Positions 1 to 36,097 of a DNA stretch of 36,097 nt are shown here, one piece after another. This stretch comes from Cyanobacteria bacterium GSL.Bin1. Lineage in GTDB: Bacteria; Cyanobacteriota; Cyanobacteriia; Cyanobacteriales; Rubidibacteraceae. Every line of letters starts with the position of its first letter. The stretch's first letter is position 1. The stretch spans positions 1-36,097 of the forward strand of contig JAAANX010000134.1 of the NCBI GenBank assembly GCA_009909085.1, in the 5' to 3' direction. A model generated the notes under the pieces. It was not told the DNA's origin. It saw only the letters and a program-made list of their open reading frames with translations, and did no database searches. Made by a program: the position numbers and the translations under genes.

Positions 1-93
1 GTAAGCCCCGTCGAAGTGTCGGGGGCGATGTGCCTAGATAACTGGCGTAGGGGAGCAATGCCCGTTCGTGAGGATGGGAAGCCAGCACTCTAA
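1..93 (+). CDS. Partial CDS: C-terminal tail of a probable IS200/IS605-family TnpB
   Basis: An open frame enters from outside the window and ends at TAA. It encodes 30 residues, finishing with MPVREDGKPAL. The frame runs directly into a strong hairpin flanked by GAAGCC and GGAGGATGTCAC. This is how many tnpB genes end, with the omega RNA overlapping the 3' end of the coding sequence. A similar arrangement lies at the other edge of the window on the opposite strand, where the tail contains TIKREGRKTGEA. The catalytic RuvC part is outside the window, so the family call rests on tail and hairpin context only. It could instead be the end of another short gene. Confidence 0.45.
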   Translation, partial: VSPVEVSGAMCLDNWRRGAMPVREDGKPAL

Positions 94-121
94 TCTCTGA
101 TTGAGTGCTGGAGGATGTCAC
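76..121 (+). ncRNA. Probable omega-RNA 3' end / right end of an IS200/IS605-type element
   Basis: CCAGCACTC (82-90) pairs perfectly with GAGTGCTGG (103-111). After one bulged T, AATC pairs with GATT around a TCT loop. The hairpin is preceded by GAAG and followed by GAGGATGTCAC. The hairpin near the right window edge (35987-36017, minus strand) has the same layout: GAAGCC, a stem of about 13 pairs with a three-base loop, then GGGAGTACGTCAC. Sequence conserved only outside two unrelated stems suggests a structural RNA or a transposase-recognised end. By analogy with TnpB systems, the guide would start just after GTCAC. Confidence 0.5.
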
Positions 122-130
122 CTAATTCCC

Positions 131-163
131 TCCCCTTTTTAACACAACAGAGAGGGGAATTTT
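131..163. terminator. Weak hairpin with T-tract
   Basis: TCCCCT (131-136) pairs with AGGGGA (153-158) and is followed by ATTTTT on the plus strand. On the minus strand the same stem is followed by AGGGAATTAGG, with no U-tract. It lies between the element end and the convergent gene that starts downstream. The stem has only six pairs with a 16-base loop, so termination is uncertain. Confidence 0.3.
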
Positions 164-173
164 TCTGACTTAT

Positions 174-737
174 TTACCGAATTGGGTTCCAGTTAGATGA
201 GACCTGTAGCTCACTATAAGGCTTGGGGCAAACTTTGGCTTGTTGATGAACTTTTGATGAGAAAATTGGCTGATAAGTGTCACCCGTTAGATACTCTAAG
301 GTACTTCTTATCGCTTGTTGAGTGAGATACGATATATTCTGATCTGGTTGATTATTAACCGCAGGGACTAAAATCCAATAAGCATCAAGTTGTTTTCCGT
401 ACACTCTTTTGATGAAAGATAATAAAGAATAAGGAGGATTGGGGTAAGAAATACCAATCTCAGGTTGCTCATAGTTGGGAAGAAAATGTTTGATAATTAT
501 TTCGGGATTCATTTCATCTAAGAGAAGATATGACCCAATGAAAATTACCGTTTTTGCTTGAGCCACTCGAGAGGCTAGGCTTGAAGATAAATGATAAACA
601 CTGAGGGCTTGAATGGACTTAAGACTTTTCTGTTTTATCGCTTCTGCAATGTGACGCCCTGCACTGTTATCCGCTTTTCTTTTATCCCCATAGCCTATAA
701 CCAAAAGCGGCACTTCTTGACCTGAGGAATCACTCAT
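174..737 (-). CDS. Hydrogenase maturation protease-like protein (M52 fold), probably degenerate
   Basis: The 187-residue product opens with LLVIGYGDKRKADNSAGRHIAEAI. This resembles the N-terminal signature of HybD/HycI/HoxW nickel-hydrogenase endopeptidases, where GxGNxLxxDDGxG is followed by a helix. Family members trim the C terminus of the hydrogenase large subunit. Here the usual N after G is D, and DDG is replaced by DNS, so a metal-binding acidic residue appears to be lost. Alternating hydrophobic strands (TVIFIGSYLLL, YWILVPAV) fit the alpha/beta fold. No hydrogenase gene lies in the window. It may be a non-proteolytic relative or a divergent copy. The start is an ATG followed by a plausible frame; I see no strong ribosome site. 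Confidence 0.45.
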   Translation of the reverse strand: MSDSSGQEVPLLVIGYGDKRKADNSAGRHIAEAIKQKSLKSIQALSVYHLSSSLASRVAQAKTVIFIGSYLLLDEMNPEIIIKHFLPNYEQPEIGISYPNPPYSLLSFIKRVYGKQLDAYWILVPAVNNQPDQNISYLTQQAIRSTLEYLTGDTYQPIFSSKVHQQAKVCPKPYSELQVSSNWNPIR

Positions 738-1221
738 AGTTGATTAAGAAATATAATTTAAAGCTTGATCTTAGTTTTGAATTATAGTTTTTATTTAAAA
801 AATCTGCAATAAAACTCATTACAGTAAAACTGAATTAAAACTCTTAATTTTGAGATTTTATTGAGTTTCTTTTTCCAGATTATTACGGGTTTTCTGATCA
901 AAAGCACAGTTTGGTTTTATCTTGAATCGATAATTTTTATGATATAAAAAACTTTCTTTGAGAATAAACTGTTGCGATAGTAAAAACTGCTCACTCATCA
1001 AAAGTAATCCTTAACGAACTAAACCCCTTATTTAGGTTTGATCCCAATTGTTTTTAGTCATCTCATTTCCCATCCTCACTGTAAGCATTATCTTTTTGAT
1101 TGCAAGTTTGTGTCTTATTCACTCTGTGACACCAATAGAGAGCGAAAGATCTATTTGTGATTAATTAACTATTCAGTTATATTTAGAAATAAGGAGTTAT
1201 GTAAATCAGAGGTTACAAGCA
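738..1221. other. 484-bp AT-rich intergenic region upstream of petC
   Basis: It separates a divergent gene pair, so it should hold promoters for both the hydrogenase-protease-like gene and petC. The DNA is very AT-rich, with runs such as TTTTTATTTAAAAAA. AAGGAG (near 1191) lies about 25 bases ahead of the petC ATG, too far to be its ribosome site; AGAGGTTAC is the nearer candidate. I saw no convincing long open frame, RNA gene or transposon remnant here. Confidence 0.4.
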
Positions 1222-1767
1222 ATGGATCATCCCAATCGCTTACCATTGGACAATTCTGTCCCTTCAGTTTCTCGACGACAGCTACTCAACTTTTTTACGG
1301 GTGCGGTTGTAGCGAGTACCGCTGGGGCTGCCCTTTATCCGGTGCTCAAATCCTTTACGCCTCCTTCAGTAGGAAATGGAAACAAGGGCATCATCGCTAA
1401 AGACAAAATGGGGCATCCCATACCAGCCAGTCAGATTTTAAGTCAACCGGTAGGAACCCGCGCCCTGGTTGCTGGATTAGCCGGAGAACCCACCTATTTA
1501 ACCGTACAAGAAAATCAAACCCTTGGCGATAGGGGAATTGTTGATAATTGTACGCACTTGGGTTGTACATTTCCCTGGAATGAAAATGCCCAACAGTTCC
1601 AATGCCCTTGTCATGGTTCTCGCTTCGCCCCAGATGGTTCTGTAGAAAGGGGTCCAGCGGATCGTCCTTTGAAGTTAGTTCATGTTGCGGTTAAAGATGA
1701 CCAGATTTGGATTTTCCCTTGGACAGAAACTGATCCCCGTACTGGAGAAACCCCTTGGTGGGTTTAG
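1222..1767 (+). CDS. petC: Cytochrome b6f-type Rieske iron-sulfur protein, stand-alone copy
   Basis: This 181-residue Rieske protein would pass electrons from plastoquinol to cytochrome f or another acceptor at the thylakoid or plasma membrane. The two cluster-binding boxes are intact: CTHLGC at 110-115 and CPCHGS at 128-133. An N-terminal SRRQLLNFF precedes a hydrophobic segment (about 23-42), giving the usual Tat-like uncleaved anchor, and PWTETDPRTGETPWW is the typical C terminus. The major cyanobacterial petC sits upstream of petA. Here a convergent unrelated gene begins 20 bases after the stop, so this is probably an accessory isoform of the PetC2/PetC3 kind. The box sequences, with FPWNENAQQFQCPCHGSRF, are also less canonical than main-copy PetC. 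I infer the isoform; Rieske identity is certain. Confidence 0.93.
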   Translation: MDHPNRLPLDNSVPSVSRRQLLNFFTGAVVASTAGAALYPVLKSFTPPSVGNGNKGIIAKDKMGHPIPASQILSQPVGTRALVAGLAGEPTYLTVQENQTLGDRGIVDNCTHLGCTFPWNENAQQFQCPCHGSRFAPDGSVERGPADRPLKLVHVAVKDDQIWIFPWTETDPRTGETPWWV

Positions 1768-1787
1768 TTTAATGATTCTGTTCTGCT

Positions 1788-2747
1788 TCAGGCAACACGC
1801 AGGAGTTCAGTGAGAATAGCTTCTACCGGGCGCGGTTCCCAATTTAATTCTTTTCTGGCTTTGCTGGCATCAACGCGCACACAGCGGTCATAAATATAAT
1901 GAACTCGTTCTCGACTCAGGGGCGGTTGCCAATTCAGGAAATGTCCAATGGGGGTGAGAAGACTACCTAACAAACGAATTAACCATTGGGGTGCTTCTTT
2001 GGGCGTGGCAATCCCGGTTTTTTCACTCAGGAAGTCGAACATTTCGCCAATGGTCAGTTCACCAGCAGAGATAATGTAGTGTTCTCCAGAATGTCCAATC
2101 GCAACCGCGTTGAGCATTGCTGTTACGAGATCGTCTACATGAACAATGCCAGTGGGCCGATCGCGCCCTGGCCAAAATTTTAAGTTCCCACTGCGAAAAA
2201 GCTTGACAATCTGACCAAAGTGAGGATCATCTCCCCCAAAAATACCTGAGGGTAAAACACTAACCACCGGTAAGCCTTGTTCTGCCATTTGATCAACGAG
2301 GTTCTGTGCTTCGTACTTCGTCCAATCATACGCCGAAGAGAAGCCCGTTTGTTGTCGAGTAAACGTTTCATCAACCACTTGCCCTTGCGTATCTCCGAGA
2401 ACGCCAATGGTGCTGCAATAGACAATTTTTGACACCCCTTGGGCTTGTGCCGTTTCCATCACTGCTTGCGTGCCTTCAATATTCACCCGTGCCATAGCTT
2501 GGGCATTGACGACGCCTAATTCCACATAAGCCGCCACATGAAACACCACATCCACCCCGGACATTGCTTTTTCTAAAATTGCGCGATCGCAGATGTCTCC
2601 TTTGACCAATCTGACTTGCGACGCTGCCAGTCGGGATAAATCACTGGTGGGACGCACCAAGCCCACCACTTCATCCCCCCTTTTTTCTAAGGCCCGTACT
2701 AGGTGAGAACCGGTAAATCCATTTGCCCCTGTTACTAACGCTTTCAT
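1788..2747 (-). CDS. NAD-dependent epimerase/reductase, probable ceramide reductase (CerR-like)
   Basis: A 319-residue extended short-chain dehydrogenase. The Rossmann motif TGANGFTG (G7, G10, G13) and catalytic YDWTK (Y140, K144) are present, and the overall sequence resembles dihydroflavonol-reductase/3-beta-HSD-like epimerases. Its ATG overlaps the upstream GNAT stop codon as ATGA, so the two are translationally coupled. In Caulobacter, a NAD-dependent epimerase-family protein (CerR) acts with SPT and the bacterial ceramide synthase to reduce the 3-oxo group of the sphingoid backbone. The same three families are adjacent here in operon order. Family is clear from sequence; the CerR role is inferred from neighbours. 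Alternatives are hopanoid-associated sugar epimerase (HpnA-like) or another DFR-like enzyme. Confidence 0.7.
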   Translation of the reverse strand: MKALVTGANGFTGSHLVRALEKRGDEVVGLVRPTSDLSRLAASQVRLVKGDICDRAILEKAMSGVDVVFHVAAYVELGVVNAQAMARVNIEGTQAVMETAQAQGVSKIVYCSTIGVLGDTQGQVVDETFTRQQTGFSSAYDWTKYEAQNLVDQMAEQGLPVVSVLPSGIFGGDDPHFGQIVKLFRSGNLKFWPGRDRPTGIVHVDDLVTAMLNAVAIGHSGEHYIISAGELTIGEMFDFLSEKTGIATPKEAPQWLIRLLGSLLTPIGHFLNWQPPLSRERVHYIYDRCVRVDASKARKELNWEPRPVEAILTELLRVA

Positions 2748-3871
2748 AGTTCTTTCTCGTACATTCGATACGTTTTATAAATCTTGGCGCCGGTTTCTTC
2801 AATTAAACGACGGGACGGCAAATTATCAGCATACACCCAAGAGAGTTCCGCACTTTTGTAGGACTTTTTGTTTTGAAACGCCGCCTGAATCAAAGCCAGA
2901 GGCACCAACTTCCGGCGGTATTCTGGGAGGCAACAAATGACAATGACGCGTCCAGCGTGGATTTGCCGGCGATACCAGAGAAACTTAAGAATGCCCCACC
3001 AGTTGAGTTTGCCATTCACCTGTTTGAGCGCAATGTTATAGTCCGGGAGTCCCATAAAAAAGCCGATCATTTCACCATTATCCTCAGCAATGGGAAAAAC
3101 ATCGGGATCCACTAAATCTTGCAGCGATCGCGCTTGCGCCATAAACTCTTCTTCCGTGCGCGGCGTCGAACTCCAACTGTCTTCAAACAAGCGCGTAAAC
3201 AGCTCATAAATCTTCGCAATATCGGCTTGAAACCCTTCTCCTTTGGTCTGCAAGGGACGAAAGGTTATTCCCGAACGACAGGCAATGCGGTAGGCTCTCT
3301 CAAATTTATCACCTAGCCCTTCCTCCAGAGAAAGGTGATACGCATAAGCTTCTTTGGCAATGGTTCCACCGTGGGCTAGGAACAATTCTTCATAATACGG
3401 CGGGTTATAGGGCATCATAATTTGGGGAGGAGACTCAAAGCCATCCACCAGCCATAAGCAATTATTGTGAGTGGATAAATCAATGGGACCGCGCATTTGG
3501 GTCATCCCCTGTTCTCGCAACCAAGTTTCTGCCGCCTGAAATAAAGCGGTGGCAACCCCTTGGTCTTCAATGCACTCAAAGAAACCAAAAAAGCCAATAT
3601 TTTCTCCTTCTTTGGCAATTAAACGCTCATTGACTGCCGCCACAATCCGTCCCACAGGCACCTGATCAGCATTGAGAGCAATAAAAGGTTGAAAGCGACC
3701 ATATTGGTGAAAGGGATTTTCAGGGGAGAGTTCTTTTTCTGTCTCACTTTTCAGCGGAGGAACCCAATTCGGATCGGTTTGATAAACCCGCCATGGCAGA
3801 TTTAAAAATTGTTCTTTTTCAGCGGGAGTTGTTACCGGTTGTACCGTAACGCTTGTTTGGGAAGTAACCAC
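2744..3871 (-). CDS. YghO-like GNAT protein, probable bacterial ceramide synthase (bCerS-like)
   Basis: The 375-residue product begins with a variable segment, then PWRVYQTDPNWVPPL and later GFFGFFECIEDQ and MRGPIDLSTHNNCLWLVDGF. These blocks are characteristic of long GNAT-fold proteins annotated as E. coli YghO-like. The C-terminal part (GRVIVICCLPEYRRKLVPLAL and ELSWVYADNLPSRRLIEETGAKIYKTYR) is a typical acyl-CoA-binding GNAT region. In Caulobacter a protein of this type N-acylates the SPT product. The start is GTG with a weak ribosome site, 62 bases after the SPT-like gene, and the stop overlaps the next ATG. Membership in the YghO-like family is well supported. The acylation substrate is inferred from the gene trio. 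Confidence 0.7.
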   Translation of the reverse strand: MVTSQTSVTVQPVTTPAEKEQFLNLPWRVYQTDPNWVPPLKSETEKELSPENPFHQYGRFQPFIALNADQVPVGRIVAAVNERLIAKEGENIGFFGFFECIEDQGVATALFQAAETWLREQGMTQMRGPIDLSTHNNCLWLVDGFESPPQIMMPYNPPYYEELFLAHGGTIAKEAYAYHLSLEEGLGDKFERAYRIACRSGITFRPLQTKGEGFQADIAKIYELFTRLFEDSWSSTPRTEEEFMAQARSLQDLVDPDVFPIAEDNGEMIGFFMGLPDYNIALKQVNGKLNWWGILKFLWYRRQIHAGRVIVICCLPEYRRKLVPLALIQAAFQNKKSYKSAELSWVYADNLPSRRLIEETGAKIYKTYRMYEKEL

Positions 3872-3933
3872 AGCAATTTATTCTGGAGAATACAACGGAG
3901 TAGAGGAGGTGAGGAGAAATAAAAGGGTAAGAA

Positions 3934-5214
3934 TTAAGCACTAATGACCGGTTGGTAAACTAGATCGCGGGTTTGCACCATTGCTGAAACCAGTTGATCC
4001 ATTTCTGCTTCCGTATGCAAGGCATTGGCGGTAATGCGGAGTCGGGGTTTGGCAATAAACCAAATCGGAGAAACCCAAATATTATGATCAGCCAAGAGGG
4101 TGCGTCCAAAGTGCTTAGGATTAATTTCCGGCGGCAAGAGGACAGGAATCACATTCGTTTCGCCAATAGCTTCAAATCCGGCTTCTTTCAAACGCGATCG
4201 CAGATAGTGGGTATTGTATTGTAATTTTTGTACCAGTTGTGGATTACTACGCACTTGACGGATACTTTCTAGGGCAGCAGCAGTGGTCGGTGGCGGTAGT
4301 GAAATTGTCCCAATGGAGGTTGGCGACACATTTAATAAGGGGATTAACTCCGGAACATGAGAACTAATGGCAGCACCGGCTGAGGCAGCAAATTTAGAAA
4401 AGGTCGTCATTACTAAAGGGATGACGCCTCGCGCGATCGCGTCTCGGGGCGTCATTTGGAAATGTTCAAATATCCCATGCCCAGTTGCGCCAATTGCCCC
4501 ACTCCCATGGGCTTCATCTAAAAATAAAACACTGCCTTCATAATTAGACAGCACTTCAATCATTTCGGGTAAGGGGGCAATATCTCCATCCATGGAAAAA
4601 ACGGTATCAGTCACCACGAGAATCCGATCATCGGGACGAGCATATCGTTTTAACTTCCGGGCGAGATCTTGAGTATCACAATGTCGATAGGCTTTGACAC
4701 GGACTTTTGGGCTATGACCAAATACTTTACCGGAACGGGTATTAGCGTTAACAACTGCTGACACAATACAACCATGATTGAGCACATCAGTCATAATCAG
4801 GGTTTCTCTAGTATGCTCAAATCCGGGAACAGGAATAGCAAGATGACAAAAGGCATCGGCTAATGCTTGCGTTGCCATCCAAGCATTTAAGAACAACTGG
4901 GTATGAGGTAACCCTTTAAATGCGGAAATTTCCTCTTCGAGTTCCCGATGTAAATCAATGCGCCCACTCAGTACAGAACAGGAACTATTGGAAGTTCCAT
5001 AATGATGAATCGCATTGATCGCTGCTTCTTTAACCGCCGAATTTTGGACTAAGCCTAAGACATCATTGGTACAGAAAGTCAGAACAGTTTGTCGCGTGCC
5101 ATCTTTTGGGTGCTCAATCTCGACAAAGTTTCCTTGTTTACTATGGCAGATGTATTCATCGGGAGCAAGCCCACTCTGGTACCAGCGCTGGACATATTCT
5201 TTAACAGTTTGCAC
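3934..5214 (-). CDS. Alpha-oxoamine synthase, probable serine palmitoyltransferase
   Basis: A 426-residue PLP enzyme of the class II aminotransferase group that condenses an amino acid with an acyl thioester. Visible motifs are the SNSSCSVLSGRIDLHRELE block (75-93), NHGC near 146, DEAHGSG with D233 and H236, and TTFSKFAASAG with the probable Schiff-base lysine K274. Start choice: GTG at 5214, preceded by GAGGAG about nine bases upstream. The same fold includes BioF, KBL, HemA and CAI-1 synthase. Two features favour SPT: the TFSK pocket without a biotin context, and the neighbouring ceramide-synthase-like and reductase-like genes. Substrate (serine, palmitoyl-CoA or acyl-ACP) cannot be read from sequence. 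First gene of the operon. Confidence 0.75.
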   Translation of the reverse strand: MQTVKEYVQRWYQSGLAPDEYICHSKQGNFVEIEHPKDGTRQTVLTFCTNDVLGLVQNSAVKEAAINAIHHYGTSNSSCSVLSGRIDLHRELEEEISAFKGLPHTQLFLNAWMATQALADAFCHLAIPVPGFEHTRETLIMTDVLNHGCIVSAVVNANTRSGKVFGHSPKVRVKAYRHCDTQDLARKLKRYARPDDRILVVTDTVFSMDGDIAPLPEMIEVLSNYEGSVLFLDEAHGSGAIGATGHGIFEHFQMTPRDAIARGVIPLVMTTFSKFAASAGAAISSHVPELIPLLNVSPTSIGTISLPPPTTAAALESIRQVRSNPQLVQKLQYNTHYLRSRLKEAGFEAIGETNVIPVLLPPEINPKHFGRTLLADHNIWVSPIWFIAKPRLRITANALHTEAEMDQLVSAMVQTRDLVYQPVISA

Positions 5215-5302
5215 GAGTTCACTCCTCTCTCCTGGGTTTTAATAGCGACTACGCTTTGAGTCGGTTGATTGAAGGGTATATTCCTAGCCAGATTGTAGCA
5301 GG

Positions 5303-5319
5303 GGAGGTAAATGACCTCC
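5303..5319. promoter_or_regulatory. Small dyad upstream of the SPT-like gene
   Basis: GGAGGT and ACCTCC are perfect inverted repeats separated by five bases. They lie 89 bases upstream of the SPT-like GTG, inside the 201-bp region between two divergent genes. The dyad may be an operator, but six pairs can occur by chance. Confidence 0.25.
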
Positions 5320-5415
5320 ATTGCTTGTAAATCTTCTTTCTTTTGATAGTTTTCTCATTTCTCAATTATTGCTTCAATCGCCACTGTTACGCTACTCAAT
5401 CAGTTTAAAAAAAAT

Positions 5416-6075
5416 ATGGTAAATTATCTCATCACAGGAGCCAATCGTGGCATTGGCCTAGAATACTGCAAGCAGCTAAAAGCAAAAGGAGAAACAGTGA
5501 TTGCGGTTTGTCGCGAACCGAGTGAAGAATTGAAAAGTTTGGGGGGACAAATTGAATCAGGAATTGATGTTACCTCTGATGATTCGGTGACAGAACTTGT
5601 CAAACGCCTCCAAGGAACGACCATTGATGTCTTAATTAATAATGCCGGAATTATCGAAGCGAATTCCTTAGATGATTTGGACTTTGAGAGTTTAGAACGC
5701 CAATTCCGGGTCAATGCAGTGGCACCGTTGCGGGTCACGAAGGCCCTTTTACCGATGATTCCTCAAGGTGGGAAAATTATTTTAATGACCAGTCGCATGG
5801 GGTCAATTGAGGATAATACTTCTGGTGGTTTTTATGGCTATCGTATGTCAAAAACAGCGCTCAGTATGGCAGGGAAATCCTTAGCAGAAGATTTAAAGCC
5901 ACGCCAAATTGCTGTTGGGATTCTCCACCCAGGAATGGTGCAAACTCGCATGACCGGTTTCTCTGGCATTACACCTACCGAATCAGTGGAAGGATTATTA
6001 AAACGGATCGAAGAACTCAATTTAGAAAATTCTGGGACGTTTTGGCACGCGAAAGGAGAAGTGCTGCCTTGGTAA
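5416..6075 (+). CDS. Classical short-chain dehydrogenase/reductase (C-factor/carbonyl reductase-like)
   Basis: The 219-residue protein has TGANRGIG (G8, G12, G14) for NAD(P) binding, NNAG at 75-78, and YRMSK with catalytic Y142 and K146. The preceding active-site serine is in MTSRMGS (S126 or S130). Length and motifs fit the csgA/C-factor-type SDRs and sniffer-like carbonyl reductases. The ATG follows an A-rich run with no evident Shine-Dalgarno. It is divergent from the sphingolipid-like operon and could share a regulatory region with it, but nothing shows they share a pathway. The substrate is unknown. Confidence 0.85.
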   Translation: MVNYLITGANRGIGLEYCKQLKAKGETVIAVCREPSEELKSLGGQIESGIDVTSDDSVTELVKRLQGTTIDVLINNAGIIEANSLDDLDFESLERQFRVNAVAPLRVTKALLPMIPQGGKIILMTSRMGSIEDNTSGGFYGYRMSKTALSMAGKSLAEDLKPRQIAVGILHPGMVQTRMTGFSGITPTESVEGLLKRIEELNLENSGTFWHAKGEVLPW

Positions 6076-6084
6076 TTCGTTATT

Positions 6085-6141
6085 AGTCATTTGTCATTTG
6101 TCATTTGTCATTAGCTATTAACTGACAGAGGGCAAATGACT
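6085..6141. repeat. Heptamer tandem repeat (GTCATTT) with an inverted partner
   Basis: GTCATTT occurs in three full copies and one six-base copy (6086-6112), directly after the SDR stop. About 20 bases later, CAAATGACT (6133-6141) is the exact complement of AGTCATTTG (6085-6093), so the transcript can fold with several registers. Short tandemly repeated heptamers of this kind are known from cyanobacterial intergenic DNA. The A-run after the inverted copy would read as a U-tract only on the other strand, ahead of the hairpin, so it is not an obvious terminator. Confidence 0.7.
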
Positions 6142-6163
6142 CAGAAAAAATAACTGATTACTG

Positions 6164-6724
6164 CTAGAATGGCATCACATTTTCCACTAAAATTTTTGTG
6201 CCAATTCCCATTAAGATTAAACCACCAACAATTTCAACTTTGCCTTGGCAAAAATGACCAAAACGATGACCCATGAAAACGCCAAAAAAGCAAAGAATAA
6301 ATGTTACTAAGCCAATCATCGTTACCGTTAAGGGTAAGGGCATTTTGATGACAGATAAGCCAACGCCAGCGGCTAATGCATCAATACTGGTCGCGATCGC
6401 GAGTCCCAATAAAGTGGAAGTATCAAGGGGATTAAAGGGTTCTTCTTGCTCATCTTTTAAAGCTTCGTAGATCATATTTCCCCCTAACCATCCCAATAAA
6501 AGAAAAGCAACCCAATGCGCGATCGCGCTAACCAATTCCCGAAATCCTAATCCCATCATCCAGCCTAAAACGGGCATTAACGTTTGAAAGACACCAAAAA
6601 ATAACGCAATCTTCAACGCCTTATTAATTTTAATTCGTTTAATTAACAAGCCACTGGTCAACGAAACAGCCAGTGCATCTGCTGCTAAGCCAATGCCCAT
6701 TAAGCCAATTGTGAGAAGTTGCAT
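6164..6724 (-). CDS. mntP: MntP-family manganese efflux pump
   Basis: The 186-residue polytopic membrane protein has six hydrophobic segments in two halves. Each half carries the family acidic motif: LAADALAVS with D16, and ATSIDALAAG with D115. These aspartates correspond to residues required for Mn(II) export in this family. A short charged loop (KDEQEEPFNP) separates the halves. It stands alone, convergent with the SDR gene. I looked for a yybP-ykoY manganese riboswitch upstream, as precedes many mntP genes, and saw none. Regulation is therefore not evident. Family assignment is strong; manganese as substrate is by family knowledge. Confidence 0.88.
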   Translation of the reverse strand: MQLLTIGLMGIGLAADALAVSLTSGLLIKRIKINKALKIALFFGVFQTLMPVLGWMMGLGFRELVSAIAHWVAFLLLGWLGGNMIYEALKDEQEEPFNPLDTSTLLGLAIATSIDALAAGVGLSVIKMPLPLTVTMIGLVTFILCFFGVFMGHRFGHFCQGKVEIVGGLILMGIGTKILVENVMPF

Positions 6725-7095
6725 ATTTTGCTTCTATGAACAATAAAGGAACCGAAATTAGTTTCATCATAATGGTTTCTTTCTTTTAATTGGTTCACAA
6801 TTACTTCATATTCCCTTGATTTTTTTTTCATAGTTTGCTCTCGCTTTAAGACAAGAAAAAACTGTTCTTAGTTTCAAGGTGACACGATTCATCATCAGGA
6901 AATTAGAAAGTGACTTGATGAATTGAAAAAAATAGTTGTCAAACTCATCAATTGTCTCCATAAAGAATTTGAGGTAATTCTCTCAAGGAAAAAACCATTG
7001 TCTCCGTAAATATTACTATGTGTAACGATTTTCCCTGTCGCGAATGCAGCGAATTCCTGACTGGCGAGTGGCAATCATACCGATAAACGCTGAAT
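6725..7095. other. Intergenic region between mntP and sir, left part
   Basis: AT-rich DNA between divergent genes, expected to hold the mntP promoter. A near-match to an NtcA-type site, GTA-N8-TAT, lies at 7006-7019 but lacks the final C. No open frame or RNA gene was recognised. Confidence 0.35.
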
Positions 7096-7126
7096 TCAAG
7101 CTGAAAACACATGATACTCAAGCTGA
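7096..7126. promoter_or_regulatory. Pair of direct repeats TCAAGCTGA upstream of sir
   Basis: TCAAGCTGA occurs at 7096-7104 and 7118-7126. The copies are 22 bases apart, close to two helical turns, so a dimeric regulator could bind both on one DNA face. The first copy also lies in an imperfect palindrome, CTGAATTCAAG. The pair ends about 53 bases before the first possible sir start. The regulator is unknown; LysR-type sulfur regulators or the ribbon-helix-helix domain of Sir itself are possibilities. Confidence 0.4.
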
Positions 7127-7129
7127 GAA

Positions 7130-7173
7130 AGTGGATCCTACTTTGACTAGTGGACATTGAAAAATGATCCACT
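7130..7173. repeat. Inverted repeat next to the sir start
   Basis: AGTGGATC (7130-7137) and GATCCACT (7166-7173) are perfectly complementary across a 28-base loop. The second arm ends six bases before the upstream sir ATG. If transcribed, the stem would sit in the 5' leader. Confidence 0.4.
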
Positions 7174-7179
7174 CACGAT

Positions 7180-9174
7180 ATGATGGAATTAATCACCGTA
7201 ATTCCGAGCGAGTTATCGGTGATCCAAAAATGTGCAGCGATCGAGCAAGAAGCAGTAATGGTAGCATCTAAAGCAAAGAAAGCCTCTAAACCCTCGAAAT
7301 TAGAAGGAATTAAAGAAAATAGCAATTTCTTACGGGAACCCCTCGCCACAGAACTGTTAGAAGACACCACTCACTTCAGTCAAGATGCGGTTCAAATCTT
7401 GAAATTTCATGGGTCTTACCAGCAAGACAACCGCGATAATCGCCAGAAAGGGCAAGAAAAAGACTATCAGTTCATGCTGCGGACGCGGAACCCAGGAGGC
7501 TTCATTCCGCCAGAACTCTATTTGACCCTTGATGACCTTGCCACTGAATACGGGAACCAAACCCTCCGCGTGACCACCCGTCAAGGTTTCCAGCTTCACG
7601 GCATTCTGAAGAAAAACCTGAAAGAAACCATTAGCCGCATTGTCCGCAATATGGGGTCAACCCTCGGAGCCTGTGGTGACTTAAATCGTAACGTAATGGC
7701 TCCGCCAGCTCCCTTTAAAGATCGTAAAGAATACCAATATGCCTGGGAGTATGCGGATCAGATTGCCGATCTCCTGCGTCCGCAAACGGAAGCCTATTAT
7801 GAAATTTGGCTCGATGGGGAAAAATTCCTCAGTGTCGAAGAAGCGCCGGAAGTGCAAGCGGCGCGAGAACGCAATGGTAACGGCACAATTTTCCACGAAG
7901 GGGAAGAACCGATTTATGGGAAACATTATATGCCCCGCAAGTTTAAGTGCTGTGTGACGGTACCGGGGGATAACTCGATTGATGTGTATACCCATGATGT
8001 CAGTTTGATTGTAATAACTGACGAACAAGGAGAACTCCAAGGGTTTAATGTTCTCGCCGGTGGGGGAATGGGACGCACCCATAATAAAGAAGAAACCTTT
8101 GCCCGGATGTCAGATCCCATTTGTTATGTGGATAAAGCGGATGTGTATGATCTGCTAAAAGCAATTGTTGCCACCCAAAGAGATTACGGCGATCGCGTGC
8201 AGCGTCGTCATGCCAGAATGAAGTATCTCCTCTATGATTGGGGCGTCGAGAAGTTCCGATCCAAGTTAGAAGAATACTATGGGAAACCCCTGAAACCCTA
8301 TCAAGATCTGCCGCCTTTTGAGTATAAAGATTTTCTCGGTTGGCACGAACAAGGAGATGGCAAACTCTTCTTTGGCTTATCTGTGGAAAATGGTCGCGTC
8401 AAAGATGAAGGCAAATTCCGCTTAAAAACTGCCCTGCGCAAAGTAGTGGAACAATATGAAGTTCCCATGCGCTTAACGGCAAACCATGATGTGATTCTGT
8501 ATGAGATTAAGCCGGAAGATCAAGGCGCGATCGAAAAAATCCTGAGTGATCATGGCTTAATTACCGATCCAAAAGATTTGGATCATCTCCTCCGCTATTC
8601 TATGGCGTGTCCCGCCCTCCCCACTTGTGGCTTAGCGATTACCGAATCGGAACGAGCCTTACCGAGTATTTTAGACCGGGTTCGTAGTGTCTTGAAAAAA
8701 CTGGGAATGGCAGAACAAGACCTTGTTGTCCGGATGACCGGATGTCCCAATGGTTGCGCCCGCCCTTATATGGCAGAATTAGGCTTTGTTGGGAGTGCCC
8801 CGAAAGCCTATCAACTCTGGTTAGGAGGAACACCCAACCAAACGGCACTTGCTCGTCCTTATATGGAACGGATGCCCATTGATGAGTTAGAAAGCTATAT
8901 TGAGCCGATGTTGGCGTTTTACAAAGACAAACGTCAGAAAGAAGAAAGTTTTGGCGAGTTTTGCAATCGGGTTGGCTTTGAAGCCATTGAACACTATGTC
9001 AATCGCTATGAGTTCAAACCGATCAAAACGCCTAGTGCGGGTGGAAAAGGTCGCCGTCATCGCATCAGCGTTTATGAAGGACTCCACGAACGCCTGAAAG
9101 CAGCGGCGGAAAAACGAGGAACGAGCATGACGCAGCTTGTATCAGAGGCACTAGAAAAATATCTGGATGAGTAG
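7180..9174 (+). CDS. sir: Ferredoxin-sulfite reductase with a C-terminal ribbon-helix-helix domain
   Basis: The enzyme reduces sulfite to sulfide using six electrons from ferredoxin in assimilatory sulfur metabolism. The siroheme/4Fe-4S ligands are all present: C477 and C483 in CPALPTCG, C522 and C526 in GCPNGCARP. Substrate-binding [24 protein letters not shown] and RRHARMKYL blocks are conserved. The conserved reductase ends near residue 612. After a basic linker, residues 626-664 form an added [20 protein letters not shown]... segment ending [13 protein letters not shown], a typical MetJ/Arc/CopG DNA-binding fold. The first 26 residues look non-conserved, so ATG at 7258 (MVASKAKK) is a likely alternative start. 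Neither start has a clear ribosome site. Sulfite reductase identity is certain; the DNA-binding role of the tail is inferred. Confidence 0.95.
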
Positions 9175-9257
9175 GTTGGCTGAAAAAGTTCATGGGTTGG
9201 TGGAGTTAGGAACCAGGGAATAGCCTTCTCTCTCCTCTCCCACCTCTACCCATCATT

Positions 9258-9665
9258 TCAAAACTGACGGATTCCTACAAGGTTTGGTTCGACCGTAACG
9301 TAATCCGATGGATGATTAAACTCGTACTTCTCACCTGAAAATGCGTCGTAGAGGGCTCTATGACGCTTCAAACCATACTCATCATCACGAATATTGTATG
9401 AGCGAACCCACTGAATCAGATTTTCCAAATTTTTGTCTTGAGCCTCTTTCGACTCGAATTTTTCTGGTTCCCAAGGTCTTGCTTTGCAGTGGGAGACGCA
9501 ACTTTCCACACCGGGGTTAAGGAAAATTAATTTCTTGCAGTAGGGTAGCAACGGCTCAAGAATATCAGCATAGCAGCCTTCAATAAGCCAGCTTTCATTA
9601 GTTTCTATGAATGTTTTTGCTTCGGCGATGCTCTCTGCAAGGGGACGCCGATCAGCGCCTTTCAT
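9258..9665 (-). pseudogene. Truncated P-loop nucleoside/shikimate kinase-like gene lacking its P-loop
   Basis: The 135 residues match the C-terminal two thirds of small adenylate/shikimate-kinase-like ATPases: SWLIEGCYADIL, LIFLNPGVESCV, RPWEPEKF and RHRALYDAFSGEKYEF. Intact relatives start with a GxxGxGKS/T Walker A loop about 45 residues earlier. The frame upstream of the ATG stays open for about 33 codons to a TAG but encodes GGFKRRIHCVLLG, with no P-loop. The start has been lost by deletion or rearrangement, so the product cannot bind ATP normally. It may be a remnant of a horizontally moved gene. Convergent with sir, 83 bases away. Confidence 0.65.
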
Positions 9666-9703
9666 GCCTAGTAAAACGCAATGAATGCGACGTTTGAAGC
9701 CCC

Positions 9704-9891
9704 CTAAATGCTGACCGAGATCATGCCTGTAACGCCACCCATTCCAGCTGCTGAGGCAATGCTACCTAAATGATAAACGTACCCATGAAGCAATGAATTA
9801 GCGGTAAAATAGAGAACTGTTAAGTAAAAAAATGTCCTAAATTGTAAGTCTGAACTTGCCTTAGAAATGAAAACGCTTTTTTAATATTCAT
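9704..9891 (-). pseudogene. Possible frameshifted small hydrophobic ORF
   Basis: An ATG at 9891 opens 23 codons (MNIKKAFSFLRQ...) that end at TAA just after a run of seven T. Shifting frame in that run continues for about 40 more codons through YLTVLYFTANSLLHGYVYHL and GSIASAAGMGGVTGMISVSI to TAG at 9704. The hydrophobic, plausible protein sequence across the homopolymer suggests a frameshifted gene. It lies immediately upstream of the kinase pseudogene. I do not recognise the family, and chance is possible. Confidence 0.2.
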
Positions 9892-9903
9892 CCCGAGAAA
9901 GTT

Positions 9904-10467
9904 ATGAATCAAATCATCAGCCCGATCCGATGGACCATCCATGACTTAGACGCACTGCCAGAAAACGAAGGGATTCGCCGGGAAATTATTGATGGAGAAT
10001 TATTTGTGACTCGTGCGCCCCATTGGAAACACCAAAATATCATTACCAACATCAATGCTGCCCTTCATAATTGGTCAAAGACATACTCTGGTTTTGTCAT
10101 CCCTTCCCCCGGGATTCTCCCTTCAAAAGAAGATAGCGTAATCCCTGATTTGGTTTGGGTGAGTAATGAGCGATTAGCAGCAATTGAAGACGAAGCGGGG
10201 CACTTCACGGGGTTCCCGGAACTGGTGGTGGAGGTGCTCTCGGCAGGAGAACGCAATATTTACCGCGACAAGCAAGCCAAGTTAAAACTCTATTCCCAAG
10301 GGGAGGTTCAAGAATATTGGATCGTTGACCGCTTTCGCCAACAATTAGAAGTTTATCGCCAGCAGAAGGGACAATTGGTGTTAGTGGAAACGCTAACTGC
10401 AACTGATACCTTAACTTCTCCTTTATTTCCGAATTTTTCTCTGTCTGTCTCCCAAATTTTTGCTTGA
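9904..10467 (+). CDS. Uma2 family (DUF820) putative endonuclease
   Basis: The 187-residue protein belongs to the PD-(D/E)xK-like Uma2 family, which is greatly expanded in cyanobacteria. Signature elements are REIIDGELFV near the N terminus, the PDLVWVS core aspartate, PELVVEVLS with the second acidic residue, and EYWIVD. Many paralogues per genome are usual, and no cellular function is established. A GAAAG lies just before the ATG. It stands alone between a kinase remnant and convergent murD. Family assignment is confident; nuclease activity is only predicted from the fold. Confidence 0.88.
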   Translation: MNQIISPIRWTIHDLDALPENEGIRREIIDGELFVTRAPHWKHQNIITNINAALHNWSKTYSGFVIPSPGILPSKEDSVIPDLVWVSNERLAAIEDEAGHFTGFPELVVEVLSAGERNIYRDKQAKLKLYSQGEVQEYWIVDRFRQQLEVYRQQKGQLVLVETLTATDTLTSPLFPNFSLSVSQIFA

Positions 10468-10533
10468 GTTTAAAAAAAAGGATGCCTCTTTGAACTGAAC
10501 ATCCACTGGGAACTAGCATTGGCGTGATCGCTG

Positions 10534-11886
10534 TTAAGCACCGAAGTGCAGACAAAGTTGACGAAAATGATCGCCGCGCTGTTCAAAGTTGTCATATTGA
10601 TCAAAGCTGGCACAAGCGGGTGAAAGGAGAACCACCGAGCCTTCTTGCTTTTTTACCCGATTGATCGCTTCAATGACTGCATTGTCCATGGTCTCTACCA
10701 CTTGATACGCTGAATAGCCCATTGCTTCTAAACGTTGGGCAAATTGATCAGCTGCTTCACCAATCAACAAAACGAGACTAGCTTTTTCTTTGATCAAGTG
10801 AAACCAATCTTTATCATTGCCGGTTTTGGCTTGTCCCCCTGCAATTAAAATAACTGGACTGGGAACAGAGGATAAGCCCACTGTTGCTGCTTCGTAGTTA
10901 GTCGCTTTACTATCATTGATGAAAGAGACGCCTTCAATTTCACAAATCGGTTCGAGGCGATGGGGAACCCCCTGAAAATTAATAATACTGTGCGCGATCG
11001 CGCTTTGATCCACATTCGCTAAACGGGCGGCGCCAATGGCAAGCAAGAGGTTTTGTAAGTTATGTTCCCCTGCCATAGGAAAATCTTTAACATTCAAGAT
11101 TTTTTCGCCAAAAGCAATAATGTCATCCCCTTCAATATAAATGCCATGACTGGGCTTTCCCAGCAGTTGACTTTTTCCCTGAATACTCGTCCAATGAACA
11201 GCAGACCAGTCTTCTTTTGCTAAACGACGCAGATGGGGATCATCCCCATTGAGAACTTTTAAATGGGCGCGATCGAGCAAAGACTTTTTAATCGCAAAAT
11301 AATTTTCGAGGGTGTAGTGACGTTCTAAATGATCCGGACTAAAGGTTGTCCAAACGCCAATTTCTGGGGCGAGTTTTTGAGAGGATTCAATTTGATAACT
11401 ACTAATTTCTGCAATAATCCAATCCCAAGCCGTGTTTTTTAAGCCCAATTCACAAGCAGCATTCCCAATATTGCCACAAGCCGGAGCTTTTAAACCTGCC
11501 CCTTGAAACAAGGCAGAACACAGTGCCGTGGTTGTTGTTTTACCGTTTGTGCCTGTAATCCCTACCCAAGGCGTATCCGATAAACTGCGCCAAGCCAGTT
11601 CAATTTCGCCATACATGGGAATTTCATGTTCGCGAGCGCGCACTAAAATTGGAATATCCCAAGGAACACCCGGGCTAACGATGATTAAATCAGCCGTTTG
11701 AAGCGCATCTATGGTTGGGGTATCTTGTAATTTAACGGTAATTGCTTCCTGAGCCAGGTCATGTTGACGGGCTTGCAAGGAGTCAGACATTCCGCGATCG
11801 CTGAGGATGACCTCCCACCCTTGTTGCTTCAACAAACGAGCAGCAGCCACTCCAGAACGCCCGAGTCCAATTACGTATGCTTTCAT
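10534..11886 (-). CDS. murD: UDP-N-acetylmuramoylalanine--D-glutamate ligase
   Basis: MurD adds D-glutamate to UDP-MurNAc-L-Ala with ATP in cytoplasmic peptidoglycan precursor synthesis. Visible are the N-terminal Rossmann-like VIGLGRSGVAAARLL, the mur ligase P-loop GITGTNGKTTTTALC, TTFSPDHLERH, and the C-terminal domain with NDSKATNYEAA, GG near the next strand and LLSPACASFDQYDNFEQRGD. I place the start at the ATG giving MKAYVIGLG (450 residues). A longer TTG-initiated form adds seven residues (MNTKKHR) and fits worse with the family N terminus. It follows clpC in the same direction after a 137-base gap that contains its own promoter-like sequence. No dcw neighbours are present, as is common in cyanobacteria. 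Confidence 0.95.
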   Translation of the reverse strand: MKAYVIGLGRSGVAAARLLKQQGWEVILSDRGMSDSLQARQHDLAQEAITVKLQDTPTIDALQTADLIIVSPGVPWDIPILVRAREHEIPMYGEIELAWRSLSDTPWVGITGTNGKTTTTALCSALFQGAGLKAPACGNIGNAACELGLKNTAWDWIIAEISSYQIESSQKLAPEIGVWTTFSPDHLERHYTLENYFAIKKSLLDRAHLKVLNGDDPHLRRLAKEDWSAVHWTSIQGKSQLLGKPSHGIYIEGDDIIAFGEKILNVKDFPMAGEHNLQNLLLAIGAARLANVDQSAIAHSIINFQGVPHRLEPICEIEGVSFINDSKATNYEAATVGLSSVPSPVILIAGGQAKTGNDKDWFHLIKEKASLVLLIGEAADQFAQRLEAMGYSAYQVVETMDNAVIEAINRVKKQEGSVVLLSPACASFDQYDNFEQRGDHFRQLCLHFGA

Positions 11887-11918
11887 CCTGTGTTTCTTGG
11901 TGTTCAATATTTTCCCCG

Positions 11919-11947
11919 ATTATAAGAGATATCCCTTCTTCTCCAAA
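11919..11947 (-). promoter_or_regulatory. Candidate murD promoter
   Basis: On the minus strand, a perfect TATAAT (-10) occurs 32 bases before the murD ATG, with TTTGGA 17 bases upstream as a weak -35. The -35 falls inside the hairpin described next, so promoter and hairpin may compete. Confidence 0.35.
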
Positions 11948-11965
11948 GCTGGAAAAGAAGGGATA
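11930..11965 (-). terminator. Long hairpin between clpC and murD
   Basis: TATCCCTTCTT (11930-11940) is perfectly complementary to AAGAAGGGATA (11955-11965). Three more pairs (TCC/GGA) form inside a mismatch, around the loop AAAGCT. It lies 58 bases after the clpC stop. The minus-strand sequence after the stem is TCTCTTATAAT, which is only moderately T-rich. It could be a clpC terminator or a barrier to 3' decay. Confidence 0.5.
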
Positions 11966-12023
11966 GGGGTTAGAATCTCAGCGATTTATGGTTTTGAGGA
12001 TCCTGCTTTCAGGGTTGATCTAC

Positions 12024-14408
12024 TTAGCCCACAGGCTGCAGTTGCTTTTTCTTAGCGGCTTCTGTGAGACGGATCTTACCTTCGTCATCTACATCAACGT
12101 AAGCGGTATCGCCTTCGCTGAGGTCTCCCGACAGAATCGCTTGGGCAAGGTTGTCTTCTAACAGACGCATCAGGACCCGCCGTAAGGGACGCGCACCATA
12201 GCTGACATCATATCCTTCGTCAATCACACGGTCTTTGAAGCGATCGCTGACCTCTAACTCAACCCCTTGCTGTTCTTTGAGGCGACCGCCAATTTCTTTC
12301 AGGAGTAAGTCGGCAATTTCACCCACTTCTGCTTTCTGCAATTGACGGAAGACAATCACTTCATCCACCCGATTGAGAAACTCGGGACGGAAGTAGTTTT
12401 TCATCTCTTCTTGGACACGATTACGGATGCGAGTATATTCGCCATCGCCTTCAGTGTCTAATTCAAAGCCAAGTCCACCGCCACCTTTTTCGATGACTTG
12501 CGAACCAATGTTAGAGGTCATGATAATCAAGGTGTTTTTGAAGTCAACCTTGCGTCCTTTGGAATCCGTGAGATGACCTTCATCTAGGATTTGCAACAAG
12601 GAGTTAAACACATCGGGGTGCGCTTTTTCAATTTCATCTAAAAGGACAACGGTATACGGACGACGGCGCACTTGTTCGGTGAGATGCCCGCCTTCGTCAT
12701 AGCCAACAAATCCTGGTGGCGAACCGATTAACTTGGACACACTTTGAGGATCCATATATTCGGACATATCGAGACGGATCATCGCCTCTTCATCCCCAAA
12801 CATATACTGCGCCAATGCCTTGGTTAACTCGGTTTTACCAACGCCAGTGGGACCGGAGAAAATAAAGCTCGCGATCGGGCGATCCACATCTTTCATGCCC
12901 ACACGGGCGCGACGAATGGCGCGAGAAACCGCACTAACTGCTTCACTTTGACCGATAATCCGTTCGTGAAGGGTATCTTCCAGATGTAATAAGAGTTCGG
13001 ATTCGGCTTGAGTCATTTTGTTAACCGGAACCCCTGTCCAAGAGGAGACAATGCTGGCAACTTCTTCTAAGCCAACGACTGGGGTTTCTGCTGGCGTTGC
13101 TGTTGCTTCTTCTTCTCCCTCAGCGGATTTCTCTGCCATGGACTGACTCAAGTGCAAGCGCGAACCGGCTTCATCGATAATATCAATCGCTTTGTCGGGT
13201 AAATGCCGATCGCTGATATACCGATCTGATAGTTTAGCTGCCGCTTCCAAGGCTTCTAGGGAGATTTTAACCTTGTGATACTCTTCGTAAGGGCTGCGAA
13301 TGCCCTCTAAAATTTCGATGGTTTGTTCCACAGAAGGCTCATCAACCATCACCGGCTGGAAGCGTCGCTCTAAAGCCGCATCTTGCTCGATGTACTGTCG
13401 ATATTCATCAAGGGTGGTGGTCCCTACACATTGCAGTTCTCCTCGGGCTAACGCTGGCTTGAGGAGGTTAGCGGCATCCATACCGCCTTCCATCGCACCG
13501 CCGCCGATGAGGGTATGAATTTCATCAATGACGAGGATGATATTTCCTGCATCTTGCACCTCTTTCACAATACCTTTCAGGCGCTCTTCAAATTCACCGC
13601 GGAAGCGCGTTCCCGCGACGAGTAAGCCCATATCAAGGCTGTACACTTGTTTATCTTGCAGTGCTTCGGGCACATCTTGCCGGACAATGCGTTGTGCTAA
13701 GCCTTCCGCGATCGCGGTTTTTCCCACCCCCGGTTCACCCACCAAGACAGGATTATTCTTGGTCCGACGACCTAAAATTTGGATGGTCCGTTCTACTTCT
13801 TGGTCACGACCAATAATGGGATCAATTTCGTTATTTTGAGCTTTTTCCGTCAGGTTAATCGCAAAGGATTTTAAGCTATTATCTCCTTGTTGCTGCGGGT
13901 TAAAGCCAAAGCGGGATTGACGGCGCTCTCCCATACTGGCGGCGGCTGGTGCCGATGGTTTTTCATCGCCAGTACTGGGATTATTCAACGCGTCTTCTAG
14001 GCGTGAAGCGACTTGTTGGGGATCTGCCCCCAACTGACTTAAGACTTTAGTCGCGACACCTTCTTCCTTGGTCATCGCCAGTAAAATATGTTCAGGTAAA
14101 ATTGTCTGATGAGATTGCTGACGGGCAACTTCCAAGGCTTGTTCAAAAATCCGCTTCGCTCTTGGGGTAAACGGAATATTCGCCGGAACATTGTCTGTTC
14201 CTGACCCAACTAAGCCTTCCACAACTTGACGTGCATCTTTAAGTTGCACACCCAATTGATTTAAGATATTGGCAGCATCACTGCTCCCTTCGGCAATGAT
14301 CCCTAACAGCACTTGTTCACTTCCTACCAGATTTTGCTTCATCCGGCGTGCCTCTTCCTGAGCCAGAACAACTGCTTTGATTGCTTTATCTGTAAAATAT
14401 TCAAACAT
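12024..14408 (-). CDS. clpC: ClpC-type AAA+ chaperone lacking the middle (M/UVR) domain
   Basis: A 794-residue Hsp100 unfoldase that would feed substrates to the ClpP/ClpR protease. It has two N-domain repeats (1-145), AAA-1 with GEPGVGKT (224-231) and VIDE (293-296), AAA-2 with GPTGVGKT (519-526) and LLDE (589-592), and a C-terminal D2 small domain. The ClpP-docking LGF loop is present at 646-648. Between [17 protein letters not shown] and [19 protein letters not shown], standard ClpC has a coiled-coil M domain with a UVR motif. Here only about 27 acidic, alanine/threonine-rich residues (420-446) remain. The frame is intact, so this is a designed-looking loss, not a frameshift. It is probably a second ClpC paralogue rather than the main one. 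Confidence 0.9.
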
Positions 14409-14633
14409 AGTTCCTATCGTCGATAGACTGCTTTCTTAACTTTTCTTATCTTTTATTTAGTTCCACTCTATCCTTCATTGTTAAGCATTCACAATGGGAA
14501 TAGCCGTAACCCTAGGGGGGAATTTTACGATTTAACAAGTTTTTTTCTGATTTTCCTCTTTTTGTAGTAATCATTTCAAGATTTTTGCTTTAAGGTAGCA
14601 ATTGTATCTGTAAGCGGGACAACAATTTGAGGG
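14409..14633. other. Intergenic region between divergent clpC and metallophosphoesterase genes
   Basis: AT-rich, with a CCCTAGGGGGG patch near 14511. It should contain both promoters. I identified no confident box, and no CIRCE-type inverted repeat was seen. Confidence 0.3.
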
Positions 14634-15563
14634 ATGAAAGGGACACTAAAACCAAACTGCACGATCGCGGTCGTGGGCGATATTCATGATCAATGGGAAT
14701 TCAAGGATAATGATTGTTTAGAAGCATTGGGGGTCGATTTAGCGCTATTTGTCGGCGATTTTGGCAATGAAGCAGTGGGAATTGTGAAACGAGTCTCAGC
14801 ATTAAAGTTACCAAAAGCAGTCATTTTAGGCAATCATGATGCCCATTACAGTGCTTCAAAACGCGGGCGTAAAAAGTGTCCTTATGATCCGACCCAGGAA
14901 GATCGGGTTCAACAGCAACTCGATCTCCTCGGAGAAAGTCATGTGGGCTACACTAAACAAGATTTTCACCCCTTACATCTGTCCGTAGTAGGAAGTCGTC
15001 CCTTTAGCTGGGGGGGACCGCAATGGCGTAACCAAGCCTTTTACCAGCAACGGTACGGGGTGAATGGATTTGAAGAATCCACGGCTCAAATCATGAAGGC
15101 GGTACAAGCAACAGCTCATCACACAACGATTTTCCTCGCCCACAATGGTCCGCAAGGATTAGGCGATCAGCCTCATGATGCTTGTGGTCGCGACTGGAAA
15201 AGGGGGGGCGGGGATTATGGAGATCAGGATTTAACTCGCGCGATCGCGCAAACCCGTCAGCTAGGAAAAAAAATTCCCCTGGTGGCGTTTGGTCATATGC
15301 ACCATCGACTGCGCCATACCCAGGATTATCAGCGAACGGCAGTGGTTACGGATCAACAAGGAACCGTTTATTTTAATGCTGCTTGTGTCCCGCGCTTGGT
15401 TAAAACCGAAACCCAATCCTTACGCAAATTCTTTTTAGTTTCTCTGACGCCAAGGGGAGTGCGCCAAATTCGCCTCGTTGAGATGGGACCTGATTTTTCT
15501 ATTCTTCAAGAAGAAATTTTTTATCAGGCAGTGGAAGCCATTCCAGAGAAACTGCTATCATAG
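14634..15563 (+). CDS. Cyanobacterial/plastid-type metallophosphoesterase
   Basis: The 309-residue calcineurin-like phosphoesterase has all metal-binding blocks in order: GDIHD (D16, H18), VGDFGNE (D42), LGNHDAH (N67, H68), LAHNGP, and FGHMHH. The long insert after GNHD containing CPYDPTQEDRVQQQLDLLGE, and the GDYGDQDL segment, match a family restricted mainly to cyanobacteria and plants, whose substrate is not known to me. The start ATG is preceded by TTGAGGG. The gene stops 12 bases before a tRNA gene in the same direction. Phosphoesterase class is firm; substrate unknown. Confidence 0.87.
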   Translation: MKGTLKPNCTIAVVGDIHDQWEFKDNDCLEALGVDLALFVGDFGNEAVGIVKRVSALKLPKAVILGNHDAHYSASKRGRKKCPYDPTQEDRVQQQLDLLGESHVGYTKQDFHPLHLSVVGSRPFSWGGPQWRNQAFYQQRYGVNGFEESTAQIMKAVQATAHHTTIFLAHNGPQGLGDQPHDACGRDWKRGGGDYGDQDLTRAIAQTRQLGKKIPLVAFGHMHHRLRHTQDYQRTAVVTDQQGTVYFNAACVPRLVKTETQSLRKFFLVSLTPRGVRQIRLVEMGPDFSILQEEIFYQAVEAIPEKLLS

Positions 15564-15575
15564 AGTCTGAGTTTT

Positions 15576-15660
15576 GGAGAGGTGGCAGAGTGGTCGATTG
15601 CGGCCGACTTGAAATCGGCTGAGCCGAGAGGCTCCGGGAGTTCGAATCTCCCCCTCTCCG
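15576..15660 (+). tRNA. tRNA-Ser (anticodon UGA)
   Basis: An 85-base class II tRNA. Acceptor arms GGAGAGG and CCTCTCC pair, followed by discriminator G. The anticodon arm GCCGA/TCGGC encloses CTTGAAA, with TGA at 15610-15612. A long variable arm (GAGCCGAGAGGCTC) and a GTTCGAATC T-loop are present. CCA is not encoded. Confidence 0.97.
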
Positions 15661-15719
15661 TTTAAGCTATTATGTCCTCAATTAGCATAAGGCTAAAAGT
15701 CAAGCTCTTTCACGGATGA

Positions 15720-15740
15720 ACGGATTAAGGTCTAATCCGT
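15720..15740. terminator. Hairpin after the TolB-like operon
   Basis: ACGGATTA and TAATCCGT form a perfect eight-pair stem around AGGTC, two bases beyond the last TolB-like stop. Neither side has a T-run, so it may be a 3'-protecting structure or a weak terminator. Confidence 0.4.
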
Positions 15741-15742
15741 AG

Positions 15743-16279
15743 TTAGGTTCCTGGTAGATCAAGCGGTTGACCCGAGCGATCGTAAATCAGGATATCCCAA
15801 TTGCCATCAGGATTGGCTTCAAAGGCAATGGTTGAGCCATCAGCACTAATGGTGGGGCGACGCACTTGTGCGGATAAGTTACCGGTCAGATTACGCAGCG
15901 ATCGCGTTTCCCGATTATAGAGATAAATATCCGAGCGTCCCTCGCGAGTTTTCGTAAATGCGATTAAACGCCCATCTTCAGACACGGTTGGGTCAAACGC
16001 CATCTCATCTAAGGCATTCAATCCCGGTAGGGAAATGAGTGCGCGATCGCGCCGATCATAAAGATAAACATCTTGAGACCCGTTGCGATCCGACACAAAG
16101 GCAACATAGCGATCACCAATTTCCGGATGAAACTCCGAGGCAGGGGTATTTAAACTTTCTGTCCCTTGGGAAAAGGGAATATTGACAATTTCAGGATAAC
16201 CGCCACAACTGGCAAATAAGGGACTTAACAATAATCCACCCAATACCTTTAAAGGAAAAGCAATTCTACTGCGTGTCAT
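15743..16279 (-). CDS. TolB-like beta-propeller lipoprotein (copy 2)
   Basis: About 178 residues from the ATG giving MTRSRIAFPLKV. That start yields a clean signal peptide ending LLLSPLFASC, a lipobox with the acylated cysteine. A longer GTG/ATG-initiated form would place extra polar residues ahead of it. The mature part carries repeated D..YVAFVSDRNGSQDVYLYD, DGRLIAFTKTREGRSDIYLYN and DGSTIAFEANPDGNWDILIYD units, the PD40/TolB blade signature. There are only about three blades, so it cannot close a propeller alone and may pair with its upstream paralogue. Its start overlaps that gene by 14 bases. Likely an envelope-anchored protein; no evidence ties it to a Tol system. Confidence 0.75.
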   Translation of the reverse strand: MTRSRIAFPLKVLGGLLLSPLFASCGGYPEIVNIPFSQGTESLNTPASEFHPEIGDRYVAFVSDRNGSQDVYLYDRRDRALISLPGLNALDEMAFDPTVSEDGRLIAFTKTREGRSDIYLYNRETRSLRNLTGNLSAQVRRPTISADGSTIAFEANPDGNWDILIYDRSGQPLDLPGT

Positions 16280-16853
16280 AAATGCGTGTTCCATCTGGGA
16301 TATCCAGCTCAACCTCAGGGCCCCGATCTAAGACTTCCACATCCCATTGACCCCGACGTGCCGTTTCAAACACAATATAACGTCCATCGAGATCAATATC
16401 AGGATTCCGCACCCAATGACGATAAGACTCGGTGAGAATTTCCGTTTCTTCAACAATGCGATCATAGAGGGCAATTTCGGGGCGACCCTCGCGGCTAACT
16501 AAATACACTAAGTACCGTCCCGTGCGGCTTAAACTCGGGCTTTCTGTAAGAACATTTTTGGGATTTAAGCCGGGGAGAGAGACATATTGCTCACGCGATA
16601 AATCATAAAGTAACACTTGATGGCGACCCTTGCGATTAGACACCCAAGCTAGATAGCGTCCATCCCCACTTAAACTGGGTTCTTGGTCATTGTAACGACT
16701 GTTAATTCCCGCTGACCCTTCTGGCAGTTGGGGCGATCCACAAGCAGACAAAAAACTGAGCAAACCAATACTGATACTAAACTGCAGCCAACGTTGCCAC
16801 GTTGTTGTGTGTTTAATAATCGAATTGATTGCTGTTATCGGGATCATCCTCAT
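16266..16853 (-). CDS. TolB-like beta-propeller lipoprotein (copy 1)
   Basis: About 195 residues from the ATG giving MRMIPITAIN; a TTG five codons upstream and an ATG two codons downstream are alternatives. All overlap the end of ycf66 by roughly 35-56 bases. A hydrophobic stretch ends LLSFLSAC, a good lipobox. Blade repeats follow: DGRYLAWVSNRKGRHQVLLYD, TGRYLVYLVSREGRPEIALYD and DGRYIVFETARRGQWDVEVLD. The order and spacing match the downstream gene, so the pair arose by tandem duplication. Function unknown; cell-envelope location is inferred from the signal. Confidence 0.75.
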   Translation of the reverse strand: MRMIPITAINSIIKHTTTWQRWLQFSISIGLLSFLSACGSPQLPEGSAGINSRYNDQEPSLSGDGRYLAWVSNRKGRHQVLLYDLSREQYVSLPGLNPKNVLTESPSLSRTGRYLVYLVSREGRPEIALYDRIVEETEILTESYRHWVRNPDIDLDGRYIVFETARRGQWDVEVLDRGPEVELDIPDGTRIYDTQ

Positions 16854-17709
16854 TTTCAGGGGGATCAATGGGTTTATAATCTACATAATCTTCTTTGGGG
16901 GGAGCCGGACGACGACGAGAGGGCGGACGACTGACCGGTGGGCGTGATGGCTTCGGCTGCGCCGGCGAGCGATGCGTTGTTGAAGCAGAACGTCGTTCTT
17001 GGTCTTCATCTTCGCGGGGGCGAGGACGGGGTTTACGAGAGGTGCGAGTAGGGGGATTGCTTTCTTCCCGACGTGAACGCGAGGAACGGGAGGACAGATA
17101 ATCCTCTCTCTCTTCCTCTAAATCAGGGCGTTCGTAACGGTCGTTCGGCTCTTCATCATAATAGTAGTAATCGGGAGTGGTTCGACTGCCGGAACGAGAT
17201 GAAGGTTTCCGTCGGCTACGACTGGAACGACTTTTACTGGAACGGGGGGCTTCTTCTTCATAGCCTTCATCATAGCGATCGCTGCGGGGAGGACGTTCCG
17301 TGGTTGTGCCTCGTAACCGGCGACGGGTATCAGTGGGTTCTTCTTCTTCAAAATAGGGTTCCATATCGTCGATTTCTGCCCGATAGACGCGACTGGTACG
17401 GCGATCGCGATCAACTGTTGGCGCACTCCGTTTCGCTTGTTCTGTGGTTGCCGCCCGTAAGCGAATCGTCTCTACCCCAAACGCCACTGCCATAGCCGTG
17501 AGGAGAAACTGACCAAACTGCAAAATGGGGTCGAGTCGCCACCCCTGGAATAACAAGATAAATCCGCACAGTAGTCCGACCGCAGCAAAAAAGATATCTT
17601 GGTCTCTAGAAAGTTCTGGGCGAAACGAACGCATAAAATATAAAGATGCCCCCGCGATCGCGAGAAAGATGCCGAGGATGCTGGCTGAGTTCAGCCCGAA
17701 GTTTACCAT
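16813..17709 (-). CDS. ycf66: Ycf66-family membrane protein with long RS/acidic disordered tail
   Basis: The 298-residue protein begins MVNFGLNSASILGIFLAIAGASLYFMRSF. Its first 85 residues hold three hydrophobic segments and the conserved DQDIFFAAVGLLCGFILLFQGWRLDPILQFGQ core of Ycf66, found in cyanobacteria and some plastids. Family function is unknown. From about residue 90 the protein is disordered: blocks of SSKSRSSRSRRK, acidic EEEEP/DDEDQE runs, YYYYDEE, and a proline/arginine-rich end. The ATG has AAGGAG eight bases upstream. It lies between psbX and the TolB-like pair, all leftward. The low-complexity tail is much less conserved than the core in the family. Confidence 0.88.
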   Translation of the reverse strand: MVNFGLNSASILGIFLAIAGASLYFMRSFRPELSRDQDIFFAAVGLLCGFILLFQGWRLDPILQFGQFLLTAMAVAFGVETIRLRAATTEQAKRSAPTVDRDRRTSRVYRAEIDDMEPYFEEEEPTDTRRRLRGTTTERPPRSDRYDEGYEEEAPRSSKSRSSRSRRKPSSRSGSRTTPDYYYYDEEPNDRYERPDLEEEREDYLSSRSSRSRREESNPPTRTSRKPRPRPREDEDQERRSASTTHRSPAQPKPSRPPVSRPPSRRRPAPPKEDYVDYKPIDPPENEDDPDNSNQFDY

Positions 17710-17884
17710 TGCTCTGCTCCTTGCTTGGGTTTGCCCTGTGCTGGTGACACTTTAGATCTTAATGCTTCTTCATCAGCACTGAAAATTGCTTGCTTGGGAA
17801 ATCAAATAAAAGCTGTCCAGAGGATAAAACACTCATGAATTAGCGTTCCCCCTGGACTCGTGTCCTCATGACCGGAATAATCGC

Positions 17885-18004
17885 TTAAGAACGACGAACG
17901 CGGTCTTTAACGCTGATGAAAACAAGTGCAACGGTTGCAGGAATCACAACAATCAAGGTTCCTGCGAGTAAGCTATAAAGGAAATTTGCTAAAGATGGTG
18001 TCAT
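17885..18004 (-). CDS. psbX: Photosystem II reaction-centre protein X
   Basis: A 39-residue frame, [20 protein letters not shown]..., ending KDRVRRS. It has a single transmembrane helix (about 9-31) followed by a basic C terminus, the exact plan of PsbX. PsbX sits at the periphery of PSII near cytochrome b559 and influences the QB site. It is upstream of ycf66 in the same direction, with a 175-base gap. No strong ribosome site is visible. The size and the PSL.NFL...VIPATVAL pattern make this a confident call despite its small length. Confidence 0.93.
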
Positions 18005-18207
18005 GGTTTCTGTTACTCTATGATTAAATGTGAATGGCTACAGGAATTATCCCTATGCTACTTTACAGGATAACAGGCTGCAGTTACAGCCTTCGGTCTT
18101 AAAAATGTCGCTCAAAATTTCAAGCCGACACCTTTGCTTAAAAAGGGACTCATCCTAACCATTCGTCAGTAGACCTTATACTTATTAATAATTTTAATAA
18201 TTTGCAA

Positions 18208-18483
18208 ATGGAGTTATCAACAGTTGTTAATTGGGGCTTAGGAATCTTTTTAGCCGTGATGACAGTTTTATTTATTTTTCGCATTGTCCTCACTTGGTAT
18301 CCCCAAATTAATTTAAAGCAATTCCCGTACAGTTTAGTCGCTTTTCCCACCGAACCGTTTTTAGCCCCGTTACGAAAGGTGATTCCTCCCATTGGCGGGG
18401 TTGATATCACCCCTGTCATTTGGGTCGGAATCTTTACCTTATTGCGAGAGATTCTTTTAGGACAACAGGGGCTGTTGACCTAG
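18208..18483 (+). CDS. YggT/Ycf19-family membrane protein
   Basis: A 91-residue protein with two hydrophobic segments (about 8-28 and 67-88). The family block RIVLTWYPQINLKQFPYSLVAFPTEPFLAPLRKVIPP connects them. Cyanobacterial and plastid members (Ycf19/CCB3-like) are linked to membrane organisation, nucleoid distribution or cytochrome b6f assembly. Start: ATG at 18208; a TTG two codons earlier is less likely. It is divergent from psbX and ends 143 bases before the CRISPR array. Family call is strong; function is by analogy. Confidence 0.85.
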   Translation: MELSTVVNWGLGIFLAVMTVLFIFRIVLTWYPQINLKQFPYSLVAFPTEPFLAPLRKVIPPIGGVDITPVIWVGIFTLLREILLGQQGLLT

Positions 18484-18626
18484 TGGCTTGTCAATTTTCA
18501 ATTGACGGGTAAAAGGTAAGGGAGAAAGGGCAAAGGAAGAACTGAATCGGTTGATCGCCACTCGTCAAAATTAGCTTGACAGAGCACTAGAGTATTGTTT
18601 GAACTATTGGTGTCCAAGCGAAAAGT
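18484..18626. other. Spacer DNA between yggT and the array, with a small hairpin
   Basis: GTCAATT and AATTGAC (18490-18506) form a seven-pair stem around TTC just after the yggT stop, without a T-run. If the array is transcribed on the minus strand, this region is its trailer. No degenerate repeat copy was seen. Confidence 0.4.
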
Positions 18627-20263
18627 GTGCTCAACGCCTTACGGCATCAATGGTTGGTGAACAATGAAGCTACTCAACATCCCATCAGATGCTAACTCGT
18701 GCTCAACGCCTTACGGCATCAATGGTTGGTGAACATCAACTTCTCCTTCGCCACCGATCATGTGTTCATCAGGTGCTCAACGCCTTACGGCATCAATGGT
18801 TGGTGAACATTCCACGTTAAACAAGCAACCGACAACACAATTTAGTGCTCAACGCCTTACGGCATCAATGGTTGGTGAACAAGAGTTTCCTGCCTTTCCC
18901 GAGGTAGAGGGACAAACGTGCTCAACGCCTTACGGCATCAATGGTTGGTGAACGATGGCTAGGCAATACTTGCAAACAATTTCAGACAAGTGCTCAACGC
19001 CTTACGGCATCAATGGTTGGTGAACTTTGCCCCCTCGCCATCAACGTCAACAGCTATTAGTCGTGCTCAACGCCTTACGGCATCAATGGTTGGTGAACCA
19101 GGAACCCAATATTGTTCGCGATAAATTTGTTGGTGCTCAACGCCTTACGGCATCAATGGTTGGTGAACATAGTTAAGCAAAAAGGAGCAATCAGACAATG
19201 CTGAAATGTGCTCAACGCCTTACGGCATCAATGGTTGGTGAACTGGTGACTTCTCCTGACCATATCCAACCTTCTTGCTCGTGCTCAACGCCTTACGGCA
19301 TCAATGGTTGGTGAACTGAGGTTGTCTCTGATAACTCAATTGCTTATCTTTATGTGCTCAACGCCTTACGGCATCAATGGTTGGTGAACAATTTATCAGC
19401 CATCAGTAATGCTAATACTCGAATCTGTGCTCAACGCCTTACGGCATCAATGGTTGGTGAACTTTTCAGTTATTGGAAAAGTAATAGCTGGCGACTCTTG
19501 TGCTCAACGCCTTACGGCATCAATGGTTGGTGAACTTTAGTGCCTCTTTTATTTCTTCTTCAGACTGATAAGGTGCTCAACGCCTTACGGCATCAATGGT
19601 TGGTGAACCTTGAATCTTGTACTTGAAAACACTATGTCGCGATAAGTGCTCAACGCCTTACGGCATCAATGGTTGGTGAACTGGTGAACTGTAATATTTG
19701 TTTGGCTTCTTCTTGACTGTGGGGTGCTCAACGCCTTACGGCATCAATGGTTGGTGAACGAGAGGATCGATTTCATGAATAACAATTCTCCCTTGTGCTC
19801 AACGCCTTACGGCATCAATGGTTGGTGAACTACATTATCATCTACATCTTGCTGGCTATCCTCATCTAGTGCTCAACGCCTTACGGCATCAATGGTTGGT
19901 GAACCGTTCGTCAAGAGTGCTAGTGGCATCCCGTCCTCTCTGTGCTCAACGCCTTACGGCATCAATGGTTGGTGAACTTGTAGCACGCCAAAATAATTTT
20001 GGTGAAAGTTACGTGCTCAACGCCTTACGGCATCAATGGTTGGTGAACATTCGGGTTTCTTACCCCTTGGACGCGGAGGGAGAGTGCTCAACGCCTTACG
20101 GCATCAATGGTTGGTGAACTTTCTCCCCGTTAGAGGCAAGTTTGCCTGTAGTCAAGTGCTCAACGCCTTACGGCATCAATGGTTGGTGAACAGATCGCGA
20201 TAGATTTGATCCGCCGTTTTGTGCCTCGTGCTCAACGCCTTACGGCATCAATGGTTGGTGAAC
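18627..20263 (-). CRISPR. CRISPR array: 23 repeats, 22 spacers
   Basis: A 36-base repeat occurs 23 times, identical in every copy as far as I can read. Spacers are 34-42 bases, most often 37. On the minus strand the repeat starts GTTCACCAACC and ends GTTGAGCAC. Within it, ATGCC-GTAA-GGCGT forms a five-pair stem closed by a GNRA tetraloop, leaving an eight-base TTGAGCAC handle. On the plus strand the stem has an A-C mismatch and no GNRA loop. This favours minus-strand transcription, in line with the cas genes. The youngest spacers would then be at the high-coordinate end. The spacer at 19682-19723 (42 bases) begins with TGGTGAAC, a copy of the last eight bases of the plus-strand repeat. Confidence 0.97.
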
Positions 20264-20535
20264 AGCGCGCGCTGAAACCCTTACCCAGAGCCAGCTCAGA
20301 ACTGATTTTACAAGCAACTTGTTTCATAATGGTTCTCGCAGTAGTTGACGTCTTCCAATGGGTTATTGTTTCAACCGAATCAAATCTGATTGATTAAGGC
20401 TATGCCACGTTTCCAGAGCTTTTCACTAATTTTGCAAGCACCTACCAGGAACTGAAAATTGATAAAATGTTGATCAGGAGTGGCTTTAAGTGCTTAGACC
20501 CGAATCAGCTTCCCCAACAAGCGGAGGTGCTTGCA
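20264..20535 (-). promoter_or_regulatory. Probable CRISPR leader between cas2 and the array
   Basis: The 272 bases between the cas2 stop and the array have no open frame of note. Their position next to cas2, together with the repeat orientation, makes this the leader. AT-rich stretches such as TTTTATCAATTTTCAG (minus strand) could hold the array promoter. A perfect 11-base inverted repeat, TGCAAGCACCT (20433-20443) with AGGTGCTTGCA (20525-20535), lies at the cas2 side and touches its stop codon. Confidence 0.6.
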
Positions 20536-20829
20536 TTAAATAATTCGATAGCCCTCTCCTTGAGGTGACCAAGCATCTTCACGATTATAAACGCTTAACC
20601 CACGAACGCATTGTTCCGACAGACGCACGAACAAGAGTTCATCTTCTGCAGTTAAAATTTGTTCTAACTGCCAGCGTAGCTTTTCGCGCGATCGCTGAGA
20701 TAGCCAACAGCGGAAAATCGAATACTGAACTCGTTCCCCATAACCGCCCAACAGTTTGTAGGCTTTGCGCCATCGCTTTTGGCAACGGATATCATAACAA
20801 ATTAAGTACCAATGCTTTGGTTCTGCCAT
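20536..20829 (-). CDS. cas2: Cas2, CRISPR adaptation subunit
   Basis: A 97-residue ferredoxin-fold protein that forms the Cas1-Cas2 spacer integration complex. It shows YLICYDIRCQKRWRK with the conserved aspartate on strand 1, then LGGYGERVQYSIFRCWLS and the LSVYNRED end. AGGAGG, lying across the upstream stop codon, is five bases before the ATG, which decides this start over a GTG two codons upstream. The gene is translationally tied to cas4-cas1 and is the last cas gene before the leader. Confidence 0.95.
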   Translation of the reverse strand: MAEPKHWYLICYDIRCQKRWRKAYKLLGGYGERVQYSIFRCWLSQRSREKLRWQLEQILTAEDELLFVRLSEQCVRGLSVYNREDAWSPQGEGYRII

Positions 20830-20838
20830 TTTCACCTC

Positions 20839-22500
20839 CTATCGAACATTTAACTGACCAAATAATCCGCCTTCTCCGAGCCATTCCTTTTCCAAAAGTC
20901 GCACCTCCAATTCGATTAGGCGACGATAAGTTAAGGAGTAGCCCGTTGCGGGGTGTTTCCAACTTTCCTGCTTGCGGTGTTCATACAAACCGACAAACTT
21001 TTCTCTCCCACTTTGGCTCAACCAAACTTGTGTTCCTCGCACTTCAAAGTCCGCTTCCACTTCCCATTGCTTACGATTAATGGAACCGATAACAATTAAA
21101 TCCACTAACGGAACCCGGAAAATTTCCATGAGATCCAAAGCCAACGGAGGGGCTTGAGAACGGGGTTGATGATAGAATCCTAAAGCCGGTTCTAACCCCA
21201 CTGCTAAAATGGCATTGGTCACATCTTTAATCAACAGTGAGTAACCAAAGCTCAGCAAGGCATTAAAGCGGTCTTCTGGGGGGCGTCGGGTTCGCTTAGA
21301 AAACCGTAGCGAGGAAGGAACTTCTCGTGCAATCAAGCAGGGCAACCCGGAAAAATAAAGAGACGCTAAATTTCCTTCTAATCCCAGCAACGTTTCCAAC
21401 GACTGCGCTTTTTCAACTTGTTTCAACAGCGCCTTCATCTGTTTAATGACCGTTTCCAGCTTTGCCGAAACGTCTTTTAATCCCCGCCGACCGCGCATCA
21501 GGAACTTCCGCTGTCCTTGACCGCGACATTTGACCAACTGTTTGGCTAAAGCTAGGCATTGTTCGGGATTGCTTAACGCCCGGTACTGACCGAGACGGCG
21601 CTGAATACTCCCTTGGCGCGTGTCAAAACTACCTACATAGCGACCGCCACCTGAGATGAAATGAACTCCTACTTGTTGGCGGGCGCAGAAATGAAGGGCT
21701 TGGGTGGAAATTTGCGAGAAGCTATGTAAAACCAACTGTCCCACTTGTTGAACGGGAATTTTTTCCGGGGATTGACCGCGACGAGTAATCTTTAACTGTT
21801 CTCCAGTACGCCCCACTGCCGTTCCCGGTTCGAGAACATGAATGACCTCTCGTTCCTCGTCTTTCGGGAAGAGGCGAATCGGTTCCCATTCTTTGTTGTG
21901 AGCTAGTCGCGCTTCTTCCGGTAAACAAACCGGGGCGAGAGAACAACGCTGACACAATCTTTCATTCTCTGTAACCGGTGGACGAGAGGGAGAAACTCGA
22001 AGCTGATTTGCTCGTTTGATTGCTTCTTTAACGGTGTTTCGCCCTTCATCATCAAACGGCACATGAATCAGAACATTATCGGCATGATAACGGATGCGTC
22101 CTTCGGTAACCGTAATTCCCAGTGCTGACTCAATCAGATAGCAATAAGCTAAAATTTGTGCGCGATCACTGTCCCAGGCTTGGGGTTGTTTATTTTGATC
22201 GCGATGACTACGCCCCCGCTTATGTTCATAGGGAATGGTTTGACCGTCGCGAGTACGGAGTGCATCCACTCGCCCCCGCAATCCCAATTCTTTACTTTCC
22301 AAATAAAGGTCTTCCCACTCTTCTCCTTCTTGTTTTTCCAACTCGGCATGGAGTCGTCGCCCCGCAAACACCGCAGCATCTTGGGTGTAAAGTTCTTCCA
22401 CTTCTTCGAGGTAGAATAAGCGGGAGCAATAAGCAAGGGCATGGAGTGCCGAAACCCGAATCGTCTTTGTTTCTGTTGTTGGTGTAATAACTGATGTCAT
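20839..22500 (-). CDS. cas4-cas1: Cas4-Cas1 fusion protein
   Basis: A 553-residue fusion. The N-terminal Cas4 part (about 1-200) has the iron-sulfur cysteines C25, C183, C186 and C192, and RecB-type nuclease residues D79, E92 and K94 (GRVDAL, YEHK). The Cas1 part has the metal triad E375 (LEGNLASLYF), H444 (GFYH) and D456 (LALDLMEIFR). Cas4 trims and PAM-checks prespacers, and Cas1 integrates them with Cas2. Such fusions occur in type I-G (formerly I-U) and in MYXAN-type loci; the neighbours here favour MYXAN. The start is ATG with TGAGGT upstream; a TTG five codons earlier is unlikely. It is separated from cas5 by a terminator. Confidence 0.95.
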   Translation of the reverse strand: MTSVITPTTETKTIRVSALHALAYCSRLFYLEEVEELYTQDAAVFAGRRLHAELEKQEGEEWEDLYLESKELGLRGRVDALRTRDGQTIPYEHKRGRSHRDQNKQPQAWDSDRAQILAYCYLIESALGITVTEGRIRYHADNVLIHVPFDDEGRNTVKEAIKRANQLRVSPSRPPVTENERLCQRCSLAPVCLPEEARLAHNKEWEPIRLFPKDEEREVIHVLEPGTAVGRTGEQLKITRRGQSPEKIPVQQVGQLVLHSFSQISTQALHFCARQQVGVHFISGGGRYVGSFDTRQGSIQRRLGQYRALSNPEQCLALAKQLVKCRGQGQRKFLMRGRRGLKDVSAKLETVIKQMKALLKQVEKAQSLETLLGLEGNLASLYFSGLPCLIAREVPSSLRFSKRTRRPPEDRFNALLSFGYSLLIKDVTNAILAVGLEPALGFYHQPRSQAPPLALDLMEIFRVPLVDLIVIGSINRKQWEVEADFEVRGTQVWLSQSGREKFVGLYEHRKQESWKHPATGYSLTYRRLIELEVRLLEKEWLGEGGLFGQLNVR

Positions 22501-22544
22501 AAGTTGAGACCTCAAATCAGAATTTTTAGTGATGATTTCACTTT

Positions 22545-22576
22545 AAAAAAAAGACCCGGAAAAAATGATTCCGAGT
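22545..22576 (-). terminator. Intrinsic terminator between cas5 and cas4-cas1
   Basis: On the minus strand, ACTCGGAA pairs with TTCCGGGT (eight pairs, one G-U) around a seven-base loop, followed by CTTTTTTTT. It lies in the 113-base gap after cas5, pointing in the direction of cas transcription. It would cut off, or reduce, read-through from the interference genes into cas4-cas1, cas2 and the array. Confidence 0.75.
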
Positions 22577-22613
22577 TCAGAACTTATTTAAAAATTGTCA
22601 AAAATTCTAATTA

Positions 22614-23258
22614 CTATTGATTTCCAAGTTGTTGAATCATAACCCAACTCAATTCAGAAAACTCAGCATTCGTTTCACTCAATGAAAATCGTTGAAAGGT
22701 TCCTCGGGTTGTCTTTCGGTCAATCCAAATTGGTAAACTAATTAGACCGCGCTTATCTTTGACGAGCCAGCAAACTGTACCATCACTCTCTCGATAAAGC
22801 CGAATTCCATTGACTAACGCCCAAGATTCACCAAGGGATAACCCTCCGAAACGGTTAATCTTTTCAGGAGTTTCCAGAGCAATAATAATTCTTTCTTCTA
22901 AGGTAATGACCCCTGTTTCTTCTATAGAATTAACTCGGATAACCAGTTGTAAATCAGTTAAAATTTCTTGAAAATTGGGCTTAGAAAATTTACTGCTGGG
23001 ATAGGTTCCTAGATGCTGTTTGCTAAATTTGTGATGGCGTTGCTTACGAACAATTCGAGAAATTGTCGTTTCTTCTCCAACGACCCCGATTGCTAATTTG
23101 ACACCCAAATGTGCAGTTAAATCAGTCTCTCCAATAAAAGATAGCAAAAAGCCATAGAGTGTTGAGAGAGGGGGATAATGGTAAGTTTCGCTATAGTCCC
23201 GTGCAAAACTCCGAGGAAAACTAGTGCAGGGACAATCTATGTAAAGAGATTCCTCCAT
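22614..23258 (-). CDS. cas5: Cas5, MYXAN/DevS type
   Basis: A 214-residue RAMP protein. The N-terminal LYIDCPCTSFPRSFARDYSETYHYPPLSTLYGFLLSFIGE has the Cas5 pattern, where a strand-1 stretch with aromatic/proline residues is followed by P.ST..G.LL. It caps the crRNA 5' handle in Cascade. The sequence resembles DevS (Cmx5) of Myxococcus more than Cas5b/c. Its ATG overlaps the cas7 stop as TAATG, so translation is coupled. It is the last gene of the interference block, with a terminator after it. Confidence 0.82.
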   Translation of the reverse strand: MEESLYIDCPCTSFPRSFARDYSETYHYPPLSTLYGFLLSFIGETDLTAHLGVKLAIGVVGEETTISRIVRKQRHHKFSKQHLGTYPSSKFSKPNFQEILTDLQLVIRVNSIEETGVITLEERIIIALETPEKINRFGGLSLGESWALVNGIRLYRESDGTVCWLVKDKRGLISLPIWIDRKTTRGTFQRFSLSETNAEFSELSWVMIQQLGNQ

Positions 23259-24121
23259 TAAGCTAATACTCCCACTTCAGTTAATTTCGCTTTTGCCTCC
23301 TCCTTCGCTGCTTTCACACCATCTTTCACACTGACTCCTAAATCTCGTAACGCTTGTCCATAGGGAGTATTGGCAATCTTCCCACCCACAATTACTTCCT
23401 TGGGATCAATGTCGCCTGCTTTAATAAGACGCTCTAATTCATGACAACCTACATCATTTCCAATCCGAGCAAAGCATCCCATAATCCAAGGACTAGGGTC
23501 ATCAGTTACCCGCAATACAATTGACTCGGGGCGAAATTCGTAAAGAAAACGGGAATGGTTACCGCCGACGTGCTGAATACTAATGAGAGCATCTAAAGCG
23601 TCTCCTGCTCGTTTTCGCTGTTGTAGATGTTCTGGCGTTAAGGCAATGGTGTATTGATAAGCAGTGCAGTGAACTTCTGTGCTATGAATTGAAGTTTTCC
23701 CTTTCTGTCCGCCTTTAGAACCGAAGGCAACATCTCCCCAATAAGGATCCAAGCTAATTGCACGACTCACTTCAAGTACACCGCGACGCTTGATGGTTGC
23801 ATTTTTATTTTCTTTATCTTTCTTGGCATCCATGTAGCCAAAAAGATCATCGTCGATAAATTGCTCAGCACTGCACCGCTCATCTTTAAAATGATACTGG
23901 TCTTGATCGGGATCAAACGTTCGATTCACTTCTTCTGGATGATGGTGTTGAAAATACTCCCGTAGCGCCCAGCGAATGGCTTCTGCACTCACGGTTGTGT
24001 ATTGGTCGTACCCTCGGGTGATTTTTTGTAATGTGGCTAAAGTACTGCCATCACCTTCTCCGCGATTATTAGCAGCAACAGCAGTGGGAGTAACGATGGT
24101 TGCGAAAAGATGTTTAGACAT
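23258..24121 (-). CDS. cas7: Cas7, DevR/Cst2 type
   Basis: A 287-residue Cas7-like RAMP, the backbone subunit that lines the crRNA in Cascade. MSKHLFATIVTPTAVAANNRGEGDGS..TLQKI is the DevR-family N terminus, and GGNHSRFLYEFRPESIVLRVTDDP is the conserved core. The C terminus is a charged helix rich in K, E and A. AAGGAG nine bases ahead of the ATG is a good ribosome site, giving high expression relative to neighbours, as the stoichiometry of Cas7 requires. Located between cas8 and cas5, as in other MYXAN loci. Confidence 0.88.
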   Translation of the reverse strand: MSKHLFATIVTPTAVAANNRGEGDGSTLATLQKITRGYDQYTTVSAEAIRWALREYFQHHHPEEVNRTFDPDQDQYHFKDERCSAEQFIDDDLFGYMDAKKDKENKNATIKRRGVLEVSRAISLDPYWGDVAFGSKGGQKGKTSIHSTEVHCTAYQYTIALTPEHLQQRKRAGDALDALISIQHVGGNHSRFLYEFRPESIVLRVTDDPSPWIMGCFARIGNDVGCHELERLIKAGDIDPKEVIVGGKIANTPYGQALRDLGVSVKDGVKAAKEEAKAKLTEVGVLA

Positions 24122-24153
24122 TAATTAATTCTCCTTTTGAGTAAGTGTCAAAA

Positions 24154-25656
24154 TTAAGTGAGAGGATATTCATAGCTTTGTGACTCGACTTGATCTACGT
24201 TTTCTACCTCTGGTGTCAAGCCATTATCTTCAGCGTTAGAACTTTCAGCTTGGTCTTGTTGTTTCCCTTTATAGGTAGCAATGGCAAGCAAAGCTAAATC
24301 TCTAGCTCGACGCCAATTATTGTTACTTTGAAGCCAGCCGTAGATTTCTAAGCCCTTACCCTTTGCTGAGTGAGCGCGAAATCGGCTCAGGAAACTGACT
24401 AAAGCGGTTGCAAATTGTTGCTGAGAGCTAGGGCGTTGTAACCGATAAATTGCTTTATCTGTGACTTGCTTATAATCAAGCTGTCGCCCCTGCTTCGTCG
24501 CTTCTTGATGTTCATTAGCCAGCATGACTTTGAAGGCACCTTGCACTGCGTCAAATAATGAGCGTTCTTCTTCGGTTAGATATTGCTGCGTCATTTTTAC
24601 TAGTCCTTGTCGTTCACCATAAAGTTCATTTGCCTTGCGAAACTCATAAAAGCCTGTATACCAAGGATTGCCTGCAATCAAATTATCTGCAATCCAAGGT
24701 AAAACTTTAGACACTGCCAACCAAGTTTCCCCTTTGTCGTTTTTGACAACTCTGGAGGGAAATAAATATGATGCTTCTTCATAGAGAGAGAGCATCTCCT
24801 TAGTTGGATGAATTCTATAGACGGCTTGTTTCAAGTAAGTTTGACTGGTATCCCAAGGCTGTCCTCCCAGTTGATAAACCTCGCAATAGTTAACTTTGAA
24901 AGTTTTTGCATCTGAAGCCGTCTGCTCTTGAAGCAGGAATTTGAGACCTGATTCTCCAGCACTACTAGAACGAAAATGCTTATAAGTTCGCCCAGAAAAA
25001 CTTTGCCGGCGGCGCATCCATTCTTTTAGATTAATCACTTCTGGAATTACTAGTGCTGAACGCCACCCTGGTAAACTGTAATAGCCACAGGCAAGCGGCA
25101 AAAAAAGCAAAGCAAGAAATCCTTTTGGAGATTCTTTATAAGCACCATTAACGAAAGATTCTACCAATCCCGGTAAATGGTGTCCCTTGAGAGGAATTTC
25201 CGATTTGAATTTCCCTTTACTGGTGAACGCTTCTTTTAAGTCTCGGGTGTAGTAGCACTCTAAGAGCGGTCGAACATTCAACTGAATTTCTGGTTGCCCC
25301 TCATCAATTTGAAAATTGATTGCTACACTATTTTTGCTTAGGGATCGCTGCTGTCCATGTTGCAACAGAGTTGAAGTAACTCCCTGAGTAAAGGTGTATT
25401 TTCCTTGACGGTCAAGTTTGAGCGCTGGGACATTTAGATAGCCGTCTTGGATTTGATAAGTGTTGCTGACTAACCATTTAACTACTTCGCGATCGCTGCA
25501 CTCCCAAAAAAGTTTAACCGCTTCTTCATTTGTTTCCCATTGCAAAGGGGCATTCTCCTGTGAAAGGGCAGATAGAGCAAGGCTAAGTCCAGCCGTACCA
25601 GCGCGATGGGGCAACAGCGTATCGGGATCAAAAAGAGAAAGAATGATTTGGGTCAT
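24154..25656 (-). CDS. cas8: Cas8, MYXAN (Cmx8/Cas8a1-like) large subunit
   Basis: A 500-residue protein in the position of the Cascade large subunit, which recognises the PAM. It starts MTQIILSLFDPDTLLPHRAGTAGLSLAL, resembling Cmx8/Csx13-type proteins that begin with the RAGLAGL motif. The interior has SLPGWRSALVIPEVINLKEWMRRRQ, and the end is acidic (SSNAEDNGLTPEVENVDQVES). Large subunits diverge quickly, so the assignment depends on gene order: cas3 overlaps it by four bases (ATGA) and cas7 follows after 32 bases. No other large-subunit candidate exists in the locus. Confidence 0.78.
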   Translation of the reverse strand: MTQIILSLFDPDTLLPHRAGTAGLSLALSALSQENAPLQWETNEEAVKLFWECSDREVVKWLVSNTYQIQDGYLNVPALKLDRQGKYTFTQGVTSTLLQHGQQRSLSKNSVAINFQIDEGQPEIQLNVRPLLECYYTRDLKEAFTSKGKFKSEIPLKGHHLPGLVESFVNGAYKESPKGFLALLFLPLACGYYSLPGWRSALVIPEVINLKEWMRRRQSFSGRTYKHFRSSSAGESGLKFLLQEQTASDAKTFKVNYCEVYQLGGQPWDTSQTYLKQAVYRIHPTKEMLSLYEEASYLFPSRVVKNDKGETWLAVSKVLPWIADNLIAGNPWYTGFYEFRKANELYGERQGLVKMTQQYLTEEERSLFDAVQGAFKVMLANEHQEATKQGRQLDYKQVTDKAIYRLQRPSSQQQFATALVSFLSRFRAHSAKGKGLEIYGWLQSNNNWRRARDLALLAIATYKGKQQDQAESSNAEDNGLTPEVENVDQVESQSYEYPLT

Positions 25657-27917
25657 TGTGCATTTTCCTCCTTAACTGCAAATGCCCCTCTTTGAGGACA
25701 GTATTCCCACTGCTCAGTTGGCGCAACAGGATAGTTTTTATAACGTTCCCATTCCTTGACTTTTTTCGGATCGGCAAGCAACGGGACTGTGTAGAGTTTG
25801 AGTTGACTGCTTGGTAGCTTTTTAATCTTCTTGATATCTTCTTCTAAAAGGGAAGTTATCGTCACTCCTCCTTCCCGTAAAGAGGTGGGATAAGTACGCC
25901 ATTTGCCATCTAGGAGAACTGAGTCTTGCTTGGGTTGAATCTCAGTTGCATTTTGTTCTAACCAGCCCGCTAAGTCAGCTTGACAGACATCTCCCTCAAA
26001 GGTTTGTATCATAGCTAAAGCGCGATCGCGCTGGTCTTGGTCATAAGGAAAACGTTTTTCATCAGGGTAAAATAGCGCATCTAGAGCATGACCACAAAAG
26101 CGACGGTTCAAACGTCCTAATCGCTGAATCAGAGCAGCAGGGTGTGCAATTTGAGAAACCAACAAGGTAGCCGAGAGATCTAAAGACATTTCAGCAACTT
26201 GAGTAGTTACGGCTAATACAGGTTCCTCACAATCATCTTTAAAAGCATCAATAACTGAACGATGATGTTCAATGCGATCTTTATACTTAAAACGACTGTG
26301 ATATAGCAGAGTATTTAGCCCCCGTCGCTTTGCTTCTTCATAAATGCCAATGGCAGTGCTGACTTGGTTACAAACCCATAGTACTTTTCCCCCAGAAGCT
26401 AATTCTTGCTCGACTCGTTCCCAGTTCGGTTGTTCGTTATAAAAGAACCGATATCGATGTTGATTCTCCAACTCTGACGGTCCAGGTATAATTTCAGGGT
26501 CTTCGCCCACAGCCTTTTTAATTGCCTCAAGCTGTGAAGGCAGAAACGACGCTGACATAAGTAATACGGGAGCCTTAACGGTTGCTAAAAACCGTAACAA
26601 TGCTCCAAATAAGGCATCGTCATAGCAGTGAACTTCATCAAAGACAAAAGCGGCATTAGCAATAGCGGGAAAAGAGTACATTGGGCGACGATTGCACTGC
26701 ATTAACCCCAATACCGTATCTACAGTGCAGACAACAGCTTGTTTATCCCATGCCTTAAAGGAAGTCAGCTTAATGTCCGCTTCATTCATAACGTTGTCAC
26801 CAGCATCTGACTCCTCACCTGTTTTAGCCAAAGCGAGATCGATATCGGCTTTGGAGTGGAGTAACACTGACTCTAGTTCATTTTGTACATAGTCCAGAAA
26901 TCCCTCCGTACTGGTTCCTGTTGTGGGATAACAAAAAAATAGTTTGCGTCCAACAGCATGGCGTTTAGCCCAGTTATAAGCCCCAAGGGTTTTTCCTGTA
27001 CCACAACCTGCTCTTGCCAGCCCAACCCGAGATTCAATTTTACCCAGTTCAACTTGAAACTGGCGCAAGTCATGATCTCCCAGACGAGCTTTAATGACTC
27101 TTTCTAGGTCTGCTTCTGTTAAGAGATGTTCTTCCAGTGTGCTAGAAATCCATTGGTCTAGCTTAAAATGAGTTTGTGGCAAAGCAGAGCCAATTGCATC
27201 ACCTGCCACCAGCAATGCTTTCACTACTGCTACCAAATTTGAATTGCAATTCCAATCAACAAATCCATCATCTCCAATCAATAGGTCTTCACAACGCTGT
27301 TTAATCTCAGTAACTGTCCAGGTGGTCTTCGGTTTATGAGTTAAATGGAGAGTGGATGGCAAACCAATTTGTTTAATTCCAAAGCGCAATAGCCTTTTGA
27401 AATCTTTATGGAAGAGGTAAAGATAAATTTGATTATCGCCACAAGATCGGAGTTTTCCAATTTCGTCAGTTTGTTCGCCTCTTTCACCCCCTAATTTCAG
27501 GTGATGTCCTCCTGCTGCTGCCAAAGCCATCATCAAGTCGCCTGGATGTTCTTTTAGCCAATTACGGAACTCCCAAGCCAGTAAAATTGACGCAACTTCA
27601 TGCCTGATCAGTTGAGGGTTCTCCATTGGAAACCGTTTAGGAGTTGCCTCAGACATTTTTGAACGAACAACTCCTTGAAAATGGTCATTCCCCTTTCCCC
27701 AGTCATGGAGATAAGCAGCAAGGCGTGTTGTGTCACGGAGATAAGCTAAACTGCAATTTAAATCAAACTGTTGAATTAGTCTAACCCCAAGAGTATCAAT
27801 GATTTGACTGACGGCTCGAACCACATCAGCAGTATGCCCAACCAAGCTATAAGACCCTTTCCATTTCCCCTCAACAGACTTTGCCAATAATCGGTCTGGT
27901 TTTAATTTAGGCTGCAT
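25653..27917 (-). CDS. cas3: Cas3 HD nuclease-helicase
   Basis: The 754-residue effector nuclease-helicase is recruited by Cascade to degrade target DNA. The HD nuclease comes first: H28, the H71-D72 pair in LHDWGKGND, H106 and HH138-139. SF2 helicase motifs follow: AGCGTGKT (303-310), DEVH (427-430), MSASF (454-458) and QRLGRLNRR near 640. All catalytic residues seem intact. The ATG has GGAGGT upstream; its start overlaps cas6 by 11 bases, and its stop overlaps cas8. The HD and helicase parts are in one chain, as in most type I systems. Confidence 0.95.
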   Translation of the reverse strand: MQPKLKPDRLLAKSVEGKWKGSYSLVGHTADVVRAVSQIIDTLGVRLIQQFDLNCSLAYLRDTTRLAAYLHDWGKGNDHFQGVVRSKMSEATPKRFPMENPQLIRHEVASILLAWEFRNWLKEHPGDLMMALAAAGGHHLKLGGERGEQTDEIGKLRSCGDNQIYLYLFHKDFKRLLRFGIKQIGLPSTLHLTHKPKTTWTVTEIKQRCEDLLIGDDGFVDWNCNSNLVAVVKALLVAGDAIGSALPQTHFKLDQWISSTLEEHLLTEADLERVIKARLGDHDLRQFQVELGKIESRVGLARAGCGTGKTLGAYNWAKRHAVGRKLFFCYPTTGTSTEGFLDYVQNELESVLLHSKADIDLALAKTGEESDAGDNVMNEADIKLTSFKAWDKQAVVCTVDTVLGLMQCNRRPMYSFPAIANAAFVFDEVHCYDDALFGALLRFLATVKAPVLLMSASFLPSQLEAIKKAVGEDPEIIPGPSELENQHRYRFFYNEQPNWERVEQELASGGKVLWVCNQVSTAIGIYEEAKRRGLNTLLYHSRFKYKDRIEHHRSVIDAFKDDCEEPVLAVTTQVAEMSLDLSATLLVSQIAHPAALIQRLGRLNRRFCGHALDALFYPDEKRFPYDQDQRDRALAMIQTFEGDVCQADLAGWLEQNATEIQPKQDSVLLDGKWRTYPTSLREGGVTITSLLEEDIKKIKKLPSSQLKLYTVPLLADPKKVKEWERYKNYPVAPTEQWEYCPQRGAFAVKEENAQ

Positions 27918-28566
27918 GATCTACCTCCCGAATGGGATAAAACCAGCCACAACCAAAGTGCTTACGTCCTCCTAAGCCAAAACGCTGTAGTTTGAGTGAA
28001 TCATCATCCTTAAGTCCTTCCACAACTACGCCATAGCCAACTACTTTCCTTTGTCGAATCGTTATCGCACGTCTTGCTAAGTCTCCCTCCTCATTACTAT
28101 CAATAAAGGGTTGACCTTCAATTTCTAAATGTTCTAACGCTCTCTGACAAGATTCTAAAAAGTAGCGGGGAACGTCGCTATGGTCTATTTTTTCTAGCTT
28201 GAACGTCACTAACCGAGCCTTCAGGGTTTCGCTACTTTCGGGCAACGTTAATTTCGGTTGTACCAAACGCATTAAATGTCCTTTGAGGTCAAAAACCTGA
28301 TTTTGGAGTTGATACCATCGTTTTACCTGGTCGGAAGGGCAACGCAGTCTCAATCGGGATTTCTTGTTTAGGTAGAGCATTCCCTTGCGATCCGGAATCC
28401 CTGGAATACTAGAAATTAGAACTTCTGGGGGAATCATCCTTTTTTTGAGCGGTAGGTCTATTTCTATTTCCTGCAAGGCTTTTTTGATCGCTGAATAGAG
28501 TAAGTAACCGTGATCAGCAGGTAAGGTTTTACCCCGCAGTGAAAACTGAACTTCTAAAAATTCCAT
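27907..28566 (-). CDS. cas6: Cas6, MYXAN-type crRNA endoribonuclease
   Basis: A 219-residue RAMP endonuclease that would cleave pre-crRNA at the base of the repeat hairpin. The N-terminal FSLRGKTLPADHGYLLYSAI contains the likely catalytic histidine H19, and GLGGRKHFGCGWF is the family glycine-rich loop at the C terminus. This layout matches the Cas6/Cmx6 proteins of MYXAN loci. ATG is chosen because GAGGAG lies seven bases ahead; the upstream TTG is in the ribosome site itself. It follows the WYL gene by 11 bases and overlaps cas3 by 11 bases. Confidence 0.9.
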   Translation of the reverse strand: MEFLEVQFSLRGKTLPADHGYLLYSAIKKALQEIEIDLPLKKRMIPPEVLISSIPGIPDRKGMLYLNKKSRLRLRCPSDQVKRWYQLQNQVFDLKGHLMRLVQPKLTLPESSETLKARLVTFKLEKIDHSDVPRYFLESCQRALEHLEIEGQPFIDSNEEGDLARRAITIRQRKVVGYGVVVEGLKDDDSLKLQRFGLGGRKHFGCGWFYPIREVDHAA

Positions 28567-28577
28567 CCCTTCACTCC

Positions 28578-29561
28578 TCAATTAATTTTTTGCAATTGGT
28601 AAGATTTCTGCATCTCCTCTACTTCAGCTTTTACTAACGTGACTAATTCCGGTGGTGCTTTGACCACAGCCCCCTTGCCATAACCCAACACCCATCGCTT
28701 AATATCATTGAGTCCTGGTACTTCCATTTGTAAAGTCAGTGACCCATCCGCGTGTTTTACGATGTTTTGAGTAATATGCCAGCGCCGTTCCCGAATATAC
28801 GGCGCGGTTGCGCGATCAAACCAGATAACCACTGAGAAAGTCTGATTTCCCCGTTCGTACTGAAAGCGGTTTGCTAGATACTCCTTGGGATTAAAATTAG
28901 GATCCCGTTGGAAAGATTCCTCCAGAACTTGTAATTCTCTAATGCGGTCAATGCGGAAGTCCCGAAAATCCTGACGTTTGTGACAAAAAGCGATGACATA
29001 AGGATTTGAGCCTCGGTAAATGTCAATTAGATAGGGCTCAATGATTCGTTCCGACTCTTGGTTGTAACTGGCTGCGTAATAGCGCATCCAAACTTTCCGT
29101 GAATTATGACAAGCTAACTCCAATTGTTCCCAAACTTGAGGATCAAAATGCAACATTTCCGCTCCCGAACGGAAAATAATTCTCTCTTGTGCCAAGCGTT
29201 CTAAATTAATTCTGGTTTTCTCGGGTAAGCGTTCCGCCAGCCTCTGAATCGAGCTTTTTAACTCCTTTTCGTAGGCTGACCCGGCATACGCCTGCAACAT
29301 TCTTGCCCCTAAAGTCAGTGCAAACAATTCCCCTTGCGTGAGGGTAATACTAGGCAAACGCCATTGCGCATCGGTATAGTACCAGCCTTGCTTGTGGCTG
29401 TATTCCAAGGGAGCATGATAGCGATCGCGCAAAAACGCTAAATCTTTCCGAATCGTCCGCTCACTAACTTCTAGGGCTGTGGCTAAAGTATCACTGGTTT
29501 GACGTTGCTTAGAACGCAGAAAGCCATCGATTTGTAGTAGCCTCTCCAACTGCCGAGACAT
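28578..29561 (-). CDS. WYL-domain transcriptional regulator
   Basis: A 327-residue regulator with an N-terminal winged helix-turn-helix (RQTSDTLATALEVSERTIRKDLAFLRDRY, about 20-48), a WYL-type core (YLIDIYRGSNPYVIAFCHKRQDFRDFRIDRI), and a WCX-like C-terminal segment. WYL proteins bind nucleic acid or nucleotides and often control CRISPR-Cas and other defence loci; in cyanobacteria one represses a subtype I-D cas operon. The first position could be GTG or the next-codon ATG; no clear ribosome site is present. It is the first gene ahead of cas6, 11 bases away, so it probably regulates its own operon. Confidence 0.88.
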   Translation of the reverse strand: MSRQLERLLQIDGFLRSKQRQTSDTLATALEVSERTIRKDLAFLRDRYHAPLEYSHKQGWYYTDAQWRLPSITLTQGELFALTLGARMLQAYAGSAYEKELKSSIQRLAERLPEKTRINLERLAQERIIFRSGAEMLHFDPQVWEQLELACHNSRKVWMRYYAASYNQESERIIEPYLIDIYRGSNPYVIAFCHKRQDFRDFRIDRIRELQVLEESFQRDPNFNPKEYLANRFQYERGNQTFSVVIWFDRATAPYIRERRWHITQNIVKHADGSLTLQMEVPGLNDIKRWVLGYGKGAVVKAPPELVTLVKAEVEEMQKSYQLQKIN

Positions 29562-30036
29562 CACTTAAAATTAGTAATTTTTGAGGATTGGCTTCATTGT
29601 AGGATAGCAACCCGGAAAAAACACTTCCGCTTTGTAATAACAGTTCTTCAAAGACGCTTAAGGCTTCTTGATTGAGATCTAAGGCATTGAGGGCTAAAGC
29701 TTTGCCGTTAAGGGCTTCTATCAGTTCCGGATCGAGGGTGAGGGCTTGATTGTAAGATTGCAGTTGGTCTTCAAACCGTTTGACTTGGGCAAAGGCAAAT
29801 CCTTGATTTAACCAGATGCTCGCTGCCTTCGGGAATGTTTCTAAGCCCTGATCGTAAAGCGCGATCGCGCTGCGATACTGACCTTTCCGCACGAACGTAT
29901 TGGCGCGTTGAATTTTATAAATTGCATAAAGGCGGGAAAAAATCCAAATCCCCACTACAGCACCAACTGCCAACACAACTAAGCAAATTCGCCACTTGTG
30001 CTGTTTCATCGCATTGGGTTGATCTTTATTGCCCAT
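29509..30036 (-). CDS. Membrane-anchored TPR protein
   Basis: About 175 residues with one N-terminal transmembrane segment (roughly 17-36, ICLVVLAVGAVVGIWIF) and then tetratricopeptide repeats: ANTFVRKGQYRSAIALYDQGLE, ASIWLNQGFAFAQVKRFEDQLQSYNQALTLDP and LIEALNGKALALNALDLNQEALSVFEELL. The last 17 or so codons overlap the start of the WYL gene in another frame. ATG at 30036 is used; a TTG two codons earlier is possible. No ribosome site is evident. TPR proteins scaffold protein complexes; a link to CRISPR regulation is suggested only by the overlap. Confidence 0.75.
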   Translation of the reverse strand: MGNKDQPNAMKQHKWRICLVVLAVGAVVGIWIFSRLYAIYKIQRANTFVRKGQYRSAIALYDQGLETFPKAASIWLNQGFAFAQVKRFEDQLQSYNQALTLDPELIEALNGKALALNALDLNQEALSVFEELLLQSGSVFSGLLSYNEANPQKLLILSDVSAVGEATTNRWLSAF

Positions 30037-30089
30037 GAGCAATCTTTGAGGAGAGGATTGCTACCAGTGTATCCTTACCGATTGGACAA

Positions 30090-30518
30090 TTAGCCTCGCA
30101 AGACTAAAACTGGGCAAGGGGCTTGACGGACCACTCGTTCTGCCACGGATCCCAACGCAAAGCGGTTTAACCCTTTATGAGCATGAGAGGGAATAATAAT
30201 CAATTGAATGTCATTTTTTTTAGCATAGTCGATAATTTTTCTAGCAGGCTTACCAATCACCACATTAAACGGTGCTTTTTTATACTGGGGATCAGAACAG
30301 CGTTTATAAAAGACTTTCTCGACATGGCGACGACGCGTGTCATTATCAACGGTATGCCAAATCATTCCCGGATCGCCAGGATTCAGCGGGCGTAAAACGT
30401 GGAGGATATGAACCTTCTCAGGATCTTCGACTTCTTTAATGGCTTCTTCAAGGGCTTGAAAAGAGGATTCGGAAAAATCAATGGGAACCAAAACGCGATC
30501 GCGCTTGAATAAACTCAT
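30090..30518 (-). CDS. Universal stress protein (UspA family)
   Basis: A 142-residue single-domain Usp. VLVPIDFSESS near the N terminus has the conserved aspartate, and GLNRFALGSVAERVVRQAPCPVLVLR is the C-terminal nucleotide-binding G-9x-G(S/T) pattern with the RxxxCPVLVLR strand. The middle has GKPARKIIDYAKKNDIQLIIIPSHAHKG. ATP-binding capacity is therefore likely. The gene is alone between the TPR gene and the large helicase gene, all leftward. Role in general stress response is by family analogy. Confidence 0.9.
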   Translation of the reverse strand: MSLFKRDRVLVPIDFSESSFQALEEAIKEVEDPEKVHILHVLRPLNPGDPGMIWHTVDNDTRRRHVEKVFYKRCSDPQYKKAPFNVVIGKPARKIIDYAKKNDIQLIIIPSHAHKGLNRFALGSVAERVVRQAPCPVLVLRG

Positions 30519-30548
30519 AACAATTAGTTATTTTCGGTTGAGCTAGAT

Positions 30549-33002
30549 CTAATATAAATCAGCATAAGTCAGATCAGCCCCCTCAAAATACGTATTCTTT
30601 AAGTTTGCCCCGACTAATTTTGCCTTCCTTAAATTGGCATGGCTTAAATTGGCATTTTCTAAGTTAGCCGCAACTAATTTTGTTCCTTCCAAACAACTAA
30701 AACTCAAATTCGCCCCCGCTAAATTGGCCCCAATAAAATTACATCCTTTAAGATCGAAATGACTTAACTCGGCCTTGGGTAAATCAATATTTTGAAAATT
30801 CCGTTCTCCAACCGTATACCGCGCTAGAAACTCTCCAACTGGGGTAATGGGAATTTCCCTTAACGGCGGTTGCTGATAAACAAAGCGAAAGGTGTCGCCA
30901 CTGTCAATGACCTGTTGTAACTCTTCATAAAAGGGATAAGCACCGATACCGCTTAACGTGACCCAAGCGCGAGTGCGGGTAATGGCGGTAAACAACTGAT
31001 TCCGCAGATAAAGGTTGGCTTCGGCTTGTGCCACTTGATCTAGCCCCACAATATAGACCATATCCGCCTCTTGTCCTTTTGCCCGATGAATGCGAGAGAC
31101 GGTTACGCCCCCTTCACACCAAAATTGATTCGGGTTACGTTGGGCAGAAGGCGTCTCAAAAATATTACAATCCGGGGCACTGGGCAGATAAATATCAATG
31201 CCTTGTTGATAGAGAAACCGTGCCACTTCTAATTCCAAACGTCGGGCGGTAAAGGTTTCTCCTAAGACGAGAACTAAAATCTGACGACTGGGACGTAAGC
31301 CTTCCTGGCGCAGATTGAGTAAAATTTGATCGGCTAAGGCTGTTAATTCTTCTGGGCGGGTGGCATAGCTTTGAAAGCGAATAATTTCTCCTTGCCAGAA
31401 CTGTGGTAAAGGGTGGGGAGAATTTTCCGGTGGGCGTTTGAGGGTAATTTCGGTTTGGGGTTGAAAGTTTCCAGTTACTTCATAGCCCAAAGCTGTCCAG
31501 TCTTCCGGATGTCTGACGCCAGTGAGCATTCCCTCTCGTCTTAATAATCCCATGCCGATGCCATGGGCAAAGGTCATCACTGGATGCGGCAAGCGATAAC
31601 AGCGAGAGAGGATTTCTGTTTTTTGGATCCCCTCTTTATACTCTCCACTGAAAAGATGGGCGTGTTTTTCGCCTAAAATTGTACCGGGCGTCGGAATACT
31701 CAGATGATTAAGACTTTGAGCTTCATCATAAGTCCAAATCAGTCGGCGTTGTTGCGGTTGCATAGAATGAACCGGACGCAGGGCTTGATAGGCCAGTTGA
31801 TAAAAAGGTTGTGGTGTTTTGAGTTGAATTGTTTCATCAACTAAGAGGTCTTGTCCTTCGTCAATGAGAATGGCATCGAAGACCTGAGGAATAGTAGTTT
31901 GGGCGAGAAGTTGGTCACAAGCAAGGGCTAGGGCAACCTGCGGTTGATAGCGTTCTGGCTTGGGCAGATCAGAGACGGTGAGGGGAGATACCCCTGCGGC
32001 TTCGGCAATAACGCGATAGAGACCAGGCTGTTTCTTCGCCCCCCAGGCATGAAGAACCTGCAGTTTGGAAGTTTTAGGGTTAAAATGCTGTTTCTCCTCC
32101 CGAAAGCGATTTAACCAATAGCAGAGTTGATCAAGGATGACCGGGTAGAGGCTGCGCGAAAAGAAAACCAATGCAATATCCCAGTCAGGATATTTCAAAT
32201 GCATGTGCGCTGCTTTTTGACACAAAAGAACCGTCTTTCCAGAACCAGCAATCCCACGAATCCGTTGACATCCGGGAGGAATTTGTTTCCCAATTTTTTC
32301 TTGTTGTTGATCTAGTTTGCAGAGGTGTTGATCAATTTTTTGAAGGACTTTGCCGCGACTTTCTGGAGACGCGAGCACCCGATGGGTGGGCTTTTCATAA
32401 ACAGGGGTTCCACTAATAATCGCCAGCAGCAGTTGCCATTGTTGATCGCTGAGATCGTTCCCTTGCGTGAGGAGGGGGGTCTGCTTCAGTTTAGCGAATA
32501 AATCGGTGGTGGCGGTTAAATCATCCGCGAAGAGAAGGGGCGGTTGGCTGGGAAGATGATGAAAGCCTCGGTTTTCCCAATCAGTACAACGAATGTTCGG
32601 TAAAGCTACTAAAATACGACTGGTTATTTGCTGATTTAAACTCGGTTCGCGATCGCAGTAATTTAAGAGCGAAAACAGTTGATTTTCTGCTTGCTGATAG
32701 GGATTGCCGCTGCTGGTATAAAAGTTTTGATAGTGCCAAAGATGTCCTGTAATTTGTCGGATTTGATTAATGAGGAGTGCTTTGACTTCAATAATAATGA
32801 TTCCGAGGGCGCGATCGAGCAGTAAAATATCCGGTTCTTTGCGAAAATGACCAACGGTAGAAAAAATCGGATAGCGCCAATAAGCAATACACTGCCGTTG
32901 GGCAAAAGCAACTTGTATTGCTTCCCAAACCTGTTTTTCCGCACTTTGCCCTGCCTGGGCAAACGGTTCAGTGGCAATAAAATGGGCATTTAGTTTTGCC
33001 AT
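30549..33002 (-). CDS. NERD nuclease + SF1 (UvrD-like) helicase + pentapeptide-repeat fusion
   Basis: An 817-residue protein with three recognisable parts. Residues about 15-115 form a NERD nuclease-related domain with PD at 57-58 and EVK at 72-74. The SF1 helicase core has Walker A GIAGSGKT (250-257), Walker B DEGQD (381-385), LSRCYRLPHP, VSRIHRAKGQEADMVYIVGL and a final FTAITRTRAWVTLSG. Residues about 736-817 are pentapeptide repeats of the A(N/D)LXX type. Nuclease-helicase combinations of this kind act in DNA repair and in antiphage defence; the pentapeptide tail is unusual and may be a docking surface or DNA-like mimic. It follows a ribbon-helix-helix gene by 14 bases, in the same direction. 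Domains are clear; function is inferred. Confidence 0.85.
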   Translation of the reverse strand: MAKLNAHFIATEPFAQAGQSAEKQVWEAIQVAFAQRQCIAYWRYPIFSTVGHFRKEPDILLLDRALGIIIIEVKALLINQIRQITGHLWHYQNFYTSSGNPYQQAENQLFSLLNYCDREPSLNQQITSRILVALPNIRCTDWENRGFHHLPSQPPLLFADDLTATTDLFAKLKQTPLLTQGNDLSDQQWQLLLAIISGTPVYEKPTHRVLASPESRGKVLQKIDQHLCKLDQQQEKIGKQIPPGCQRIRGIAGSGKTVLLCQKAAHMHLKYPDWDIALVFFSRSLYPVILDQLCYWLNRFREEKQHFNPKTSKLQVLHAWGAKKQPGLYRVIAEAAGVSPLTVSDLPKPERYQPQVALALACDQLLAQTTIPQVFDAILIDEGQDLLVDETIQLKTPQPFYQLAYQALRPVHSMQPQQRRLIWTYDEAQSLNHLSIPTPGTILGEKHAHLFSGEYKEGIQKTEILSRCYRLPHPVMTFAHGIGMGLLRREGMLTGVRHPEDWTALGYEVTGNFQPQTEITLKRPPENSPHPLPQFWQGEIIRFQSYATRPEELTALADQILLNLRQEGLRPSRQILVLVLGETFTARRLELEVARFLYQQGIDIYLPSAPDCNIFETPSAQRNPNQFWCEGGVTVSRIHRAKGQEADMVYIVGLDQVAQAEANLYLRNQLFTAITRTRAWVTLSGIGAYPFYEELQQVIDSGDTFRFVYQQPPLREIPITPVGEFLARYTVGERNFQNIDLPKAELSHFDLKGCNFIGANLAGANLSFSCLEGTKLVAANLENANLSHANLRKAKLVGANLKNTYFEGADLTYADLY

Positions 33003-33016
33003 TGTTTCAGTAATCC

Positions 33017-33532
33017 TCAGCTGTGATCAGCATCTTGAGAAGGATTACGTTTTTGATGAATATACTGAGTCAGTCGCGCTAAATTTTGTTTAGTTTCAGC
33101 TTGGATCTTTTCTAATTGGGTATGGAATTGATTGACTTTTCCTTCCAATTCACGAATCTGATTAAACAGTGCCTGCCAAGAATGCTTAACTTGACCCAAA
33201 TCTTTTTGTAAGGGATTAATCACAACACTTTCTAAAGTATCAATCCGTTGGTCAACATACTGAATATACTGCTGTAATTGATGCTCGGTTTCTTGATTCG
33301 CTGTTGTCGGTTCTTCAGCGACTGTTTCTACTTTTTGTTCTAACGCTTCTAGACGTTGCCAGAGCAGTTTTTCCTGTGAGTTTTGATTCGTAGTAACCGT
33401 TTCTTGGGCAAGGTAATCTTGGATCCAACATTGGATCAGTTGTGTCATGGTTACGCCTTCTGCTTTTGCTTTTTGTTGAAATCGCTCACGGGTAGGGGCG
33501 TCAATTCTGATTTTGATAAATTTTGCTGACAT
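33017..33532 (-). CDS. Ribbon-helix-helix protein with a long coiled coil
   Basis: The 171-residue protein starts MSAKFIKIRIDAPTRERFQQKAKAEGVTMTQLIQCWIQDYL, a ribbon-helix-helix DNA-binding or antitoxin-like fold. From about residue 55 to 160 it is predicted coiled coil (LLWQRLEALEQKVE, QYVDQRIDTLESV, NQIRELEGKVNQFHTQLEKIQ). A GTG-initiated form four residues longer is possible. It precedes the NERD-helicase gene by 14 bases, so the two form an operon. It could be an operator-binding autoregulator, an antitoxin-like partner, or a DNA-tethering factor that loads the helicase. Confidence 0.75.
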   Translation of the reverse strand: MSAKFIKIRIDAPTRERFQQKAKAEGVTMTQLIQCWIQDYLAQETVTTNQNSQEKLLWQRLEALEQKVETVAEEPTTANQETEHQLQQYIQYVDQRIDTLESVVINPLQKDLGQVKHSWQALFNQIRELEGKVNQFHTQLEKIQAETKQNLARLTQYIHQKRNPSQDADHS

Positions 33533-33707
33533 TAATTTATTCACTAGGTGTGTTACTCAAGAATCATGAGTGGGCTATCTATATCTATATAATTGAGTTG
33601 AGGCGCGATCGCGCTGATTTTGGATGATTGATGGAATTGACTAGAGATGTCCTCAATGCAAGTGATACAGCAATTGTTAGCGAAGCCTGTGATTCAAAAT
33701 CAAGATT
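33533..33707. other. Divergent promoter region between the RHH gene and the DUF202 gene
   Basis: Contains an alternating CTATCTATATCTATATAA stretch and a HIP1 octamer (GCGATCGC near 33605). Probable promoters for both directions; no precise box assigned. Confidence 0.3.
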
Positions 33708-34094
33708 ATGAATCAGGAGTCTAGTAACGACCGGCAACGAGAACATCAAGCCAATGAACGAACCTTTCTCGCTTGGTTAAGAACAGCAGTGGCTTTAATT
33801 GCCTTAGGGTTAGCAACTGCCAGATTTGGTCTGTTTTTACGAGAAATTGAAAGCGCGATTGCACAGGAATTCTCTCTAGAAGGACCTAACTTCAATTCTC
33901 CAACTTTAGGATTAAGTTTAGTCATTTTTGGCTTAATTGTGATCAGTTTAGCGGCTTGGCGTTACCAACAAGTATTTTGGCAAATTGAAAAAGGGAAATA
34001 TAAACCCAGCCAGCGTTTAGTTTGGTTGATGGTGGTTGCAGTCATGATTTTAGCAACCTTGAGTACCATCCCCCTGCTACTGTCATCCTTTTAG
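33708..34094 (+). CDS. DUF202 (YidH-like) membrane protein
   Basis: A 128-residue protein with the family N-terminal block [29 protein letters not shown]. Two further hydrophobic segments follow ([18 protein letters not shown] and [22 protein letters not shown]), giving three transmembrane helices. DUF202 proteins occur at plasma membranes in bacteria and as the VTC1-like domain in eukaryotic polyphosphate polymerase; bacterial function is unknown. It is 107 bases upstream of gnd in the same direction. No strong ribosome site is visible. Confidence 0.85.
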
Positions 34095-34201
34095 AAAGAC
34101 CTTTCGACCCAGATAATCTTTATCTATTTTTTAGGGAAAATTCAGGAAATTCTCGTTATCCTGAAGACAAACTAGTTTCGGATGATCGCGGATTTCGATT
34201 T

Positions 34202-35626
34202 ATGACACAACCTAGCTTTGGTGTAATTGGTTTAGCCGTGATGGGAGAAAACTTGGCACTCAATGTAGAAAGCCGAGGATTTCCTGTTGCTGTTTACAAC
34301 CGCACGGCAGAAAAAACCAAAACCTTTATGGCGCAACGAGCGCAAGGAAAAAATGTTACTGATACTTACACAATTGAAGAATTTGTCAAGGCATTAGCTC
34401 CCCCGCGCAAAATTTTAGTAATGGTCAAAGCTGGAAAAGCGGTGGATGCTGTGATTAGTCAACTGAAGCCCCTCTTAGCAGAAGGGGACATGATTATTGA
34501 TGGTGGCAACTCTCTGTATGAAGACACCCAACGACGCACCGAAGAGTTAGAAGCAGTGGGCTTGGGCTTTATGGGGATGGGTGTAAGCGGCGGTGAAGAA
34601 GGCGCACTCCACGGTCCTAGCTTGATGCCTGGCGGCACGCCAGAAGCTTATAATAAGGTGGAACCAATTGTCACTAAAATTGCGGCACAAGTCGATGATG
34701 GTCCCTGCGTAACTTATATTGGTCCTGGAGGAGCGGGTCATTATGTGAAGATGGTTCACAATGGTATTGAGTATGGCGATATGCAGCTCATTGCCGAGGC
34801 TTATGATTTGCTAAAAAATGCGCTGGGACTGAATCATGAGCAATTGAGCGAAGTATTTGCCCAGTGGAATCAAACCGAGGAACTCAACTCCTTTTTAATT
34901 GAAATTAGTGCGGAAATCTTTAAGAAAATTGATCCCGAAACGAATCTTCCTTTGGTTGATGTCATTCTTGATTCAGCTGGACAAAAGGGAACCGGACGTT
35001 GGACAGTGGTCAGTTCTCTGGAGTTAGGGATTCCCATTCCGACAATTTATGCTGCGGTTAATGCCCGAGTCATTTCTTCTTTTAAAGAAGAGCGCACTGC
35101 CGCTAATAAACAACTAGCGGGTCCTAAGAATAAGTATGACGGAGATACACAAGCCTTTATTAATAAAATTCGCGATGCCCTTTATTGCTCAAAAATGTGT
35201 TCTTATGCGCAAGGTATGGCATTGATGGGGAAAGCGTCAGAAGAATTTGGCTTTAACTTAAATCTGAGCGAAATTGCTCGCATCTGGAAAGGAGGTTGTA
35301 TTATTCGCGCTGGCTTCTTAGATAAAATTAAGGCAGCGTTCAAGGAAAACCCGAAACTCCCCAATTTATTACTAGCTCCGGAGTTTAAACAAACTATTTT
35401 AGACCGCCAAGACGCTTGGCGAGAAGTACTAGCCGTTTCTAATCAGTTAGGCATTCCGGTTCCGGCCTTTAGTGCCTCTTTAGATTATTTTGATAGTTAT
35501 CGGCGCGATCGGCTACCGCAGAATCTGACACAAGCGCAGCGCGATTTCTTTGGGGCTCATACCTACGAACGAACGGATAAACCGCGGGGTGAGTTTTTCC
35601 ATACCGAATGGATGGACAATCAGTAA
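34202..35626 (+). CDS. gnd: 6-phosphogluconate dehydrogenase, decarboxylating
   Basis: Catalyses NADP-dependent oxidative decarboxylation of 6-phosphogluconate to ribulose 5-phosphate in the oxidative pentose phosphate pathway, the main NADPH source in the dark in cyanobacteria. The 474-residue product has the nucleotide-binding [15 protein letters not shown], substrate-binding [21 protein letters not shown], the [17 protein letters not shown] signature with the catalytic lysine, and the C-terminal Arg/His tail (GAHTYERTD). I start at the ATG giving [11 protein letters not shown]. An open frame continues 60 codons upstream but overlaps the DUF202 gene and does not look like Gnd. A strong terminator lies directly after it. 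Confidence 0.97.
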
Positions 35627-35636
35627 TCAATTTTTG

Positions 35637-35659
35637 ACTCCCCTGGTGGGGAGTTTTTT
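35637..35659 (+). terminator. Intrinsic terminator of gnd
   Basis: ACTCCCC and GGGGAGT form a perfect seven-pair stem around TGGT, followed by TTTTT, ten bases after the gnd stop codon. Confidence 0.9.
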
Positions 35660-35783
35660 GAACGTTGCGAGTGCTTAAAAAATTTCAGGTTGTGATTACT
35701 TGTCGTCCGTGTTGAGCTCAGATAACTGATCTAGTAGGGTTTTAAGTATCGATCATTTTATTAGCAAAGCTAACTGGGAAGCG

Positions 35784-35915
35784 TCAAAGGGAAATGAGCA
35801 CCGTTTGCAACTTATGAATAAGTGCAATCAGACGAGAATCAGGAATAATTTCACTTTGATCATCGATGATTCTGGGCATCGAAAAAGCGGTACGACCCCG
35901 CGCCATTGATCCCAT
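35784..35915 (-). pseudogene. Possible C-terminal gene remnant next to the right-hand element end
   Basis: A 43-codon frame (MGSMARGRTAFSMPRII... to SRLIALIHKLQTVLISL) that stays open another eight codons upstream, to a TAG just before GEIPSC. The composition looks like real protein with a C-terminal helix. It ends a short distance from the omega-RNA-like end and may be the tail of a gene broken by the insertion, but I do not recognise it. The rest of 35660-35976 shows no other feature. Confidence 0.2.
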
Positions 35916-35976
35916 ACAGGAAGGAATCTCCCCCAAATGCTAAATGCGCCCGGGAGATTGGATCGTACTCTTGGTA

Positions 35977-36040
35977 GTGACGTACTCCCGACGCTTATCC
36001 TGCGGATAAAGCGCGGGCTTCTCCAGTCTTTCGACCTTCG
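35977..36040 (-). ncRNA. Probable omega-RNA 3' end / right end of a second IS200/IS605-type element
   Basis: On the minus strand, GAAG is followed by a long hairpin: CCCG, CGC and TTATCC pair with GGATAA, GCG and CGGG across two bulges around a GCA loop (35987-36017). It ends in GGGAGTACGTCAC. The left-edge hairpin shares the flanks GAAGCC and GGAG.A.GTCAC but not the stem sequence. The structure overlaps the 3' end of the partial coding frame below, as in tnpB elements. Confidence 0.5.
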
Positions 36041-36097
36041 CGTTTTATAGTGAGGCGGACGCCCAACCCCACTTCCTTAATTAAAATTCCTGAGTTT
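35995..36097 (-). CDS. Partial CDS: C-terminal tail of a probable TnpB
   Basis: An open frame enters from beyond the right edge and runs 33 codons to TAA, with GLGVRLTIKREGRKTGEARA near the end. The stop codon is inside the hairpin described above. The tail resembles the left-edge frame in having a basic R-E-G/D stretch just before the stop. The catalytic domain is outside the window, so identity is inferred from arrangement. Confidence 0.4.
   Translation of the reverse strand, partial: NSGILIKEVGLGVRLTIKREGRKTGEARALSAG

Follow-up and report, generated by a model that had tools for sequence, protein, structure and literature searches.

In the window, a 36,097-nt stretch of DNA from Cyanobacteria bacterium GSL.Bin1, three leftward open reading frames follow one another on the minus strand (5214-1788) and encode an alpha-oxoamine synthase (AOS), a GNAT-type N-acyltransferase and a member of the SDR superfamily. 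Alpha-oxoamine synthases are PLP enzymes that join an amino acid to an acyl thioester in a decarboxylative condensation. The genes of this trio and their junction are as follows:

3934..5214, minus strand: AOS, alpha-oxoamine synthase, 426 aa, GTG start (Pfam Aminotran_1_2, 1.9e-31)
2744..3871, minus strand: GNAT, candidate N-acyltransferase of the YghO/bCerS family, 375 aa, GTG start (Acetyltransf_1, 4.8e-11)
2744..2747, minus strand: ATGA overlap of the SDR start and the GNAT stop, in minus-strand letters
1788..2747, minus strand: SDR, extended, candidate 3-ketone (CerR-type) reductase, 319 aa (Pfam Epimerase, 7.8e-35; 3Beta_HSD, 3.5e-31)

The frames 1788-2747, 2744-3871 and 3934-5214 are all open, in agreement with the first-pass annotation, which had described three adjacent leftward genes; the GTG starts of AOS and GNAT are those of the listed frames. 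The ATGA coupling of the last two genes, claimed at the same time, is real, because GAACTATGAAAGCG is read on the minus strand where GNAT and SDR meet; AOS and GNAT are separated by 62 nt. Promoter and terminator counts at the trio fall within the shuffled range, and co-transcription as one operon is putative. Among frames of at least 60 aa in positions 1-12000, inspected by eye, no ACP-like frame was seen, as had been noted before, and no AcpR or acyl-ACP synthetase (AasR) was recognised near the trio; none of the frames in 1-12000, most of them judged by eye, was identified as bio or tdh.

The bacterial ceramide pathway, as described in passages of PMC9386255 and in PMC11087976 and PMC11334938, consists of Spt, bCerS and CerR, namely CC_1162, CC_1154 and CC_1164 in Caulobacter and ECD_02854, yghO and ECD_02852 in Escherichia coli, where the ceramide genes of Caulobacter have yghO, epi and spt as homologues. 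The trio reproduces this composition, as had been proposed, in that an AOS, a YghO-family GNAT and an extended SDR are clustered side by side, and the predicted chemistry would likewise comprise condensation, N-acylation and ketone reduction. The same families also occur contiguously and in the same order on plasmid 1 of Rubrobacter radiotolerans and in Streptomyces sp. NBC_01001, with GNAT identities of 34-35%; these trios differ in their AOS (27-30% identity) and SDR (30-34% over 195-232 columns) and have neighbours of their own, an LTA synthase and a condensation-domain protein, respectively.

The GNAT fits its assignment to the YghO-like ceramide synthase family, being a full-length YghO/bCerS relative with 35% identity to the GNAT of the Rubrobacter trio and 30% to E. 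coli YghO, which passages of PMC9386255 name as homologous to the Caulobacter acyltransferase CC_1154. Matches in plasmid records covered 94-96% of the protein at 30-35% identity in the best 25 (40 listed of 44, the rest lower). The predicted model has a tandem-GNAT fold (pLDDT 83.2), with N-myristoyltransferases among its PDB matches. No border of bCerS was drawn within the family, since the GNAT tree, which holds no Caulobacter row, is deep and unresolved, and rows labelled as outgroup fell inside. More distant GNAT relatives from other classes of the phylum and from one further genome (G278) had no adjoining AOS or SDR at E 1e-6 in 8 loci.

The claim of an epimerase-type ceramide reductase holds in part: the third protein is an extended SDR with Epimerase and 3Beta_HSD matches, but it resembles CerR only distantly, with 19% identity to the E. 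coli CerR homologue over 317 columns. No CerR model was among the best 25 of the 39 NCBIfam matches, and for both the SDR and the E. coli CerR homologue the top-scoring model is HpnA, whose cut-off neither reaches (209 bits against 368 for the SDR, followed by SdmB with 137 against 600). Since a Rieske oxygenase that often accompanies the trio (see below) has SdmA as its top NCBIfam match (246 bits, cut-off 600, for the copy at locus L063), the Rieske protein and the SDR could be read as a sterol- or hopanoid-type modification pair comparable to SdmA and SdmB of bacterial sterol C-4 demethylation. This is highly improbable, as the cut-offs of SdmA, SdmB and HpnA are all missed and the pair would leave AOS and GNAT unexplained, although both track the SDR (28/29 and 29/29 genomes) more closely than the Rieske gene does (19/29).

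In the AOS, residues H147, D233, H236, K274 and R393 are kept in all 63 rows of cyAOS, the name used here for the cyanobacterial AOS lineage of the trio, and in all 26 rows of other AOS; they correspond to the catalytic set His159, Asp231, His234, Lys265 and Arg390 in Sphingomonas paucimobilis numbering, with roles as given in passages of PMC6148460. The predicted model shows an AOS fold (pLDDT 74.7). Three further features set the lineage apart:

4807..4839, minus strand: insert 1, AOS residues 126-136, 11 residues in 63/63 cyAOS rows
4768..4776, minus strand: His-Gly-Cys, AOS residues 147-149, HGC in 62/63 cyAOS rows and HAC in 1
4699..4734, minus strand: insert 2, AOS residues 161-172, 12 residues in 63/63 cyAOS rows

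The 63 rows contain four pairs from identical contigs. In the 26 other AOS, the position of insert 1 is empty in 24 and holds 2 residues in the remaining 2, that of insert 2 is empty in 25 and holds 4 residues in 1, and the motif reads HAS in 15, HSS in 9, HTS in 1 and HAC in 1. The strict conservation of His-Ala-Ser in AOS stated in a passage of PMC6148460 is thus not borne out at the middle residue among these 26 proteins.

Membership of the serine palmitoyltransferase (SPT) family, as first annotated, is not supported in that form. The AOS misses the cut-offs of the three NCBIfam SPT models (175.8/640, 160.9/500 and 110.2/670 bits), which by name cover only CFB and beta/alpha-proteobacterial SPTs, and cyAOS stands as a separate clade (100/100) with a very long stem branch. 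As to a placement with BioF or KBL, named in the first-pass annotation as the outcome that would count against it, the best tree joins cyAOS to the SPT group, weakly (65/73, in a tree without Caulobacter, Sphingomonas and Sphingobacterium rows), and unions with KBL (p 0.35) or cyanobacterial BioF (p 0.32) were not rejected. A structure search with the AOS model does not separate SPT, ALAS, KBL and ThaOS, the SPT standing at rank 13. Judged by its sequence, the AOS represents a deep lineage of its own, in which the catalytic residues are kept, motifs are altered and inserts are added.

Two rival explanations bear on this placement. The AOS could serve biotin synthesis, as a second BioF, or threonine degradation, as a KBL, with neighbours that have nothing to do with it; its highest NCBIfam score is indeed for bioF (228.9 bits) and the tree tolerates KBL, but the bioF cut-off of 426.45 is missed, another AOS, of the BioF type, lies elsewhere in the genome, which rules out that the enzyme of the trio is the genome's only BioF, and neither co-inheritance of the AOS with GNAT and SDR nor the lack of recognised bio and tdh frames in 1-12000, judged mostly by eye, fits such a role, so that this explanation is hardly credible. 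Alternatively, the canonical ceramide pathway of Caulobacter or E. coli, with an ordinary SPT, could have been gained by transfer as a copy, in keeping with the adjacency of the same three functions and with the closest PDB sequence to the AOS, the SPT of Sphingobacterium multivorum (E 2.5e-38). This is improbable, because the AOS shares only 27-28% identity with the SPTs of E. coli and P. veronii and stands as a separate lineage, the SDR is far from CerR, and the trees make a recent transfer unlikely. Passages of PMC9386255 moreover describe a dedicated AcpR and acyl-ACP synthetase in the rhodobacterial sphingolipid cluster, unlike the neighbourhood of the trio, where by eye no such partner is visible among frames of at least 60 aa in 1-12000.

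A check proposed with the first-pass annotation, whether the trio occurs in other cyanobacterial genomes, came out positive. GNAT (at least 57% identity) and SDR are found in the same 29 of 386 Cyanobacteriota genomes, and the AOS is present in 28 of these 29 and in none of the 357 others, its copies in the 27 further genomes being 69-94% identical to that of the window; the three genes are often unlinked. The whole 386-genome set was searched for GNAT, AOS, SDR and GH3 only, and the identity cut-offs for presence were chosen after the tables had been viewed. Of 103 distinct cyanobacterial loci, many of which are short contigs, 33 have AOS, GNAT and SDR adjoining one another on the same strand. 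A chance row of genes is ruled out, because the trio is contiguous in these loci as well as in the Rubrobacter and Streptomyces records and is co-inherited even where its genes are unlinked. The trio is a real module, carried by a scattered minority of cyanobacteria.

Four further genes tend to accompany it, namely a GH3 synthetase, a short fatty-acid hydroxylase, an MFS transporter and the Rieske oxygenase, none of which belongs to Spt-bCerS-CerR. GH3 (at least 46% identity) is present in 23 of the 29 trio genomes and in 0 of the 357 others, and the hydroxylase (at least 71%), the MFS transporter (at least 43%) and the Rieske oxygenase (at least 57%) in 26, 24 and 19 of the 29, respectively, each being found in 0 of 40 trio-negative genomes that were hand-picked rather than drawn at random, from the same class, mostly larger and including no f25 or other-class genomes. 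A paired contrast test replaced Fisher tests, which ignore kinship: with 65 genomes placed on a sulfite-reductase tree, 12 path-disjoint trio contrasts were available, and the four genes run the same way in about 10 of them and the opposite way in 0 (median p 0.002); supported branches alone leave 2 independent contrasts, too few to test. An Asp/Asn beta-hydroxylase (PF05118), found at E 1e-10 in 8 of the 29 trio-positive genomes, was rejected as a module gene because it also occurs in 7 of the 40 trio-negative ones.

All seven genes lie within one locus in 4 of the 103 distinct loci, and Rieske, AOS, GNAT and SDR are contiguous in 20. In the window's genome the remaining module genes lie elsewhere than the trio, and a gene of the Mpo1-like (2-hydroxy-fatty-acid dioxygenase) family adjoins GH3 and the hydroxylase. 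The single NCBIfam match of the module GH3 (copy at locus L061) is OlsH, according to PMC12493201 a GH3-type N-acyl-ornithine synthetase of Singulisphaera, at 94 bits and far below the cut-off of 620; the substrates of the GH3 are putative. In Moorena sp. SIO3H5 the gene order is devC-devA-AOS-GNAT-SDR-devB, with all three dev proteins above their NCBIfam cut-offs, and a DevA-like and a DevC-like gene are found together in 18 of the 103 loci, although exporters of this type may be widespread among the genomes concerned. DevBCA acts in heterocyst-glycolipid export, as the model names also hint, whereas the Moorena copy stands with the AOS trio.

Taken together, the trio probably forms the central part of a route by which cyanobacteria make a ceramide-like lipid. 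In the first step the AOS would join an amino acid, with serine as a first guess, to a long-chain acyl thioester, which is presumably the acyl-ACP that normal fatty-acid synthesis supplies, and so yield a 3-keto long-chain amine. A second acyl chain would then be placed on the amine by the GNAT, and the SDR would reduce the ketone. In many trio genomes the Rieske oxygenase and the short fatty-acid hydroxylase may subsequently hydroxylate the lipid, GH3 may attach an amino acid or a fatty acid through an amide bond, and the product may be moved outward by exporters of the MFS and DevBCA types, to a predicted place in the envelope. In this scheme the observed part comprises the gene families, gene order, catalytic residues and co-inheritance, whereas the substrates, the sequence of steps, export and location are predicted. 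The product is best read as a ceramide-like N-acyl amino-alcohol lipid that is exported and probably hydroxylated. Counted against a ceramide-like lipid are the insecure placement of the AOS with SPT and its scores below the SPT cut-offs, the distance of the SDR from CerR, the one trio genome without AOS (G296), and the AOS motifs and loops unlike those of the compared SPTs; no headgroup enzyme was identified either. It is conceivable, though somewhat short of an even chance, that the seven-gene module, in some genomes with DevBCA-type exporters, produces hydroxylated N-acyl amino-alcohol lipids of a new class and exports them, the synthase being an AOS of a lineage apart from those characterised so far and the GH3 contributing an amide-linked group of a kind not known from other sphingolipids.

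The main competing explanation would have the genes make a specialised secreted metabolite instead of a membrane sphingolipid, in that the AOS would use another amino acid (glycine, alanine or a basic one) or acyl donor, and GNAT, SDR, Rieske and GH3 would build an N-acylated aminoketone or amino-alcohol for export by the MFS transporter. The patchy spread (29/386), with genes that lie together in some genomes and are scattered in others, would suit such a metabolite, as would the divergence of the AOS in motifs and inserts from the 26 compared enzymes, the resemblance of the MFS protein to efflux models, all below cut-off, and the condensation-domain protein that follows the Streptomyces trio. 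It is nevertheless rather unlikely, since the GNAT is a member of the YghO/bCerS family, and the fatty-acid hydroxylase, the OlsH-like GH3 and the Moorena DevBCA genes point to a lipid.

Passages of PMC8895605, the only work on cyanobacterial sphingolipid genes found in a search whose coverage left out most subscription journals, name the sphingolipids of Scytonema julianum and Moorea producens as the only ones known from cyanobacteria and their genetic basis as unreported. Of the two source genera, one (Moorena) has the trio inside a devBCA cluster; Mooreaside A lacks a fatty-acid hydroxyl and therefore does not demonstrate the hydroxylases at work. Ceramides and a ganglioside appear in untargeted lipidomics of Nostoc flagelliforme (passages of PMC9222375), to which little weight is given. 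In Nostoc punctiforme, by contrast, no sphingolipid was found, and Npun_R3567, the sole AOS found in its genome, yielded no 3-ketodihydrosphingosine in E. coli (passages of PMC8895605). Although Npun_R3567 is likewise an alpha-oxoamine synthase from the same phylum, it belongs to the cyanobacterial BioF group, whose rows form a 100/100 clade separate from cyAOS in the AOS tree, from which Npun_R3567 itself is absent; the negative study thus tested a BioF-type enzyme and not cyAOS.

The trio offers an enzyme other than this failed candidate, predicts which strains would and would not make such lipids and is present in strains with culture-collection names, and therefore makes the question of cyanobacterial sphingolipids testable. 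Among these strains are Calothrix parasitica NIES-267, whose trio lies in one locus, and Aliterella atlantica CENA595, which has all seven genes. Whether cyanobacteria make sphingolipids, and by what route, can thus be approached genetically through the module. If the proposal is true, cyanobacterial sphingolipids would have their genetic basis in these seven genes, and its confirmation would bring oxygenic phototrophs into bacterial sphingolipid biology with a distinct enzyme lineage and with extra tailoring and export genes.

The trio of genes that the first-pass annotation had singled out as a candidate ceramide operon is encoded on the minus strand of the window (36,097 b; genome 4.82 Mb in 210 contigs), where the GNAT and SDR genes are joined by an ATGA overlap. 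The trio and its flanking genes are:

1222-1767, petC, left of the trio (NCBIfam PetC, above cut-off)
1788-2747, leftward, extended SDR
2744-3871, leftward, GNAT acyltransferase
3934-5214, leftward, alpha-oxoamine synthase (AOS)
5416-6075, divergent, classical SDR, right of the trio

Among named relatives the closest is a Halothece MAG, with identities of 75% for GNAT, 76% for SDR and 81% for AOS, the last over the on-contig part; the host therefore probably belongs to the Halothece group. Further along the window lie a CRISPR array of 20 CRISPR-DR33 repeats (18627-20264), a type I-B-like cas set beside it (20839-29564; fused Cas4-Cas1, Cas5b, Cas7b, Cas8b of the MYXAN type, Cas3b and a WYL regulator) and a helicase-like protein of 817 aa (30549-33002), whose top PADLOC match is 'Helicase' at 297 bits, followed by weaker NERD/UvrD-type matches.

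The trio recurs in other cyanobacterial genomes, and the finding is both real and larger than first reported, its strongest part being a co-inherited module. Among 386 Cyanobacteriota genomes, GNAT was found at 57-100% identity in 29, with matches of just 21-32% in 18 further genomes, and SDR (E <= 1e-60; 54-100% identity; up to five candidates scored per genome) in precisely the same 29. AOS was present at 69-100% in 28 of these and in none elsewhere, the remaining AOS matches reaching at most 38% among those listed (to about E 3e-32). The 29 genomes span 15 family codes, all within the class of the window, and in several of them the trio genes co-occur despite lying on separate contigs or far apart. 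The sole trio genome in which AOS was not found, G296, keeps overlapping GNAT and SDR genes (locus L055; same GNAT gene as in L093) and has Rieske and GH3 genes elsewhere, while AOS, MFS and FA hydroxylase are missing at the cut-offs used; from its gene content, it may hold a decaying or altered module.

The neighbours in 28 further loci, read for extra module genes, include a Rieske oxygenase immediately upstream of AOS, a divergent MFS transporter, a GH3 synthetase and a short FA_hydroxylase. When the 29 trio-positive genomes were compared with 40 chosen trio-negative ones, all four genes followed the trio: Rieske (>=57%) was found in 19/29 vs 0/40 (negatives reaching at most 44%, partial matches counted), MFS (>=43%) in 24/29 vs 0/40 (one negative at 30%), FA hydroxylase (>=71%) in 26/29 vs 0/40 (four negatives at 51-61%), and GH3 (>=46%) in 23/29 vs 0/40, and in 0/357 of all other genomes, ten of which have matches of 26-32%. 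In the genome of the window these genes sit away from the trio, on other contigs:

C34:53782-54825, Rieske oxygenase (68% to the query from locus L063)
C92:16309-17976, GH3 synthetase
C92:18978-19457, FA hydroxylase, adjoining an Mpo1-like gene
C128:80593-81723, MFS transporter

The GH3 locus on C92 (L171:5307-10317) reads GH3, Cupin_8, FA_hydroxylase, Mpo1-like and amidohydrolase, an order seemingly repeated in L185, where the frames look alike by eye. In L182 and L183, from two genomes, MFS and GH3 adjoin an Asp/Asn beta-hydroxylase (PF05118 checked in L182), away from the trio.

Kinship among carriers was controlled for with a quick single-gene tree of sulfite reductase, covering 65 of the 69 genomes (four lacked a marker match at threshold). 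The trio label changes at least 12 times on this tree, of which supported branches force only two. When 12 path-disjoint pairs are drawn from the best tree, GH3, MFS, Rieske and FA hydroxylase follow the trio in about ten and run against it in none (median sign-test p 0.002); supported branches alone leave two pairs, too few to reach significance.

The 80 best loci kept from a GTDB scan with a GNAT alignment all bear cyanobacterial titles; they include Moorena sp. SIO3H5, an uncultured Scytonema, Nostoc sp. WHI and FACHB-152, Calothrix parasitica NIES-267, Aliterella atlantica CENA595, Baaleninema simplex PCC 7105, Mastigocoleus testarum BC008 and Rhizonema MAGs. The trio is incomplete in some loci, as in Scytonema, where GNAT and SDR were seen and AOS was not. 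Adding the window and the earlier 28 loci brings the set to 109, or 103 once six identical pairs were removed. Because many loci stop at contig ends, the counts are lower bounds: GNAT 103 (by construction), SDR at least 73, AOS 62, Rieske 42, MFS 37, FA hydroxylase 21 and GH3 15. The trio is contiguous in at least 33 loci, accompanied by Rieske in at least 20, and all seven genes occur in at least four (L071, L112, L133, L146). DevA-like and DevC-like matches occur together in 18 of the 103 loci, a count uncorrected for background; in 15 of the 18 the pair lies on the strand opposite SDR and adjoins it by hit coordinates. The L133 pair falls under the NCBIfam cut-offs (DevC 141 of 290, DevA 258 of 296), and the Moorena order is devC-devA-AOS-GNAT-SDR-devB, with dev proteins above cut-off. 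In trio-negative G278, a distant YghO-type GNAT (29%) lies near frames that, by eye, resemble DevB and DevC (L077:4139-8042).

The cyanobacterial AOS lineage (cyAOS) can be called an alpha-oxoamine synthase with confidence, its catalytic residues being conserved. The motif after the PLP-stacking His is HGC in 62/63 cyAOS rows, and HAS (15), HSS (9), HTS (1) or HAC (1) in 26 other AOS; where AOS usually carry GSR, the Ser is replaced by Cys in most cyAOS rows and by Thr or Val in 15. A pair of inserts, 11 and 12 residues long, occurs in 63/63 rows and is nearly absent from other AOS, and, in the alignment blocks printed, the PPxxP loop is four residues shorter vs most other AOS and two vs cyanobacterial BioF. 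In the AOS tree cyAOS forms a single clade (100/100; stem 2.46), apart from that of cyanobacterial BioF. The best tree joins it with the serine palmitoyltransferase (SPT) group at 65/73, and placement beside either KBL (p 0.35) or the cyanobacterial BioF group (p 0.32) is not rejected; the first-pass label of SPT thus rests on the neighbouring genes and not on demonstrated ancestry, and is the weakest part of the finding. The GNAT belongs to the YghO family, as had been claimed, and its predicted structure has a tandem-GNAT fold, N-myristoyltransferases standing lower in the structural match list. The SDR is a 3beta-HSD-like extended SDR, for which HpnA is the best model, as it is for the E. 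coli homologue of ceramide reductase (CerR), both under cut-off.

In the bacterial ceramide pathway, Caulobacter CC_1162, CC_1164 and CC_1154 correspond to E. coli spt, epi and yghO, respectively, and the E. coli SPT, together with its AcpR/AasR partners, produces 3-oxo-sphinganine (PMC9386255). Sphingolipid production was inferred for members of 40 phyla from Spt-like genes, by clade and partly by neighbouring ceramide synthase (bCerS) and CerR, in a study whose main text has the word 'cyanobacteria' once, within a reference (PMC11334938). Nostoc punctiforme is described as having a BioF-type AOS alone, with no product from the enzyme and no sphingolipid found (PMC8895605), which does not contradict the trio, since the enzyme tested there belongs to another AOS group. 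Moorea producens yields mooreaside A, a glucosylceramide in which a C17 base carries a C25 acyl chain that has no hydroxyl, and the account of it drawn on here ties no genes to the compound (PMC6272925); a link to the trio of Moorena SIO3H5, a different strain from its source, is suggestive only.

By analogy with the bacterial ceramide pathway, AOS would perform condensation, GNAT N-acylation and SDR ketone reduction, the order of the last two being disputed even in Caulobacter (PMC11087976). From family names alone, we propose that Rieske and FA hydroxylase could carry out oxidation, GH3 amide formation or, alternatively, supply of an N-acyl amino acid, and MFS and DevBCA export. The module is predicted, from its genes, to be a lipid pathway, and it may, as a guess, have a role in the envelope.
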